Made by a program: the position numbers and the translations under genes. A DNA stretch of 64,000 nt, taken from assembly GCF_014490035.1 (NCBI RefSeq), contig NZ_CP061008.1, positions 186,001-250,000 on the forward strand. The letters are read 5' to 3'. Numbering within the stretch: position 1 is the first letter of the stretch; each line of letters opens with the position of its first letter. The notes beneath the pieces are model-generated. The model worked only from the letters and a program-made list of their open reading frames with translations. It was not told the DNA's origin and did not search any database. This stretch comes from Achromobacter xylosoxidans (GTDB lineage: Bacteria > Pseudomonadota > Gammaproteobacteria > Burkholderiales > Burkholderiaceae_B). Below, one piece after another: positions 1 to 64,000 of the stretch.

Positions 1-102
1 GGTGATGGGCTTGGCCGGCCAGTCGGTGATCTGGGCCTGGGCGGCGCCGCTGAAGGCGGTGGCGGCTGCCAGGGCGACAATAAGGGGACGCAACGATTTC
101 AT
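1..102 (-). CDS. Bug-family tripartite tricarboxylate transporter substrate-binding protein (5' end only)
   Basis: Only the first 34 codons are in the window; the gene runs off the left edge. The start is preceded by AGGAG eight bases upstream. The translation shows a signal peptide (Lys-2 and Arg-5, then a hydrophobic Ala-rich core ending at AQA) followed by DWPAKPIT, the typical beginning of mature Bug receptors (usually WPxKPIxLIVPFxPGG). Such proteins bind carboxylates in the periplasm and are very numerous in Alcaligenaceae. It starts 23 bases after the stop of the MFS gene on the same strand, so the two may be co-transcribed. The family call rests on a short segment. Confidence 0.7.
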   Translation of the reverse strand, partial: MKSLRPLIVALAAATAFSGAAQAQITDWPAKPIT

Positions 103-125
103 GCAGATGACTCCTGGTTTTGTTT

Positions 126-1346
126 TTAGTGTGAACGGGCCCGCGGGCCGTTCGCATTATGCCCAGCGGCATTGTCATCTGTCGTGATCTTTCCCAAGCG
201 CCACGCGGATAGCATCAGCAGCGTGGCGCTGGCCGCCAGCACCTGCGGCAGGCCGACGCTCCACTGCGCGGCCCAGGACGCCAGCAACGGTCCCAGGATC
301 TGCCCGGCGGCGAACGCCGCGGTCATGAGGGCTGCCGCGCGCGGCGCGGAGGCACCCGCCGAGCGCCTGGCGGCCAGCATGCCCGCCTGCGTGATCACCA
401 TGAAGGTGCCGCCCACCAGCACAGCGGCCACGATCACGGCGGCGATGTGGTGCCAGACGGCCACGGCCAGCATGCCCAGCGCCATGAGAGCCTGGGCGGC
501 GCGCCAGATTTGCACGCTGTCGCGGCCCCGCGCCAGGCGAGGCACTAGCAGGCAGGACACCGCCGCGGCCAGGCCGAACAGGGGCCAGGCCCAGCCGAAG
601 ATGGCCGGGTCGGGAATGATTTCCTTGGCCATCGCCGGCAGGAAGGTGGCTGGGACGATGTAGCCCACGCCGAACGCGCCGTAGTGCAGCGCCAGCGCAG
701 GGATGTCGCGCGGCAGCCGGGCGGCGCGAGCCGCGCTGGCCGATCGCGCCGGCATTGGCGTGGCTTGGCGGCGCAGCCCTGACCAGGCGATTGCGGACAG
801 CGCCAGCGCCAGCCCCCCCAGCGCGATCCAGACCGTGTCGGCGCGCGCGCCCCACGCCGCCAGCGCCAGGCAGGCCAGCCCCGTCAGCGCAATGCCCGCG
901 CCCACGCCGGCGTAGGTCACGGCGGACGCGTCCGCCTCGCGCGGATCGCCCGCAGGCACCGCCCGCCATGCCGCCACGCAGATGAAGGCGCTGGCGCTGG
1001 CGTAGCCTGCGGCCAGCCGCAGCGCGCACCACATTGCCATGCCGTGCCAGAGCGGCATGGCCAGCGTCAGCAGCGCTACCGCAAGCAGGCTGGCCGCCAG
1101 CGTGCCGCGCAGCCGGCGGATGGGCCAGGCGACCGCCGCCAGCGCACCCAGCAGATAGCCCACGTAATTGGCGGAGGCCAGCCAGCCGCCCTGCGCCAGC
1201 GACAGCCCGGCCTCCTGCGCCATCAGGGGCCAGACCGGCGTGAAGGCGAACCGGCCTATGCCCATGGCGGCGGCCAGGGCCAGCGCTGCGGGCCATGCCA
1301 GGGCGGCGGCGCCGCGCGAGGCGGAAGGGTAAATGGGCGTTGACAT
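126..1346 (-). CDS. YbfB/YjiJ-type MFS transporter
   Basis: A 406-residue, strongly hydrophobic protein with about 12 membrane segments, the usual size for an MFS permease. The N-terminal GIGRFAFTPVWPLMAQEAGLS resembles the opening of the YbfB/YjiJ family (G-x-G-R-F-x-x-x-P-x-x-P-x-M). The substrate is not known. The gene is divergent from a LysR regulator 65 bp away, the standard arrangement for a regulator and its target exporter, and sits just upstream of a Bug receptor gene in the same direction. Its last ~20 residues (NAAGHNANGPRARSH) are polar and cytoplasmic. The start chosen, MSTPIYPSASRG, gives a short hydrophilic leader before the first membrane segment. Confidence 0.85.
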   Translation of the reverse strand: MSTPIYPSASRGAAALAWPAALALAAAMGIGRFAFTPVWPLMAQEAGLSLAQGGWLASANYVGYLLGALAAVAWPIRRLRGTLAASLLAVALLTLAMPLWHGMAMWCALRLAAGYASASAFICVAAWRAVPAGDPREADASAVTYAGVGAGIALTGLACLALAAWGARADTVWIALGGLALALSAIAWSGLRRQATPMPARSASAARAARLPRDIPALALHYGAFGVGYIVPATFLPAMAKEIIPDPAIFGWAWPLFGLAAAVSCLLVPRLARGRDSVQIWRAAQALMALGMLAVAVWHHIAAVIVAAVLVGGTFMVITQAGMLAARRSAGASAPRAAALMTAAFAAGQILGPLLASWAAQWSVGLPQVLAASATLLMLSAWRLGKITTDDNAAGHNANGPRARSH

Positions 1347-1411
1347 GGCCCTTACTCTACGGCTGTACTAATATCATTAATAGTGAATTATTAAGATAGC
1401 GAGTTCTCAAA
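1347..1411. promoter_or_regulatory. Divergent promoter region between MFS exporter and lysR
   Basis: This 65-bp spacer is AT-rich in an otherwise GC-rich window. It contains TAATA...TTATTA symmetry around 1369-1395, in keeping with a LysR operator. A 6-bp inverted repeat TTCTCA-AAA-TGAGAA (1404-1418) overlaps the lysR start codon, a position where the regulator could repress itself. No clear -35/-10 pair was identified. Confidence 0.5.
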
Positions 1412-2284
1412 ATGAGAAACTTGGACCTCGATGCGCTGCAGATCTTCAAGGCGGTTGCCGATCAGGGCGGCGTGGCGCGCGCCGCTGCCCACCTGAACCG
1501 CGTGCAGTCCAATGTGTCGACGCGCCTGAAGCAGCTGGAGGCCTCGCTGGAGGCGCCGCTGTTCCGGCGCCAGAATCGCCGGCTGGTGCTGTCGGACCAG
1601 GGGCGGGTGTTGTTGTCCTATGCCGACCGCCTGCTGCGCCTGGCTGACGAAGCCCAGGCCGCGGTACGCGACGGTTCCCCGCAGGGCGTGCTGCGCATCG
1701 GCACCATGGAAAGTACGGCCGCCGCGCGCCTGCCGCCCATTCTGGCGGCCTATCACGCGGCCTGGCCGCAAGTGCGGATCGAACTGGTGACCGGCACGTC
1801 GGGGGCGCTGGCAGCCAAGGTGCGCAACTACGAGATCGAGGCCGCGTTCGTGGCGCAGCCCTTTCCGGCCGAGGGCTTGGCGGCGATGGATGCGTTCAAG
1901 GAAGAACTGGCGCTGATTTCGCCCTTGGCCTGGGACCCGATCGACAGCCCCAAGGATCTGGGAGAGCGCAGCGTGATCGCCTTCGCGGCGGGATGCTCAT
2001 ATCGGCGCATCCTGGAGTCCTGGCTGAACCAGGAAGGCGTCGCGCCGGGCAAGGTGATGGAGTTCGCCTCGTACCACGCCATCGTCGCCTGTGTGGCGGC
2101 GGGTTCGGGCGTGGCCATCGTGCCGCGTTCGGTACTGGCGGTGCTGGGGGCGGAGCACACGGTGCGCATCGGCGCCCTGTCCGGCTCGCATGGCAGGGCC
2201 CTGACTCAGCTGGTCTGGCGCGCCGATGACGACACGCCGGCCTTGCAGGCCCTGCGGCACAAGCTCGATTCGCCGCAAGGCTGA
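1412..2284 (+). CDS. LysR-family transcriptional regulator
   Basis: A 290-residue LysR-type regulator. Residues 1-60 hold the winged helix-turn-helix (LDLDALQIFKAVADQGGVARAAAHLNRVQSNVSTRLKQLE), with the family's characteristic LF-R-..R..LSDQG. downstream. The rest is the periplasmic-binding-protein-like effector domain. The N-terminus resembles the YwbI/GltC-like group often found beside MFS exporters. It is divergent from the MFS gene at 126-1346 and probably controls it. A GC-rich hairpin with a T-run follows the stop codon. The effector cannot be read from sequence. Confidence 0.9.
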   Translation: MRNLDLDALQIFKAVADQGGVARAAAHLNRVQSNVSTRLKQLEASLEAPLFRRQNRRLVLSDQGRVLLSYADRLLRLADEAQAAVRDGSPQGVLRIGTMESTAAARLPPILAAYHAAWPQVRIELVTGTSGALAAKVRNYEIEAAFVAQPFPAEGLAAMDAFKEELALISPLAWDPIDSPKDLGERSVIAFAAGCSYRRILESWLNQEGVAPGKVMEFASYHAIVACVAAGSGVAIVPRSVLAVLGAEHTVRIGALSGSHGRALTQLVWRADDDTPALQALRHKLDSPQG

Positions 2285-2289
2285 GGCAT

Positions 2290-2314
2290 GCCGCGCGTGA
2301 TGCGCGGCCCTTTT
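2290..2314 (+). terminator. Rho-independent terminator of lysR
   Basis: Stem GCCGCGC (2290-2296) and GCGCGGC (2302-2308) with a 5-base loop, followed by CCTTTT. It begins 6 bases after the lysR stop. The opposite strand lacks a T-run, so it serves the + strand gene. Confidence 0.8.
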
Positions 2315-2318
2315 GCGC

Positions 2319-2957
2319 TTAGAAGCGGTAGCCGACGCCCAGCGTCGCGACCCACGGATCGATGCGCGCGGTGCCGATGTGCTGGCCGTCCAGCTTCACC
2401 TTGGAGCGGATGTCGATGTAGCGGATGTCCGCGTTCATGAACCAGCGCTCGTTGATCTTGAAGTCCGCGCCCAGCTGCGCGGCCACGCCCCAGGAGTCGC
2501 CCAGCTTCAGGTCCGAGCCCTTCAGCGCGCCTTCGGCCTGGGTGTCGAAGAAGTGGGTGTAGTTGATGCCCACGCCGATGTAGGGCTGGATCATGCTGTC
2601 GGGCAGGATGTGCCATTGCAGGCTCAGCGTCGGCGGCAATTGCTTGGTCGAGCCGATCTTGCCCAGGCCGCTGCCGCTGACGTCATGCTGGAAGGGCCAG
2701 GCGCCCAGCAGTTCGATACCGATGTTGCGCGTGGCCATGTAGGTCAGCGTGAAGCTCGGGCGCACGTTGTTGCTCACGTCGAGTCCGACGCTGCCATTGA
2801 GCACGGTGCCGTTGTTGGACGAGGGGCGGACCTGCGTCACGCCGACCTTGAACAGCACGTCGCCCGCTTCGTGGGCGTGCGCGGGGGCGGCGAGCGTGCC
2901 AGCGGCGAGCAGGCCGGCGATGGCGGTGGCGCGGATACGGCCGTTCAGCGAAAACAT
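2319..2957 (-). CDS. ompW: OmpW-family outer membrane beta-barrel protein
   Basis: A 212-residue precursor with a signal peptide (MFSLNGRIRATAIAGLLAAG... cleaving after AHA) and the 8-stranded OmpW barrel. Family hallmarks are AGDVLFKVGVTQVRP at the mature N-terminus, LPPTLSLQWHI in the middle, IQPYIGVGINYTHFF, and the terminal aromatic GVGYRF. A longer frame upstream (to 2978) is open, but GGAGAAG lies six bases before the ATG at 2957, which decides this start. OmpW proteins are small outer membrane channels for hydrophobic compounds, often induced under low oxygen. An FNR-type site lies ~70 bp upstream, consistent with that. Confidence 0.92.
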   Translation of the reverse strand: MFSLNGRIRATAIAGLLAAGTLAAPAHAHEAGDVLFKVGVTQVRPSSNNGTVLNGSVGLDVSNNVRPSFTLTYMATRNIGIELLGAWPFQHDVSGSGLGKIGSTKQLPPTLSLQWHILPDSMIQPYIGVGINYTHFFDTQAEGALKGSDLKLGDSWGVAAQLGADFKINERWFMNADIRYIDIRSKVKLDGQHIGTARIDPWVATLGVGYRF

Positions 2958-3019
2958 TCTCTTCTCCGATCTTTCCATTGGGTGAGACGACAGGTTCTCA
3001 AACCTGGCGTCCGACCCGC

Positions 3020-3033
3020 TTGATGTGTGTCAA
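3020..3033 (-). promoter_or_regulatory. FNR/ANR-type operator upstream of ompW
   Basis: TTGATGTGTGTCAA matches the FNR consensus TTGAT-N4-ATCAA at 9 of 10 defined positions. Its centre is ~69 bp before the ompW start codon, a plausible activator distance if the leader is about 30 bases. Oxygen-responsive control of ompW is known in other proteobacteria. Binding here is inferred. Confidence 0.65.
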
Positions 3034-3090
3034 ATCGTGAAAAGACCGCAATCGGAAAGTGGTTATGTTGCAACAGGCCGGAGGGCAGGC

Positions 3091-3128
3091 AAAAAAATCG
3101 CCGCCGGCGCAATGCGCTCGGCGGCGAT
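3091..3128 (-). terminator. Rho-independent terminator of gltBD
   Basis: On the minus strand, a perfect 10-bp stem (ATCGCCGCCG / CGGCGGCGAT, 12-base loop) is followed directly by a run of Ts, lying 24 bases after the gltD stop. Confidence 0.9.
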
Positions 3129-3151
3129 CCGGTTGAGCCTGATCGTGGCGA

Positions 3152-4618
3152 TCAGCGCGGCAGTTCGCTGCTGCCCATGAGGTAGGCGTCCACCGAGCGC
3201 GCGCACTGGCGGCCTTCGCGGATGGCCCAGACCACCAGGGACTGGCCGCGGCGCATGTCGCCGGCGGTGAAGACCTTCTCGACGTTGGTGCGGTAGTCGT
3301 CGGTATTGGCGCGCACGTTGCCGCGCGCATCGCGGTCCACGCCGAAGGCGTCCAGCACCGTCTGCACGGGCGACACGAAGCCCATGGCCAGCAGCACCAG
3401 GTCGGCCTTGATCTCGAATTCAGAGCCTTCGACTTCGCGCATCTTCATTTGGCCGGTGGCTTCGTCCTTGAACCATTCGACGCGCGCGCCGATCAGCTTT
3501 TCGACCTTGCCATTGCTGCCCTGGAGCAGCTTGGTGGTCACGGACCAGTCGCGCTCGCAGCCTTCCTCGTGCGAGGACGAGGTGCGCATCTTCAGCGGCC
3601 AATACGGCCAGGTCATGCTCTTGTTTTCGCTTTCCGGCGGCTGGGGCATCAGCTCGAATTGCGTGACCGAGGCTGCGCCGTGGCGGTTGCTGGTGCCGAC
3701 GCAGTCGGAACCCGTGTCGCCGCCGCCGATCACCACCACGTGCTTGCCCTTGGCCAGCGTCTGGTTGGTGAGCCGGTCGCCCGCCACCGCCTTGTTCTGC
3801 TGGCGCAGGAAGTCCATGGCGAAGTACACGCCCGACAGCTCGCGGCCGGGAACCGGCAGGTCACGCGGCGTTTCCGAACCGCCGCTCATCACTACCGCGT
3901 CGAACTCGGCCAGCAGCGATTCCGGCGTGCGCACCGTCAGGCCGTCGGCCACGGGGTCGCTGGGATTGCCGATGTAGGTCGACGGCGCGAACTCCACGCC
4001 CTCGGCTTCCATCTGCGAGATGCGGCGGTCGATCTGGTGCTTTTCAAGCTTGAAGTCGGGGATGCCGTAGCGCAGCAGGCCGCCGATGCGGTCGCTCTTT
4101 TCGAACAGCGTCACCGAATGGCCGGCGCGGGCCAGCTGCTGCGCGCACGCCATGCCGGCGGGGCCGGAGCCCACCACGGCAACCTTCTTGCCGGTCTTGC
4201 GCGCCGGCACCTGCGGCGACACCCAGCCCTCGGCCCAGCCCTTGTCGATGATGGCGTGCTCGATGGACTTGATGCCGACAGCGTCGCTGTTGATGTTCAA
4301 GGTACAGGCAGCTTCGCACGGCGCCGGGCAGATGCGGCCGGTGAACTCGGGGAAGTTGTTGGTGGAGTGCAGGACGTCCAGCGCGCGCTTCCAGTCCTGC
4401 CGGTACACCAGGTCATTCCAGTCCGGGATGATGTTGTTGACGGGGCAGCCGTTGTTGCAGAACGGGATGCCGCAGTCCATGCAGCGCGCCGCCTGCTGCT
4501 TGGCCTGGTCGTCGCTCAGGTGCAGCACGAATTCGCGCCAGTTCTTCAGCCGCTTCTGCGGGGCCTCGGAGGCCTCCTGCAGACGCTGAAATTCCATAAA
4601 GCCGGTAATCTTTCCCAT
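3152..4618 (-). CDS. gltD: Glutamate synthase (NADPH) small subunit
   Basis: A 488-residue beta subunit of NADPH-dependent GOGAT, which takes electrons from NADPH through FAD to the large subunit. Visible features in order: N-terminal 4Fe-4S cysteines ([18 protein letters not shown], and later CPAPCEAAC), the FAD-binding [19 protein letters not shown], the NADPH-binding [11 protein letters not shown], and the C-terminal [17 protein letters not shown] that completes the FAD site. The start [10 protein letters not shown] is the family's conserved N-terminus; 15 further codons upstream are open but run into gltB. It lies 8 bp after gltB, so the two are one operon. Length is normal for the family. 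Confidence 0.97.
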
Positions 4619-4626
4619 GGTATCCC

Positions 4627-7600
4627 TCACGCAGCCAGTTGTTGCGGGTTGGCTGCACGCCACATTTCACCCAATGCGCGGCGGTAGTCCGTCGGCATGA
4701 TTTTCACGAATTTGCCGCGCGAGGCTTCCCAGTCGCCCAGGATTTCGCGGGCGCGGAAGCTGCCGGTGTAGCGGAAGTGGTCTTCCACCAGGCGGCGCAG
4801 GATGGTTTCGTCCGTTTCGCGTTCACCGCCGCGCTGCGCGCTGTGCCAGACGTCGATGTTGTTCTGGGCGAGCTGTTCCGCGTGCGGCACGATGCTTTCC
4901 AGTTCGACCATGGACAGGTTGGCGCGCTGCTTGAGCGTGCGTTCCGGATCCCACACGTAGGCCACGCCGCCCGACATGCCTGCCGCGAAGTTGCGGCCCG
5001 TGGCACCCAGTACGACGACGGTGCCGCCGGTCATGTATTCGCAGCCGTGGTCGCCGGTGCCTTCCACGACGGTGGCCGCGCCCGAGTTGCGCACCGCGAA
5101 ACGCTCGCCGGCCACGCCGTTGAAGAACGCCTCGCCCGCCAGCGCGCCGTACAGCACGGTGTTGCCGGCGATGATGTGGTCGGGGCCGAAGCCGCGGAAG
5201 TCGTTGGGCGAGCGCACGATGATGCGGCCGCCGGACAGGCCCTTGCCGACGTAGTCGTTGCCTTCGCCCACCAGGTCCATCGTGATGCCGTGGGCCAGGA
5301 ACGCGCCGAAGCTTTGGCCGGCCGTGCCGTTGCACTGGATGTGGATGGTGTCGTCCGGCAGGCCGTCATGGCCATAGCGCGCGGCCACCGCGCCCGACAG
5401 CATGGCGCCGATGGTGCGGTTGCGGTTGCGCACGGGGACGATGAACGAAACCTTCTCGCCGCGTTCCAGCGCGGGCTTGCTGCGCTCGATCAACTGGTGG
5501 TCCAGCGCGCCGGCCAGGCCGTGGTCCTGCTCTTCGGTCTGGCGCACGTCGGCGTCGGATTGCGTTTGATGGAACACGCGGGCGAAGTCCAGGCCCTGGG
5601 CCTTCCAGTGCTCCACGCCCGAACGCATGTCCAGCAGGTCGGCGCGGCCGATCAGGTCGTCGAACTTGCGGATGCCCAGCTGGGCCATGATTTCGCGGAC
5701 TTCCTCGGCGATGAAGAAGAAGAAGTTCACGACGTGCTCGGGCTTGCCCTGGAATTTCTTGCGCAGGACCGGGTCTTGCGTGGCCACACCCACCGGGCAG
5801 GTGTTCAGGTGGCACTTGCGCATCATGATGCAGCCTTCCACGACCAGCGGCGCGGTCGCGAAGCCGAACTCGTCGGCGCCCAGGAGCGCGCCGATGACGA
5901 CGTCGCGGCCGGTCTTCATCTGGCCGTCGGCCTGCACGCGGATGCGGCTGCGCAGGCGGTTGAGCACCAGCGTCTGTTGCGTCTCGGCCAGGCCCAGTTC
6001 CCAGGGCGTGCCCACGTGCTTGATGGACGACACCGGGGAGGCGCCCGTGCCGCCGTCATGGCCGGCGATCACGACATGGTCGGCCTTGGCCTTGGCCACG
6101 CCCGCGGCCACCGTGCCCACGCCTACTTCCGATACCAGCTTGACCGATACCGAGGCCTTGGAATTCACGTTCTTCAGGTCGTGGATCAGCTGGGCCAGGT
6201 CTTCGATGGAATAGATGTCATGGTGCGGAGGGGGCGAGATCAGGCCCACGCCCGGCACCGAGTAGCGCAGCTTGGCGATGTATTCCGACACCTTGTGGCC
6301 AGGCAGCTGGCCGCCTTCGCCGGGCTTGGCGCCTTGCGCCATCTTGATCTGGATCTGGTCGGCCGACGACAGGTATTCGGCGGTCACGCCGAAACGGCCC
6401 GAGGCCACCTGCTTGATCTTCGAACGCAGCGAATCGCCCTTCTTCAGTTCGACGTCCGCTTCGATGCGGTCCGAGCCCAGCACCGAGGCCAGCGTGTCGC
6501 CGTCCTTGATGGTGCTCTTGCCTTCGCGCATTTCGGCGCGGTAGCGCAGTTCGTCCTCGCCGCCTTCGCCGGTGTTGGACTTGCCGCCGATGCGGTTCAT
6601 GGCCACGGCCAGCACCGAGTGCGCTTCGGTGGAGATCGAGCCCAGCGACATGGCGCCGGTGGCGAAACGCTTGACGATGTCCTTGGCGGATTCGACGTCG
6701 TCCAGCGGAATCGCGCGCGACGGATCGAAGCGGAACTCGAACAGGCCGCGCAGCGTCATGTGGCGGCGGCTCTGGTCGTTGATGATCTGCGCGTACTCCT
6801 TGTACGTGCGGTAGTTGTTGGCGCGCGAAGCGTGCTGCAGCTTGGCGATGGAATCCGGCGTCCACATGTGCTCTTCGCCGCGTACGCGATAGGCGTATTC
6901 GCCGCCCGCGTCCAGGTCGTTGGCCAGTACCGGATCGGTGCTGAAGGCGGCGCGGTGCTGGCGCAGCGCTTCCTCGGCCACCTGGAAAATGCCGATGCCT
7001 TCGATGTTGGAGGCGGTGCCGGTGAAGTACTTGTTCACCAGCGCGGTCTGCAGGCCCACGGCTTCGAAGATCTGCGCGCCGGTATAGGACATGTAGGTGG
7101 AAATGCCCATCTTGGACATGACCTTGTTCAGGCCCTTGCCGATGGCCTTGATGAAGTTCTTGACCGCCTTTTCGGGGTCGTTCATCTTGCCCAGCGATTC
7201 CAGCGCCAGGTAGGGGTGGATGGCTTCCGCACCGTAGCCGCCCAGCAGCGCGAAATGGTGCACTTCGCGCGCCGAGCCGGTTTCCACGACCAGGCCGGTA
7301 TTGGTGCGCAGGCCGGCGCGGATCAGGTGCTGGTGGACCGCGGACGTCGCCAGCAGCGCGGGGATGGCCACGCGCTCGCTGTCGACCAGGCGGTCGGACA
7401 CGATCAGGATGTTGTAGCCGCTGCGCACCGCGTCCACGGCGCGCGCGCACAGCGCGGCCACGCGGGCTTCGATGCCCTCCGGGCCCCAGGCGGCGGGATA
7501 GGTGATGTCCAGCTCGAAGCTGCGGAACTTCTTGCCCGTGACCTGTTCGATGTCGCGGATCTGCGCCATGGCGGCGAAGTCCAGCACCGGCTGCGACACT

Positions 7601-9366
7601 TCCAGGCGCAGCGGCGGGTTGACGTTGTTGATGTCCAGCAGGTTCGGCTTGGGGCCGATGAAGGACACCAGCGACATCACCAGCTGTTCGCGGATGGGGT
7701 CGATCGGCGGGTTCGTGACTTGCGCGAACAATTGGCGGAAGTAGTTGTAGAACGGCTTGGCGCGATCGGACAGCACGGCCAGCGGCGCGTCGTTGCCCAT
7801 CGAGCCGATGACTTCCTCGCCCGTCGTGGCCATCGGTTCCAGGATGAACTTGTAGTCTTCCTGGGTCCAGCCGAAGGCCTGCTGGCGGTCCAGCAGCGAC
7901 ACCTGCGACTGCGTGGCGACGGCGGCCTGGCGCGGGGCCGGCAGCGATTCCAGCTTGATCTGCAGACGTTCGATCCACTGGCGGTACGGCCGGCTGTTGG
8001 CCAGCTGCAGCTTGATCTCGGCGTCGTCGATGATGCGGCCCTGTTCCAGGTCGATCAGGAACATCTTGCCCGGTTGCAGGCGCCACTTCTTGACGATGCG
8101 GTTCTCGGGGATGGACAGGGTGCCGGCTTCGGAAGCCAGGATGACCATGTCGTCATCGGTGACCAGGTAGCGGGCCGGGCGCAGGCCGTTGCGATCCAGC
8201 GTGGCGCCGATCTGGCGGCCATCGGTGAACGCAACCGCGGCGGGGCCGTCCCACGGTTCCATCATGGCGGCGTGGTACTCGTAGAAAGCGCGGCGGCTTT
8301 CATCCATCTGCGTGTGCTGCTCCCAGGCTTCCGGGATCATCATCATCATGGCGTGGGCCAGCGAGTAGCCCGAATTCACCAGCAGTTCCAGGCAGTTGTC
8401 GAACGTGGCGGTGTCCGACTGGCCTTCGTAGACGATGGGGTACAGCTTCTTCAGGTCGTCGCCCAGCACGGCCGACTGCATCATGCCTTCGCGCGCGCGC
8501 AGCCAGTTGAAGTTGCCCTTGACCGTGTTGATTTCGCCGTTGTGGGCAATCATGCGGTACGGGTGGGCCAGCGGCCAGGCGGGGAACGTGTTGGTCGAGA
8601 AGCGCTGGTGCACCAGCGCCAGGGCCGACACCGTGCGCGGGTCGGCCAGGTCGCGGTAGTAGCGGCCGACCTGGTCGGCCAGCAGCAGGCCCTTGTAGAC
8701 CACGGTGCGCACCGAGGCCGAGGGCACGAAGTATTCCTTGCCGTGCGCCAGATGCATGTTCTGGATGGCGTGGCTGGCGGTCTTGCGGATCACGTACAGC
8801 TTGCGTTCCAGCGCGTCCGGCACCATCACGTCGGCGCCGCGGCCGATGAACAGCTGGCGGATCACGGGTTCGCAGGCGCGCACGGCGGGCGACATGGGCA
8901 TGTCCACGTCCACCGGCACGTCGCGCCAGCCCAGGACGACCTGGCCTTCGGCGCGCACGGAGCGTTCCAGCTCCTGTTCGCAGGCCAGGCGCGAGGCCGT
9001 TTCCTTGGGCAGGAACACCATGGCCACGCCGTACTCGCCGGGAGGCGGCAGCGTGATGCCTTGATGGCCGAGCTCGTCGCGATAGAGCGCGTCGGGGATC
9101 TGGATCAGGATGCCGGCGCCGTCGCCCATCAGCTTGTCCGCGCCGACCGCGCCGCGGTGGTCCAGGTTTTCCAGGATCTTCAGGCCCTGCTGGATGATGG
9201 CGTGGCTTTTCTTGCCCTTGATGTGGGCGACGAAACCGACGCCGCAGGCGTCATGCTCGTTCTTGGGGTTGTACAGGCCCTGGGCGGAAGGCAGCCCGAT
9301 GCGGCTGGCATCGATGGGGGTCGCCTTGGGCGGGGGACAGGAGTCGATCGGGGTAATTTGGGGCAT
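4627..9366 (-). CDS. gltB: Glutamate synthase (NADPH) large subunit
   Basis: A 1579-residue alpha subunit of GOGAT, making two glutamates from glutamine and 2-oxoglutarate. It begins with a ~40-residue propeptide and Cys-41 ([10 protein letters not shown]), the expected N-terminal nucleophile of the glutaminase domain after processing. The central domain, the FMN barrel ([36 protein letters not shown]), the 3Fe-4S cysteines [12 protein letters not shown], and the C-terminal beta-helix GXXXG repeats (GHGCEY.. region) are all present. A longer frame to 9432 is open, but [12 protein letters not shown] with an in-place leader is the likely start. Upstream sequence (9367-9590) is AT-rich and likely carries the promoter. 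No frameshift seen. Confidence 0.97.
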
Positions 9367-9452
9367 GGCGCGCTCCGCAGTGGGCCTGCGTCGTAATGTT
9401 GCAGTGCAGGAGACGGACAATACCCCCGACATGAGTAGGGTGCAATAGGAAT

Positions 9453-9474
9453 AAATAGGGTATGTCCCCTATTT
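9453..9474. repeat. REP-like hairpin upstream of gltB
   Basis: A perfect 8-bp inverted repeat AAATAGGG / CCCTATTT around a 6-base loop. Together with the T's after it, it resembles the small AT-flanked, G-rich hairpins that accompany RAYT genes. It shares TATGTCCCC (9461-9469) with a second hairpin 140 bp on. It lies in the probable gltB leader or promoter and could affect gltB expression. The stretch 9475-9590 holds no gene; its AT-rich part (9470-9500) is the likeliest gltB promoter. Confidence 0.6.
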
Positions 9475-9594
9475 TTAATATGGACTGTCATTGATAGTTA
9501 ATTCGGTGACGCATCAAGAGCCACGCCAAATGGGCCTCGCCAGGAGGGTATGCACCAGTAAGGTGCTCGCTCATGCGACAAATCGCCTTTTTTT

Positions 9595-9632
9595 CTATCA
9601 TATGTCCCCAATTATTTGAGGGATTTTGATAG
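9595..9632. repeat. Second REP-like imperfect hairpin near the RAYT gene
   Basis: Outer stem CTATCA / TGATAG and inner stem TCCC / GGGA are separated by an internal loop (TATG against TTT). It repeats TATGTCCCC from the 9453-9474 hairpin, and its left arm is the end of a ~30-bp sequence that recurs at 10603-10632 on the far side of the RAYT gene. Its AATTATTTGAGGGATTT (9610-9626) recurs exactly at 37412-37428. Confidence 0.55.
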
Positions 9633-9703
9633 CTGCGGCTGGCGTCGGCGTTGCGGAAACGCCAATGCGCACGGCGGTCTGCGCCGTAGTGGTACGCCAC
9701 AAT

Positions 9704-9728
9704 GAAAGAACCCGCCGTTCAGGCGGGT
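9704..9728 (-). terminator. Terminator of the RAYT-like gene
   Basis: On the minus strand, ACCCGCC / GGCGGGT with a 5-base loop is followed by TTCTTTC, seven bases after the end of the coding frame. Confidence 0.75.
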
Positions 9729-9734
9729 CCGTAA

Positions 9735-10496
9735 TCAGGAGGATGTCGACGTGGGCGTCGTGGTGGGCGGCGAGGAACTCGGTTCCGCGTCGGTAGACGC
9801 CGCCGCCGGCTTCTTGCGCGGACGTCCGCGCTGGCCAGGTGCGACCCGGCGGCTGGCGGTATGGGCCAGGCTGGCGATGAAGGCGGGACCGCCCAGCGCC
9901 CATTGTCCGGAGACAGCCTGGTCGATGCGCTGCGTTTCCTCGCGCGACAGGCCGTCCTGCAAGCGCTTGCGGTAATTGGCCTGGCGGTCGAACGGGGTAT
10001 TGCCACAGGCCCAGTAGTCCGCGTGGTCCGACTGCCATTGCGCGGGCGCAGCGGTGGTGTTGCCGGTGTGGCTGGAAGCGGACGACCAGGGCCAGGAATC
10101 GGGATCCTGCGAGGCGCCGCTGCGCACCGGGTAGGTTTCGAGCCAGACCAGCGACGGCAGCACCCAGGCACCCGGTTCCAGCAAGGCAGAGCGGTAGCGG
10201 CCGGCGAAGACCCGGCCGCCGCGCAGGCGCGCCGCAAGGTTGCGGCCCAGCGTCTGCATCAGGCGCGGCAGGCCTTCCTCGTCCGCGGGCGTGGCCAGCA
10301 GCAGGATGCGGTCGTTGGCAAGCAGCCAGCCGTGAACCGAGACTCGGTGGCGTTGGGCGGATTCGCCCAGCCACGTGGCCAGTTGGTTCAATATGTCGGC
10401 CGGCGCGGGCTGCGACGGCGCCGCCAGCGGCTGGATGAAGTTGGCCTGCACCAGTTGGGGCAGCCCAGGGGCGTACAGACGGGGCAGACGGGCCAT
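9735..10496 (-). CDS. Degenerate REP-associated tyrosine transposase (RAYT, Y1/IS200-like)
   Basis: A 253-residue protein that follows the RAYT fold: MARLPRLYAPGLPQLV (usual MARxPRxxxPGxPxHV), a middle region, then ALLEPGAWVLPSLVWLETYPVRSG and DSWPWSSASSH, matching the family's Y.E.NPVRAG and YPWSS. The catalytic parts are gone. Where RAYTs have the HUH motif in MPNHVHLLL, this protein has LANDRILLL (residues 59-67). The following helix (LMQTLGRNLAARL), which should carry the nucleophilic tyrosine, has none. The frame is intact and ends in a Lys/Pro/Ser/Thr-rich tail. I infer a domesticated, catalytically dead DNA-binding protein rather than a working transposase. REP-like hairpins lie just downstream. 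Confidence 0.8.
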   Translation of the reverse strand: MARLPRLYAPGLPQLVQANFIQPLAAPSQPAPADILNQLATWLGESAQRHRVSVHGWLLANDRILLLATPADEEGLPRLMQTLGRNLAARLRGGRVFAGRYRSALLEPGAWVLPSLVWLETYPVRSGASQDPDSWPWSSASSHTGNTTAAPAQWQSDHADYWACGNTPFDRQANYRKRLQDGLSREETQRIDQAVSGQWALGGPAFIASLAHTASRRVAPGQRGRPRKKPAAASTDAEPSSSPPTTTPTSTSS

Positions 10497-10602
10497 AGTG
10501 TCAGGACTTGCGTATTTGGAAGAACGGGTTGTCTTCGCTCACGGTATATAAATAGTGCCACGGTGGGCGCTGGTCAAGTCCCGTGATCATGGTCAGGGCA
10601 GG

Positions 10603-10632
10603 AAATCGCTTTTTTTCTGTCGTTCGTACCCT
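10603..10632. repeat. Imperfect direct repeat of 9580-9610, other side of the RAYT gene
   Basis: AAATCGC-TTTTTTT-CT.TC.T..GT.CCC is shared between 10603-10632 and 9580-9610 (24 of 30 positions match, one gap, by hand). The two copies flank the RAYT gene in the same orientation. They may be old element ends or REP copies. The rest of 10497-10730 holds the RAYT upstream region and the fghA promoter; I see no other gene there. Confidence 0.5.
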
Positions 10633-10730
10633 ATAAAGCCCAGGTTAACATTCGGCGACGGAACGTCGTACCGTGGATATCCCCTAATCCGCGAGACGTT
10701 CTTTCCCATCATTCCGACCGGAGGAAAGCA

Positions 10731-11597
10731 ATGGCAGTCGCCCTGGAACTCATTTCGCAGCATCGCTGCTTCGGCGGCTGGCAGCGCTATTACCGCCACG
10801 AGTCCGCGGAGATCGGCCTGCCCATGCGCTTCTCCGTCTACCTGCCGCCGCAGGCCGAGCAAGGCCCGGTTCCGGTGCTCTTCTACCTGGCGGGCCTGAC
10901 CTGCACGGAAGAGACCTTCATGATCAAGGCGGGCGCCCAGCGCCTGGCCGCCGAGCTTGGCGTCATGCTGGTCGCCCCGGACACCAGCCCGCGCGGCGCC
11001 AACGTGGCCGGCGAGGACGAAAGCTGGGACCTGGGCACCGGCGCGGGCTTCTACGTGGACGCCACCACCCCCGCCTGGCGCGACCGCTACCGCATGTACA
11101 GCTACGTGACGCAGGAACTGCACGGCATCGTCACGGGCGAGGCCCTGCCCGGCGACGCGTCGCGCACCGGCATCTTCGGCCATTCCATGGGCGGCCACGG
11201 CGCGCTGGTGCTGGCGCTGCGCAACCCCGGCAAGTTCCGCTCGGTGTCGGCGTTTGCGCCCATCGCCGCGCCCAGCCAGTGCCCCTGGGGCAAGAAGGCG
11301 TTCGGCGCCTACCTGGGCGACAGGACCGAGGATTGGGCCGCGTACGACGCATCCGCGCTGATGCGCGGCGCCACCAACCCGTTTCCCGCTGGCATCCTGA
11401 TCGATCAAGGCGAGTCGGATCAATTCCTGGCCGAACAGTTGTATCCCGAGGTATTCGAGGCAGCCTGCGCCGCCGCTGGCCAGCCGCTGGACCTGCGGCG
11501 CCATCCGGGCTACGACCATGGCTACTACTTCATCTCGACGTTCATCGAGGATCACATCCGGTTTCACGTCGAGCGGCTTGGAAAACCGGCGCCCTGA
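10731..11597 (+). CDS. fghA: S-formylglutathione hydrolase
   Basis: A 288-residue esterase-D-type alpha/beta hydrolase that splits S-formylglutathione to formate and glutathione in formaldehyde detoxification. Family marks: MRFSVYLPPQ, LAGLTCTEETFMIKAGAQR, SPRGANVAGEDESWDLGTGAGFYVDAT, the nucleophile elbow GHSMGGHGAL, and the C-terminal HPGYDHGYYFISTFI with the catalytic His; the Asp lies in IDQGESDQF. Length is normal. The start has GGAGG five bases upstream. No formaldehyde dehydrogenase gene is next to it in this window. Confidence 0.96.
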   Translation: MAVALELISQHRCFGGWQRYYRHESAEIGLPMRFSVYLPPQAEQGPVPVLFYLAGLTCTEETFMIKAGAQRLAAELGVMLVAPDTSPRGANVAGEDESWDLGTGAGFYVDATTPAWRDRYRMYSYVTQELHGIVTGEALPGDASRTGIFGHSMGGHGALVLALRNPGKFRSVSAFAPIAAPSQCPWGKKAFGAYLGDRTEDWAAYDASALMRGATNPFPAGILIDQGESDQFLAEQLYPEVFEAACAAAGQPLDLRRHPGYDHGYYFISTFIEDHIRFHVERLGKPAP

Positions 11598-11690
11598 GGG
11601 CGCGCTTCTATACTGGCGGGCCTGCCGCGGCAGGCTGCTTGCGTGCCCCGGCGCGCCGCCTGCGGTCTGTGCTCAATAGGAACGCCTGAT

Positions 11691-12380
11691 TTGATCAACG
11701 GAATCGCTCCCTTCGTCTGGATACTGCTGGGCGCCGTCGTCGTCCTGCTGCCGGGCATCGTCATGCTGCTGGGCCGCGGCGGCCCGCGAGACGAGCGCGG
11801 CCGCAGGATGTTCCAGTTCCGGCCGGTGCGCCGCCTTTTCGGCCTGATGCTGGTGCTGCTGGGATGCGTGTCGGGCCTGCTGGCCCTTTCGCTGGTGCAA
11901 TTCTTCCGCCTGACGACCGATGAGCCGGTGGCGCATATTGAAGTTCGGCAGGTGGCCGACGGCCAGTTCCAGCTCAACGCCAGCGCGCCTGGCACCGGCA
12001 CCAAGCAGTACGTCCTCTACGGGGATCAGTGGCAGATCGATGCGCGGGTCGTGCGCTGGCGCCTGCCGGCGCTGATGGCCGGCGTGCCGCCGCTGTACCG
12101 GCTGGAGCGCCTGTCCGGCCGCTATAGCGATGCGGCGCGGGAAGCCTCGGCCACGCGCTCGGTCCACGCGCTGGACGACTGGCCGGCGCCGGATCTGGCA
12201 TCGCTGAAGAAGAATTTCCCGAACTGGTTCCCGTTCGTCGATGTCCAATTTGGCAGCGCTGCGTATATGCCGCTGTTCGATGGCGCCCGCTACCAGGTGT
12301 TGATGGATCCGCGCGGGGCGCTGTTCGTGCGGCCCGACGGCGAAGCTACGGCCGAGGGCTTGAAGCGGCTGGGCTGGTAG
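11691..12380 (+). CDS. Conserved membrane protein, function unknown
   Basis: About 229 residues from a TTG start (AGGA nine bases upstream); an ATG at 11643 is in frame but has no clear ribosome site. Two membrane helices (IAPFVWILLGAVVVLLPGIVMLL and RLFGLMLVLLGCVSGLLALSLV) are followed by a soluble domain of ~150 residues beginning EVRQVADGQFQLNASAPGTG, with YVLYGDQWQIDARVVRW and LDDWPAPDLASLKKNFPNWFPFVDVQFGS. Homologues in related bacteria are often labelled as efflux-pump-like, but nothing here supports a transport role. It follows fghA by ~93 bp in the same direction and may be read through from it. Confidence 0.75.
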   Translation: MINGIAPFVWILLGAVVVLLPGIVMLLGRGGPRDERGRRMFQFRPVRRLFGLMLVLLGCVSGLLALSLVQFFRLTTDEPVAHIEVRQVADGQFQLNASAPGTGTKQYVLYGDQWQIDARVVRWRLPALMAGVPPLYRLERLSGRYSDAAREASATRSVHALDDWPAPDLASLKKNFPNWFPFVDVQFGSAAYMPLFDGARYQVLMDPRGALFVRPDGEATAEGLKRLGW

Positions 12381-12521
12381 GGCAAGCCGCAACCGCGTCC
12401 GGATTCAGGGGCTGGCCATCCGCCGGCAGCGCTCGGTTGTCCCATGGCGGCAAACCACCCCGAAAAAATAAACGGGGACGCAATGCGACGAATGAAACTT
12501 TGACGCGCCGCAATAGTCGAA

Positions 12522-12548
12522 TTAGCACTCCCAATACTAGAGTGCTAA
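12522..12548. promoter_or_regulatory. CIRCE operator (HrcA site) in front of rpoH
   Basis: TTAGCACTC-N9-GAGTGCTAA, an exact match to the CIRCE consensus, ends 46 bp before the rpoH start codon. A possible -35 TTGACG lies at 12500-12505, so HrcA bound here would block the rpoH promoter. The identity of the site is seen directly; HrcA control is established knowledge for CIRCE elements. Confidence 0.95.
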
Positions 12549-12594
12549 CATCGAATCCATGTCGTTATCCCTTCGCCATCCGGAGACCCCCGCT

Positions 12595-13479
12595 ATGAAG
12601 CAACCCAGTACCTCGTTGGCCGCTTCCGGCAACGCCCTGGCGTTGGCCATTGCCAATCCGGGCGCACTTGGCACGATCGACGCTTATATCTCCTCGGTCA
12701 ACCGCCTGCCGGTCTTGTCCGCGGAACGTGAAACCGAGCTAGGCCGCCGCCTGCGCGACCAGGAAGACCTGGGCGCCGCGCGCGAACTGATTCTGTCGCA
12801 CCTGCGCCTGGTGGTGTCGGTGGCGCGTCAGTACCTGGGCTATGGATTGCCGCATGCCGACCTCATCCAGGAAGGCAACGTGGGCCTGATGAAGGCCGTC
12901 AAGCGCTTCGACCCCGAGCGCGGTGTGCGCCTGGTGTCGTTCGCCGTGCACTGGATCAAGGCCGAAATCCACGAGTACATCATCCGCAACTGGCGGCTGG
13001 TGAAGGTCGCGACGACCAAGGCCCAGCGCAAGCTGTTCTTCAACCTGCGCAGCATGCGCCCCGACGGCCAGACGCTGGATCCGGAACAGGTCGACCACAT
13101 CGCGCGCGAACTGAACGTGCGCCGCGAAGACGTGAGCGAAATGGAAGTGCGCCTGTCCGGCCGCGACATGTCGCTGGAAAACCAGGACGATGACGATGAC
13201 AGCTACGCGCCCATCGCCTACCTGTCCGACGAGGGCCGCCAGGAACCCACCCGGGTGCTGGAACGCGCCGCCCGCGACCAGCTGCAAAGCGCCGGCCTGA
13301 CCGACGCGCTGCAAGCGCTGGATCCGCGTTCGCGCCGCATCGTCGAGGCCCGCTGGCTGCAGGACGACGGCGGCGCCACGCTGCACGAACTGGCGCAGGA
13401 GTTCGGCGTGTCGGCCGAGCGCATCCGCCAGATCGAAGCGGCCGCCCTGAAGAAGATGCGCGGCAACCTGGCCTCTTGA
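12595..13479 (+). CDS. rpoH: RNA polymerase heat-shock sigma factor sigma-32
   Basis: A 294-residue RpoH. Conserved regions appear in order: region 1.2 (LPVLSAERETELGRRL), region 2 (AARELILSHLRLVVSVARQYLGYGLPHADLIQEGNVGLMKAVKRFDPERGVRLVSFAVHWIKAEIHEYI), the RpoH box region (KLFFNLRSMRP..), region 3, and region 4 with the helix-turn-helix TLHELAQEFGVSAERIRQIEAAALKKMR. An upstream in-frame ATG at 12559 exists, but GGAGA eight bases before 12595 and the family N-terminus MKQPSTSLA favour this start. A CIRCE operator lies just upstream and a terminator just downstream, so it is monocistronic. Confidence 0.95.
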   Translation: MKQPSTSLAASGNALALAIANPGALGTIDAYISSVNRLPVLSAERETELGRRLRDQEDLGAARELILSHLRLVVSVARQYLGYGLPHADLIQEGNVGLMKAVKRFDPERGVRLVSFAVHWIKAEIHEYIIRNWRLVKVATTKAQRKLFFNLRSMRPDGQTLDPEQVDHIARELNVRREDVSEMEVRLSGRDMSLENQDDDDDSYAPIAYLSDEGRQEPTRVLERAARDQLQSAGLTDALQALDPRSRRIVEARWLQDDGGATLHELAQEFGVSAERIRQIEAAALKKMRGNLAS

Positions 13480-13500
13480 GGCGCTTGTCGAACCATGCGA

Positions 13501-13526
13501 AGGGCCGCGATCAGCGGCCCTTTTGC
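13501..13526 (+). terminator. Rho-independent terminator of rpoH
   Basis: AGGGCCGC (13501-13508) pairs with GCGGCCCT (13514-13521) around a 5-base loop, followed by TTTTGCTTTT. It lies 21 bases after the stop codon. Confidence 0.85.
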
Positions 13527-13650
13527 TTTTCCGGCGCGCCGCGGCCGCGCATGAATATATTGATACAAATTCGGGCGGAAATTTTGCGCGGCGCGAGAAA
13601 CTTAATGAGGATCGCACCGCCTAACTTCATGTAGACCGCGAACTTCGGTT

Positions 13651-13745
13651 AGCAGTCTTGTCATCCGTCTCGGCTTCTCCTCTTTCCCCTCCCCTATGAG
13701 ACGGATGCTTGCGGGGCACCATGCATACCTGGTGCCCCGTTTTTT
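13651..13745 (+). ncRNA. Candidate small RNA with a CU-rich loop and strong terminator
   Basis: In the rpoH-cpdA gap two stems stand in tandem. ATCCGTCTC (13663-13671) pairs with GAGACGGAT (13698-13706), displaying a 26-base loop made almost only of C and U, including CUCCUC-like and CCCCUCCCC stretches complementary to Shine-Dalgarno sequences. Then CGGGGCACCA (13712-13721) pairs with TGGTGCCCCG (13730-13739) and is followed by six Ts. No upstream gene needs this terminator, since rpoH already has its own. The 5' end is a guess; upstream sequence (13550-13650) is AT-rich enough to hold a promoter but none is convincing. No open frame of note lies inside. Confidence 0.55.
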
Positions 13746-13822
13746 ATGCGCGTCCGGTTCGCGCTTGCACCGGACTCAAGCGGCCAACGCCGTGCGCAGC
13801 CGGAGCAAGAAGCGCGGCTTGT

Positions 13823-14662
13823 CTAGGCCGCCTGGGCGTTGTCGGAGGCCGTCATGGCGCCATGCCACAGCGCGTCCTGCACGCGCCGTACGCCGGTCGC
13901 CATTGAACCGTCCTGGTACAGCTTGATCCAGCGGTAGCCGGGCGCCATGTTGTCCACCACGTGCTTGCCGTCGCGGATGCTGAACTGGAAGCAGGTCGAC
14001 GGCGTGGCCAGCAGGCGCAGGTTGTGGCGGCGGCGGTCGAACTCATGGTGCACATGGCCCCACAGCAGCACGCGGACCTGCGGCCAGCGCGCCAGCAGCT
14101 TGAACAGGGCCTGCGGGTTGTCGATCATCATCGAATCGTGCCAGTGGCTGTCGATCTGCATGGGGTTGTGATGCATGGCGACCAGCGTGTGGCGGCCCGG
14201 AGCCTCGGCCAGCGCGGCCTCCAGCAGGTCGAGCTGGCTCGCGGGCAGATGGCCGGCGTTGGAACCGGGCACGGTGGTGTCCAGCGTGACCACGCGCCAG
14301 GCGCCCACGTCCGTCACCGGGACCGACCATTGCGGCAGTTCCTGGCGCATCACGGCCGGCAGATCATGGTTGCCGGGCAGACAGCGGATGCAGGCCTGCG
14401 CCAGCGCCGGCGCCTCGGACAGGACGCGCGCCAGCCGGCGATAGGCTGCGGCCTCGCCGTCCTGGGACATGTCGCCGGTCGCCAGCAGCAGATCGGGATG
14501 CTTGCCGTCCGCCTCGATCTGGCGCAGCACCGCGCGCAGGCTGGCGTCCGTGTTGACGCCCAGCATCGAGGTTTCAGGTTCGCCGAACAGATGGCTGTCG
14601 GTCAGCTGGACCAGCATGGCGGGCGCGTCGTCGCGCCGGGTCAGGGAATGAATCCGGGCCAA
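13823..14662 (-). CDS. CpdA-type class III cyclic-nucleotide phosphodiesterase (metallophosphoesterase)
   Basis: About 279 residues with all metallophosphoesterase motifs: LTDSHL, ATGDMSQDG, CLPGNHD, VAMHHNP, and WGHVHHEFD near the C-terminus, plus the STCFQF.. segment typical of CpdA. CpdA hydrolyses 3',5'-cAMP; activity on cAMP is inferred from the family, which also holds other phosphodiesterases. Start: a TTG at 14662 has AGGAG six bases upstream and gives MARIHSLTRRDDAPAMLVQL; the TTG at 14677 and the ATG at 14617 (MLVQLTDSHL) are alternatives. It is divergent from an antiporter with a cyclic-nucleotide-binding-like domain. Confidence 0.85.
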   Translation of the reverse strand: MARIHSLTRRDDAPAMLVQLTDSHLFGEPETSMLGVNTDASLRAVLRQIEADGKHPDLLLATGDMSQDGEAAAYRRLARVLSEAPALAQACIRCLPGNHDLPAVMRQELPQWSVPVTDVGAWRVVTLDTTVPGSNAGHLPASQLDLLEAALAEAPGRHTLVAMHHNPMQIDSHWHDSMMIDNPQALFKLLARWPQVRVLLWGHVHHEFDRRRHNLRLLATPSTCFQFSIRDGKHVVDNMAPGYRWIKLYQDGSMATGVRRVQDALWHGAMTASDNAQAA

Positions 14663-14846
14663 GTGCCGCTCCTGCAAAGTTTGTGCGATTCCACATTACC
14701 CAAAAAACACGGCGCGACGCGTATCGCTTGTCCGCATTGGGGTAACGAAACGTGCATTCTCCACGATTCCTGGTAGTTCCTGCTCCGGTCCGGGAGGAAA
14801 AAGCCGCTATTCTTGTGGAACTTCACACAAGCTCCCCCCACAGAAC

Positions 14847-17561
14847 ATGGATGTAGGTTTTCTCGTATTCGGCCTGGCGGGTCTGTTGACGCTGGTCTGC
14901 TTCATGCCGCCCCTGGCCGGCCGCCTCAAGCTACCCTATTCGGTGCTGCTGGCCATCGTCGGCTGTCTGCTGGGCATCATCGTGCACGTCCACGGCTGGG
15001 CGCCCAGCTGGATCGGCGACTTCCTGGATTCACTGGAACGCTTCGAGATTTCGTCCGAAACCTTCCTGATGGTGTTCCTGCCGGTGCTCTTGTTCGAGAC
15101 CGCGCTGTCCATGAACGTGCGGCGCTTGATGGACGATATCGGACCCATCCTCATGATGGCCATCGTGGCCGTGGTGGTCTGTACCGTGGTGGTCGGCGTC
15201 ACGCTGGACGCCATTTCGCCCTACGGCTTGGTGGTCTGCCTGCTGCTGGGCGCCATCGTCGCCACCACCGACCCCGTGGCGGTGGTGGGCATCTTCCGCG
15301 AAGTGGGCGCGCCCAAGCGCCTGACCACCCTGGTCGAAGGCGAAAGCCTGTTCAACGACGCGGCCTCCATTGCCCTGTACTCCGTGCTGTTGGCCGTGCT
15401 GGGCGGCCATGGCGAGCTCACCGCCAGCGGCATCTTCAACGACTTCATCGTGCACTTCATCGGCGGCGGCCTGGCGGGTTTCGCCATGGGCCGGCTGGCC
15501 TGCTTCCTGTTCGCCTGGCTGCGCGGCTTTCCCACCGCGGAAATCACGCTGACCCTGACGCTGGCCTATCTGTCCTTCTTCATTTCCGAGCACTACCTGA
15601 ACGTGTCGGGCGTGGTCGCCACCGTGATCGCGGGCCTGGTGGTGGGATCCACCGGCCGCACGCGCATGTCGCCGACCACCTTCGAATACCTGTCCAGCGC
15701 CTGGGAGCAGTTCGGCTTCTGGGCCAACTCGCTGATCTTCCTGTTCGCGGCCATGCTGATCCCCAAGCTGATGGCGGCCGCCGACTGGCAGGAACTGGCG
15801 CTGGTGGCCGTGGTGTTCGTGGCGACGCTGGTCGCGCGCGCCATCGTCGTCTTCGGCCTGTTGCCGCTGCTGGGCCTGACTCGGCTGGGGACCAAGGTCA
15901 GCAGGCCCTACAAGGTTGTCATGCTGTGGGGCGGCCTGCGCGGCGCGGTGTCGCTGGCGCTGGCGCTGGCCGTGACGGAGCAGACCGGGGTGGCCGAAGA
16001 GGCGCGCCAGTTCATCGCGGTGGCCACCACCAGCTATGTGCTGCTGACCTTGTTCATCAACGGCATCAGCCTGCGGCCGCTGATTCGCATGCTGGGCCTG
16101 AACCAGCTGTCGCCGGTGGAGCGCACCATCCGCAACCAGGCGCTGGCCGTGGCGCTGGAAGACCTGCAGGGCAAGACCGAAGAGGTCGCCAAGACCGAGC
16201 ATATCGGCACCGAGGTCCGCGACCGCATTCGCGCCGTGTTCGACGCCAGCCTGACCAGCGTGCATGACGGCCAGGTCAGCCAGATGACGGACGACCAGCG
16301 CGTGGCGGTGGGGCTGGCCATCGTGGCCCAGCGCGAAGAGGAAATGTTCTTCGACATCCTGAAGGCGCAGATCGTGGACTGGCGCATGGCCGAAACGCTG
16401 CTGGCGCGGGCCGAACGGCTGGAGGACGCGATCCGGCTGGGCGGCGTTCCGGGTTTTGAGCGCGCCATCGTTGCCGACGTGCGCTATTCCACCGGTTTCC
16501 GGCTGGCCTTGCGGCTGCATTACCTGTTCGGCTTCCAGGGCTGGCTGGCGCGTGAACTGGGCCAGCGCTTCGCCAACCTGATGAGCAAGCGGTCGGTCGC
16601 GCAGCGCCTGATCGCCTTCGCGCGCGAACAGATCACGCCCCTGCTGGGCGAGGACGCCACGCAGCGCATCGTGTCCCTGCATCAGCGCCGCCTGGACCTG
16701 ATCGAAAACGCCATGCAGGCCCTCAACCTGCAATATCCGTCTTATGCCCAGTGGCTGCAGGAAAGCTACCTGGGCCGCGTGGCCCGCGAAATGGAGCGCA
16801 TCCGCTACCGCGACATGCTTGAGCAGTTCCTGATCAGCGGCGAGGTCTACGCCGACCTGATGGCGCAGTTGAAGAGCCGCTGGGCCCACATCGACAAGCA
16901 CCCGCCGCTGGACATCGAAATGAGCGCGGCGGACCTGATCAAGCGCGTGCCGCTGTTCGAAGGCCTGTCCGCCGATTCCCTGCGGGCCATCAGCAAGCTG
17001 CTCAAGCCGCGCCTGGCGCTGCCGGATCAGCGCGTGCTGAACAAGGGCCGCCATGGCGAAGAAATGTGTTTCGTGGCCTCGGGCGCCGTGGCCGTGCATC
17101 TGCCGGACAACACCATGATCGAGCTGGGCAGCGGTGAATTCTTCGGCGAACTCGGCCTGCTGGGCGAACAGCAGCTGATGCCGGAGGTGACGTCGCTGGG
17201 TTACAGCAAGCTGCTGATGCTGTCCTCGCGCGATTTCCACGCCCTGCTGGCGCGCGACGAGCATCTGCGTGAACGTATCCAGGTCGTGGCCAAGCAACGC
17301 CTGCGCGCAATCGAAGTGTGGAAGCAGTTTTCGCAGGCCAATGCCGCGCCCGCCCCGGTCCCCGCGCCGGCCTCGGCGCCGAGCCCGGCCCAGGCCGCCG
17401 AGGCCGCGGAAGCGGCGGGCGCTGCGTCGGGCACCGATACCCAAGCGGCGCGCGAAGCCGCGGGGGCGGATACGCCGCCTGCAAGCGGCCTGCCAGGGAA
17501 TCTCGCCGGCAACGTCACCGATACCCCGGCGCTGGGCGAGCCAGGCATCGTTCCGCGTTGA
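14847..17561 (+). CDS. CPA1-family Na+(K+)/H+ antiporter with C-terminal cyclic-nucleotide-binding-like domain
   Basis: A 904-residue protein in three parts. Residues 1-~420 are the CPA1/NhaP-type antiporter with about 12 membrane segments and the hallmark ATTDPVAVVGIFREVGAPKRLTTLVEGESLFNDA plus LWGGLRGAVSLALAL. Residues ~430-690 are a cytoplasmic helical linker. Residues ~695-820 form a cNMP-binding fold (LIKRVPLFEGLSADSL, ...GSGEFFGELGLLGEQ). The phosphate-binding cassette reads GEFFGELGLLGEQQLMPEVTSL and lacks the arginine that normally contacts the cyclic phosphate, so it may bind no cAMP. The last ~70 residues are Ala/Pro-rich and probably disordered. Neighbour on the other strand is a CpdA-type phosphodiesterase. 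Confidence 0.9.
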   Translation: MDVGFLVFGLAGLLTLVCFMPPLAGRLKLPYSVLLAIVGCLLGIIVHVHGWAPSWIGDFLDSLERFEISSETFLMVFLPVLLFETALSMNVRRLMDDIGPILMMAIVAVVVCTVVVGVTLDAISPYGLVVCLLLGAIVATTDPVAVVGIFREVGAPKRLTTLVEGESLFNDAASIALYSVLLAVLGGHGELTASGIFNDFIVHFIGGGLAGFAMGRLACFLFAWLRGFPTAEITLTLTLAYLSFFISEHYLNVSGVVATVIAGLVVGSTGRTRMSPTTFEYLSSAWEQFGFWANSLIFLFAAMLIPKLMAAADWQELALVAVVFVATLVARAIVVFGLLPLLGLTRLGTKVSRPYKVVMLWGGLRGAVSLALALAVTEQTGVAEEARQFIAVATTSYVLLTLFINGISLRPLIRMLGLNQLSPVERTIRNQALAVALEDLQGKTEEVAKTEHIGTEVRDRIRAVFDASLTSVHDGQVSQMTDDQRVAVGLAIVAQREEEMFFDILKAQIVDWRMAETLLARAERLEDAIRLGGVPGFERAIVADVRYSTGFRLALRLHYLFGFQGWLARELGQRFANLMSKRSVAQRLIAFAREQITPLLGEDATQRIVSLHQRRLDLIENAMQALNLQYPSYAQWLQESYLGRVAREMERIRYRDMLEQFLISGEVYADLMAQLKSRWAHIDKHPPLDIEMSAADLIKRVPLFEGLSADSLRAISKLLKPRLALPDQRVLNKGRHGEEMCFVASGAVAVHLPDNTMIELGSGEFFGELGLLGEQQLMPEVTSLGYSKLLMLSSRDFHALLARDEHLRERIQVVAKQRLRAIEVWKQFSQANAAPAPVPAPASAPSPAQAAEAAEAAGAASGTDTQAAREAAGADTPPASGLPGNLAGNVTDTPALGEPGIVPR

Positions 17562-17603
17562 TTCAGGAGTCGTGGCTGCCCGCGCAGCCGCGGGCCGCGA
17601 GGC

Positions 17604-18416
17604 TCAGGCCGGGATTTCGCCGGCCGCGCGGCGTTGCATGATGTCTTCGATGATCACCAACGCCGCTTCCAGCGTGAATTCGCCTTCCGCAACCTGGCGC
17701 ACGGCCGTGGTCGCGTCGATGGTGGCGATCTCCATCACCTCGCCGTCCCGGTTGGCAGGACGGGCATCGGCTGCCAGCACGCAGGTGCTGGTCAGGACAT
17801 CCTCGACCTGATAGCCCTCGGGCAGTCGGCGGTGGATGCGCAGGATGGTGCGCAGGGGCGAGCGCCGCGTCAGGTCGGGCGCGTCCAGGCCCGCCTCTTC
17901 GCCGCATTCGCGCACCAGCGCCAGTTCCAGGTCTTCGCGGCTGCCGGCCAGGCCGCCGACCAAGGTGTCCCACATACCGGGATCGGTCGATTTGCTGAGC
18001 GCGCGCCGCGCGACCCACAGGCGGCCATCCGGCGTCCATGCATTCAGATGCACGGCCTTGGTGAGCAGGCCCAGCGGCCGCACCGCCGCGCGTTCGATCA
18101 CGCCCAGCGGCTCGTCGCCGTCCAGAACATCCAGCAATTCGTCGCGCCAGCCACGTAGGCAGTTGGCTTGGCGCAACAGTTGCGCAGCCTGTTCGAGCAC
18201 GCCGTTCAGGTCTGCGCCGGGCTGCAGGTCCGCGCCGATGCGCAGGCTTGCGCCGTCCGTTGCGATGCCGGGCGCATCGCGCAATGCGTCGCACGCCGCA
18301 TGCGTGGCCCAGCCGCAGCGACGCCCCGCTATATATAAAGCGCGCGCGCCTTCCGGGGCGGGCTCTTGCGCGCGGGCGCGCAGGTCGGCGTACAAGTCGG
18401 ACAACTGCTTGGGCAT
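17604..18416 (-). CDS. Nudix hydrolase with N-terminal DUF4743-like domain
   Basis: A 270-residue protein. The N-terminal ~120 residues (LYIAGRRCGWATHAACDAL..., ALGVIERAAVRPLGLLT) resemble the DUF4743 domain that precedes a Nudix domain in thiamine-pyrophosphokinase-related hydrolases. The Nudix box follows at about residues 163-187: GGLAGSREDLELALVRECGEEAGL, with the REx2EE core intact, so it should be active on a nucleoside diphosphate derivative. The substrate is unknown. It is convergent with the antiporter gene; the 42-bp spacer contains a GC hairpin (17578-17595) without a T-run. Confidence 0.87.
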   Translation of the reverse strand: MPKQLSDLYADLRARAQEPAPEGARALYIAGRRCGWATHAACDALRDAPGIATDGASLRIGADLQPGADLNGVLEQAAQLLRQANCLRGWRDELLDVLDGDEPLGVIERAAVRPLGLLTKAVHLNAWTPDGRLWVARRALSKSTDPGMWDTLVGGLAGSREDLELALVRECGEEAGLDAPDLTRRSPLRTILRIHRRLPEGYQVEDVLTSTCVLAADARPANRDGEVMEIATIDATTAVRQVAEGEFTLEAALVIIEDIMQRRAAGEIPA

Positions 18417-18550
18417 CGTGGAACCGTGGTGATGATGTTGCCGACGATTTTATGCCACCCTGTTTATCGCGCGCGGTCAAGGGGCGCGCGGAGATGGGGG
18501 CGGGCCTGACGAATTCAAGGGCACTAACTTACATCTATTTGCGCGTCCGC

Positions 18551-18556
18551 TATAAT
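18551..18556 (+). promoter_or_regulatory. Perfect -10 box upstream of coxB
   Basis: TATAAT at 18551-18556, in a 290-bp gap before coxB. The -35 region is poor (TTACAT sixteen bases upstream), hinting at an activator. The transcript would carry a leader of about 140 bases before the coxB ATG. Nothing else was identified in this gap. Confidence 0.6.
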
Positions 18557-18704
18557 CCGCCAGTTTCTTTGTGATTTCGAGTGGGAACGACAGGGGCCGC
18601 TCTATCTCCCCGTCACGCCCTACCATCTAATAATTGCGCGTTGCCCGGTTCCGGTGACTTCCGCCACTAGCGAACGGACCTTCGCGCCGTGTTTCGAGGT
18701 AAGC

Positions 18705-19862
18705 ATGAAGAAGTGGAGAGGGATACTGGGGGCTTGTGCGATGCTGATTGGCAGCGTGGCAGGTGCTCAGGTGCAAGATATGCCCGGCGGCCCGAAGGTC
18801 AATCAGCTCAATCTGCATGAAGGCGTGACGGCAATCTCGCGCGATATCATGTGGTTGCATTGGATGCTGCTCACGATCTGTATCGTGATCTTCATCGGCG
18901 TCTTCGGAGTGATGTTCTACTCCATCTGGGCGCATCGAAAATCCCGTGGTCATAAAGCCGCGACCTTCCATGAGCATCTGGGCGTGGAAGTCGCCTGGAC
19001 CGTCATTCCGTTCATCATCGTCATCGCCATGGCGCTGCCCGCCACCAAGACGGTGGTTGCGATGAAAGACACTTCCAGCGCCGACCTCACCGTGAAGGTC
19101 ACCGGCTATCAATGGAAGTGGGGCTACGAGTACCTCGACGGCTCGGCCACCGGCATCAAGTTCCTTTCCACGCTCTCGACCCCGCGCGCTCAGATCGAGA
19201 ACCGCGAACCCAAGGGCGAGTTCTACCTGATGGAAGTGGACAACCATCTGGTCGTCCCGGTGAACAAGAAGATCCGCATCGTGCTGACCGCGGCCGACGT
19301 CATCCACTCGTGGATGATTCCGGACTTCGGCGTCAAGCAGGACGCCATACCCGGCTTCCTGCGCGACACCTGGTTCAACGCCGACAAGCCTGGTATCTAC
19401 CGTGGTCAGTGCGCGGAACTGTGCGGCAAGGATCACGCATTCATGCCCATCGTCGTGGAAGTCATGGCGCAAGCCGACTACGATAAGTGGGTTGAAGACC
19501 AAAAGAAGAAGATGGCGGCAAACGCCGACGATCCCAATAAAGAGTGGACGGAAGCCGAACTGGTTGCCCGCGGCGAAAAAGTTTTCGCGGCGAATTGCGT
19601 TGCCTGTCACCAGGCCAACGGCAAGGGCATCCCGGGCAGTTTCCCCCCGCTCGACGGAGACAAGGTTGTTCTGGGCCCGAAGGCCGAACAGATCAACACC
19701 GTGCTGAAGGGCAAGCCCGGCACCGCGATGGCGGCATTCGGCGGGCAGCTCAACGATGTCGAAATCGCAGCGGTCATCAGCTATACGCGCCATGCCTGGA
19801 GCAATGCAGGCAAGGGGCAGGACCCGACGGTTCTACCGAAGGACGTGCAGGCTGCGCGCTGA
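18705..19862 (+). CDS. coxB: Cytochrome c oxidase subunit II with fused cytochrome c domain (caa3 type)
   Basis: A 385-residue precursor with a signal peptide (ILGACAMLIGSVAGAQ), two membrane helices, and the CuA cupredoxin domain. The CuA ligands are visible: VIHSW, then CAELCGKDHAFM (C-x3-C-x3-H..M). WKWGYEY is the conserved aromatic entry for electrons. The C-terminal third is a class I cytochrome c domain with CVACH (residues ~292-296) and a distal Met in GTAMAAFG. This fusion defines caa3-type enzymes, which accept electrons from cytochrome c at the periplasmic face. GAGGT precedes the ATG at 18705; a longer frame from 18654 is less likely. First gene of the cox operon. Confidence 0.95.
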   Translation: MKKWRGILGACAMLIGSVAGAQVQDMPGGPKVNQLNLHEGVTAISRDIMWLHWMLLTICIVIFIGVFGVMFYSIWAHRKSRGHKAATFHEHLGVEVAWTVIPFIIVIAMALPATKTVVAMKDTSSADLTVKVTGYQWKWGYEYLDGSATGIKFLSTLSTPRAQIENREPKGEFYLMEVDNHLVVPVNKKIRIVLTAADVIHSWMIPDFGVKQDAIPGFLRDTWFNADKPGIYRGQCAELCGKDHAFMPIVVEVMAQADYDKWVEDQKKKMAANADDPNKEWTEAELVARGEKVFAANCVACHQANGKGIPGSFPPLDGDKVVLGPKAEQINTVLKGKPGTAMAAFGGQLNDVEIAAVISYTRHAWSNAGKGQDPTVLPKDVQAAR

Positions 19863-19966
19863 TTGCGCGCGCCTCGCCACACCCTCGCAGAACCGGTTCC
19901 GTTTAGTTAGAGATACCCTGCCGGCCCCGTCGATCGGGCCCGGCACTCAGCAGGAAGGAGTCCATC

Positions 19967-21574
19967 ATGAGCAGCGTCACTGTAGACCACGTGTCGCCGG
20001 GCCACGGCCACGGTCACGATGACCACCACCACGCCATCCCCACCGGCTGGCGCCGCTGGCTTTTCGCCACGAACCACAAAGACATCGGGACGATGTACCT
20101 CATCTTCTCGTTCGTCATGCTGCTGGAAGGCGGCACGCTGGCGCTATTGCTGCGCACCGAGCTCTTCGAGCCGGGCCTGCAGTTCTTCCGCCCCGAACTC
20201 TTCAACCAGTTCACCACCATGCACGGCCTCGTCATGGTGTTCGGCGCGGTCATGCCGGCCTTCGTGGGTTTCGCCAACTGGATGATCCCGATGCAGATCG
20301 GCGCCTCCGACATGGCGTTCGCCCGCATGAACAACTTCAGCTTCTGGCTGCTGCCGGTGGCCGCGATCATGCTGACCGCGTCGTTCTTCGTGCCCGGCGG
20401 CGCCACCGCGGCCGGCTGGACGCTGTACGCGCCGCTGTCGCTGCAGATGGGCCCGGGCATGGACCTGGCGATCTTCGCGCTGCACATCATGGGCGCCTCG
20501 TCCATCATGGGCGCGATCAACATCATCGTCACCATCCTGAACATGCGCGCGCCCGGCCTGACGCTGATGAAGATGCCGCTGTTCTGCTGGACCTGGCTGA
20601 TCACCGCCTTCCTGCTGCTGGCCGTGATGCCGGTGCTGGCCGCCGCCATCACCATGGTGCTGACCGACCGCCATTTCGGCACGGGCTTCTTCAACGCCGC
20701 CGCAGGCGGCGACCCGGTCCTGTATCAGCACGTGTTCTGGTTCTTCGGGCATCCCGAGGTCTACATCATGATCTTGCCGGCGTTCGGCATCGTGTCGGCC
20801 ATCGTGCCCGCGTTCGCCCGCAAGAAGCTGTTCGGCTACGCCTCCATGGTTTACGCGACGGCTTCCATCGCCGTGCTGTCCTTCATCGTGTGGGCGCACC
20901 ACATGTTCACCACCGGCATGCCGGTGACGGGCCAGCTCTACTTCATGTATGCCACCATGCTCATCTCCATCCCCACCGGGGTGAAGGTGTTCAACTGGGT
21001 CGCCACCATGTGGCGCGGCTCCATGACGTTCGAGACCCCGATGTTGTTCTCGATCGGCTTCATCTTCGTGTTCACCATGGGCGGCTTCACCGGCTTGATC
21101 CTGTCGGTGGCGCCGATCGATATCCAGGTCCACGATACCTACTACGTGGTTGCGCACTTCCACTACGTGCTGGTGGCGGGCTCGCTGTTCGCCCTGTTCG
21201 CCGGCGCCTACTACTGGGTGCCCAAGTGGACCGGCCGCATGTACAGCGAAAAGCTGGGCAAGCTGCACTTCTGGTCGACGCTGATCTCGTTCAACGTCAC
21301 CTTCTTCCCGATGCACTTCCTGGGCCTGGCAGGCATGCCGCGCCGCTACGCCGACTATGCGGGCCAGTTCACGACGTTCCACCAGATGGCCACCATCGGC
21401 GCGTTCTGGTTCGGCCTGTCGCAGCTGATCTTCCTGTGGGCGATGGTGCGTTGCTACATGGGCAAGGGCGAACCCGCCGCGGCCAAGCCGTGGGAAGGCG
21501 CCGAAGGCCTGGAATGGACCGTGCCGTCGCCTGCTCCCTTCCATACGTTCGAAACCCCGCCCGAAGTGAAGTAA
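19967..21574 (+). CDS. ctaD: Cytochrome c oxidase subunit I
   Basis: A 535-residue heme-copper oxidase core subunit with 12 membrane helices. It carries the heme a / a3 / CuB histidines in [23 protein letters not shown] and VAHFHYVL, and the K- and D-channel residues typical of A-family enzymes ([21 protein letters not shown]). It begins with a His-rich tail ([11 protein letters not shown]), which may hold copper or be merely variable. AGGAAGGAG precedes the start. It reduces oxygen to water and pumps protons across the inner membrane. 104 bp after coxB. Confidence 0.97.
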
Positions 21575-21605
21575 GGCAGCCTTTCATGTTTCAGGTAGCA
21601 CAGCA

Positions 21606-21731
21606 ATGACACCCGAGCAGCGCCGCCGCAACAAGATCGCAGGTCTGGTCCTGCTGGCTTTCGTCATTGCCGTGTTTGCCTGGACCGTGCTGCGCGGCTC
21701 GGCCCTGCTGTCTGGCGTCGCGGTCAGTTAG
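21606..21731 (+). CDS. Cytochrome oxidase small assembly protein (41 residues)
   Basis: A short gene between ctaD and the DUF2970 gene. It encodes MTPEQRRRNKIAGLVLLAFV then a second half of the single membrane helix and a short periplasmic tail ending GVAVS. Basic residues before the helix put the N-terminus in the cytoplasm. Small proteins of this form at this position are annotated as cytochrome oxidase small assembly proteins in Burkholderiales. It takes the spot where cox11 (ctaG) is often found; the RRRN-plus-helix start resembles the start of Cox11 but the copper-binding domain is absent. Confidence 0.75.
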   Translation: MTPEQRRRNKIAGLVLLAFVIAVFAWTVLRGSALLSGVAVS

Positions 21732-21740
21732 GCGCGGGCC

Positions 21741-21965
21741 ATGAGCGACGACCTGCGCGAAACCTCCCAGCGCAAGCTGAGTTTCCTTCAGACCATGAAG
21801 GCGGTGGCGTGGGGGTTCTTCGGCGTGCGCAAGGGGGCGGGCCATCGGGAAGACGTCGCCAAGCTCAACCCGGTCCATGTGATCGTGGCGGGGCTGCTGG
21901 CAGCGGCTATCTTCGTTACTGTGCTGGTATTAATTGTGCGTTGGGCCGTTTCCAGCCTGACTTGA
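21741..21965 (+). CDS. DUF2970 small membrane protein of the cox operon
   Basis: 74 residues: SQRKLSFLQTMKAVAWGFFGVRKG, then a linker with HREDVAKLNPVHVIVAGLLAAAIFVTVLVLIVRWAV, giving one clear C-terminal membrane helix. The motif K.VAWGFFGVRK is the mark of DUF2970, a family found in betaproteobacterial cox operons and thought to help oxidase assembly. It starts 9 bp after the 41-residue gene and 38 bp before ctaE. Confidence 0.88.
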   Translation: MSDDLRETSQRKLSFLQTMKAVAWGFFGVRKGAGHREDVAKLNPVHVIVAGLLAAAIFVTVLVLIVRWAVSSLT

Positions 21966-22003
21966 ATCACTTAATTCTATAAATCTGTACCAGGGAGAAA
22001 GCC

Positions 22004-22879
22004 ATGAGTGCAAGCCACTCGGTTCAAGGTAAAGAGGCACCGTACTACTTCGTGCCCGCCGACTCGGGTCATCCCGTGCGTACGGCTGTGGCGCTGCTGT
22101 TCATGGGCCTGAGCGCCGCGGCCTGGATCAACGGCGTCAGCTGGGCCAAGTGGACCCTGCTGGCGGGCTTCATCGGTTTGATCGTGGTGCTGTACTACTG
22201 GTTCGGTGACGCCATCCACGAATCCGAGATCGGCCTGAACAGCAAGCGCATCGACGGTTCCTACCGTTGGGGCATGAGCTGGTTCATCTTCTCGGAAGTC
22301 ATGTTCTTCGCGGCGTTCTTCGGCGCCCTCTGGTACACGCGCACCATCACCACGCCGTGGCTGGGCGACATGGACCACCGCCTGATGCTGTGGCCCGACT
22401 TCCAGGCCGTGTGGCCGAACTTCGGTCCCGCCGGCGTGGTCGAGCACTTCCAGACCGTCGGACCTTTCTGGCTGCCCACCATCAACACGGCGCTGCTGCT
22501 GAGCTCCGGCGTCACGTTGACCATCGCCCACCATGCGCTGCGCGAAAACCATCGCGGCAAGACCATCTTCTGGCTGCTGGCCACCGTGGTCCTGGGCTTC
22601 GTCTTCGTGGCCTGTCAGGCTTACGAATACCACCACGCCTATACCGAGCTGAACCTGAAGTTCAATTCGGGCGCCTACGGTTCGCTGTTCTACATGCTGA
22701 CGGGCTTCCACGGCTTCCACGTGCTGCTGGGCGCCACCATGTTGACGGTCATCCTGATCCGCCTGATCCGCGGGCATTTCACGGCCGACCATCACTTCGG
22801 TTTCGAAGGCGCCGCCTGGTACTGGCACTTCGTGGACGTGGTGTGGCTGGGCCTGTACCTGTTCGTGTACTGGTTCTGA
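22004..22879 (+). CDS. ctaE: Cytochrome c oxidase subunit III
   Basis: A 291-residue subunit III with seven membrane helices. Family marks: YYFVPADSGHPV, WFGDAIHESEIGLNS.., RWGMSWFIFSEVMFFAAFFGALWYTR, GFHGFHVLLGA and AWYWHFVDVVWLGLYLFVYWF at the C-terminus. It stabilises subunit I and proton uptake. AGGGAG precedes the start. A strong terminator follows, so this ends the first transcription unit of the block. Confidence 0.96.
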   Translation: MSASHSVQGKEAPYYFVPADSGHPVRTAVALLFMGLSAAAWINGVSWAKWTLLAGFIGLIVVLYYWFGDAIHESEIGLNSKRIDGSYRWGMSWFIFSEVMFFAAFFGALWYTRTITTPWLGDMDHRLMLWPDFQAVWPNFGPAGVVEHFQTVGPFWLPTINTALLLSSGVTLTIAHHALRENHRGKTIFWLLATVVLGFVFVACQAYEYHHAYTELNLKFNSGAYGSLFYMLTGFHGFHVLLGATMLTVILIRLIRGHFTADHHFGFEGAAWYWHFVDVVWLGLYLFVYWF

Positions 22880-22901
22880 GCGTTACGTGGAAACTATGAA
22901 G

Positions 22902-22935
22902 CGCGCCAGTTCTTGTGTGAGAACTGGCGCGTTTT
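22902..22935 (+). terminator. Strong terminator after ctaE
   Basis: Perfect 12-bp stem CGCGCCAGTTCT / AGAACTGGCGCG with a 6-base loop, followed by TTTTA. Confidence 0.93.
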
Positions 22936-22983
22936 ACTCATCTGCGATCGTGATGCACTTGCGGGAACCCGCGGCCCGGATGC

Positions 22984-23184
22984 CTATCTAAGGCCTGTGC
23001 TTTCGATCCAGCCCATGTAATGGGCGAACAGCACAAACAGGAACAGAGCCACCGACAATCCGATGCGCACCGTCAGCGCGTTGACCGTGCGGCTGGTGGT
23101 TCCCTTGTCCCGCATCAGGTAGACCAGAGCCGATGCCAGGCTGGCCAGAATCCCGATAAAGGCCAGGACGACGAAAACGCGCAT
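22984..23184 (-). CDS. DUF2909 twin-transmembrane protein
   Basis: 66 residues from the ATG at 23184, which has GGAG seven bases upstream; frames reaching 23238 lack such a site. Two membrane helices (VFVVLAFIGILASLASALVYLM and TVRIGLSVALFLFVLFAHYMGWI) are joined by the short polar loop RDKGTTSRTVNAL, giving a hairpin. DUF2909 members sit beside cox genes in many betaproteobacteria. Here it is on the opposite strand, facing away from the SURF1 gene, and its function is unknown. Confidence 0.82.
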   Translation of the reverse strand: MRVFVVLAFIGILASLASALVYLMRDKGTTSRTVNALTVRIGLSVALFLFVLFAHYMGWIESTGLR

Positions 23185-23223
23185 GGTGGTCTCCGGACGA
23201 ATCAGAGTAGTTATTGTAGAAAT

Positions 23224-24030
23224 ATGGCCCGACCGCATTCAACCCGATACACGGTAGCCGCCTTGCTGTTGCTGGGTGCCGCCGTGGTCATCCTGGCTTC
23301 GCTGGGGCAATGGCAATTGCGCCGCGGCGATGAGCGACGCGCCATTCTGGCCGCTATCGAAGCGGGCCGCAAGCAAGCGCCGCTGCCCTTGACCCCGGCC
23401 ACCGATCCCGCCGAGATGACCGCCTGGCGTTCGGCCCAGGCCAGCGGGGTCTGGCTGCCGCAATTCAGTGTACTGCTGGACAATCGCAACCACGACGGCA
23501 AGCCCGGCTATTGGCTGGCCACGCCCTTGCTGCTGGACGCCGATGCGCGCCGCGCCGTGCTGGTGCTGCGCGGCTGGATTCCGCGCGTCATGGGCATCCA
23601 GGGCCAGGGTCCTGCGCAGCCTCCGCTGCCCGCCACGCCCGAAGGGCAGCAGACAGTGACGGGCGAACTGTCGCCGCGCGTGCCGCGCCTGTTCGAGATC
23701 TGGTCGCTGGGCGGGACGGAGCAATCCGCCTTGCCGGCATCGCTGCCCGCGGCTGGCGGCGTCTTGCCGCAGGTGCAGAACCTGCCGCTGGACGCATACG
23801 CCAAGTCCACCGGTCTGGCGCTGCTGCCCACGGTGCTGTCGCAATCCGCAAGCGGCGCGGAAGACGGCCTGGTGCGCGATTGGCCGCAGCCGTCCGTGGA
23901 CTTCCAGCAGAACACGTCCTATGCCGTACAGTGGTTTGCCTTTGCCTCGATTGCCGCCGTCGCATGGCTGGTGGTGCTGGGGGGCGCCATCCGGCGCATG
24001 CGGCGCGCGCAGAACGCGCCCGGCGCCTGA
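23224..24030 (+). CDS. SURF1-family cytochrome oxidase biogenesis protein
   Basis: A 268-residue inner membrane protein with one helix at each end and a periplasmic domain between. The N-terminus (AALLLLGAAVVILASLGQWQLRRGDER) has the SURF1 signature LGxWQLxRxxxK/E, and DNRNHDGKPGYWLATPLLL, VLVLRGWIPR and the C-terminal QNTSYAVQWFAFA are typical. SURF1 helps insert heme a into subunit I. It is divergent from the DUF2909 gene and starts the second cox assembly operon. No strong ribosome site precedes the ATG. Confidence 0.88.
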   Translation: MARPHSTRYTVAALLLLGAAVVILASLGQWQLRRGDERRAILAAIEAGRKQAPLPLTPATDPAEMTAWRSAQASGVWLPQFSVLLDNRNHDGKPGYWLATPLLLDADARRAVLVLRGWIPRVMGIQGQGPAQPPLPATPEGQQTVTGELSPRVPRLFEIWSLGGTEQSALPASLPAAGGVLPQVQNLPLDAYAKSTGLALLPTVLSQSASGAEDGLVRDWPQPSVDFQQNTSYAVQWFAFASIAAVAWLVVLGGAIRRMRRAQNAPGA

Positions 24031-24072
24031 CCGGGACGCCGATTCTTAACCCGCAAGACGACAGGATACAAA

Positions 24073-24702
24073 GTGGCTCGCGACCTTTCCTCTACCAAGC
24101 CCGCACGCAAGCGCTCCCTGATGCCGATGCTGCTGGTGTTCCTGTGCTCGCTGGCGCCCATCGTCGCGGCGGTCGTGGTCTACATGAATCCGCAGTGGTG
24201 GCCCGATGAGTCCAGCAATTACGGCGCGCTCCTGAATCCGCAGCGGCCCATGCCCGCGGCCGCGGAATTGCGCCTGACCACGCTGGATGGCCAGCCTTTC
24301 GACCTGCAGAGCCTGAAGGGCAAGTGGCTGCTGGTGGCCGCCGACGGCGGCGCTTGCCCGGAAAGCTGCGCCCGCAAGCTCTTCATTGCGCGCAACAGCC
24401 ATGCCAGCCAGGGCAAGAACGTCGACCGGCTGGCGCGTGTCTGGTTCATCACGGACGATGCGCCCGTGCCGGACAAGGTGCTGGAAGCCTACAAGGGCAC
24501 GGTCATGGTGCGCGCGAATCCGGACCAATTGGCGCGGTTCCTGCTGGCGCGCGATACTGCGGCGGGCCAGCCCGGGCTGGAGGCGCCGATCTGGGTGATC
24601 GACCCGCTGGGCAACCTGATGATGCAGTACCCTGCCGAGGCCGATGGCGTGAAGGTGCGCAAGGACATCAGCAAGCTGGTGTACAGCTCGAGAATTGGGT
24701 AA
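24073..24702 (+). CDS. Membrane-anchored Sco/thioredoxin-like protein
   Basis: A 209-residue protein from a GTG start (AGGA seven bases upstream). One N-terminal helix (LMPMLLVFLCSLAPIVAAVVVYM) anchors a periplasmic thioredoxin-fold domain. ACPESC (Cys-95, Cys-99) matches the CxxxC copper/thiol motif of Sco proteins, inside LKGKWLLVAADGGACPESCARKLF, but the preceding FFGFTxC context of true Sco proteins is missing. The family is usual between SURF1 and ctaA in this group. It may serve in copper delivery or thiol reduction for CuA; this is inference. Confidence 0.8.
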   Translation: MARDLSSTKPARKRSLMPMLLVFLCSLAPIVAAVVVYMNPQWWPDESSNYGALLNPQRPMPAAAELRLTTLDGQPFDLQSLKGKWLLVAADGGACPESCARKLFIARNSHASQGKNVDRLARVWFITDDAPVPDKVLEAYKGTVMVRANPDQLARFLLARDTAAGQPGLEAPIWVIDPLGNLMMQYPAEADGVKVRKDISKLVYSSRIG

Positions 24703-24830
24703 CCACCCCCGGAGCGCCTGCGGCGCTTCCCCCTCAAGGGGGGCGCCGAGCGGGCGCCGTGCATGGACCGGCACAGCCGGCTCCATGGCGGCCCGGATTG
24801 GGGCAGGATGGTTTTAATGCGTCGCGCGCG
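24703..24830. repeat. Probable dispersed intergenic repeat with several short hairpins
   Basis: Between the Sco-like gene and ctaA a run of GC-rich mini-palindromes occurs: GCGCCTGCGGCGC, CCCCCTCAAGGGGGG, GGCGCC.GAGC.GGGCGCC and CCGG...CCGG. This looks like the intergenic repeat family I recall as common in Achromobacter and Bordetella chromosomes. Only one copy is in this window, so the dispersed nature is not shown here. Confidence 0.45.
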
Positions 24831-24844
24831 GCGCCGCAGATTGG

Positions 24845-25891
24845 ATGTTTATGGAAATCGAACGCATCAAAGCGCGTTATCGCAAGCTTGTTTTCTTTAC
24901 CTGGTTCCTGACGCTGGACCTCATCATGTTCGGCGCTTTCGTGCGGTTGACGGACTCCGGCCTGGGCTGCCCCGATTGGCCCGGCTGCTACGGCAGCGTG
25001 ACGCCGCTGGGCGCGATGGGCGACATCCACGAAGCGTCGCAGGCCATGCCTTTCGGCCCGGTCACCTTGTCCAAGGCCTGGATCGAAATGATCCACCGCT
25101 ATGTCGGCACCATCCTGGGCATGCTGATCATCGCCATCGTCTACATGGCCTGGCGCTACCGTAGCCAGCTGGGCCGTTCGCCCAAGCTGGCCGTCGTGAC
25201 CCTGATCGCGGTTTGCGTGCAGGGCGCGTTCGGCGCCTGGACCGTGACCCACAAGCTGATGCCCGTCGTCGTGACCGCACACCTGGTGTTCGGCCTGTCG
25301 GTGCTGGCGTTGATGACCTGGTTGTCGGCGCGCGAGCGTCCGCATCTGGCCGTGGCCGCGGCGGCCGCGCGCTGGAAGCCCTGGGTGGCCGGGGGCTTTG
25401 CCCTGCTGCTGGTGCAGGTGACCCTGGGCGGTTGGGTCAGCACCAACTACGCCGCGCTGGCCTGCATGGACTTCCCCATGTGCCACGGAGCCTGGGTGCC
25501 GGAAATGGATTTCCATGGCGGCTATTCGGTCATCCGGGCGCTGGGCGAATTGCCCTCGGGCGAGATGATCTCCCAGCCGGCGCTGACCGCGATCCACTGG
25601 GTCCACCGCAACTTTGCCTTCGTGGTGTTCCTGTACCTGGGCATACTGGCCTGGCGCCTGCGCGCCGAGCCCGGCCTGCGCGGCCCGGCCACGCTGATGC
25701 TGGCGCTGCTGGGCGCGCAGCTGCTGACCGGCCTGACCACGATCTTTTTCCAGTGGCCGCTGTTGATCGCGGTGCTGCACAATGGAGGCGCCGCCGGCCT
25801 GACCCTGGCCGCGGTGGTGTTGATGGTGCGTTTGTCCACAGCTGGACGTGCGCCCGCCGGGGGCTACGGCCCCAATTCGGTGCGCGTTTAA
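24845..25891 (+). CDS. ctaA: Heme A synthase (COX15/CtaA)
   Basis: A 348-residue, eight-helix inner membrane protein that oxidises heme O to heme A. Visible: [17 protein letters not shown] (first Cys loop), the heme-ligand histidine regions [14 protein letters not shown] and WVHRNFAF, the second half [15 protein letters not shown], and [12 protein letters not shown] near the end. ATGs at 24845 and 24851 are both possible; neither has a clear ribosome site. It works with ctaB, 13 bp downstream. Confidence 0.94.
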
Positions 25892-25904
25892 AATAGGGCC
25901 CACT

Positions 25905-26798
25905 ATGACCAGTATTGCTGCTCCCCAGCCCGGATTGTTCCGCCAGTATTTCGTCCTCACCAAGCCGCGTGTGACGCAGTTGGCGGTGTTTTGCGCCGTG
26001 ATCGGCATGTTCCTGGCGGCGCCCGGCATTCCCGACATGCGCCGCGTGCTGTTCGGCACGCTGGGCATCTGGCTGCTGGCCGCGGCCGCTTTCGCCATCA
26101 ATTGCCTGATCGAACAGGAAATCGACGCCCGCATGCTGCGCACCGCGCGCCGCGGCACGGCGCGCGGCACGATTTCGGCGTTCCAGGTGCTGAGCATGTC
26201 CGGCCTGCTGGGCGGCGCCGGCATGTTCGTGCTGTATCACCTGGTCAATCCGCTGACCATGTGGCTGACCTTCGCCACCTTCGTGGGTTATGCCGTCATC
26301 TATACCGTCATCCTGAAGCCGCGCACGCCGCAGAACATCGTCATCGGCGGCCTGTCGGGCGCCATGCCGCCCGCGCTCGGTTGGGCCACCGTGGCGGACT
26401 CGGTGCCGGCCGAGGCCTGGATCCTGGTGCTGATCATCTTCATCTGGACGCCGCCGCACTTCTGGGCGCTGGCGCTTTACCGCAACCACGATTACAAAAA
26501 GGCCGGCCTGCCCATGTTGCCGGTCACGCATGGCAACCAGTTCACGCGCCTGCACATCCTCTTGTACAGCGTGGCGCTGGTCGCCACCACGCTGCTGCCC
26601 TATGCCATCCGCATGAGCGGCGAACTCTATCTGGCGTCCGCGCTGGTGCTGGGCGGCATGTTCGTTTCCTATGCGTGGCGGCTGTATCGCGCCTACAGCG
26701 ACGAGCTGGCGCGCAGCATGTTCCGTTTTTCCATACTCTACCTGGCGCTGCTGTTCGGCGCCCTGCTGGTGGACCACTGGGTCGGCCTGCTGCGCTGA
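25905..26798 (+). CDS. ctaB: Protoheme IX farnesyltransferase (heme O synthase)
   Basis: A 297-residue UbiA-superfamily prenyltransferase with nine membrane helices. It adds farnesyl to heme B to make heme O, the substrate of CtaA. Motifs: [12 protein letters not shown], the first Asp-rich site [15 protein letters not shown] (equivalent to NxxxDxxxD), the second Asp-rich side [18 protein letters not shown], and [11 protein letters not shown]. Normal length. SD is poor (GGGCC); the gene begins 13 bp after ctaA, suggesting translation coupling. Confidence 0.95.
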
Positions 26799-26815
26799 TC
26801 CCCTGGAGGTTGTCG

Positions 26816-27421
26816 ATGTCCGTGTTTTCCACCAGCCGCCGGCTGGTCCTGCGCCTGGGCGCAGCCGCCGCTTTCACCGCCGCTCTGGCCGCCTGCGGCG
26901 ACAGCAAGCCCGTCTTCAAGGGCAGCGACATCAGCGGCACCCAATTGGGTCGTGGCATGGAGCTGGTCGATTACAACGGCAAGACGCGCCAGTTGTCCGA
27001 TTTCGCCGGCAAGGTGGTGGTCGTGTTCTTCGGCTTCACGCAGTGTCCGGACGTGTGCCCGACCTCGCTGGCCGAGCTGACCGAGGTCATGAAGAAGTTG
27101 GGTCCGGACGCCGACCGCGTCCAGGTGTTGCTGATTTCGGTGGATCCCGAGCGCGACACGCCTGAAGTCCTCAAGCAGTATGTCACCGCCTTCGATCCGC
27201 GCTTCCTGGGGCTGACCGGCACGCCGGACCAGGTGAAGAAGGCCGCCGCGTCCTTCAAGGCCTATTACGCCAAGGCGCCCACCAAGGACGGCAGCTACAC
27301 CATGGACCACACGGCCGCGTTCTACCTGCTGGACGGCAAGGGCGAATCGCGCGTGCTGGCCAACAACAACATCGGGGTGGAAGCCCTGACGCAGGACATC
27401 AAAGCCTTGCTCAAGGATTGA
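26816..27421 (+). CDS. SCO-family copper chaperone lipoprotein
   Basis: A 201-residue Sco1/SenC protein. The N-terminal signal ends in a lipobox (ALAAC, Cys-27), so it is probably membrane-anchored by lipid. The copper site shows as FFGFTQCPDVCPTSL (Cys-77, Cys-81) with the distant His in YTMDHTAAFYLLD; ISVDPERDTPEVL is also typical. It delivers copper to CuA of CoxB. GGAGGT precedes the ATG, which lies 17 bp after ctaB. It is the orthodox Sco, in contrast to the atypical one at 24073-24702. Confidence 0.94.
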   Translation: MSVFSTSRRLVLRLGAAAAFTAALAACGDSKPVFKGSDISGTQLGRGMELVDYNGKTRQLSDFAGKVVVVFFGFTQCPDVCPTSLAELTEVMKKLGPDADRVQVLLISVDPERDTPEVLKQYVTAFDPRFLGLTGTPDQVKKAAASFKAYYAKAPTKDGSYTMDHTAAFYLLDGKGESRVLANNNIGVEALTQDIKALLKD

Positions 27422-27442
27422 GCAGGCGCGCCCGCCTCTGGC

Positions 27443-27661
27443 CTACTTGCCGGCGGCGGCCCAACCGGCCAGCGCGGCGCGGGCCGGCTCGCTCAGTTCG
27501 GCGGCGGGGATCTCGCGCCGATGCGCCATGATCATCAGCGCGTAAGGGGTGGCCAGCGCGGCAGCCTCGGGGCACAGGCGGGACTCGTCGCCCACCGACG
27601 GCGAAACATTGCGCCAGTAGTTGATGGCCTGTTCGAGCTGGGGCAGGGTAATGGGATCCAT
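27443..27661 (-). CDS. DUF3717 protein
   Basis: 72 residues beginning MDPITLPQLEQAINYWRNVSPS, with CPEAAALATPYALMIMAHRREIPAAELSEPARAAL, the features of DUF3717, a small helical family of betaproteobacteria with no known function. The frame is open to 27727 but homologues start at this methionine. Convergent with the SCO gene. Confidence 0.8.
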   Translation of the reverse strand: MDPITLPQLEQAINYWRNVSPSVGDESRLCPEAAALATPYALMIMAHRREIPAAELSEPARAALAGWAAAGK

Positions 27662-27792
27662 CCGGCTATTGTCCACGAATGGGCAATGCTGTCCACCCGC
27701 GCAAGTCCTGCAAAGAAGCGTCACCATCGCAACACGCCGAAACCGTGCCTGGGTGCTATACCACTGCCGGTTAGTAACGATGGAGCATCGTC

Positions 27793-28473
27793 ATGAATAC
27801 ATCCGCCAAAATTGAATCTGCGCGCCGCGCCATCCATCCCCTGGTCGCCGCGGCCGCAATCGCCGTCATCGTCATGTGCACGGTGGGCGTGGCCGCCGTG
27901 ATGGGCTGGCTGCCCTCGCCTTCGGCCAACCCGCATGCCGACGAGCCGGTGGCCGAGGCCGGGCCGGAAGGCGCCAACCTGGCGCCTGCGCCGCAGGCCG
28001 CCGTGCCGCCCGCGCCCGCGCAACAAGGGGCCCAGGCGTCCGCCGCGCCGCGTCCGCAGGCTCAGGCGCAGGCGCCAGCTCCCGCCCAGCGTCCCGCGCC
28101 CCAATCGCCCGCGCCGCAAGCCTGCGCGACCTGCGGCGTGGTGGAATCGGTCCGACAAGTGCAGGTCCCCGTCAAGGACAATAGCGACCACCTCATCGGC
28201 ACCATCGGCGGCGGCGTGGTCGGCGGTGTCGTGGGCAACCAGTTCGGCGGCGGCAGCGGCAAGACGGCCCTGACCGTGCTGGGCGCGGTGGGCGGCGCTT
28301 TGGCAGGCCGTGAAGTTGAGCGTAATATCAGACAGCAACAAACGGTGACGCACTATGAACTCACGGTGCGCATGAATGACGGCAGCACGCGGCAGTTCCG
28401 CAGCGCGCAGCCGTTCGCTTTTGCGTCCGGCGATCATGTGCGCGTGGAGAACAATCAGCTGCTGCGCGGATGA
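27793..28473 (+). CDS. Glycine-zipper 2TM (SlyB/OmpA-like Rickettsia 17 kDa type) protein
   Basis: A 226-residue protein. One membrane helix near the N-terminus (LVAAAAIAVIVMCTVGVAAVMGWL) is followed by a long Ala/Pro/Gln-rich stretch (residues ~50-105), then CATCGVVESVRQVQVPVKDNSDHLIGTIGGGVVGGVVGNQFGGGSGKTALTVLGAVGGALAGREVE, the glycine zipper. The C-terminal ~60 residues (YELTVRMNDGSTRQFRSAQPF..GDHVRVENNQLL) form the small beta domain found in this family. It probably sits in the envelope; the role is not known. Confidence 0.85.
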   Translation: MNTSAKIESARRAIHPLVAAAAIAVIVMCTVGVAAVMGWLPSPSANPHADEPVAEAGPEGANLAPAPQAAVPPAPAQQGAQASAAPRPQAQAQAPAPAQRPAPQSPAPQACATCGVVESVRQVQVPVKDNSDHLIGTIGGGVVGGVVGNQFGGGSGKTALTVLGAVGGALAGREVERNIRQQQTVTHYELTVRMNDGSTRQFRSAQPFAFASGDHVRVENNQLLRG

Positions 28474-28513
28474 TCCCGCCTGCCGGCGATATCTGTCTTA
28501 GGGGAGACCAGGA

Positions 28514-29290
28514 ATGAGCGACCAACACACGAACCCGTTCGTTCTGCCCGGCATGGGCCAGCATTCCGACCTGTCGGGCAACCCGCTCCTGGCCAGCATG
28601 GAAATGATGCGCCAGGCCTGGGCGGGCCTGACCGGACCTGGCGGTCTGGCCAGCAGCCTGCCCATGGCTCCCCCGATGAACCTGGAAGACCTGGACCGCC
28701 GTATCGCCGAATTACGTTCGGTGGAAAACTGGCTGCGCATGAACCTGTCCATGTTGTCCGGGACGATTCAGGGCATGGAAGTCCAACGCTCTACCATCAG
28801 CACCTTGCGAGCCTTCGTGGACAGCGCGGCCAGCATGGACATGAGCGCCTTCCAGGACAGCGGCGCGGCCTCGCCGCTGGAAGTGGTGCTGGGTCTGAAA
28901 CCTGCGCCCAAGTCCGCAACCAAGGCGGCGGCCTCTGGTTCTGCCGCCGAGGGCGGCAAGAACAAGGACGAGGAAGCCACCGGCGCTGCGGGGCAGCAGC
29001 AATCCGCCGCGCCAGGCATGAGCGAGCAGATGGGCGCCGCGGCGCAATCGGCTTCCAAGGCCTGGTGGGATCTGCTGCAGCAGCAGTTCAACCAGATCGC
29101 CGCCGCTACCGCGGCTTCCATGCCGGCGGCGCCTGCCGCTCCCGGCGCGGATGCGGCGGCCAAATCCAATCCCAAACCGGGCGATTCCAAGGCTGCAGCC
29201 GCGCCCGCCGCCAAGGCGTCCAAGCCGGCGGCCCGCAAGTCCGCCGCGCCCCGCAAGGCCGCCAAGAAAACCGGACCGGACGCCAACTAG
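28514..29290 (+). CDS. phaM: PhaM-type polyhydroxyalkanoate granule regulatory protein
   Basis: 258 residues. The N-terminal half (PFVLPGMGQ, MEMMRQAWAGLTG, NLEDLDRRIAELRSVENWLRMNLSMLSGTIQGMEVQRSTISTLR) matches PhaM, which activates PHA synthase and binds PHB granules to the nucleoid. The C-terminal half is Ala/Lys/Pro-rich, ending in histone H1-like repeats (AAKASKPAARKSAAPRKAAKK) that would bind DNA. AGGGGAGACC precedes the start. No other PHA gene is in the window. Confidence 0.85.
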   Translation: MSDQHTNPFVLPGMGQHSDLSGNPLLASMEMMRQAWAGLTGPGGLASSLPMAPPMNLEDLDRRIAELRSVENWLRMNLSMLSGTIQGMEVQRSTISTLRAFVDSAASMDMSAFQDSGAASPLEVVLGLKPAPKSATKAAASGSAAEGGKNKDEEATGAAGQQQSAAPGMSEQMGAAAQSASKAWWDLLQQQFNQIAAATAASMPAAPAAPGADAAAKSNPKPGDSKAAAAPAAKASKPAARKSAAPRKAAKKTGPDAN

Positions 29291-29365
29291 CGTCGGTCCT
29301 CTCTTTCAATCGTCGGGCGAGATGGCCGCACGGCCTCTCGGTCGCCATTCAACATACTGGAACCT

Positions 29366-30739
29366 ATGCTTAACGTAGTAATTCTTGCCGCCGGACTGGG
29401 TAAACGCATGCAGTCCGATCTCCCCAAAGTGCTGCACACGCTGGCTGGCAAACCGATGCTGGGCCACGTGCTGGACAGCGCGCGCCAACTGAAGCCGGCG
29501 CGCATCATCGTCGTGGTCGGCCACGGCGCGGACCGTGTCAAGCAGGCCTACGAAGGCCAGGCGGACCTGCACTTCGTGTTGCAGCAGCCGCAGCAAGGCA
29601 CCGGCCACGCCGTACAGCAGGCCGTGCCGCTGCTGCTTGAGGGCGATGGCAAGGACGACGTGACCCTGGTGCTCTACGGCGACGTGCCGTTGGTACAGCC
29701 CGAAACCCTGCAGCGCCTGCTGGCAGCGCGCGGCGCCGGCGCCGCTGTGCTGACCGAAGTGTTGGATGATTCCACCGGCTATGGCCGCATCGTGCGCGAC
29801 GCCAGCGGCAACGTGTGCCGCATTGTCGAGCACAAGGACGCCTCGGACGCCGAGCGCGAGATCAAGGAAGTGAATACCGGCATCCTCACCGCGCCGACCG
29901 CGAAGCTGAAGGACTGGTTGTCCCGCATCGACAACAACAACGCCCAGGGCGAGTACTACCTGACCGACGTGGTCGGCCTGGCGGTGGTCGACAGCGTGCC
30001 GGTGGGCGCGGCCCAACCGGGTGCGTCCTGGGAAACGCTGGGCGTGAACAGCCGCGTGCAGCAGGCCGAACTGGAACGCCGCTGGCAGGCCGAACAGGCC
30101 CGCCGCCAGCTGGAAGCGGGCGTCACCCTGGCTGACCCGGCGCGCTTTGATGTGCGCGGCTCGCTCACCTGCGGACGCGACGTGTTCATCGACGTGGGCT
30201 GCGTGTTCGAAGGCCAGGTGTCGCTGGCCGACGGCGTGCGCGTGGGCCCGCATTGCGTGCTGCGCGACGTCAGCGTCGGCCCGGGCACGCACATCGAAGC
30301 CTACAGCCATCTGCAGCAGGCCCAGGTCGGCCGCGATGCGCGCGTCGGCCCGTACGCCCGTCTGCGTCCCGGCGCCGAACTTGGCGATCGCAGCCATGTC
30401 GGCAACTTCGTCGAGATCAAGAAGAGCGTGCTGGGCGAGGACAGCAAGGCCAACCACCTGGCCTACATCGGTGACGCCGACATCGGCGCGCGCGTGAACG
30501 TGGGGGCGGGCACCATTACCTGCAACTATGACGGCGTGAACAAGCACCGCACCGTCATCGAGGATGACGCCTTCATCGGTTCGGACACGCAGCTGGTGGC
30601 CCCGGTGCGCGTCGGCCGCGGCGCCACGCTGGGCGCCGGCACCACCCTGACCCGCGACGCGCCGGCCGAGAAACTGACGGTGTCGCGCGCCAAGCAGGTC
30701 ACCGTCGACGGATGGCAGCGCCCGGTCAAGAAATCGTGA
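29366..30739 (+). CDS. glmU: Bifunctional UDP-N-acetylglucosamine pyrophosphorylase / glucosamine-1-phosphate acetyltransferase
   Basis: A 457-residue GlmU. The N-terminal uridyltransferase shows [33 protein letters not shown] and LYGDVPLV. The C-terminal left-handed beta-helix carries hexapeptide repeats and [42 protein letters not shown], the acetyltransferase site. It makes UDP-GlcNAc for peptidoglycan, LPS and, here, probably the capsule encoded 7 kb downstream. The next gene's start overlaps its 3' end by 28 bases. Confidence 0.97.
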
Positions 30740-32124
30740 CGGGGCAGAGCGGAGAGGCGCCGGCCAACGGCGCCAAGCCCGCGCCGCCCGACGGCCTGCC
30801 GACGCCGCGCCGGTACTGGGCGGCGGCCACCGTGATGACAGGCATCAGCCTGTCGGTTCTGGACACCACCATCGCCAACGTGGCCCTGCCCACGATCGCC
30901 GTCGACCTCAATGCGTCGCCGGCCCAGGCGGTCTGGATCGTGAACGCCTACAACCTGGCGGTGGTGATGATGCTGCTGCCCTTGTCGGCGCTGGCCGAGC
31001 GCATCGGCTTTCGCCGCATGTTCACCTTCGGCCTGATGCTGTTCACCCTGGCCTCGCTGGGCTGCGCCCTGGCCGGCACGCTGTGGCAGCTGACGGCGGC
31101 GCGCGTGTTCCAGGGCATAGGCGCGGCGTCGCTCATGTGCATGTTCGGCGGGCTGGTGCGCAACATCTATCCGCTGAAGCTGCTGGGACGCGGGATCAGC
31201 ATCAACGCCACCACCGTGGCCATCATGTCGGTGCTGGGGCCGACCATCGGCTCGGCCATCCTGTCGGTGGCGCCCTGGCCCTGGATCTTTGCCGTCAACC
31301 TGCCGATCTGCGCGCTGACGATGCTGGGCCTGCGCCATCTGCCGGAAGTGCCGCGCAACGACGTGAAGCTGGACTGGATCAGCGCCCTGCTGTGCATGCT
31401 GACCCTGGGCGTCTTCATTTCGGGCGTGGACATGATGGGCATGGACCTGCTGCGCGGCATCGGCCTGGTGGCGATCGCCACGGTTATCGGCTTCGTGCTG
31501 GTGCGCCGCGTCGGCAAGCAGCCGGCGCCGCTGGTGCCGGTGGACCTGCTGCGCATCCGTCCGCTGGCCTTTGCGGTGGGCGCCTCGGCCTGCACCTTCG
31601 CCGCGCAGATGGCGTCCTATGTGTCGCTGCCGTTCTATTTCCAGCAGGTGCTGGGCCGGCCCTATCTGGAAGTGGGCATGCTGATGGGCGCCTGGCCCGT
31701 GGGTACCGCCCTCATCGCTCCGCTGGCGGGCCGGCTGTCCGACCGTTACTCGGCCGCCACGCTCAGCGGCATAGGCGCGGCCGCGATGGTGGTCGGCATG
31801 CTGTGGCTGGCGGCGCTGCCGGCCACGGTGTCGAACTGGCCCATCGTCGCGGGCATGTTCGTGGCGGGGATGGGTTTCGGCTTTTTCCAGACGCCCAACA
31901 ACCGCGCCATGCTGTCGGCCGCGCCCCGTTCGCGCAGCGGCGCGGCGGGCGGCCTGCAGGCCACCACCCGGGTCTTCGGCCAGAGCTTCGGCACGGCGCT
32001 GGTCGCGATCGCGTTCAGCATCAGCCTGGCCCATGGCCCGGGCCTGGCGCTGGTGCTGGGCACCATTTGCGCCGGGCTGGCGGTGGTGGTCAATACGGTC
32101 CGCTTCAGCAAGCTGCGGACCTAG
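30712..32124 (+). CDS. DHA2-type (EmrB/QacA-like) MFS transporter
   Basis: A 470-residue MFS exporter with about 14 membrane helices. The signature [20 protein letters not shown] is typical of the DHA2 group, as is [30 protein letters not shown]. The ATG at 30712 lies inside glmU; a GTG at 30736 also fits ([12 protein letters not shown]), so the exact start is uncertain. Substrate unknown. It is likely co-transcribed with glmU. Confidence 0.88.
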
Positions 32125-32126
32125 GG

Positions 32127-32147
32127 CGGTCCCGAGGGACCGTCTTT
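32127..32147 (+). terminator. Weak terminator after the DHA2 transporter
   Basis: CGGTCC (32127-32132) and GGACCG (32137-32142) form a short stem with CTTT after it. Confidence 0.45.
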
Positions 32148-32249
32148 ACGGCGCCGGCGGGCCCGGGCCTCGGCCGCTTCTATAATGACGGCCGGCGCCG
32201 GGTTTCAGTCACCCGGCGCAACGATTACCTATTTTGAAGGCGTTCAGGC

Positions 32250-33572
32250 ATGAAGATCACGGTCGTGGGTACCGGTTACGTGGGGTTGGTGTCGGGGGCG
32301 TGCCTGGCCGACATGGGCAACGACGTCATGTGTCTGGACGTGGACGCGGCGAAGATCGCCCTCCTGCGCCAGGGCGGCATTCCCATCTACGAGCCGGGCC
32401 TCGAAGACCTGGTGCGCCGCAATGTGCAGGCGGGCCGCCTGCATTTCACCGACGACGTCGCGCAGAGCGTGGCCTTTGGCGACGTGCAGTTCATCGCCGT
32501 CGGCACCCCGCCCGGCGAGGACGGTTCGGCCGACCTGAAGTACGTGCTGGCCGCCGCCCAGAACATCGCGCGCCACATGACGTCGCGCAAGCTGATCGTG
32601 GACAAGTCCACCGTGCCGGTGGGTACCGCCGACAAGGTGCGTGACGTGGTGGCACGTGAACTGGCCGCGCGTGGCGTGGAGATCCCCTTCAGCGTGGCGT
32701 CCAACCCCGAATTCCTGAAGGAAGGCGCGGCCATCAACGACTTCATGAGCCCGGACCGGGTCGTGGTCGGCGCGGACGACGACTACACCATCGGCGTCAT
32801 GCGCCGCATCTACGAGCCCTTCCAGCGCACCCACGACCGCCTGATGGTCATGGACGTGCGCTCGGCCGAGCTGACCAAGTACGCCGCCAACGCCATGCTG
32901 GCCACGCGCATTTCCTTCATGAACGAAATGGCGAACCTGGCTGAAGCCCTGGGCGCGGATATCGAGCAAGTCCGCCGCGGCATCGGCGCCGACCCGCGCA
33001 TCGGCTATCACTTCCTGTACCCCGGCGCGGGCTACGGCGGCTCCTGCTTCCCCAAGGACGTGCAGGCGCTGGTCAACACCGCTGCCGAGAACGCCTTGCC
33101 CATGCGCGTCATCGAGGCCGCCGAGGCTGCCAACCACGCGCAGAAATTCCGCCTGTCCGAAAAACTGGTGGCGCGTTTCGGCGAAGACCTCAAGGGCCGC
33201 AAGATCGCGCTATGGGGCCTGTCCTTCAAGCCCAATACCGATGACATGCGCGAAGCGCCCAGCCTGACCGTCATCGCCGAACTGACGCGCCGCGGCGCCG
33301 AGGTGCGCGCCTATGACCCCGTCGCCATGCACGAGGCCGCGCGCGCGCTGGCCGGCAAGCCCGGCATCAGCTTCGCCACCGACATGTACGACGCGCTGGA
33401 CGGCGCTGACGCGCTCCTGATCGCGACCGAATGGAAGGTCTTCCGCGCGCCCGATTTCGACCGCGTCAAAGCCCTGCTCAAGACCCCGCTCATCATCGAC
33501 GGACGTAACCTCTATACGCCCGCGGACGTGCGCGGCCTGGGCTTCGAGTACTCGGGCATCGGCCGCGCATGA
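32250..33572 (+). CDS. ugd: UDP-glucose 6-dehydrogenase
   Basis: A 440-residue nucleotide-sugar dehydrogenase. N-terminal NAD fold [19 protein letters not shown]; central [33 protein letters not shown]; catalytic cysteine in [17 protein letters not shown]-terminal [16 protein letters not shown] and [11 protein letters not shown]. These fit Ugd, making UDP-glucuronate, more than the UDP-HexNAc dehydrogenase at 37681. It overlaps the next gene by 4 bases (ATGA), so a glucuronate-using surface glycan is implied. The start has an unremarkable ribosome site (GGCG). Confidence 0.93.
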
Positions 33573-34627
33573 GGATCCTGCAGCTGAACTTCGAGAAGGG
33601 CTGGCGCGGCGGCGAACGGCAGACGCTGTACTGCATGCGCGCATTCCGCAAGGCTGGCCACGACGTCGAAGTGATGTGCCGCGAAGGCGCGCCGCTGGCC
33701 GAGCGCGCGCGCCAGGAGGGTTTCGTGGCCCATACCTGCCGCAACGTGCCCGGACAGCTGGCCTTCCTGGCTGGCGCAGGCCGCTACGACATCGTCCACG
33801 CGCAGACCGCCAACACCATCACCTGGGCGGTCCTGACCAAATGGCTGCACCGCCGGCCAGTGGCTTTTTCCCGCCGCACGTCCTTCGTGGTCAAGCCCGG
33901 CGATGAATGGAAGACCGGCTTCAAATGGCGCCACGCCGACCTGTTCGTGGCGATCAGCGAGATGGCCGCGGGCGAACCGCGCCGCCTGGGGATCGAGCCC
34001 GTCATCATCCGCAGCGCCGTCGAGCCGCACCAGATCGACGCCGAGAATGTCGCCCGGCTGGTGCGCGAATTCGACCTGACCGGCAAGAAAGTCATGGCCA
34101 CGTCGGCCGCGCTGATCCGCGACAAGGATCCGGTCACGCTGGTGCGCGCCGTGGCCGAATTGGCCAAGACGCGCCGCGACTTCGTGTTCCTGCACTTCGG
34201 CGCCGGCGGCGACCGCGAGCAGCAGGCCAAGGACGAGGCGCGCAAGCTCGGCATCGAGGACGTCTATCGCTTTGCAGGCTTTCGCAAGGGCGTGGAAGAT
34301 TTCTACAGCATCCTCGACGTGTTCGTCATGAGCTCCGAGGAAGAGGCCCTGGGCAGCAGCGTGCTGGACGCCTTCCTGCAACGCGTGCCAGTGGTGTCCA
34401 CCGATGCCGGCGGCCTGAAGGAAAGCCTGGCCGACGGACGCGGCGTGCTGTGCGCCGTGGGCGATTTCCAGGCCATGGCGCAGGGCATGGCGCGTTGCCT
34501 GGACGACGCGGCCTTCCGCCAGGAAGTCACCGAACGCGCCTACGCCTACGTGCGCGACGAGCACGACGTGCAGAAAATGGGCAACCGCTACCTGGCGCAG
34601 TTCGAGCGCCTGATCGCCCGCCGCTGA
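33569..34627 (+). CDS. GT4-type glycosyltransferase
   Basis: A 352-residue GT-B glycosyltransferase. It begins [26 protein letters not shown], with the GGExx loop common to GT4 enzymes, has a Rossmann C-terminal half ([72 protein letters not shown]), and the E-x7-E motif appears as [12 protein letters not shown] with the second Glu replaced by Asp. Translation is coupled to ugd by an ATGA overlap. In related genera a gene of this kind lies in LPS/heptose-glycan loci; the acceptor is unknown. Confidence 0.87.
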
Positions 34628-34638
34628 TCCGCCGCGCG

Positions 34639-35127
34639 TCAGGTCCGCAGATCTATCCGGGTCTCGAACTTGGCGCGATGCACCGAGAAGAAGGTGCGCA
34701 CGTTGCGCACATTGGCCTGCGCGGTAAAGGCCCGGTGCACCAGCGCGTGATAAGCCGGCATGTCCTTCACCTGGGCGATGACCACGAAATCCGGCCCCGG
34801 CGACACCCGGTAGCACTGCAGCACCGCGGGTTCGGTCAGCATGCTCTGCTCGAACGCGTCCAGGCTTTCAGCCGCCTGCACGTCCAGGGTGATCTCCACG
34901 ATCGCCGTCAGCGTGCTGCCCAGTTTTTCCGCCGACAGGATCGCCACCTGCCTGTCTATCACCCCTTCGTCCACCAACCGGCGGACCCGCCGCAGGCAGG
35001 TCGGGGGCGAGGCATGCACGCGTTGCGCCAGCTCCTGGTTGGTCAGCGAACTGTCTTCTTGTAACTGTTCAAGAATGCGCCGGTCCAGATCGTCCAGCTC
35101 TGGCAGGGAAATCTGTGCGTTTTGCAT
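34639..35127 (-). CDS. Lrp/AsnC-family transcriptional regulator
   Basis: 162 residues from MQNAQISLPEL. N-terminal helix-turn-helix LDDLDRRILEQLQEDSSLTNQELAQRVHASPPTCLRRVRRLVDEGVIDRQVAIL, then the RAM effector domain with LTAIVEITLDVQAAE and YRVSPGPDFVVIAQVKD. Such regulators sense amino acids. A TTG four codons upstream is also open; neither start has a Shine-Dalgarno sequence. Divergent from glmS across a 150-bp AT-rich region; control of glmS is not implied by any site I can see. Confidence 0.9.
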   Translation of the reverse strand: MQNAQISLPELDDLDRRILEQLQEDSSLTNQELAQRVHASPPTCLRRVRRLVDEGVIDRQVAILSAEKLGSTLTAIVEITLDVQAAESLDAFEQSMLTEPAVLQCYRVSPGPDFVVIAQVKDMPAYHALVHRAFTAQANVRNVRTFFSVHRAKFETRIDLRT

Positions 35128-35279
35128 GATTAATTTCAAAAAAATGATCTTGAAGAAATATTATTTAATCACAATCATGTAAGGGAATTAACTTCCATTT
35201 TTATCAGTATAAAGAAATCAAATTTCTTGCGGGGACGAGCACAATGCGTCGGTACACGAACTTACCGGAGCACTCTCCT
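35128..35279. promoter_or_regulatory. AT-rich divergent region between lrp and glmS
   Basis: The stretch 35128-35225 is far more AT-rich than its surroundings (for example AAATATTATTTAATCAC) and should hold both promoters and Lrp sites. No exact pair can be assigned. The last 55 bases, with GGAG at 35266, are the glmS leader. Confidence 0.4.
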
Positions 35280-37112
35280 ATGTGCGGCATTGTTGGCGCC
35301 GTCGCCCAGCGCGACATCACCCCGATCCTCGTCGAAGGCCTCAAGCGCCTTGAATACCGCGGTTACGACTCCTGCGGCGTCGCCGTCTACGCCGACGGCC
35401 ATCTGCGCCGCACGCGCAGCACGCAACGCGTGGCCGAACTGGCCGAACAGGTTGCGCAGGACAAGGTCAGCGGCTTCACCGGTATCGCCCACACCCGCTG
35501 GGCCACGCACGGCGTGCCGGCCACCCACAACGCCCACCCGCACTTCTCGCGCCTGGGCAACGACGAGCCGCGCATCGCGCTGGTCCACAACGGCATCATC
35601 GAGAACCACGACGAACTGCGCGCCGAGCTGCAGGCCGTGGGCTACGTCTTCGAAAGCCAGACCGACACCGAAGTGATCGCGCACCTGGTCAACCACCTGT
35701 ATGCCGGCGACCTGTTCGAAGCCGTGCAGAACGCCGTGCGCCGCCTGCATGGCGCCTACGCCATCGCCGTGTTCTGCCGCGACGAGCCGCACCGCGTGGT
35801 CGGCGCGCGCCAAGGCTCGCCGCTGGTCGTGGGCGTGGGCCAGAACGAGAACTTCCTGGCTTCCGACGCGCTGGCCCTGGCCGGCACCACCGACCAGATC
35901 ATCTACCTGGAAGACGGCGACGTCGTCGACCTGCAGCTCTCGCGCGTCTGGATCGTGGACGCCAACGGCAAGAACGTGGACCGCGAAGTCCACACCGTGC
36001 ACGTGCATACCGGCGCGGCCGAACTCGGCCCCTACCGCCACTACATGCAGAAGGAAATCTTCGAACAGCCGCGCGCCGTCGGCGACACGCTGCAGGACAT
36101 CGAAGCCATCACGCCCGAATTGTTCGGCGACCAGGCCTACAAGATCTTCAAGGACGTCGATTCCCTGCTGATCCTGGCCTGCGGCACCAGCTACTACGCC
36201 GGCCTGACCGCCAAGTACTGGATCGAGTCCATCGCCAAGATCCCCGTGGCGGTGGAAATCGCCAGCGAGTACCGCTACCGCGACAGCGTGCCCAACCCGC
36301 GCTCGCTGGTGGTCACCATCTCGCAGTCCGGCGAAACCGCCGACACCCTGGCCGCCCTCAAGCACGCCCGCTCGCTGGGCATGGAAAACACGCTGACCAT
36401 CTGCAACGTGTCCACCAGCGCCATGGTGCGCGAGTGCAAGCTGTCGTACATCACGCGCGCCGGCGTCGAGATCGGCGTGGCGTCCACCAAGGCCTTCACC
36501 ACCCAGCTCACCGCCCTGTTCCTGCTGACCCTGGCGCTGGCGCAGGTGCGCGGCCATCTGAGCGAAGAGCAGGAAGCCGAACACCTGAAGGCGCTGCGCC
36601 ACCTGCCCGTGGCCATCGGCTCGGTGCTGGCCCTGGAGCCGCAGATCATGGCCTGGGCCGACCGCTTCGCGTCCAAGGAAAATGCCCTGTTCCTGGGCCG
36701 CGGCATGCACTACCCGATCGCCCTGGAAGGCGCGCTCAAGCTCAAGGAAATCAGCTACATCCACGCCGAGGCCTACCCGGCCGGCGAACTCAAGCACGGC
36801 CCGCTGGCCCTGGTGACCGAGCACATGCCCGTGGTTACCATCGCGCCCAAGGACGAGCTGCTGGAAAAGCTGAAGTCCAACATGCAGGAAGTGCGCGCCC
36901 GCGGCGGCGAGCTGTATGTCTTCGCCGACGCCGACAGCAAGATCCAGAGCGCCGAAGGCATGCACGTGATCCGCATGCCGGAGCACTACGGCAAGCTCTC
37001 GCCCATCCTGCACACCATCCCGCTGCAGCTGCTGTCGTACCACACGGCGTGCGCGCGAGGCACGGACGTGGACAAGCCGCGTAACCTGGCCAAGAGCGTG
37101 ACGGTGGAGTAA
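35280..37112 (+). CDS. glmS: Glutamine-fructose-6-phosphate aminotransferase (isomerizing)
   Basis: A 610-residue GlmS. It starts MCGIVGAV, Cys-2 being the glutaminase nucleophile exposed after Met removal; the frame 12 codons longer is therefore rejected. [18 protein letters not shown] and [12 protein letters not shown] are glutaminase motifs. The two SIS domains follow ([54 protein letters not shown]). The C-terminus [13 protein letters not shown] is the conserved tail of the active site. It makes glucosamine-6-phosphate, first step to UDP-GlcNAc. No ribozyme-like leader is seen; a strong terminator follows. Confidence 0.97.
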
Positions 37113-37137
37113 GGCCGGACAGTCGCAGCCGTATAGA

Positions 37138-37168
37138 GCAAAAGCCCACCCGCTCGGTGGGCTTTTTG
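37138..37168 (+). terminator. Strong terminator of glmS
   Basis: AAAGCCCACC (37141-37150) and GGTGGGCTTT (37156-37165), 5-base loop, then a T-run into TTTTTG. Confidence 0.92.
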
Positions 37169-37680
37169 CTTTTCGGGCGGCTCGTGTGCGAATACTTACT
37201 TGTGCTGCGGACGGGCGTCAGTCTTTGTTATTTCTGAATAATGACTGTAGCCAGGCTGTTTTTGAATATGACATTGCGCCGGCCATTAATAAATAACCCC
37301 GCGCCGGCATTATGTTTTTTCATTTTGGTTAAACCGGACCAAGAAAAACCCTTTTATATATTTGCTAACAAACTCAATGGCGGGTCATGTTGCGGTTTAT
37401 GTAATGAATGTAATTATTTGAGGGATTTCCCGGGGTTTATTGCGACGAATCCGACTTACTTGCACAGCAATAAAAATATTTAGAAAGAATTTCGCTGTTT
37501 GCTACCTATACGATTCGTTGGCTCGCCGCTTGGCACGTCTGATCAAGTATCGAGCTGTAAATATTCTTAAGCAATACGCCCGCCCGAACCGGGGCAAACA
37601 TATTCGATTCTGCATCGATCTCGTGCCCCCGGGTGTCAATTTCTAGTGTCTCCGACACGACGAAAACAGTGAGGTCCCCC
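37169..37680. other. AT-rich regulatory gap before the capsule locus
   Basis: Over 500 bases without a convincing gene, markedly AT-rich in 37210-37570. Short open frames exist (37241-37483, 37440-37646) but lack ribosome sites and family features. A copy of AATTATTTGAGGGATTT (37412-37428) exactly matches 9610-9626. TATATATTTG at about 37353 could be a -10 region. This is the expected place for the capsule promoter, and its composition suggests control by a nucleoid-type silencer. Confidence 0.6.
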
Positions 37681-38958
<1,278 letters not shown>

Positions 38959-38997
38959 GTTCAGGCTCACTATCGATCACTAGAGGAGAGCCTCCGA

Positions 38998-41478
38998 ATG
39001 GCTGCTTTTACCACCGCTCCGATTGGAACCTGCCGCATCCATACGCCGCTGCGCGATGCCGTGGGCCGCTACCCGATCAAGCTGCAACTCGGGCGCAACT
39101 ACGGTTTCGTGCACACCAGCGCCGAGGCGCTGCAGCAGGCGCGATTCATGTTTGGCCAGGGCGACATCCCTGCCGACGTCCAGCGCGTGATCTTCCGGCC
39201 TTCGAATGGCGAGCAGGCGCGCAAAGGCGCCCACAAGCCGGCTGACCTCTACGTGGTCGAACTGTCTTCGCGCAAGCTGCTGACCATAGACGGCTACCCG
39301 ATACAGTCCAACTACCTGGTGCGCTACTTCAGCGAGTTCTTCGCCGACCGCACGCGCACCCGGATGTTCTGGTCCATGGCCCACGCCGACCGTCTGGCCG
39401 AGCGCCGTGCGCTGCTGGACCAGGAGCCGGTCTTCAAGGCGCTCACGCCGGACGACCGCAATCTGCTCGCCCGTATCGTCAAGCGCGACCAGACGGATGA
39501 GGAGATCGAGCAGGAAATGAACCAGTTGGTCGATCTGCTGGGCCGCGACAAAGTGGTGTTTGTCACGCACGTCAATGCCATGACGCCGGACAACGCGCCC
39601 ATCGAGCAACGCCAGCAACTGATCGCCGCGGTGCTCGTCAGCGCGCAGCGCATCGGCGTGCCTTGCTACGACCCGACGCCGCTGATGAACAAGATCGGCC
39701 AGTCCGAGGCCATGGAAAATGGCGGATTGGACCTGACCCACTACACGCCGGCTTTCGCCGAGCGCCTGTGCGCAGAGTGGTTCAAGACCTACATGCGTCC
39801 GCGCCTGGATGCGTCGACGACGCAGCCCTCCGCGCCCAAGCTTTCCGCCGACGAAAGCGCCGATCGCATCGAGAAACTCTGGGATTCGGGCGAACTGCGC
39901 GAAGCCTCGCGCCGCGTGCGCGAGGTGCTGCGCCGCCATCCCGGCCTGCCCGACCACACGCTGCTGTTTGCGCGCATCCAGGAAGAACTGGGCGACTACG
40001 AAGGATCGTTGGCGCTCTTGGGCAGCGCCGACGGCGCGGTGGCGTCCGGCAGCAAGGCAGAGCAGATCCTGATGCGCAACCAGTTCAAGCTGGGACGCCA
40101 TGACGTGGCGTACTCGCTGGCTGCCGGCTTGCTGGGCGATGAGATCGAAACCCCCGAAATCGTGCGCATTGCGGCGATTTCCGCGGGCCAATTGGGTTAT
40201 GTGGACGAGACCCTGGGCAACTGGAAGCAGCTGTTCCGCATCTCTTCCCCGGAAGACGCGGTCGCGGTGGAAGCCGCCGACACCGTGCTCGCGCTGCTGC
40301 AGGCCAGCGGTGACATGGAATCCGCCATACGCTGGATCCACGAGGTCCGCGCGGCCATGCCTGCGTACGGGCGCGGCTTCGCCATGCTGTGGCGCGACCG
40401 GCTGCTGGCCGGCGATCGCGCCGGACTGCGCAACCTGGCGTCCGAATCGCCCGCGCTCAATGATGTCGACGCGCTGGAGCTGGTCAAGGAAGCTTCGTGG
40501 CGCGGCGGCATCATGGCCGCCGCCACGCTGGCGGTTTCGTGCAAGCTGGCAAGCAGCGAGCAGGAAGATATCGTCGCCTGGCTGAATTCGCAGTCGCAAG
40601 CCTGGGCCGAGGAAGGCAACCGCGCGCTGGAAGAAGGACGCCTGCGCGATGCCGCGGAGCGCATCTGCGCGCACCGCCTGCTGACTCCCGATGCGCTAGC
40701 CGGCGTGCGCGCCCAGCGCGCCTTCGAGCGCGCGATGCGCCTGGGCGTGCGGGCCGCACTGGTGGCGGGCAATCACAAGGAAGTCATCGACCTTACCGAC
40801 ATCGCGCTGGACAGCCAGATCGATTTCCCGGAGCTGCATGCCATGCGCGGCCGCGCGGCCGATGCGCTGGGCGACAAGAAGACCGCCATGCGGCACCTCG
40901 AGCAGGCTGCCGCCGGCGAGTCCGCCTCGTTCAGCACCCAGCTGCATTTTGCGCGGGTGGCCTTCCACGGCGGCTGGTATGGCGAGGCCATCGACGCCTA
41001 CAAGACCGTGCTCGACCATGCCGGCGCGGACCAGGGCGCCAAGGACGAAGCGCAGCGCCAGCTGGGCAGGCTTGGACCCCGCGCCATCCGCGGCGCGCGG
41101 GAGATTCTTTCCTCCGGCGATCACCAGGCGGCCTGGAATCTGCTGGAGCGCGTCGCGCAGTCCTGGCCCGGCATGTCGGAAGTCGACCATGAAAAGCGGC
41201 GCATCATCGCCGTGCTGTACGCCGAAGCGCGTGCGCTGGATTCGGCCAGCACGACCGAACGCCTGGCGTTGGGCGAGCGCATCCTGAAGCTGGTTCCGGA
41301 AGATCCCATCGGCTTGCGCCTGGCCGCCGTGGGCGCCATGCGCCTGCATCGCTTCGAACAGGCCCTGCCGTACTGGCGCAAGCTGCAGGAACGTTCCGAG
41401 AATCCGGCGCAGTTCGATCACTACATCGAACGCTGCCTCGTGTGGATCGAGAAGATCAACCGGAGGAAGGCAGCATGA
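38998..41478 (+). CDS. tviD: TviD-like Vi capsule biosynthesis protein (SGNH-like domain plus TPR region)
   Basis: 826 residues, very near the length of Salmonella TviD (831). The N-terminal ~280 residues look like an SGNH/GSCFA-type esterase fold: GTCR at residues 10-13 takes the place of the GSC motif, and DLTHY near residue 245 provides the D-x2-H pair. In Vi, O-acetylation depends on TviD, which fits. Residues ~290-820 are all-helical, with TPR-like repeats (DELREASRRVREVLRRHPGLPDHTLLFARIQEELGDYEGSLALL; AMRGRAADALGDKKTAMRHLEQAA). GAGGAG precedes the start, 39 bp after tviB. Identity is by length, order and layout; sequence similarity needs a search. Confidence 0.75.
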   Translation: MAAFTTAPIGTCRIHTPLRDAVGRYPIKLQLGRNYGFVHTSAEALQQARFMFGQGDIPADVQRVIFRPSNGEQARKGAHKPADLYVVELSSRKLLTIDGYPIQSNYLVRYFSEFFADRTRTRMFWSMAHADRLAERRALLDQEPVFKALTPDDRNLLARIVKRDQTDEEIEQEMNQLVDLLGRDKVVFVTHVNAMTPDNAPIEQRQQLIAAVLVSAQRIGVPCYDPTPLMNKIGQSEAMENGGLDLTHYTPAFAERLCAEWFKTYMRPRLDASTTQPSAPKLSADESADRIEKLWDSGELREASRRVREVLRRHPGLPDHTLLFARIQEELGDYEGSLALLGSADGAVASGSKAEQILMRNQFKLGRHDVAYSLAAGLLGDEIETPEIVRIAAISAGQLGYVDETLGNWKQLFRISSPEDAVAVEAADTVLALLQASGDMESAIRWIHEVRAAMPAYGRGFAMLWRDRLLAGDRAGLRNLASESPALNDVDALELVKEASWRGGIMAAATLAVSCKLASSEQEDIVAWLNSQSQAWAEEGNRALEEGRLRDAAERICAHRLLTPDALAGVRAQRAFERAMRLGVRAALVAGNHKEVIDLTDIALDSQIDFPELHAMRGRAADALGDKKTAMRHLEQAAAGESASFSTQLHFARVAFHGGWYGEAIDAYKTVLDHAGADQGAKDEAQRQLGRLGPRAIRGAREILSSGDHQAAWNLLERVAQSWPGMSEVDHEKRRIIAVLYAEARALDSASTTERLALGERILKLVPEDPIGLRLAAVGAMRLHRFEQALPYWRKLQERSENPAQFDHYIERCLVWIEKINRRKAA

Positions 41479-43529
41479 ATCCCCCATTGACTACCGAGCG
41501 AGCGGAGGCTGCATCCGATCTGCAAGCGGTGCAAGCCCGGTTGGAAGAGATCGTCACGGCGTCGGTGCGGGTTCAAGTCGCCCAGGAAAACCTGCCCCGC
41601 GCCCAGGAATTGGCGCGCGACCACATGGCCGATTCCAAGGTCCGCTTCCTGCTGCTCAGGCTGAAGGAGGCGGCGGGCCTGAACGAAGGCATGGCCGAGC
41701 AGTGGGCCACGCTGTTGCAGGAGTGCCCGGACGATTTCCTGATCGTGCGCTACTGCGCGACTCGGTTGGTGAAGGAACGCAAGATCGATGAGGCCTTGGC
41801 CTTGGTCGATCATCATCTTCCGCCCTCGACGCAGAATCCCAATCGCTTGTTCGCGCGGGCCAAGCTGCTGAGCGACATCCGTGCGCACGAGCAGTCCGAC
41901 GAACTCTTTCGCCGGCTGATTTCCGAGAACACCGACCGCAACATGCGCGTCGAGTTCGCCAAGCGCCTGCGCAAGCGCGGGTTGCTGGCCGACGCGTTCG
42001 ATGCGATCGCGCCCGTCATGAAGCACCTGACGCCCGGCAGCAAGGCGGCGGAGCTGGCCAACGACCTGGCCAGCGACTACGCCTTCTACCAACGCTTCGA
42101 ATCGGAAGAAGGGCTGGTGGGCAAGGATGTCAGGATCGTGTCGATGAAGCATGCGATCCTGCACTTCCGCGACCGCAAGATCGTGGATCAGTCGGCGGAG
42201 AAGCCGGTGTCGGTCGCGCTGGTGACGGGCAGCCTCGGGCCCGGCGGCGCCGAGCGCCAGCTGACGCGGCTTGCGGGCGAACTGACACGCCTGGCCGAGT
42301 GCCCCGAGCGCCGGCCGGCCGACGTGATCATGATGCCGAAGAAAGTCGAAGTCATGGTCAAGCAGCACACCGAGCCAGCGGGCTCCACCAAGAAGCAGGG
42401 GCTGGATTTCTTCCTGCCGGTGCTGGTGAAGGCACAGATCCCGGTCACGGAAATCAACAAGCTGCCAGCCGTTTCGGTGTCTCATCAATCCGTGCCCGAA
42501 GGCAGCCTGAGCCGTCTGCTGGAGCAGTTGCCGCCTCCGGTGCACTACGGCGTGACCCGGCTTACGCCTGTGCTGCGGGAGAACCCGTTCGACGTGGTGA
42601 GCCTGTGGCAGGACGGGACCTGCCTGTTCGGCGCGCTGGCCGCGCTGCTGGCCGGCGCTCCGACCATACATCTGGTCTTCCGCGGACTGCCGCCGAACAT
42701 CCGCAAGGACCGCTTCCGCGAGGAATATCCCGAGCTCTACCAGGCGCTGGCCCAGGTGCCGGGGGTGGTTTTCGTCAGCAACAGCTGCAAGGCCGCGGAA
42801 GCCTATTCGGAATGGCTGGGCATCCCGATCACGCGCTTTCACATCCTGTACAACGGCGTGCCCGATCTGTCGACGGACGCCTCGGCCGTGGATGAGGAAA
42901 AGTGGAAAGCCTTCCAGGAAAGCACGAACGATGCCACCGAGACGATAGGCGGCGTGTTCCGCCTGGAGCCGGACAAGCGGCCACAGCTATGGATCAAGCT
43001 GGCGGCGATGTACCTGAAGGACAGGCCGCAGGCGCGCTTCGTCATCGTCGGCGACGGACGCCTGCGCGAGAACATCGAGGCCTTGGCTGAAGAGCTGAGC
43101 GTGACGGACAGATTGTTGCTGGTCGGTCTTTCCAACCACGTGGGCTATTGGTATTCGCAAATGGATGCCAGCGTCCTGCTGTCGCGCTACGAAGGCTTGC
43201 CCAACGTGCTGATCGAAGCCCAGTTGGTGGGTGTGCCGGTGATCTCGACTCCCGCGGGCGGCGCCGGCGAGTGCTTTGTGGAGAACGAGACCGGCCACCT
43301 GCTCAGCTGCGTCGATCACCCGGACCTGCACGAGGCATGCGAGAAAGTCGCGTCCATGGTGGACCAGGTGCGCAGCAACGAGCAGCTGAGGGACCACAGC
43401 CGTCACCGGGCGCAGAAATTGTTCTCGCTCGATGCCATGCTGACCAAGTTCATGGGCCTGTGCATGCCCGTGGTGTCCGAGAACGACGAACGCATGGATA
43501 TCGAGCCCATGCGCCTGATGCAAGCCTGA
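41475..43529 (+). CDS. tviE: TviE-like glycosyltransferase
   Basis: 684 residues; ATG overlaps the tviD-like stop (ATGA) with AGGAAGG upstream. The N-terminal ~220 residues are helical and TPR-like (DDFLIVRYCATRLVKERKIDEALALVDHHLPP). A GT-B glycosyltransferase follows from SVALVTGSLGPGGAERQLTRLAGEL (residue ~232), with ITRFHILYNGVPD, GVFRLEPDKRPQLWIKLAAMY, ARFVIVGDGRLRENIEALAEEL, and the nucleotide-sugar motif SRYEGLPNVLIEAQLVGVPVISTPAGGAGECF (E-x7-E). TviE is the presumed Vi polymerase transferring GalNAcA; this version is about 100 residues longer at the N-terminus than the Salmonella protein. Confidence 0.82.
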   Translation: MNPPLTTERAEAASDLQAVQARLEEIVTASVRVQVAQENLPRAQELARDHMADSKVRFLLLRLKEAAGLNEGMAEQWATLLQECPDDFLIVRYCATRLVKERKIDEALALVDHHLPPSTQNPNRLFARAKLLSDIRAHEQSDELFRRLISENTDRNMRVEFAKRLRKRGLLADAFDAIAPVMKHLTPGSKAAELANDLASDYAFYQRFESEEGLVGKDVRIVSMKHAILHFRDRKIVDQSAEKPVSVALVTGSLGPGGAERQLTRLAGELTRLAECPERRPADVIMMPKKVEVMVKQHTEPAGSTKKQGLDFFLPVLVKAQIPVTEINKLPAVSVSHQSVPEGSLSRLLEQLPPPVHYGVTRLTPVLRENPFDVVSLWQDGTCLFGALAALLAGAPTIHLVFRGLPPNIRKDRFREEYPELYQALAQVPGVVFVSNSCKAAEAYSEWLGIPITRFHILYNGVPDLSTDASAVDEEKWKAFQESTNDATETIGGVFRLEPDKRPQLWIKLAAMYLKDRPQARFVIVGDGRLRENIEALAEELSVTDRLLLVGLSNHVGYWYSQMDASVLLSRYEGLPNVLIEAQLVGVPVISTPAGGAGECFVENETGHLLSCVDHPDLHEACEKVASMVDQVRSNEQLRDHSRHRAQKLFSLDAMLTKFMGLCMPVVSENDERMDIEPMRLMQA

Positions 43530-43570
43530 TTGACGTCCAACCGATCAAGCTGCGCAAACGAAAGGATCTT

Positions 43571-44725
43571 ATGCATATGTACGTCCCGGGTTCAGGGCTG
43601 CGGCGCAAAGCAGCCCTGACCATGGTGGTTCTTGCCACGCTGACTCTCGCGGGGTGCCAGCTGCCCCGTTCCGGCCCGATGCTGAGCGAAATGACGGGCG
43701 CGCACGATGACAAGGACGTCATCGTGATGCCCGTGTCGCGCGAACTGGTGCAGGCCAGCCGGGTGCCCGACGTGGCCGACTTTCCCGTGCGCTACCGCGA
43801 TCTCACGCAGGCCGGATTCGACCGCCTGGTTCCCGGTGACGGCATCAACGTGAAGGTATGGGAGCGCGGCGGGCTGGGCGTGTTCGCGGCGGATCCGTCC
43901 GGCGTGAGCGACCTGGGAAACCAGGAGATAGACCCGGCGGGGAATGTGAGCTTCCCAATTCTGGGCAAGTTCCATGCCGCCAACATGACCCTGGCGCAGT
44001 TGCATGACGCCGTTGTCGCGCGCCTGGCCAGGCTCGTCGTGGGCGCCGACGTCAGCGTGACGCGCGCCGCGGATGCGCGCGGCCAGATGGTGACGGTGCA
44101 GGGCAACCTGACCAAGCCCGGCATGTATCCCATCACCCAGACCTCGCAGCGCCTGAGCAGCGCGCTGGCCCAGGCCGCGCCGGTGCAGACGAACCCCGAG
44201 CAGCTCGTCATCAGCCTGCGCCGTGACAACCAGGTGGCGTCGGTGCGGCTGTCGGATATCTATCGCAACCAGAACAACGACATCCTGCTGCGCGCGGGCG
44301 ATGTCATCACCGCCTATGACTCGAAAGAGTACCTGACCGTGCTGGGCGCCGCCGGCACCCAGGGGCGCGTGGCCATCAGCAAGCGCAACTACAGCGTGCT
44401 GGATGCGCTGGCGGATTCCCGCGGCCTGGACGACAAGCTGGCGGATCCGCGTTCCGTGTTCCTGTTCACGCCCGCCAAGGCTGGCGCCGAGGGCAAGCCG
44501 GATCTGTTGCCGGTGGTCTACCAGTTCGATCTGACGCGTCCGGAGCAAGTGGCGCTGGCTCGAGAATTCACCGTGCAGGAAGGCCAGGCCATCTATATTT
44601 CGGATGCGCCGTTCACGCAGGTGCAGAAGGTGTTGTCCGCGTTCCGCGTCACGATGAGCGCCGGCTTCAGCGCCACGCGCGCCATTGACAGCGATTCGGG
44701 CGGCTCGTCCGGCATAAGCCAATAG
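43571..44725 (+). CDS. vexA: Wza/VexA-type outer membrane polysaccharide export lipoprotein
   Basis: 384 residues. A lipobox LAGC lies at the end of the signal sequence, giving an outer-membrane lipoprotein. The PES domain follows: LVPGDGINVKVWERGGL, EIDPAGNVSFPILGKFHAANMTLAQLHDAVVARL, then two SLBB domains (VTVQGNLTKPGMYPIT; LTVLGAAGTQGRVAISKRNYSVLDALA). Such proteins form the export channel for ABC-dependent capsules. AGGA precedes the ATG at 43571; ATG 43577 is a near alternative. It follows tviE by 41 bp. Confidence 0.9.
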   Translation: MHMYVPGSGLRRKAALTMVVLATLTLAGCQLPRSGPMLSEMTGAHDDKDVIVMPVSRELVQASRVPDVADFPVRYRDLTQAGFDRLVPGDGINVKVWERGGLGVFAADPSGVSDLGNQEIDPAGNVSFPILGKFHAANMTLAQLHDAVVARLARLVVGADVSVTRAADARGQMVTVQGNLTKPGMYPITQTSQRLSSALAQAAPVQTNPEQLVISLRRDNQVASVRLSDIYRNQNNDILLRAGDVITAYDSKEYLTVLGAAGTQGRVAISKRNYSVLDALADSRGLDDKLADPRSVFLFTPAKAGAEGKPDLLPVVYQFDLTRPEQVALAREFTVQEGQAIYISDAPFTQVQKVLSAFRVTMSAGFSATRAIDSDSGGSSGISQ

Positions 44726-44732
44726 CGTGTCG

Positions 44733-46073
44733 ATGAGTAACGAGGACAGGATCAAGGGCTGGCGTTCGCGCCGTAAGGAAAGTAGCTACGCAGTAGGATC
44801 CGGCGTCGCGGCCTGGCGCCTGGATCCGGCGGCATTGTTTGAAGCAAGGGCCACGCCGGCCGTCCTGCTCAAGCCTCTGGTCGCGCGCCTGCAGGGCGAG
44901 CCGCACGATTCCGTGGCTGCCCGGCGGGCGGTGTACGAGGCGGTGCAGGCGGAACTGGACGCGGAGATCGCGCGCAGCGACGTCGACGAGACGCTGGCGG
45001 ATTTTTCGCGCCGGCGCCTGCGCGTCATCGTGCGCCTGCTGGAAATGGATATCCGCGACGGCGTCGAGGTGTTCGCGCCCGGCTACATGCCAGCCAAACT
45101 GGTGGCCGAAGACGAGCGCCTGGCCGCGGCGCACGCGCGGCGCGTGGAGCGCCGGAAGCAGGACGAGGCGCGCGAAGCGCGCCGCCACGCCTCGCGCAAT
45201 GACATTGCGCTGGAGGTCGAAGTGCCGCAGGACGAGGCGGGCGATCTCGCGATATTGCGAGCCCGCTTGCAAGGCCTGCATGAGGGGCACGATCCGAGCC
45301 ATTCCGTGAAGGTCCGGCCGGTCGGGCGCACGCTGCTGGCGATGTTCATCTACCAGCTGCGCGTGATGCATGGCGAGAGCCGGATCGCCCTGGTATGGGC
45401 GCTGGTGGGCCCGGTCGTGCTGCTGACGCTGATTTCGTCGCTGTACATCCTGATGGGCACGCACTACATCATGGGCATGGACGTGCAGACGTTCTCGCTG
45501 TTGGGCGCGACGACCTGGATCATGTTCCGGCAGATCGCTTTCAGGAGCAGCACGGCCTACGTGTCAGCCCGCGGTCTGCTGAACTTCCAGGGCGTCACGC
45601 CCTTGATGTGCGCGCTGGTGCAGGCGTTCATCTATGTGTCGGTGTATCTGGTGGTGTTCCTGGTGCTGATCAGCGCCGGTCATGCGCTGGAACTCGTGAC
45701 CTTGCCGAAAAGCTGGTCCGGTTTCCTGCTTTTTGTCGTGCTGATGGGATGCTTCGGGGCCGCGTTGGGCGTGCTGTTCGGATCGATCGCGACCTACTGG
45801 CATTTCTTTCTCAGGCTCGCGCCGATCATTGAACGCTTTCTGCAGATCTTCGCGGCGGTGTTCTTCGTGTCGGAGCAGTTGCCGGAGAACCTGCGGCCGT
45901 GGATGCTGTGGCTGCCATTGGCGCATGGCATGCAGCTGCTGCGTTCCGCGTACTTCGAGGCCTACACCTCGCATGATGCGAGTCTCGGGTACTTCCTGAC
46001 CTCTTTGGTTTTCATGATGGTGCTTGCGTTGGCGGCGGAGCGTCTGGCCCGTCCCAATGTCCAGCCGATGTGA
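44733..46073 (+). CDS. vexB: KpsM/VexB-type capsule ABC permease with a long N-terminal cytoplasmic extension
   Basis: 446 residues, against ~260 for KpsM and VexB. Residues ~198-440 are the ABC-2 permease with six membrane helices (GRTLLAMFIYQLRVMHGESRIALVWALVGPVVLLTLISSL, ... FFVSEQLPENLRPWMLWLPLAHGMQLLRSAYFE is the family's conserved end). Residues 1-195 are soluble and charged, with a helical stretch rich in Arg, Glu and Ala (DERLAAAHARRVERRKQDEAREARRHAS) and no family I recognise. Start ATG 44733 or GTG 44727; no clear ribosome site. The partner ATPase is degenerate. Confidence 0.85.
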   Translation: MSNEDRIKGWRSRRKESSYAVGSGVAAWRLDPAALFEARATPAVLLKPLVARLQGEPHDSVAARRAVYEAVQAELDAEIARSDVDETLADFSRRRLRVIVRLLEMDIRDGVEVFAPGYMPAKLVAEDERLAAAHARRVERRKQDEAREARRHASRNDIALEVEVPQDEAGDLAILRARLQGLHEGHDPSHSVKVRPVGRTLLAMFIYQLRVMHGESRIALVWALVGPVVLLTLISSLYILMGTHYIMGMDVQTFSLLGATTWIMFRQIAFRSSTAYVSARGLLNFQGVTPLMCALVQAFIYVSVYLVVFLVLISAGHALELVTLPKSWSGFLLFVVLMGCFGAALGVLFGSIATYWHFFLRLAPIIERFLQIFAAVFFVSEQLPENLRPWMLWLPLAHGMQLLRSAYFEAYTSHDASLGYFLTSLVFMMVLALAAERLARPNVQPM

Positions 46074-46082
46074 GGGAAGAAG

Positions 46083-46799
46083 ATGATCCATCTCAATGGC
46101 GTCACTGACGAGCCCTATGCATTCGGCAGCAGGCAGGCGCTGCTTTCCAACGTGGATCTCGACATTCCGGTCGGGCGCTATGCGCTGCTGTCGCCCGCGC
46201 CGGAACTGCATCGCCAGATCGTCGATGTGCTGTGCGGCTTGCGGCCGCCGCGCCAGGGTTTCGTCAAGCACGATGGCAGCGTGTCCTGGGCGATAGGCCG
46301 CCAGGGCTTCATCCGCGGCAAGGCCAACGGCCTGAGCATGATCGACTTCGTCAGCGAGATGTACGAGATCGACGCGGATGCCACGCACGAACTGGTCGCC
46401 GACCTGGTCAGCGATCCCAGAACCCTGGCCAAGCCCATGGAGCATTGGCCGCTCTACGCGCGGCAGGAGTTTTCCTTCGCGCTGGCGCTGGCGCCGGCGT
46501 TCGATGTCTACGTGATCGAAGGGGCCATCCCTTTCGAGCCTTGCCGTTTCACCCGCCTGTGGCTGGCTCTGTTCGAAGAGCGCCTGGTCGGCCGGACACT
46601 CATTCTTTCCAGTTACCGCCAGAATCAGTTGGCGGACTATTGCTTCAAGGGTTTGATTTATGAACGAAGCGCACTCAGCATCGAAGACGACCTCGACCAG
46701 TGCATCCGCAGGTTTCCCCCGCGACGATCAAGGAGCGAATCCGGCACAGGCGACGACGTCCTCGGAGGCGGCTTCGATGAGGGCGGAATCGGCCTCTGA
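46083..46799 (+). CDS. vexC: KpsT/VexC-like ABC ATPase with all catalytic motifs degenerate
   Basis: 238 residues that align along their length with KpsT-type capsule ATPases (IHLNGVTDEPYAFGSRQALLSNVDLDIPVGRYALL; GSVSWAIGRQGFIRGKANGLSMIDFVSEMYEID; LAKPMEHW; FSFALALAPAFDVYVIEG; ADYCFKGLIYE). The functional residues are gone. Walker A (GxxGxGKS/T) is SPAPELHRQ (37-45). The signature (SSGM) is PLYA (123-126). Walker B and catalytic Glu (VDE) are IEG (145-147). The H-loop His is Tyr-178 in SSYR. The frame is otherwise clean and lies 10 bp after vexB. I infer a pseudo-ATPase, not a sequencing error, since no frameshift explains four lost motifs. Its last ~30 residues may be C-terminal overlap with the next gene. 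Confidence 0.8.
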   Translation: MIHLNGVTDEPYAFGSRQALLSNVDLDIPVGRYALLSPAPELHRQIVDVLCGLRPPRQGFVKHDGSVSWAIGRQGFIRGKANGLSMIDFVSEMYEIDADATHELVADLVSDPRTLAKPMEHWPLYARQEFSFALALAPAFDVYVIEGAIPFEPCRFTRLWLALFEERLVGRTLILSSYRQNQLADYCFKGLIYERSALSIEDDLDQCIRRFPPRRSRSESGTGDDVLGGGFDEGGIGL

Positions 46800-47952
46800 A
46801 GGTAGGTCCGAAATCGAACGCCGCCGCGGCGAGCGGCAATCGGCGCTGCGCGAGCGGCGCCGCCACCGCTGGATCAACACGCTCATCGTGCTGGCGCCGG
46901 TCGCGTGCGCCCTGGTCTACCTGCTGCTCTTCGCCACGCCGCGCTACGAGGCGGAGTCGCGCTTCTTCGTGCAGTCGGCCTCGGGCCAGCAAGGCGGCGG
47001 AGGGGCCGCGGCCAGCCTGCTGACCACGGGCAACGCGGGCGGCATGCTGGGCGGCTTCGTGGATGGTTGGGCGGTCGCCGACTTCCTCAAGTCGCGCGAC
47101 GCCATGCAGCAGCTGGACAAGAAGGTCGGCCTGCGCCAGTACCTGATCCGTGCGGGCCTGGATCCGGTGAATCACCTGGCCGAAGACTCCAGCGAGGACG
47201 ATCTCTTCCGCGCCTACCGGGCTTCCGTCAAGGTTTCGTTCAATGCGCTGGAGCAGATCGACGTGCTGCGCGTGAGCGCATTTTCCTCGGAGGACGCCGC
47301 GCTGCTGTCCAGGGCGCTGATCGAGCTGGCCGAGAGCTTCGTCAGCTCGATGAACGAGAAAGGCGTCGCCGACAAGCTGAAAGTGAGCGAGGAAGCGGTC
47401 AAGCTCGCGGAGCAGAAGGCCCTGGCCGCCCGGGAAACGCTGACCGCATGGCGAACCACGCACGGCAACATCGATCCCACGGCCACGGTGACGATGCTGC
47501 TGAACCTCTCCAGCCAGCTCGAAGGCGAGCTCAACACTGCGCAGATCAATCTCGACAAGATCCGCGCGTTGGGCAACAAGGACCATTTCATGCTGCGGCC
47601 CGCCGAGATGCAGGTGACTTCCCTGAAGAAGCGGATCGCGGCCGTTCGTCAGCGCCTGAGCGGCGCGGGCAACACGGAAGCGAAACAGCTCAAGTCCTAC
47701 GAGGCGCTGCGCAACGCCCAGGCTTTCGCGGACTCGAACCTGACCCTGGCGCAGCAGACCTACCAGCAGGCCATGACGGATACGCTGCGACTGCAGCGTT
47801 ACCTGTCCATCATTGCGCAGCCGGTGCCCACGGACCGCCCGAGCAGTCCGCGCACGGGGATCCTGCTGCTGCAGGCGCTGGCGCTGGGTTTTGTGCTGAT
47901 GTTCATCGCTCGCGTGGCGTGGGCGTTGTTGAGAGGATTGCGTCATGGTTGA
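46777..47952 (+). CDS. vexD: KpsE/VexD-type capsule export inner-membrane protein
   Basis: 391 residues from the ATG at 46777, which has GGAGG eight bases upstream and overlaps the vexC-like gene by 23 bases. An earlier ATG at 46660 is open (430 residues, nearer to VexD's 434) but would overlap by 140 bases. One membrane helix follows an Arg-rich start (RHRWINTLIVLAPVACALVYLLLFATPRYEAESRFFVQS), then a long periplasmic coiled-coil-like region (SEEAVKLAEQKALAARETL; QLEGELNTAQINLDKIRAL) and a C-terminal helix (ILLLQALALGFVLMFIARVAWALL). KpsE proteins are polysaccharide co-polymerase/adaptor proteins between the ABC exporter and the outer-membrane channel. Confidence 0.88.
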   Translation: MRAESASEGRSEIERRRGERQSALRERRRHRWINTLIVLAPVACALVYLLLFATPRYEAESRFFVQSASGQQGGGGAAASLLTTGNAGGMLGGFVDGWAVADFLKSRDAMQQLDKKVGLRQYLIRAGLDPVNHLAEDSSEDDLFRAYRASVKVSFNALEQIDVLRVSAFSSEDAALLSRALIELAESFVSSMNEKGVADKLKVSEEAVKLAEQKALAARETLTAWRTTHGNIDPTATVTMLLNLSSQLEGELNTAQINLDKIRALGNKDHFMLRPAEMQVTSLKKRIAAVRQRLSGAGNTEAKQLKSYEALRNAQAFADSNLTLAQQTYQQAMTDTLRLQRYLSIIAQPVPTDRPSSPRTGILLLQALALGFVLMFIARVAWALLRGLRHG

Positions 47953-49849
47953 TACGGCAATTGCGGATCGTCCCGCTGGTACTGAGGCTGCGGCACGCTT
48001 GCGTGACGTGATCAGGCAGATTCATGCCTCGCCCGAGCCGCTGAACGACATGTCCATGCTGAAACCGGCGCTGCGCGAGGCTGCGCAGGGCTGGCGCGAT
48101 GCCCGCCGCCTGCTGGTTTCGCCCTTGGTGCGGGAAGGCAAACTGGTTGCCGCGATCGCCGCGCTGGAGATCATGGTGGCGGTCTATCCTGCGCGCGCCG
48201 ACGAGCGCCGCCTGCTCGCCAGCCTGTTCGGGCGCACGGAGCAATGGGACCGCGCCATCGCCGAGGCGGACGCCGCCGCAGGCATCGAGCCCGGCGCGGC
48301 GGCGCTGCATGCGGCGCGCATCCAGTTGCGCGTGCAGGCCGGCCGCGTGGCCGAGGCTGCCGAGGTCGCGCGCGCGACCAGGAACCTGGCGGAAAACGAG
48401 CCTGGCGAAGCCTACCCCTGGCTGATGGCCTTCGTGCGCAATGGCGATGCGGCCGAGGCGGCAGGCATGGCCGCCGCCTTGGACCCGCGAGAGCTGCCCA
48501 ACGAGCGCGTGGCGACGATGGCCGTGCGCGCCCTGCTGGATGACGGCAGGGTGGCGGCCGCCATCGCCTTCGGCGACGCGGCCCTGGGCGCGGGCCACGA
48601 CTGCGCGGTCCTGCGTTCGTCCCTGGGTCTGGCGCATCTGCGGCGCGGCACCGAAGACGACCGCAAGGTACATGCGCTGGCGCACTTCGAGGCCGGTCTG
48701 AGCGCGGCGCCTGCGGATGTCAGGCTGTTGACGCTGCATGGCGAGACCCTGCTGCGCGCCGGGCGCTACAAGGAAGCCCTGACGCCGTTGAAGCAGGCCA
48801 TCGACCTGGCGCCGGATCTGGAGCAGACGCGGGCCTTCTATGCGCGCGCGCTGCGCTACACGCTGCAGTACGACGCGGCGGCCGACCAGATGATGCATTT
48901 GCTGGAGAAGTCGCCCGAAAAGCAGCTCTGGCAGCGTGCGGCCATCAGCGCGCTGTCGCAGGCGGGCCGCAAGCAGGAGGCCGAGACGCTCTTCGGGCAG
49001 TACGTGGCGCAACGCGGCCAGCGGCTGCCGGCGACCTTCCAGGAGGCCATGACGCAGCTGGAGGAACGGCTGCACACCGCACCGATCCCGCAGGCGCGCC
49101 TGGACTGGGCCTGGTCGATGCGCGGCGACACCAGTATCGATCGCGCGCAATGGGAGCGCCGTGCGCGCTGGGGCCATCTGGTGGACCACCTGCTGTTCGA
49201 CTGGCTCGAATGCCGCGAGGAAAGCGTCGAAGAGGCCATGCAGGTGTTGGGAGAGCTGGATACCGGCGAGCGCTTCTTCGCGCCGCTGCTGGCGGGCGGC
49301 AAGGGCGTGGTGGTCGCCACCGCGCACGTCGGCCCCATGTATGCCGGGCTGATGGCGCTGGAACTGGTGGGCATCCCGTCGCGCTGGCTGGCGACCGCGC
49401 CCAGCATCGCGCAGAGCAGCTACTCCGCGGCGCTGATCTCCACCGCCGACCAGACCGAGGCGCAGGTCGCCAAGGCCTGCATGCGCGCGTTGACGTCGGG
49501 CTACGTGCTCTGCCTGGCGATAGACGGCGCGGCCAATCCGGCGGCGCCTCGCACCACCTTCGAAGGGCAGGACGTGACTTACTCCGGCTTCGCGTCCCAC
49601 CTGGCGCATCGCATGGGCGTGCCCTCGGTGTTCTACGCGCCGCGCTGGGAGAACGGCCGCGTCGCCTACACGCTGGAGATGCTGCCCGCGGCCAAGCCTG
49701 GCGAGGACGCCGAGGCGTATTCCCTGCGCTGGCAGCAGGCCTATTTCGAACGGCTCAGGGAGCATCTGGCCGGTCCTCCGGAAAACCTGCGCCTGAGCGG
49801 CGGCATCTGGCGCCACGTCACGGCCGCGGACAAGTCCGCGCAGCAATAG
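47945..49849 (+). CDS. vexE: VexE-like TPR-acyltransferase for the capsule lipid end
   Basis: 634 residues, close to VexE's 659. The N-terminal ~330 residues are helical with TPR-like repeats (AAIAALEIMVAVYPARADERRLLASLFGRTEQWDRAIAEADAAAG; ...LLTLHGETLLRAGRYKEALTPLKQAIDLAPD). The C-terminal ~270 residues resemble the LpxL/HtrB acyltransferase fold: GGKGVVVATAHVGPMYAGLMALEL, and TTFEGQDVTYSGFASHLAHRMGVPSVFYA. The family's H-x4-D/E appears as H-VGPM-Y, so the acidic residue is not where expected. VexE is known to acylate the reducing end of Vi antigen. Start overlaps vexD by 8 bases. Confidence 0.82.
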   Translation: MVDTAIADRPAGTEAAARLRDVIRQIHASPEPLNDMSMLKPALREAAQGWRDARRLLVSPLVREGKLVAAIAALEIMVAVYPARADERRLLASLFGRTEQWDRAIAEADAAAGIEPGAAALHAARIQLRVQAGRVAEAAEVARATRNLAENEPGEAYPWLMAFVRNGDAAEAAGMAAALDPRELPNERVATMAVRALLDDGRVAAAIAFGDAALGAGHDCAVLRSSLGLAHLRRGTEDDRKVHALAHFEAGLSAAPADVRLLTLHGETLLRAGRYKEALTPLKQAIDLAPDLEQTRAFYARALRYTLQYDAAADQMMHLLEKSPEKQLWQRAAISALSQAGRKQEAETLFGQYVAQRGQRLPATFQEAMTQLEERLHTAPIPQARLDWAWSMRGDTSIDRAQWERRARWGHLVDHLLFDWLECREESVEEAMQVLGELDTGERFFAPLLAGGKGVVVATAHVGPMYAGLMALELVGIPSRWLATAPSIAQSSYSAALISTADQTEAQVAKACMRALTSGYVLCLAIDGAANPAAPRTTFEGQDVTYSGFASHLAHRMGVPSVFYAPRWENGRVAYTLEMLPAAKPGEDAEAYSLRWQQAYFERLREHLAGPPENLRLSGGIWRHVTAADKSAQQ

Positions 49850-49861
49850 GAGCGAGTGCCG

Positions 49862-51082
49862 ATGAAGGCTGCAATCAAAACCGCGGGCTGGCTGCTTGCC
49901 CTGGCCATGTCGTACGGCGGGACGGCCACCGCCGCTGAAACGTGCAAAAGCCCGGACGAGCATTGTCCGTCCGTCGCGGCGCTGCTGCAGCAGCGCGAGG
50001 GCTACGGCGCCCGGGCCACGGGCGGCCTGGGCGGCAAGTTCATCGACGTCACGTCCGATCAGGATTCGGGTCCCGGAACGCTGCGCGCCGCGTTGGCGCA
50101 GGCAAAGAAAGGACCTACCTGGATACGCTTCGCCTCCGACATGACCATCGTCCTGGATACGCAGCTGCGCGTGCCGTCCAACACGACGATAGACGGGCGC
50201 GGCAGGCGCGTCACCCTGATCGACGATGGCTTGGGCGTGTATGGCAGCAAGAACGTCATCCTCACGCACCTGACGATAGACGGACGCCTGTCGCGGCTTA
50301 CGCAGGCCGTGAACGTGGCCAACAACAGCCGTGATGTGTGGGTCGATCACATGGATCTGTCGCGGATGTCAGACCGGCTGCTGAACGTGAAGAACGGGTC
50401 GACCGACGTCACGATCTCATGGACCAAGTTCCACAATTCGAACAAGGTCATGTTGCTCAACAACATTACGTCGAAGAACCTTTACGCCAACTACGACCGC
50501 GACTCGATAGCGCGCGTGACGCTGCACCACAACTACTTCCTCAACACCGTGCAGCGCAATCCGCGCGGGCAGTTCGGCACCTTCCACCTGTTCAACAATC
50601 TGCTGGAAGATTGGGATTTCTATGGCATGAGTTTCAGCCTGGAGGCCAAGGCCCTGGTCGAAGGCAATATCTTCAAGAACTCCGCGCAGCGCAAATGCGT
50701 GGAGCCGGAGTTCTTCCCCACGGTGGAAGGCATCAACGTGAACTATTGCCACTACATTCCGGTCGCCGCCAAGCGCAGCGCGCTGGAGAATGGCGAATCC
50801 GACCGCGGCGCCTATGAGACGCGGAAGGACGAACACGGTTATACGCGCGATTACAAGGCCTTCCTGCGGCTGAAGGACAATCTGTATCTGGGCGACGCGA
50901 AGCCGGTGTTGCAGGACTACCGGCCCGAGGCTGCGCCGACGCCGCCGTATTGCTATGGCTATGAAAAGCCCACGGCGGAGCTGGCGGAGAAGATCCGCAA
51001 GTTCGCGGGGAATACGGGCGGGGACACGCCGTTGCCGGTGTCCAGGACCGGGTCGGATTGCGGGGGATCTCCAGGCCAGTAG
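49862..51082 (+). CDS. vexL: Secreted polysaccharide lyase of pectate-lyase-type beta-helix (VexL-like)
   Basis: 406 residues; signal peptide to ATAA-E. The rest is a right-handed beta-helix with the pectate lyase pattern: SGPGTLRAALAQ, RVPSNTTIDGRG, SKNVILTHLTIDG, VWVDHMDLSRMSDRLLNVKNGSTDVTISWTKFHNSNKVMLL, and RVTLHHNYFLNTVQRNPRGQFGTFHLFNNLLEDW (catalytic Arg region NPRG). AGGAG precedes the ATG, 12 bases after vexE. A periplasmic depolymerase of this kind (VexL) is described from Vi-antigen producers such as Achromobacter; it cuts the uronate polymer in the periplasm. Substrate here is inferred from location. Confidence 0.85.
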   Translation: MKAAIKTAGWLLALAMSYGGTATAAETCKSPDEHCPSVAALLQQREGYGARATGGLGGKFIDVTSDQDSGPGTLRAALAQAKKGPTWIRFASDMTIVLDTQLRVPSNTTIDGRGRRVTLIDDGLGVYGSKNVILTHLTIDGRLSRLTQAVNVANNSRDVWVDHMDLSRMSDRLLNVKNGSTDVTISWTKFHNSNKVMLLNNITSKNLYANYDRDSIARVTLHHNYFLNTVQRNPRGQFGTFHLFNNLLEDWDFYGMSFSLEAKALVEGNIFKNSAQRKCVEPEFFPTVEGINVNYCHYIPVAAKRSALENGESDRGAYETRKDEHGYTRDYKAFLRLKDNLYLGDAKPVLQDYRPEAAPTPPYCYGYEKPTAELAEKIRKFAGNTGGDTPLPVSRTGSDCGGSPGQ

Positions 51083-51140
51083 TCTCGCGGTTCGCAGAAG
51101 CGGAGCCGGACCATGCGGATTGAAGCTAGGTGCTGTTCGC

Positions 51141-51270
51141 GAAATACAGCCTATGATTTGTTTTTAGAGAATACAAATCATAGGCTGTGAAAAGCCACAA
51201 ACCACATTGTGTATTTCAGATTAACAGCCTAGACTTTGTATATCTGAAATACAGCTTGAGGTTTGTATTA
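51141..51270. promoter_or_regulatory. HipB operator array upstream of hipBA
   Basis: A dense set of repeats in an AT-rich 130-bp stretch. A perfect 16-bp inverted repeat, ACAGCCTATGATTTGT (51146-51161) and its complement (51173-51188), is separated by 11 bases. Related half-sites ACAGCCTAGACTTTGT (51224) and ACAGCTTGAGGTTTGT (51251) follow. A second inverted repeat, GTATTTCAGA / TCTGAAATAC (51211-51220, 51243-51252), lies between them. GAAATACAGC occurs twice (51141, 51246). The last half-site runs up to the hipB start codon. This is the usual multi-operator layout for HipB autorepression. Confidence 0.8.
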
Positions 51271-51527
51271 TGGATTTCACCGTACGCACCGCGACACAAT
51301 TACCGGCCTTGCTCCAGGGGTTTCGCAAAGAGGCCGGCTTGACTCAGGCGGCCACGGCCTTGCGCCTTGGGGTCACACAACAGACTTTGTCCGCCCTGGA
51401 ACGCAATGCCGACAAGGTCAGCGCAGACCGGCTGCTGCAGCTGTTGAGCATCCTGGGGGTCGAAATGGTCCTGCGCCAGCAAGGGGCGCAGCCGGGACCC
51501 GAAACAACATCCGAACCCAGCTGGTAA
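51270..51527 (+). CDS. hipB: HipB-like antitoxin (XRE helix-turn-helix)
   Basis: 85 residues. The helix-turn-helix LLQGFRKEAGLTQAATALRLGVTQQTLSALERNADKVSADRLLQLLSILGVEMVL matches HipB. It should bind the operator array directly upstream and hold HipA inactive. Its C-terminal tail QGAQPGPETTSEPSW ends in the Trp that HipB-type antitoxins often carry. hipA begins 4 bp downstream, so they are one operon. Confidence 0.9.
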   Translation: MDFTVRTATQLPALLQGFRKEAGLTQAATALRLGVTQQTLSALERNADKVSADRLLQLLSILGVEMVLRQQGAQPGPETTSEPSW

Positions 51528-51531
51528 AGCC

Positions 51532-52884
51532 ATGGGGCGACGTTCACATGCGCAGATCCTGGGCCTATGGATGAATGGCACCTATGTCGGAGAGTGGAGC
51601 AATCGACCCCACGCCGGCGAGGTCCTGCAGTACGACAAGGACTGGGTCGCCTCCGCGCCGGGCAGGCCATTGTCGCTGTCCCTGCCCTTCACGCCGGGCA
51701 ATGGCCCGCATCGTGGCGACGTGGTCCGCGCATACTTCGAAAACCTGCTGCCCGACAGCAAGGAAATCCGCGAACGGGTTGCGCGCCGGTTCCGGGCGGG
51801 ATCGACCGACGCGTTCGCCCTGCTTGCCGAGATCGGCCGTGATTGCGCCGGCGCCTTGCAGATCCTGCCTGCGGGAACAGCGCCTGCAGACGTGACGTCG
51901 GTGCAAGCCTCGCCCTTGAACGATGCCCAGGTGGCGCAGCTGTTGCGCAGCGTGCCGGCGCCGGCGCTTCTCGGCGGCCAGGCCATCGCCGAGGATGATT
52001 TCCGCATTTCCATCGCAGGTGCGCAAGAGAAGACCGCCTTGCTGCGGATGGACGGACAATGGTGTTTGCCCCAAGGCGCCACGCCGACGACTCACATCCT
52101 CAAGTTGCCATTGGGGCTGGTCGGCAATATGAAGTTCGATCTGAGCGAATCGGTGGAAAACGAATGGCTGTGCTCGGAGATCCTGGCTGCCTACGGCATG
52201 CCCGTGGCGCGCACGGAAGTACTGAGCTTCGAAGACATGAAGGTGCTCGCCGTTGAACGTTTCGACCGCCGCTGGCAGGACGGCGGAGACGGAGCCCGTG
52301 GTCTCATCCGCCTGCCGCAGGAAGACATGTGTCAGGCCACCGGCACCCCGCCGCACCTGAAGTACGAGGCGGATGGCGGACCCGGCATCGAGCGCATTAT
52401 GAGTCTGCTCGAAACCTCGCGCCATGCAGAGCATGACCGGCGGACATTTTTCCAGGCTCAGGTCCTGTTCTGGATGCTATGCGCAACGGACGGCCACGCG
52501 AAGAACTTCAGCCTGTTCTTGCGGCCTGGCGGGGCATATGAACTTACCCCGCTATACGACGTGCTGTCCGCTTATCCGATCCTGGGCGAAGGGCCAGGCA
52601 AACTGTCGCCTGTCCGCGCGAAGATGGCGATGGCCGTGCGCTCGAAGAACCCACACTGGCGCATGCGCGACATCCAGCGCCGCCACTGGCTGACGGCGGG
52701 CGCGCGACATGGCGTCGTGACGCCGGACGGCCAGGGAGTCCAGTTCGTCGTGGACGATCTGATCGCGCGCACGCCAGAGGCTGTGCGCATGGTCCGCGCC
52801 AGATTGCCGCCGGGATTTCCGCAGGCGGTAGCGGACGGCATACTGGGCGGCTTGCAGGCGGCGGCGGACAGGCTCGCCACGTAG
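51532..52884 (+). CDS. hipA: HipA-like serine/threonine kinase toxin
   Basis: A 450-residue HipA, which inactivates glutamyl-tRNA synthetase by phosphorylation and slows growth. N-terminal domain: LGLWMNGTYVGEWS..LSLSLPFTPG, then LPDSKEIRERVARRF. The kinase parts are present: the P-loop-like SIAGAQEKTALLR (near residue 160, with the autophosphorylation Ser position), AVERFDRRW, the catalytic ATDGHAKNFSLFL (near 318) and TPLYDVLSAYP (near 338). All essential residues seem intact. It ends 30 bp before the convergent AraC gene. Frame length is normal. Confidence 0.93.
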   Translation: MGRRSHAQILGLWMNGTYVGEWSNRPHAGEVLQYDKDWVASAPGRPLSLSLPFTPGNGPHRGDVVRAYFENLLPDSKEIRERVARRFRAGSTDAFALLAEIGRDCAGALQILPAGTAPADVTSVQASPLNDAQVAQLLRSVPAPALLGGQAIAEDDFRISIAGAQEKTALLRMDGQWCLPQGATPTTHILKLPLGLVGNMKFDLSESVENEWLCSEILAAYGMPVARTEVLSFEDMKVLAVERFDRRWQDGGDGARGLIRLPQEDMCQATGTPPHLKYEADGGPGIERIMSLLETSRHAEHDRRTFFQAQVLFWMLCATDGHAKNFSLFLRPGGAYELTPLYDVLSAYPILGEGPGKLSPVRAKMAMAVRSKNPHWRMRDIQRRHWLTAGARHGVVTPDGQGVQFVVDDLIARTPEAVRMVRARLPPGFPQAVADGILGGLQAAADRLAT

Positions 52885-52914
52885 CTTTGGCGCGTGCGTA
52901 GCGGCGACTGCAAT

Positions 52915-53682
52915 TCATCGCTCGTTGAGTACATACCGCCCCGGCGTCTCCCCCGTCATCTGCCGGAAGTACGCGATAAACGCGCTGTCGCTGGCAAAGC
53001 CCAGATCGAACGCCACCGCGGTCACGCTCTGGCCCGCAGCCAGCAGATCCACGGCGCGCAGCAGGCGCCAGAGCTGCCGCCAGGCCTGATAGCTCATGCC
53101 GGTTTCGCGTTGGAAGATCCGGGTGATGGTGCGCGCGCTCGCGCCGACACGTTGCGATAGCGCATCCAGTTCGGGCGGCAGTTCCTCCAGGTTCAGGCCG
53201 GCCAGGCGGCGATCCGTGGGCACGGGCAGCAGCATGGGCTCCTGTCTTGCCGCGCGCAATTCGTCCATGCACACGGCCAGCAGGTTGCACGGCGCGCCCT
53301 GGGACCAGTCGGCGTCAAAGGGTTCCAGGCTGATGCGCTCGAACACCTCGCGCAATAGCGGGGTCATCGAAAGTATGGCCGCGGCGGCCGCGGGCGCCGC
53401 GATACGCGCGGTGTCCAGATAGATCGAGCGGTACTCGACTTCGCCGCGGATCATGACGCGGTGCTCGGTTCCAGGCGGTATCCATGCCGCGCGGATCGGA
53501 GGCAGTACCGCGATCAACCCCGGCATTGCGAGGCGGATGGAACCCGCGTGAGCAAAGAGCAATTGGCCCCGGCCATGGCTATGCAGGCCGGAATCGTGCC
53601 GTATCAGGCGCGATGCGATGCCCGTCACCGGCTGGGCCATGGTGTCGGGGTTGAACGCGTCGGTGGGTGCGAGCCTGGCCAT
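52915..53682 (-). CDS. AraC-family transcriptional regulator
   Basis: 255 residues with an N-terminal cupin sensor (HDSGLHSHGRGQLLFAHAGSIRLAMPGLIAVLPPIRAAWIPPGTEHRV) and a C-terminal double helix-turn-helix (LSQRVGASARTITRIFQRETGMSYQAWRQLWRLLRAVDLLAAGQSVTAVAFDLGFASDSAFIAYFRQMTGETPGRY). The cupin and start are like NimR/YeaM. Divergent from a Bcr-type MFS pump 92 bp away, an arrangement also seen for nimR-nimT in E. coli; it likely senses that pump's substrate. Confidence 0.92.
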   Translation of the reverse strand: MARLAPTDAFNPDTMAQPVTGIASRLIRHDSGLHSHGRGQLLFAHAGSIRLAMPGLIAVLPPIRAAWIPPGTEHRVMIRGEVEYRSIYLDTARIAAPAAAAAILSMTPLLREVFERISLEPFDADWSQGAPCNLLAVCMDELRAARQEPMLLPVPTDRRLAGLNLEELPPELDALSQRVGASARTITRIFQRETGMSYQAWRQLWRLLRAVDLLAAGQSVTAVAFDLGFASDSAFIAYFRQMTGETPGRYVLNER

Positions 53683-53774
53683 TTGTCCGAGTTCCGATGT
53701 TTTTTGTCTTCCTGGCTACAACGGCGAAGGCGACGGCCGGCTAAAAAACGGACTCTCCGTTTACCGATACCGCC

Positions 53775-54905
53775 ATGTCCCGCCGTCCGCCTCTTCTGCT
53801 CGTCATTCCGCTGCTGAGTTTTCCGCAGATCGTCGAGACGATGTACAGCCCCGCCTTGCCGTTGATCGCAACAGCCTATCGGGCCACGCCAGAGGAAGCT
53901 GCGCAGACGCTCTCGCTCTGGTTCGTGGCCTTTGCCTTCGGCGTGGTGGTCTGGGGTCGTCTATGTGATTCCCGGGGCCGCCGGCCGGCGCTGCTGGCAG
54001 GGCTGGCGCTATATGCACTGGGCGCGGGCTGGGTCATGGCAGCGGGCGATTTCACGCAGTTGCTCGCTGCCAGATTGATCTGCGCCTTCGGCGCGGCCGC
54101 GGGCTCAATCGTAACGCAGACGGCGCTGCGGGATAGCTATCAGGGTCCGACGCTGGCCCGGGTCTTCTCCATTCTGGGAATGGCGTTGGCCGCGAGCCCT
54201 GCGGTCGGCATGTATGCCGGGCAGGAGATCGCGGCGGCCGGCGGGCTCCAGGGCGTCTTTCTCGCGCTGGTCCTGCTCGCCGTCGCGCTGCTCGGGGCCA
54301 GCGCATTGCTGTGGCCGGAAACCCGGCCGCAGTCCCATGCGGCGGCGCCCTTCTGGCCGACGCTGCGCGCCATGCTGCAAGACCGGGCGATCTGGCGCAG
54401 CGCGGCGCTGATCGCCATTTTCAACCTGGCGATTTTCGGCTATTACCAGCTGGGTCCATTCCTTTTCGCCCGCTTGCAGGATGCGTGGTTGGGGTTCGGC
54501 GAAAGCGGGTTGGCGCTGGCCGCGGCGTCGCTGTGCGGCGCGTTCCTGAACACGGCGCTGCTGCGGCGGGGGTATGCGTCCGAACGCCTCGTCCTGCTGG
54601 GTATTGGTCTGATGGCGCCAGGCGCGGCGCTGGTTGCCGCGTTTATCGGGAGTCCGGCGTTTCTCATCGGCATGGCCGTGATTGCAGCGGCCTACGCGAT
54701 CGCGATACCCAACATCCTGGCCCATGCCTTGCGCGCCTATGCCTGCGCCGCGGGGACGGCTGGCGCGATCTTGAGCCTGATCTACTACAACCTGCTGGGG
54801 GCCTCGTTGGTTCTTGCGGGGCTGGGGCAAAGGCTGGACCTATTGTTGGGCTGCTGTGCCCTGTTGGCGGCCGCCGTGCACGTGAAATGGCGCCCCGGCG
54901 CTTGA
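53775..54905 (+). CDS. Bcr/CflA-type multidrug MFS transporter
   Basis: A 376-residue 12-helix exporter. LLSFPQIVETMYSPALPLIATAYRAT matches the Bcr/CflA opening (with D-x-Y-x-P replaced by T-x-Y-x-P), LWFVAFAFGVVVWGRLCDSRGRRPALLAGLALYALG is the MFS loop 2-3 motif, and RLICAFGAAAGSIVTQTALRDSY the family's motif C region. Divergent from the AraC regulator. The substrate, likely a toxic small molecule, is unknown. Confidence 0.9.
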   Translation: MSRRPPLLLVIPLLSFPQIVETMYSPALPLIATAYRATPEEAAQTLSLWFVAFAFGVVVWGRLCDSRGRRPALLAGLALYALGAGWVMAAGDFTQLLAARLICAFGAAAGSIVTQTALRDSYQGPTLARVFSILGMALAASPAVGMYAGQEIAAAGGLQGVFLALVLLAVALLGASALLWPETRPQSHAAAPFWPTLRAMLQDRAIWRSAALIAIFNLAIFGYYQLGPFLFARLQDAWLGFGESGLALAAASLCGAFLNTALLRRGYASERLVLLGIGLMAPGAALVAAFIGSPAFLIGMAVIAAAYAIAIPNILAHALRAYACAAGTAGAILSLIYYNLLGASLVLAGLGQRLDLLLGCCALLAAAVHVKWRPGA

Positions 54906-54922
54906 GGCGGGGCTCATGCGCC

Positions 54923-56293
54923 TCAAGTCGATTGGGTGCTCTCACGGCGCAGGATCGAAACACGCAGGCCGGCGGGAAAGTCGGCAGCCGCGCCGCGCAT
55001 GTCATAGCGCACCATCAGACCATGATTGTGTGCGATGCGGCGCGCGATCGACACGCCCAGGCCGCTGCCGGATTCTTCATTGCCGGCGGCGCGCACGAAC
55101 CGGTCGCCCAGCCGTGGCAGGACCTCGGGCGCGATGCCCGCGCCAGCATCATCGATGAGGATGGCGCGGGCGCCAAGCGTCAGACGCACGCGTGTATGCC
55201 GCGGGCCATAGCGCACGGCGTTATCCAGCAGATTCTTCAGCATGATGGCCAGCGCATTGTTGCTGCCGGCCGTCGGAAGCGCGTTTTCCTTTCCGTCCGG
55301 CCATTCGATATCGATCTCGATGTCGCGCCGGTTTGCGATCCAGAGGCAGTCACCGACCGCCTGCTCGGCCACCAGGCTCCAGTTGACGGCGTCGTCAAAA
55401 CCCGAGGGGCCGTTGCTGTCGAGCCGCGCCAGCGTCAACAACTGAGCTACCAGCCGGTCCAGGCGGTCCAGCCCCGCACCCACGCTGCGTTGGGCATCCG
55501 CTCGCAACGTTGCGTCCTGCGCGCGCTGCGCCACTTCCCACTGCGCGCGCAAGGCGGCGAGCGGCGTGCGCAATTCATGGGCGGCGTCCGCGGTCAGGCG
55601 GCGTTCCTGTTCGATAAGACTGGCGACTCGTGCCAGCAAGTCATTCATGGCTTGCACGAGAATTTTGAGTTCCGCCGGCGCGGCAGCCTCGGACAGCGGC
55701 GTGCCGTCATCGGGACGGCGATTCTCCAAGGCCTGGGACAGCATGCGCACGGGCCGCAGAGCGCGGCGCACGGAAAGAATGAGCATGGCGATGAGTACAG
55801 GTAGTCCGATCAGCCAGGGAGCGATCTGGCTTGCGATGTAGGCGACCATGAGATCTTCGCGCTCACCGATGCGCTGGCCCACCGCGACGCGCGTTGTCTT
55901 GTCGTCGCTGGCGAGGTAATAAATCCGCCATGGCACGCCGTTGACCGTACTGTCGACAAAGCCCTCCTGGGACGGGTCGCGCGGGAATTGGAGCGCTTCG
56001 GCATCCAGTACAAGCGGCGCGCCTGCGTCGCGCCATATCGCCACGGACAGGTCTTTGCCGCTGGCGTCTCCAGAGTTCGGCGGATGGGGTGCTTGAAGCG
56101 GGCCGGGAATGCTGGCGCGGGGGGGAAGCAGGGCCGCGACCGCAAGCGTCTGCTCAGCCAGACGCAGCATGTCGGTGTCGTAGAGCTCGTTGATTTCGTG
56201 TGCGGCGCGCCAGTAGGTTCCTGCAATGGTCAGCAGCCATGCCAGGGGAGCGGCCAGCAGCACGGCAATGATCAGCCTGCGCTGCAGCGTCAT
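54923..56293 (-). CDS. Sensor histidine kinase (QseC/PmrB-like)
   Basis: 456 residues from the ATG at 56293, which overlaps the regulator's stop by 4 bases; a longer frame to 56536 runs through that gene and is rejected. Order: membrane helix (7-27), periplasmic sensor (28-~155) with no known fold, second helix (~158-174), HAMP (VRRALRPVRMLSQALENRRPDDG), dimerisation box DAAHELRTPLAALRAQW (His-239), N-box MLKNLLDNAVRYGP (Asn-354 region), DDAGAGIAPEVLPRLGDRFVRA and GSGLGVSIA for ATP binding. All catalytic residues are present. The signal is unknown. Confidence 0.9.
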   Translation of the reverse strand: MTLQRRLIIAVLLAAPLAWLLTIAGTYWRAAHEINELYDTDMLRLAEQTLAVAALLPPRASIPGPLQAPHPPNSGDASGKDLSVAIWRDAGAPLVLDAEALQFPRDPSQEGFVDSTVNGVPWRIYYLASDDKTTRVAVGQRIGEREDLMVAYIASQIAPWLIGLPVLIAMLILSVRRALRPVRMLSQALENRRPDDGTPLSEAAAPAELKILVQAMNDLLARVASLIEQERRLTADAAHELRTPLAALRAQWEVAQRAQDATLRADAQRSVGAGLDRLDRLVAQLLTLARLDSNGPSGFDDAVNWSLVAEQAVGDCLWIANRRDIEIDIEWPDGKENALPTAGSNNALAIMLKNLLDNAVRYGPRHTRVRLTLGARAILIDDAGAGIAPEVLPRLGDRFVRAAGNEESGSGLGVSIARRIAHNHGLMVRYDMRGAAADFPAGLRVSILRRESTQST

Positions 56294-56961
56294 GCCTCGG
56301 TCTCCACCTGACCCAGCGCGTAGCCAGCGCCCCTCAGTGTGCGGATCAGCTTGGGATGGATCTTCTTGCGCAGATGATGCACATGAACCTCGAGGGCATT
56401 GCTTTCCAGGTCGGAGTCCCAGTCGTAGAGCTTGTCGCGGATGAAATCGCGCGTCAGCACCCGGCTGGGATGCGTCAGGAATAGCTCCAGTAGCTGTGCT
56501 TCGCGTACGGTCAGATCCACCGCCAGTCCCTTCCACCGCGCTTCATGCGAGGCCGGCTGATACTCCAGGTCCCCATGGCGCCATACGGGTTCGGGCTTGC
56601 CCGCCAGCCGGCGCGTGACGGCGCGCAGACGGGCGGCCAGTTCATCCAGCGTGATGGGTTTGATCAGGTAGTCGTCCGCGCCAGCGTCGAGTCCGCCTAT
56701 CCGGCTTTCGACGGCGTCGCGCGCTGTCAGTATGACCACGGGGACGTCGATTCCGGCTTGGCGCCAACGTGTCAGCAACGTCACCCCGTCTTCGGATGGC
56801 AGACCAAGATCCAGCACCACCGCATCGTAGTGCACGGCGCGCAGGGCATGGTCGCCCTCTTGACCGTTGACGAACCAATCCACCGCGTACCCCAGCAGCC
56901 GCAGGCCGTTCTTGAGGCCATCGCCTATCAGCGGGTCATCTTCGACGATAAGAATTCGCAT
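56290..56961 (-). CDS. OmpR-family response regulator (QseB/PmrA-like)
   Basis: 223 residues: receiver with acidic pocket ED at residues 8-9, phosphorylated Asp-51 (VVLDLGLPSEDG), Thr in ILTAR and Lys in YLIKP; then the winged helix DNA-binding domain (LTVREAQLLELFLTHPSRVLTRDFIRDKLYDWDSDLESNALEVHVHHLRKKIHPKLIRTLRGAGY). SNALEVHVHHLRKK is typical of PmrA/QseB, which bind direct TTAA-type repeats; one lies in the 108-bp gap before the divergent hemolysin-like operon. Confidence 0.94.
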   Translation of the reverse strand: MRILIVEDDPLIGDGLKNGLRLLGYAVDWFVNGQEGDHALRAVHYDAVVLDLGLPSEDGVTLLTRWRQAGIDVPVVILTARDAVESRIGGLDAGADDYLIKPITLDELAARLRAVTRRLAGKPEPVWRHGDLEYQPASHEARWKGLAVDLTVREAQLLELFLTHPSRVLTRDFIRDKLYDWDSDLESNALEVHVHHLRKKIHPKLIRTLRGAGYALGQVETEA

Positions 56962-57008
56962 TCAAGAACTCCTACTAATGGCTTGGATGAGATTACCACC
57001 GAGGCGCG

Positions 57009-57025
57009 GTTAATTTGGAGTTAAG
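57009..57025. promoter_or_regulatory. PmrA/QseB-type direct-repeat operator
   Basis: GTTAAT-N5-GTTAAG lies in the gap between the response regulator (start 56961) and the five-gene operon (start 57070). It fits the (C/T)TTAA(T/G)-N5-repeat pattern recognised by PmrA/QseB-type regulators except for G in the first position. A third half-site GTTAAA is at 57051-57056. It probably governs both directions. Confidence 0.6.
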
Positions 57026-57069
57026 GTTCGGCCCGTACGCTGCGGCCATCGTTAAAGCAAGCGCTTCAA

Positions 57070-57717
57070 ATGGACCGACCAGAAATCATGACGCCGCAGC
57101 GCAAGGCCTCGCCACAGTCGACCGATTGGCCTTACACGGCTCCGCTCGCGCGGCCCCGCCCGGCATTGTTCGTGCATCCCTACGACGACCCGCAGCGCGG
57201 CTGTGTCGAATCCTATATCTACCTGCGCTACCGGCAGCGTTTTGGCGCTCGCCTGAAGCACTGGATGCCGACCTTGGTCAGCCTGCAGGCCGAAGGCCAG
57301 ATCCTCGCCGCGGCAGGATTTCGCGGCGCGGCTGAAACCCTGTATCTGGAGCGCTATCTTTCGGCGCCGGTGGAGCAGTACCTGCGTCAGCGCGACTTGT
57401 CCGTGGCCCGTCGCCACATCGTCGAGACGGGCCAGTTCGCCGCCGTCCGGCCGGGCGCGGGACGGCTGCTGGTGCCCCATCTGGCACTGCATCTGCACCA
57501 GCAGGGCTTCGAATGGGCGGTCAGCACCCTGACCTCCGAACTGCACCACCTGTTCTCGCGCATGGGCCTGGCTCATCAGCCCCTGGCCGCCGCCACGCCC
57601 GCGCGGCTGGATCCTGGCGAACGGCGCGACTGGGGCAACTACTACGAACATGATCCTCAGGTATTTGCCGGGCGCCTGAGCCTTATTCTGAATCGATTCG
57701 GCGAGTCTCAATCATGA
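57070..57717 (+). CDS. Thermostable-hemolysin-family (GNAT/LuxI-like) protein
   Basis: 215 residues. LFVHPYDDPQRGCVESYIYLRYRQRFGARLKHWMPTLVSLQA and ILAAAGFRGAAETLYLERYLSAPVEQYL match the thermostable hemolysin family (T_hemolysin), which is related in fold to acetyltransferases and autoinducer synthases rather than pore-forming toxins. No signal peptide is visible, so it is probably cytosolic. Start 57070, with ATG 57088 as an alternative. It overlaps the next gene by 4 bases (ATGA) and opens a five-gene operon divergent from the two-component system. Confidence 0.82.
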   Translation: MDRPEIMTPQRKASPQSTDWPYTAPLARPRPALFVHPYDDPQRGCVESYIYLRYRQRFGARLKHWMPTLVSLQAEGQILAAAGFRGAAETLYLERYLSAPVEQYLRQRDLSVARRHIVETGQFAAVRPGAGRLLVPHLALHLHQQGFEWAVSTLTSELHHLFSRMGLAHQPLAAATPARLDPGERRDWGNYYEHDPQVFAGRLSLILNRFGESQS

Positions 57718-59192
57718 CCGGTCAGGAGTTTCTTGCGTCGTTGACGCGCGGCGACCGTCGCTTGCAACCTGCCTTGCGTTCATCGGTGGCATTGACCTAT
57801 GCAGAACTGTCGGAGCGGGTGCGGGTTTGCGCGGACGCGCTCTCTGCATATGGCCCGCGGGTAGTCGCGACGCTGTTGGACAACGGCGCGGATTGGATCG
57901 TTGCCGATCTGGCGTGCCTGGCGATGGGCGCCGTGCACTTGCCATTGCCGTTGTTCTTCACGCCGGAGCAGCGGCAGGCCGCGATGAGCGCGGCCGGCGC
58001 CAGCCTGCTGCTGACGCCGGCCAGCCGGCATGTGCAAGCAAGCTCCGACATGGATGTGTCCGAAGTCACCCAGCTCGACGGCCTGGCGGTCAGGCTGCTG
58101 CCTTTTCCGGCGATTCCCTTGCCGGCTGGCACATCCAAGATCACGTTCACGTCTGGCTCCACCGGGCAGCCCAAGGGCGTATGTCTGGGCAGCGCCCAGA
58201 TGCTGGATGTCGCGCATGGCCTGGCCGACGCCACGCGCGGGATCGGCATCGGCAGCCATCTCACTGCCTTGCCTTTGCCCGTGTTGCTGGAGAACATCGC
58301 CGGCGTCTACGCGCCCCTGCTGGAAGGCGCGTGTATCCACGTATCGCCGTTGGCGGAGGTCGGGCTGCAGGGATCTTCCCAATTCGATCCCGGGCGATTT
58401 CACGCGGCGTTGACTGCGTCCGAGGCCAATAGCGTGATCGTGCTGCCGCAGATGCTGCGCGCCTACGCCGCCTGGCTGGCAGCGACCCGGGCGCCTGCGC
58501 CACCGCAGCTGCGCCTGATGGCTGTGGGCGGCGCCGCGGTGGGTGCGCCATTGCTGGAGCAGGCGCGCAGGCTTGGTCTTCCCGCCTACGAAGGATATGG
58601 CCTGTCTGAAGCCGCTTCCGTGCAGACGCTGAACCTGCCGGGCGCGGATTTGCCGGGCTCGGCGGGCCGGCCATTGCCGCATGCGCGAGTCCGCATTGCC
58701 GAAGACGGCGAGATCGAGATCGCCGGGACGCCGTTTCTTGGCTACCTCGGCGTTCCGGCGACGGCCGGCGATTGGTGGCCGACTGGCGATCTTGGTCGCC
58801 TGGATCCCGCAGGGTACCTGCATGTAGAAGGCCGCAAAAAGAACGTTCTCATCACGGGCTTCGGCCGCAACGTTTCGCCGGAGTGGGTCGAGATCGAACT
58901 GGGCAATCAGCCCGAGATCCGCCACGCAGTCGTGTACGGCGATGGCGAAGCCGAGCTGGGCGCCGTGATCTGGCCCCAGGGCATGGCTTCGGCGGCGGCC
59001 ATCGACGCGGCCATAGCGCGGGCCAACCAGCGGCTGCCCGACTACGCCCGCATTGGCCGCTGGCTTCAGGCGCGCGCCGAGTTCTCGGTGGACGGGGGCA
59101 TGGCTACCGCCAACGGACGGCCCCGCCGAAGCGCGATTCTTCAACAGCATCCGGACCTGTTCCAAAGCGTCCGGCCCTTTTCTCCGGTGTAA
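57714..59192 (+). CDS. AMP-dependent acyl/aryl synthetase-like enzyme
   Basis: 492 residues of the ANL superfamily. The P-loop KITFTSGSTGQPKGV (residues ~140-154), YEGYGLSEA, DWWPTGDLGRLDPAGYLHVEGRKKNVLITGFGRNVSPEWVE are all present. The C-terminal A10 motif, which should carry the adenylating Lys, reads FSVDGGMATANGRPRRSAI and has no lysine; activity of the acyl-adenylation half-reaction may thus be altered. A carboxylic acid is the expected substrate. Start codon overlaps the hemolysin-like gene. Confidence 0.85.
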   Translation: MTGQEFLASLTRGDRRLQPALRSSVALTYAELSERVRVCADALSAYGPRVVATLLDNGADWIVADLACLAMGAVHLPLPLFFTPEQRQAAMSAAGASLLLTPASRHVQASSDMDVSEVTQLDGLAVRLLPFPAIPLPAGTSKITFTSGSTGQPKGVCLGSAQMLDVAHGLADATRGIGIGSHLTALPLPVLLENIAGVYAPLLEGACIHVSPLAEVGLQGSSQFDPGRFHAALTASEANSVIVLPQMLRAYAAWLAATRAPAPPQLRLMAVGGAAVGAPLLEQARRLGLPAYEGYGLSEAASVQTLNLPGADLPGSAGRPLPHARVRIAEDGEIEIAGTPFLGYLGVPATAGDWWPTGDLGRLDPAGYLHVEGRKKNVLITGFGRNVSPEWVEIELGNQPEIRHAVVYGDGEAELGAVIWPQGMASAAAIDAAIARANQRLPDYARIGRWLQARAEFSVDGGMATANGRPRRSAILQQHPDLFQSVRPFSPV

Positions 59193-59198
59193 ACCAAA

Positions 59199-59870
59199 AT
59201 GCCATTTTTCGATTCTCTCGTGGACGCAACGCGGGGCAGCCGGGAAGCGCTGGTCCAGGCGCCCATCATCCAGGACTGTCTGCGCGGCGAGGTCGCGCTG
59301 CCTTCATACATCCGCTTCCTGGCCGAGGCCTATCACCATGTGCGGCACACGGTGCCCTTGATGCACGCGTGCCGCACCCGCATGCCAGGCCGCCTGGCAT
59401 GGATGGACGCGGCGCTGGAGGAATACATCGAGGAGGAAACCGGCCATGACGAATGGATACTGAACGACCTGCGCGCGGCGGGCGCGGACGCCGAGGCGAT
59501 CAAGCGCGCGGGCCCCGGCCCGGATACGGAAATCATGGTGGCCTACGCCTACGACACCATCATGCGGAACAACCCGGTGGGCTTCTTCGGCATGGTCCAC
59601 GTATTGGAGGGAACGAGCGTCGCGCTGGCTCTGAACGCTGCGGACCGGATCCAGCAGGCGTTGGGCCTGCCCGGAACGGCCTTCAGCTATCTGCGCTCGC
59701 ATGGCACGCTCGATCAGGAGCACACCGCACATTTCGCCGAATTGATGAATCGGCTGGAGCATCCCGACGATCAGGCGGCCGTCATCCATGCGGCGCATAT
59801 GTTCTACCGCCTGTACGGTGCGATCTTCCGCGGATTGCCGCGAGCCGCGGCCGGGAGCGTGCCGGCATGA
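59199..59870 (+). CDS. Heme-oxygenase-like (TenA/PqqC fold) putative diiron oxidase
   Basis: 223 residues, all-helical. Candidate metal ligands are at the spacing of the heme-oxygenase-like diiron oxidase (HDO) group: Glu-43, E-x2-H at 80-83 (EEETGHDEW), Glu-137 (VLEGTS), and E-x3-H at 174-178 (DQEHTAHF). Well-studied HDOs such as UndA act on fatty acids or amino acids. Homologues are usually labelled 'TenA family' or 'iron-containing redox enzyme'. It follows the ligase by 6 bp. Substrate unknown; ligand assignment is by eye. Confidence 0.75.
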   Translation: MPFFDSLVDATRGSREALVQAPIIQDCLRGEVALPSYIRFLAEAYHHVRHTVPLMHACRTRMPGRLAWMDAALEEYIEEETGHDEWILNDLRAAGADAEAIKRAGPGPDTEIMVAYAYDTIMRNNPVGFFGMVHVLEGTSVALALNAADRIQQALGLPGTAFSYLRSHGTLDQEHTAHFAELMNRLEHPDDQAAVIHAAHMFYRLYGAIFRGLPRAAAGSVPA

Positions 59871-60682
59871 AGATCAATCAGGCCTCGGTCGTGCTTACGG
59901 GAGCTGCCGGCGGGTTGGGCAGCGCCATCGCACGCATGTTGCGCGCCGAAGGAGCGCGCGTGTTGCTGGTCGGAAGGCGCGCCGGTCCCACGCTGGAACT
60001 GGCCAAGTCATTGAGCCTGGACGCGCATGACCGCAGCGCGGTAGACGCCCTCGTGGTGGATATCACCACGCAGGAAGGACGGGCGGCGATTGCGGACGCC
60101 GCCGCGGCGCGTCGCGCCAACGTGCTCATCAACAACGCGGCGGTCGCGGGGTTTGGCGCGGCGGGCGCGATGAACCCTGAGCAGACCCAGCAGATCTTCG
60201 ATACAAACGCCATCGCGCCCATGCTGTTGACCGCCAGTCTGCTGCCCGTGCTGCTTGGCCAGCCACGCGCTCAGGTCTTGAACATAGGCTCCGTGCTGGG
60301 CAGCCTGGGCGTTCCCGGCTTTGCGGCGTACGGCGCGTCCAAGGCAGCCCTGCGTGTCTATACGGAATCCCTGAGACGCGAACTCGCGGACTCTCCCGTG
60401 CGTGTCCAGTACTACGCCCCGCGCGCCATCGATACACCCTTCAATGCGGCTGACGTCATCGCCTTCAACCAGGCGACCGGATCGCCGACGGACAGCCCGG
60501 AGGCGGTCGCCCGTGCCGTGCTGCGCATGCTGGAAGCGGAGACGGCCCAGCGCTACGCCGGCCTGTTCGAAGCCCTGGCGGTCCGGCTCAACGCACTCTT
60601 TCCGCGCCTGCTCGATGGCGCATTCACCAAGCATCGGCGCGCCTTGAGGCCGCCGCCGCCGCAATCAGGAGTCTCATCATGA
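59867..60682 (+). CDS. Short-chain dehydrogenase/reductase
   Basis: 271 residues. NAD(P)-binding TGAAGGLGSAIARML, NNAA at the fourth strand, catalytic Ser in NIGSVLGSLG and Y-x3-K in YGASKAALRVYTESLRREL. Its last ~50 residues (LRMLEAETAQRYAGLFEALAVRLNALFPRLLDGAF) are typical of SDRs from lipid-like pathways. The start overlaps the oxidase gene by 4 bases. It would reduce or oxidise a carbonyl in the same pathway as the ligase and oxidase. Confidence 0.9.
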   Translation: MKINQASVVLTGAAGGLGSAIARMLRAEGARVLLVGRRAGPTLELAKSLSLDAHDRSAVDALVVDITTQEGRAAIADAAAARRANVLINNAAVAGFGAAGAMNPEQTQQIFDTNAIAPMLLTASLLPVLLGQPRAQVLNIGSVLGSLGVPGFAAYGASKAALRVYTESLRRELADSPVRVQYYAPRAIDTPFNAADVIAFNQATGSPTDSPEAVARAVLRMLEAETAQRYAGLFEALAVRLNALFPRLLDGAFTKHRRALRPPPPQSGVSS

Positions 60683-61341
60683 TCCGCAGAGCTTTCCTGC
60701 GTTACGCTTCATCGGCCATGCTTGCCATGAGCGCATATTCCTTTCTTCCCGCAGCCCAAGCGGAGCCGGCCGACATGGACAACGCCATCGGCGCCTTGCA
60801 GAAGGAGTGGGCGGAGATTCAGTATCAGATGCCGGAAGCGAAGCGGGAGACCGGCTTCGAAGCCCTGGCGCAGAAGGCGCATGCCGTGACCGCGAAGTAC
60901 AACAACCGCGCCGAGCCTCACATCTGGGAAGGCATCATCCTGAGTTCCTGGGCTGGGGCCAAGGGCGGGCTGGGCGCGCTTGGCATCGCGAAGCAGGCCA
61001 AGGCCGAATACGAGACTGCGATCCAGATCGACAGCAACGCGTTAAGCGGGTCCGCGCTCAACAGCCTCGGTGTGCTGTACTACAAGGTTCCTGGCTGGCC
61101 GGTCGGCTTCGGGGACAACAAGAAGGCCGAGGCGTTGTTGCAGCAGGCGCTTGCGATCAATCCGGATGGCATAGATCCCAACTATTTCTATGCGGATTAT
61201 CTGGTTTACCGGAACCGCAATGCGGAGGCGGCCCCATATCTGGAGAAGGCGTTGCGTGCGCCCGCGCGCCCTGGGCGCGAGCTCGCCGATCGGGGGCGCA
61301 GGCAAGAGGCCGAGGCCCTGCTCAAGAAAGTTCGTGGCTGA
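60679..61341 (+). CDS. Exported TPR-like protein of the five-gene operon
   Basis: 220 residues, overlapping the SDR stop by 4 bases. The N-terminus IRRAFLRYASSAMLAMSAYSFLPAAQAEP reads as a signal peptide with a twin-arginine-like RRxFL motif, so Tat export is possible. The mature protein is helical with TPR-like units (AKAEYETAIQIDSNALSGSALNSLGVLYYK; AEALLQQALAINPDGIDPNYFYADYLVY). It may act as an envelope partner or carrier; no enzyme motif is visible. Confidence 0.8.
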   Translation: MIRRAFLRYASSAMLAMSAYSFLPAAQAEPADMDNAIGALQKEWAEIQYQMPEAKRETGFEALAQKAHAVTAKYNNRAEPHIWEGIILSSWAGAKGGLGALGIAKQAKAEYETAIQIDSNALSGSALNSLGVLYYKVPGWPVGFGDNKKAEALLQQALAINPDGIDPNYFYADYLVYRNRNAEAAPYLEKALRAPARPGRELADRGRRQEAEALLKKVRG

Positions 61342-61399
61342 GGCGGGGTTCCAGCTCCGGAGGCGGGCAATCAGTGCGCGGGGCGGGCGCTGGCCATGA

Positions 61400-61894
61400 T
61401 CAAGTCAGATGCACCGACGACGCGATCCCCTGGTCCGCCATCTTCGAATACGGGCAGATCGATTCCGTCTCGTGGACCAGCGCCAAGGCGAGGTCCTTCG
61501 GCAGTCCGGGCAAGGAAATCTCCAGCCTGGCCTTGATGCAGAACAGGCCGTCAAACGCTTCGCGCGCGAAAGTAGTGGTGCAGTGAATGGCGAAATCCGC
61601 CGGCAGCGGGACACCGTTCTTCATGGCGACCAGCTTCATGGCGCCATGAAAGCAAGCGGCAAAGCCGGCCGCGAATAATTGCTCGGGATTGGTGCCGCCG
61701 CCGTTGCCGCCAAGCTCCTTGGGCAACCTGAGTTCGAGTTCCAGTTCGCCGTCGTTGGAGATCGCGCGGCCCGACGATCTGCCGTGTCCGGAGACGCCGC
61801 CAGTCACGGACACGGTGGTCGTGTACAGGGGCAGGTCCTCTGTGCCGACATAGGGTTCCAGGAGCGAAACAGAGGGCGCGGACGGGGCTTTCAT
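61400..61894 (-). CDS. OsmC/Ohr-type organic hydroperoxide resistance protein
   Basis: 164 residues. The peroxidatic Cys-81 (AAGFAACFHGAMK) and resolving Cys-147 (SICPYSKM) are both present, with TNPEQLFAAG typical of Ohr. It reduces organic peroxides using lipoyl-type thiols. The N-terminal ~20 residues before LYTTTVSVTGG are an extra tail. Convergent with the five-gene operon; no OhrR gene is adjacent. Confidence 0.92.
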   Translation of the reverse strand: MKAPSAPSVSLLEPYVGTEDLPLYTTTVSVTGGVSGHGRSSGRAISNDGELELELRLPKELGGNGGGTNPEQLFAAGFAACFHGAMKLVAMKNGVPLPADFAIHCTTTFAREAFDGLFCIKARLEISLPGLPKDLALALVHETESICPYSKMADQGIASSVHLT

Positions 61895-62026
61895 GGGGGA
61901 CTCCTCAAGTGCGGATATGCGGTTTGCTGTTTTTTCCGCGGCAACTATAAAGTTGTCCCCTATGGGCGAAAAGACAGAATTTCTGTTCTGACCGGCATCT
62001 TTTCTTGTACCGTCAGCGCCGGCTTC

Positions 62027-62776
62027 CTAGGCGCTCTTCTTGATATTGGCAAGCCGGTGCAACTCGTCCACGTCAAGGATAGCCAGCCCGCCATAGTAGG
62101 TTTCCAGCACGCCCGCGCGAGCTAGCCTCGCAAGCGCTGCATTGCAGCGTTGCCGCGAAATGCCGCACAGGCCGGCGATTTCTTCCTGGGAAACCTTCAG
62201 GCGTCCGTTGGTGCCGGAATGCCTCTCCGCATTGAACTGCGCGGCGACGGCGCGCGCCACCGTGGTGTCGACGTCGAGCAGCACGTTGGACGTGAAGCTG
62301 CTCATCAGCCAGTCCACGCGTTGCGCGAGATGCATCATCAGCGCCTTGGTGAACTCGATGTTGTTGTTCCAGAGACGTTCACAGGTCTCGCGCGGCAGAA
62401 TCACGATCTGGCTGGGCCGCAGCGCGACCACCTCGTACTCGAACCGCTCGCGGCGGATCATGGTGGCTTCGCCGAACCAGCTGCCGGTGCTGAAGCCGGC
62501 CAGAGACAGGGACTTGCCGTCCGCGCCCGGCGAGGACCATTTCACCAGCCCCTGCACCACGCCGTACCATCCCGGCGAGCGGCTGCCCGCGCGGAACAGG
62601 AACTGGCCCGCGGCCAGCGTCACGACGCGCAATTCCGCGCGGATCAGGTCGCGCTCGAGTTCCGGCAAGCCCTTGTACCAAGGGACGACGTCGAGCATCT
62701 TGTCCACCGCCCCTTGCGTGCGCCGCCGCCGCGCGCTCAGGGGTTCGTCGCCGGCGTCGGCAAGCCGTTCGCCCAT
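62027..62776 (-). CDS. Crp/Fnr-family transcriptional regulator
   Basis: 249 residues from ATG 62776, with AAGGAGG six bases before it; the frame to 62914 is thus not used. N-terminal ~130 residues are a cNMP-like sensor fold (WYKGLPELERDLIRAELRVVTLAAGQFLFRAGSRSPGWYGVVQGLVKWSS), without the Fnr cysteines. The C-terminal HTH is RLKVSQEEIAGLCGISRQRCNAALARLARAGVLETYYGGLAILDVDEL. It is divergent from the substrate-binding protein 140 bp away. Confidence 0.9.
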   Translation of the reverse strand: MGERLADAGDEPLSARRRRTQGAVDKMLDVVPWYKGLPELERDLIRAELRVVTLAAGQFLFRAGSRSPGWYGVVQGLVKWSSPGADGKSLSLAGFSTGSWFGEATMIRRERFEYEVVALRPSQIVILPRETCERLWNNNIEFTKALMMHLAQRVDWLMSSFTSNVLLDVDTTVARAVAAQFNAERHSGTNGRLKVSQEEIAGLCGISRQRCNAALARLARAGVLETYYGGLAILDVDELHRLANIKKSA

Positions 62777-62916
62777 GTGTGCCTCCTTCGTAGCCGTTGT
62801 GGTGCCGCTCAGGTAAACCCTAGGGTGCTTTGTCACCATGATGACTGTCCGCGGTCTGGGGCCGGCACCAGAATAGCCGAGGTCCCAGACGCCAAAACCC
62901 ACAAGAGGAGACAAGC

Positions 62917-64000
62917 ATGTTGCCCATGCAAGGCATGATGTCCCGCAGCGCCCTGGCCTGCGGCCTGGCCGTGACGCTGCTGCACGCCCCTGCGGCCCAG
63001 GCGCAGATTTCAGACGATGTTATTCGAATCGGCTTCATCACCGACATGTCGGGCGTGTACTCGGGGCCGGACGGCCCGGGCGGCGCCGAGGCCATCAAGA
63101 TGGCGATCCAGGAGATGGGCGGCGAGATCAACGGCAAGAAGATCGAACTGCTGACGGCCGACCATCAGAACAAGGCGGACATTGCCTCGGCCAAGGCACG
63201 GGAATGGTTCGACCAGATGGGCCTGGACATGCTGATCGGCGGCACCAATTCCAGCACGGCATTGGCCATGTCCAAGGTTGCGGCCGACAAGAAGCGGCCC
63301 ATCATCGTGGTGGGCGCGGGCGCCCCGGCGCTGACCAACGAACAATGCACGCCCTACACGCTGAACTACGCCTACGATACCGTGGCACAGGCGCGCGGAA
63401 CGGGCGCGGCCGTGGTCAAGGCGGGCGGCAAGAGCTGGTACTTCCTGACGGCCGATTATGCCTTTGGCCACGCGCTGCAGGCGGACACGACCAAGGTGGT
63501 CCAGGCCGGCGGCGGCACGGTGGTCGGATCGGTCAAGCATCCGCTATCGGCCAGCGACTTTTCTTCGTTCCTGCTGCAGGCGCAAAGCAGCAAGGCGGAG
63601 ATCCTGGCCCTGGCGAACGCCGGCGCGGACGCCACCAACTCGATCAAGGCCGCCAATGAGTTCGGCATCACCAAGACCATGCGCCTGGCCGGCCTGATCA
63701 TGTTCATCAACGACATCCACGCCATGGGGCTGCCCGCCTCGCAAGGCATGTATCTGACGGACAGCTGGTACTGGAACGCATCGGACGAGACCCGCGCCTG
63801 GGCCCGCGCCTTCTTTGAAAAGCGCAAGGCCATGCCCTCCTCGCTGCAGGCGGCCGATTACTCCGCCGCGCTGCAATACCTGCGCGCGGTCAAGGCCACG
63901 GGTACGGATGACGCCGACCGCGTGCTGGCCTATCTGCGCGAGAACAAGCTGAACGACGTCTACATCAAGAACGGCGTAGTGCGGCCGGACGGCCGCGTCG
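62917..64000 (+). CDS. Branched-chain-amino-acid-type ABC transporter substrate-binding protein (3' end cut)
   Basis: 361 codons to the window's edge; the gene continues. GAGGAG lies six bases before the ATG. The signal peptide (LACGLAVTLLHAPAAQAQ) is followed by DVIRIGFITDMSGVYSGPDGPGGAEAIKMAIQEMGGEINGKKIELL, the typical start of LivK-like periplasmic binding proteins, and WYFLTADYAFGHALQADTTKVVQAGGGTVVGSVKHPLSASDFSSFLLQAQ. Such proteins in this group bind amino acids, amides or aromatic acids. The divergent Crp/Fnr regulator may control it. Confidence 0.92.
   Translation, partial: MLPMQGMMSRSALACGLAVTLLHAPAAQAQISDDVIRIGFITDMSGVYSGPDGPGGAEAIKMAIQEMGGEINGKKIELLTADHQNKADIASAKAREWFDQMGLDMLIGGTNSSTALAMSKVAADKKRPIIVVGAGAPALTNEQCTPYTLNYAYDTVAQARGTGAAVVKAGGKSWYFLTADYAFGHALQADTTKVVQAGGGTVVGSVKHPLSASDFSSFLLQAQSSKAEILALANAGADATNSIKAANEFGITKTMRLAGLIMFINDIHAMGLPASQGMYLTDSWYWNASDETRAWARAFFEKRKAMPSSLQAADYSAALQYLRAVKATGTDDADRVLAYLRENKLNDVYIKNGVVRPDGRV

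What the first reader, a model, noticed from the sequence alone, without database searches (positions are those of the whole stretch)
46083..46799. Capsule exporter ATPase with every catalytic motif lost but an open frame
The vexC-like protein keeps the KpsT fold pattern throughout, but Walker A is SPAPELHRQ, the signature is PLYA, Walker B and the catalytic Glu are IEG, and the H-loop His is Tyr. A working ABC exporter cannot hydrolyse ATP with this subunit alone. Either another ATPase is recruited, or the exporter is powered differently, or the locus is dying. An intact frame with tight neighbours argues against simple decay.
Basis: partly seen in the sequence, partly recalled or inferred. 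Interest (0 to 1): 0.85.

Follow-up and report, generated by a model that had tools for sequence, protein, structure and literature searches.

The report
Capsule exporter with dead motor subunit
The part of a bacterial capsule exporter that should burn ATP has lost the residues needed for it, yet the altered protein has been kept nearly unchanged across dozens of species, so these bacteria probably power capsule export in some other, still unknown, way.

Summary
Window 46083-46799 encodes a full-length KpsT/VexC homologue in a Vi-antigen-type operon, with Walker A, signature, Walker B, catalytic Glu, D-loop and H-loop replaced. It is not decay or a sequencing error: 38 of 43 genus genomes carry an open-frame orthologue (37 of the 38 read, all degenerate), as do 23 further family genomes (all read), Caballeronia, Paraburkholderia, Burkholderia and, more distantly, Mesorhizobium. 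In a tree of 21 degenerate and 14 intact proteins, the degenerate ones are one side of a branch (100/100). New motifs replace the lost ones (SxxPExHR, EHWPxxxRQE, YVIEGxxPFE, SSYRQ) under purifying selection (dN/dS 0.14; 0.03-0.04 in the former signature and Walker B). The partner permease VexB carries an unmatched N-terminal extension of about 195 residues wherever enough upstream DNA is held; none of 24 rows with an intact or canonical ABC ATPase has it. Fifteen of the 38 genomes hold another KpsT-like ATPase, 23 do not; in two of six genomes asked, the best match to an intact KpsT profile is the pseudo-subunit itself. I conclude that this is an ancient, maintained pseudo-ATPase acting as structural or docking subunit. 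The energy source for export is not shown.

The parts
46083..46799 (+). vexC-like pseudo-KpsT, 238 aa: ABC nucleotide-binding-domain homologue without catalytic motifs
46191..46217 (+). Walker A position, reads SPAPELHRQ (family motif SxxPExHR)
46446..46469 (+). ABC signature position, reads WPLYARQE (family motif EHWPxxxRQE, with exceptions); dN/dS 0.026 over residues 118-131
46506..46541 (+). Walker B, catalytic Glu and D-loop position, reads VYVIEGAIPFEP; dN/dS 0.036 over residues 140-156
46602..46622 (+). H-loop position, reads ILSSYRQ (Tyr for His)
44727..46073 (+). vexB/kpsM-like permease, 448 aa; KpsM domain from about residue 194-204
   Evidence: residues 194-443 align with StKpsM, E 3e-13
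44727..45335 (+). N-terminal extension of VexB (about residues 1-195/203), Arg-rich, no match better than chance level in Pfam, NCBIfam or PDB; found only beside pseudo-VexC among the loci held
46660..47952 (+). vexD/kpsE-like co-polymerase, 430 aa (start uncertain; as drawn it overlaps vexC by 140 bases)
   Evidence: TIGR01010, E 1.9e-61, residues 74-425, below its cut-off
47945..49849 (+). vexE-like acyltransferase, 634 aa; His461/Asp527 keep the 66-residue spacing of H466/D532 published for A. denitrificans VexE
43571..44725 (+). vexA-like outer-membrane polysaccharide export protein
41442..43529 (+). tviE-like Vi polymerase (GT4), above the NCBIfam cut-off for TviE
   Evidence: NF011726, 999.5 bits, cut-off 733
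38998..41478 (+). tviD-like protein with TPR repeats
37633..38958 (+). tviB-like UDP-HexNAc C6 dehydrogenase
49856..51082 (+). pectate-lyase-like protein, candidate Vi depolymerase of the VexL kind
   Evidence: that it is VexL is an inference from recall plus passages of PMC9597891, not a test

Best explanation
The protein is a member of an ancient, selectively maintained family of pseudo-ATPases derived from the capsule-exporter ATPase KpsT/VexC. It keeps the length and overall sequence pattern of KpsT but cannot form a canonical ATP site. Each ABC site needs the Walker A of one subunit and the signature of the other (established ABC knowledge), and both are gone; so even a heterodimer with a normal ABC ATPase would contain no canonical site. 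I infer that it sits on the N-terminally extended permease VexB as a structural clamp or docking platform, holding the VexB-VexD export complex together and joining it to the TviD-TviE polymerase. The energy for export then comes from elsewhere. My preferred route, at about 0.4 and not shown, is growth of the polyanionic chain by TviE plus the inside-negative membrane potential; a borrowed ATPase is the main rival. Shown here: homology, motif loss, conservation, the link with the VexB extension, and absence of another KpsT-type ATPase from some whole genomes. Inferred: docking on VexB, lack of ATP turnover, and the energy source.
For: Full-length homology to solved KpsT and to intact KpsT. In 74 of 74 distinct relatives the Walker A glycines, the catalytic Glu, the signature SG and the H-loop His are lost; the Walker A Lys is lost in 73 and the Walker B Asp in 65. 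At 11 of 15 motif sites one residue holds in 65-74 of 74; one of these, the Arg after the signature, is shared with intact KpsT. dN/dS 0.136 (VexB 0.151, VexD 0.158), 0.026 and 0.036 in the former signature and Walker B regions. Degenerate rows are one side of a branch, support 100/100, in a tree of 21 of the 74 plus 14 intact ones. VexB extension in 74 of 76 degenerate rows (the two others hold only 434 and 58 bases upstream; one of the 74 is a second copy of the window) and in 0 of 24 rows with an intact or canonical ABC ATPase. One substitution of the catalytic Glu (E151Q) abolishes secretion by the StKpsT system (PMC11041684, passages); the same column is Gly here. In S. Typhi genes put in E. 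coli, vexC disruption leaves Vi in the cytoplasm and lowers its amount (PMC3448643, passages). VexE is present in exactly the 38 of 43 genus genomes that have pseudo-VexC; A. denitrificans, whose VexE was studied, is called a Vi antigen producer (PMC9597891, passages).
Against: No biochemical data. The structure model is poor (mean pLDDT 58.9, pTM 0.40; only the N-terminal half is fair); no complex and no VexB model could be had. Docking on VexB was not tested. 9 of 74 relatives keep the Walker B Asp, 3 the D-loop Asp, 1 (Mesorhizobium) a Lys in the P-loop, and all 74 the Arg after the signature. The former P-loop is less constrained (dN/dS 0.175) than the gene as a whole. 15 of the 38 genus genomes with pseudo-VexC do hold another KpsT-like ATPase.
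Confidence: 0.8

Rival explanations
1. Borrowed motor: an intact ABC ATPase encoded elsewhere powers VexB, and pseudo-VexC is an adaptor or regulator, as in sugar importers that share one ATPase (precedent recalled, not looked up).
For: ABC ATPases are plentiful (157-305 loose first-look candidates per genome). 15 of the 38 genus genomes with pseudo-VexC hold another KpsT-like ATPase at E<=1e-60, and the window's genome holds a Wzt.
Against: The other 23 of 38 have no such KpsT at E<=1e-60 (the best 70 candidates per genome were scored). In the window's genome both nearest candidates lie beside their own ABC-2 permeases. In G010 and G011 the best match to an intact KpsT profile is pseudo-VexC itself, in G020 the second best (six genomes asked, 150 of 250-295 candidates scored). 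A heterodimer would have no canonical site, since Walker A and signature of VexC are both lost. Pfam lists no ATPase among the nine operon proteins scanned in the window; flanking genes were not searched systematically.
Confidence: 0.3
2. Pseudo-VexC still turns over a nucleotide by a non-canonical site, for instance through the conserved HR pair at the P-loop and the remaining acidic residue at Walker B.
For: Basic residues (His 72 of 74, Arg 73 of 74) sit where Lys-Ser sat, and an acid (Glu 65, Asp 9 of 74) sits at the Walker B Asp.
Against: The P-loop glycines, the catalytic Glu, the signature and the H-loop His are all lost at once; in StKpsT one change, E151Q, is enough to stop secretion.
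Confidence: 0.1
3. VexB-VexC-VexD is no longer the exporter: it is a scaffold or sensor, and the polymer leaves by another route or is not exported.
For: The VexB extension has no known relative and could mark a new role.
Against: VexA, VexD, VexE and the polymerase are kept beside it in most loci examined and are under purifying selection; A. denitrificans is described as a Vi producer.
Confidence: 0.1
4. Decay or sequencing error.
For: Motif loss alone would fit.
Against: No stop inside the orthologue in any of the 38 genus genomes that carry it or in any of the places listed; dN/dS 0.136; the replaced motifs are themselves conserved.
Confidence: 0.01

Closest known systems
KpsT / StKpsT (PDB 8tsh, 8tsi), ATPase of ABC-transporter-dependent capsule export
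   Same: Length, order of motif positions, gene between permease and co-polymerase genes, sequence similarity over residues 1-218.
   Different: No Walker A, signature, catalytic Glu, D-loop or H-loop; partner permease carries an extra N-terminal region.
VexC of the Salmonella viaB locus (NCBIfam NF011724)
   Same: Same operon logic (tviB, tviD, tviE, vexA-vexE). The model is the best or only match of three degenerate relatives (E 6e-5, 2e-4 and 7e-3).
   Different: The window protein is not listed for the model at E<=1, while two intact KpsTs match at 2e-26 and 4e-22. Salmonella VexC is described as the ATP-binding motor; its sequence was not fetched.
Vi-like loci of five other genomes of the same genus (G006, G007, G023, G024, G039)
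   Same: TviB- and TviE-like proteins and a KpsT in the same place.
   Different: Walker A and B intact, VexB without the extension, no VexE match in the genome at E<=1e-30. Their H-loop His and signature SG are nevertheless lost.
Heterodimeric ABC exporters with one degenerate site (for example MsRv1273c/72c, PMC12038006, start of abstract in search listing)
   Same: Degenerate nucleotide-binding motifs in a working transporter.
   Different: Those have one impaired site beside a working one; here a homodimer has none, and no canonical partner was recognised in the operon.

Membership tests
KpsT/VexC capsule-export ATPases | Sequence homology over the whole nucleotide-binding domain | tested here: met
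KpsT/VexC capsule-export ATPases | Gene position between kpsM-like and kpsE-like genes in a capsule operon | tested here: met
KpsT/VexC capsule-export ATPases | Walker A GxxGxGK[ST] | tested here: not met
KpsT/VexC capsule-export ATPases | ABC signature (SSGM type), catalytic Glu, D-loop, H-loop His | tested here: not met
KpsT/VexC capsule-export ATPases | ATP hydrolysis needed for export | not testable with these tools
   needs purified complex and deletion strains
ABC_tran (PF00005) | Match above the curated score | tested here: not met
   no family listed at E<=1; intact controls E 5e-15 and 1e-15
Vi-antigen (viaB-type) loci | tviB, tviD, tviE, vexA-vexE homologues in one operon | tested here: met
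   only TviE passes its Vi-specific cut-off, the others score below theirs and VexC does not match its model
Vi-antigen (viaB-type) loci | C4 epimerase TviC in the operon | tested here: inconclusive
   not recognised among the operon proteins; best homologue of the Mesorhizobium epimerase lies elsewhere in the genome, 32% identity, E 1e-30
Vi-antigen (viaB-type) loci | Polymer is O-acetylated poly-GalNAcA | not testable with these tools
   chemistry needed

The most novel reading that the evidence does not exclude
An ABC transporter that has become an ATP-independent translocon: its nucleotide-binding domains are a dead clamp, the new arginine-rich region of VexB takes hold of the polymerase or the polyanionic chain, and capsule export is driven by chain growth and membrane potential.
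Probability: 0.33. Interest if true: 0.93.

Novelty: new variant of a known kind. Interest (0 to 1): 0.8.

Why it matters
ABC exporters are defined by ATP hydrolysis, and one catalytic substitution is enough to stop secretion in the solved capsule exporter. A whole clade that has erased the ATP site while keeping the rest of the machine is a natural experiment. It makes directly testable whether chain growth, membrane potential or a borrowed ATPase can drive polysaccharide export. It also gives a new protein region (the VexB extension) to study, and it bears on Vi-type glycoconjugate production.

Tried and rejected
Decay and sequencing error: rejected. Second KpsT in the window's genome: searched with the window protein and with an intact KpsT profile (70 of 280 candidates scored); only a Wzt and a more distant ATPase, each beside an ABC-2 permease, at E<=1e-20. 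Salmonella-type VexC relatives through NF011724 in 398 phylum genomes: no match at E<=1e-45, and the controls did not ring either, so uninformative. VexE (NF011721) in 399 order genomes drawn from a larger group: 3. Degenerate relatives in 350 class genomes at E<=1e-24: 4 matches, of which only the window's is degenerate; the three others have intact motifs. Promoter scan no richer than shuffles; no Rfam match at gathering score in 34000-54000. VexB extension: nothing better than chance level in Pfam, NCBIfam or PDB, only three Caballeronia VexBs in plasmids (that search missed the Mesorhizobium extension, which the alignment shows, so distant copies may be missed). The AlphaFold2 model of VexC has low confidence and was not used for argument. 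The search for proton-motive-force literature gave nothing of use.

Papers. PMC11041684, PMC3448643, PMC9597891 (its abstract among the passages): passages. PMC9430717: passages and one section. PMC4264864: outline with abstract, and passages; it gives B. pertussis KpsT as 40% identical to E. coli KpsT, so that Bordetella seems to have the ordinary type. PMC10999152 and PMC12220298: passages. PMC12038006: search listing. Wear et al. 2022 (recalled as the main comparative paper on Vi machinery) and Liston et al. 2016 and 2018 are not held, so I cannot say whether they noted this motif loss. No paper noting it was seen through searches.

Full report
WHAT IS THERE. The window lies in a single-contig 6.76 Mb genome; the named relatives whose VexC is closest (99 and 98% identical) are Achromobacter aegrifaciens and A. 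xylosoxidans. From 37.6 to 51.1 kb runs a Vi-antigen-type operon: tviB, tviD, tviE, vexA, vexB, vexC, vexD, vexE and a pectate-lyase-like gene. TviE passes its curated NCBIfam cut-off; the other members match their Vi models below cut-off, and VexC is not listed for its model. vexC starts nine bases after the vexB stop codon.

THE MOTIFS. The protein is a full-length KpsT homologue whose Walker A, signature, Walker B/catalytic Glu, D-loop and H-loop read SPAPELHRQ, WPLYARQE, VYVIEG, PFEP and SSYRQ. Set against 10 intact or mostly intact KpsTs in the same alignment, 74 distinct relatives have His for the Walker A Lys (72 of 74), Arg for the following Ser (73), Gly for the catalytic Glu (72), Glu for the D-loop Gly (72) and Tyr for the H-loop His (72). 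Exceptions: 9 of 74 keep the Walker B Asp, 3 the D-loop Asp, and Mesorhizobium keeps a Lys in the P-loop; G110 reads EDWP for EHWP.

NOT ONE STRAIN. In the genus, 38 of 43 genomes have an orthologue. With the looser limit all 43 match, the other matches being different KpsT-like proteins; those of them that I fetched and aligned keep Walker A and B. Of the 38, I read 37, all degenerate; G031 was not fetched under its own handle. In the family, 62 of 268 genomes match at E<=1e-25. One of these, G221 at E 1.5e-26, has an intact KpsT. The 23 others outside the genus were fetched and all are degenerate. The genome-contig scan gave 48 loci in Achromobacter, Bordetella, Parapusillimonas, Castellaniella, Eoetvoesiella, Schauerella, Corticimicrobacter, Caballeronia, Paraburkholderia, Burkholderia and one Hyphomicrobiales MAG. 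Plasmids add Caballeronia (about 63%) and Mesorhizobium (40%); of these I read two Caballeronia and two Mesorhizobium copies. In 350 genomes drawn evenly from the class, only the window's genome has a degenerate one at E<=1e-24, so the family is local rather than widespread.

SELECTION. For 30 sequences (the window plus 29 loci that I chose; not all that were held), the median pairwise dN/dS (Nei-Gojobori) is 0.136 for VexC, against 0.088 TviB, 0.163 TviD, 0.154 TviE, 0.137 VexA, 0.151 VexB, 0.158 VexD and 0.197 VexE. For residues 1-190 it is 0.118. It is 0.026 over the former signature (289 of 435 pairs usable), 0.036 over the former Walker B and D-loop (416 of 435), 0.096 over the H-loop (375) and 0.175 over the P-loop (397). 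So three of the four replaced stretches are more constrained than the gene as a whole; the P-loop is not.

ONE ORIGIN. In a tree of 21 of the 74 degenerate and 14 intact proteins, the degenerate ones are one side of a branch with support 100/100, found in all 200 bootstrap trees. The program warns that long branches meet (L053 with L164, and between the two groups), so such joins may be false.

THE PARTNER CHANGED TOO. VexB is 448 aa; its KpsM domain aligns from residue 194 with StKpsM. The first 195 or so residues match nothing in Pfam, NCBIfam or PDB beyond chance-level listings, and among 72,556 plasmids only three Caballeronia VexBs. An extension-like stretch is found in 74 of 76 rows with pseudo-VexC (one of the 74 is a second copy of the window); the two rows without it hold only 434 and 58 bases upstream. 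None of 24 rows with an intact or canonical ABC ATPase has it; 16 of these 24 have a KpsM-like match. In 24 aligned VexBs, 13 of the 32 invariant residues of the extension are Arg (29 Arg in 203; hypergeometric P 4e-5, which ignores relatedness), while its net charge is between -2 and +11.

THE FIVE EXCEPTIONS IN THE GENUS. G006, G007, G023, G024 and G039 lack the pseudo-VexC locus and have a different Vi-like locus with a KpsT whose Walker A and B are intact and a VexB without extension. VexE occurs in exactly the 38 genomes with pseudo-VexC and in none of these five at E<=1e-30. Hence A. denitrificans, whose VexE was characterised and which is called a Vi antigen producer (PMC9597891, passages), most likely carries the pseudo-VexC type; its locus was not seen. 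The window's VexE has His461 and Asp527, the same spacing as the published H466 and D532.

WHERE COULD THE ENERGY COME FROM? (a) Another KpsT. In the window's genome the intact-KpsT profile finds, at E<=1e-20, a Wzt (2e-47, with a Wzt_C domain) beside an ABC-2 permease and an ABC ATPase (4e-21) beside another ABC-2 permease. Of the 38 genus genomes with pseudo-VexC, 15 hold another KpsT-like ATPase at E<=1e-60 and 23 do not. I asked six genomes again at a looser limit: in G010 and G011 (G011 is one contig) the best match in the genome is pseudo-VexC itself (9e-18 and 2e-17), in G020 it is second; in G001, G016 and G041 another ABC protein in a long open frame scores best (7e-21 to 3e-20) and pseudo-VexC second (150 of 250-295 candidates scored). 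So a KpsT- or Wzt-type motor is not generally available, though it exists in many strains. (b) A heterodimer with a normal ATPase would have two sites, each missing either Walker A or signature; this follows from the known head-to-tail ABC dimer. (c) With the S. Typhi genes in E. coli, disruption of vexB, vexC or vexD leaves Vi in the cytoplasm and lowers its amount (PMC3448643, passages); nascent Vi is protected during synthesis and export, and TviD recruits TviE (PMC9597891, passages). Chain growth could therefore push the chain, and the inside-negative potential would favour outward movement of a polyanion; this is inference. StKpsT with E151Q does not secrete (PMC11041684, passages), so loss of the motor alone is not tolerated in the ordinary design; the VexB extension may be the compensating change.

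FUNCTION IN THE CELL. A transposon screen in A. xylosoxidans GN050 listed genes thought to make Vi capsule among the loci with most insertions affecting macrophage cytotoxicity (PMC9430717, passages and one section). This suggests that the locus is active in that species; which genes were hit, and the sequence of that strain's vexC, were not seen.

VERDICT. A real, unusual and testable finding: a clade-wide pseudo-ATPase in an ABC capsule exporter, coupled to a new permease region. Core claim 0.8; ATP-independent export 0.33.

Noticed in passing
L036, L037, L044, L045, L046 (KpsT near 9.1-9.8 kb of each): In the five genus genomes with the other Vi-like locus, KpsT keeps Walker A and B but reads YANSMR at the signature and has no H-loop His (SSVTTS): a partly degenerate motor, perhaps an intermediate state.
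   Followed up: partly
L039 (G038), from 9042: vexC and vexD form one continuous 622-codon open frame, so pseudo-VexC is joined to the N-terminus of VexD in this single-contig genome (a real fusion or a base error).
   Followed up: partly
window 46660-46799: vexC and vexD overlap by 140 bases if vexD starts at 46660; dS in the vexC tail is lower (0.43 against 0.62), as expected of double coding, but the annotation of one Caballeronia plasmid starts vexD after vexC.
   Followed up: partly
L034 (G021:C1:8500-28000) and L151/L155 (Caballeronia pedi): Two genomes carry two pseudo-VexC loci each; the second copy in G021 is about 63% identical to the window's, and all four are degenerate.
   Followed up: no
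window 37000-51600: No tviC-like epimerase was recognised in the operon; the nearest homologue in the genome is 32% identical to the Mesorhizobium one, so the polymer's sugar epimer is open.
   Followed up: partly
window 51532-52884: A HipA-type kinase gene (Couple_hipA, HipA_C) follows the lyase gene; no partner antitoxin was looked for beyond one translated frame of the 450 bases before it.
   Followed up: no
L153 (Candidatus Burkholderia verschuerenii): The best VexB match starts at residue 198 although an extension-like stretch is in the locus, so the extension may be out of frame there.
   Followed up: no
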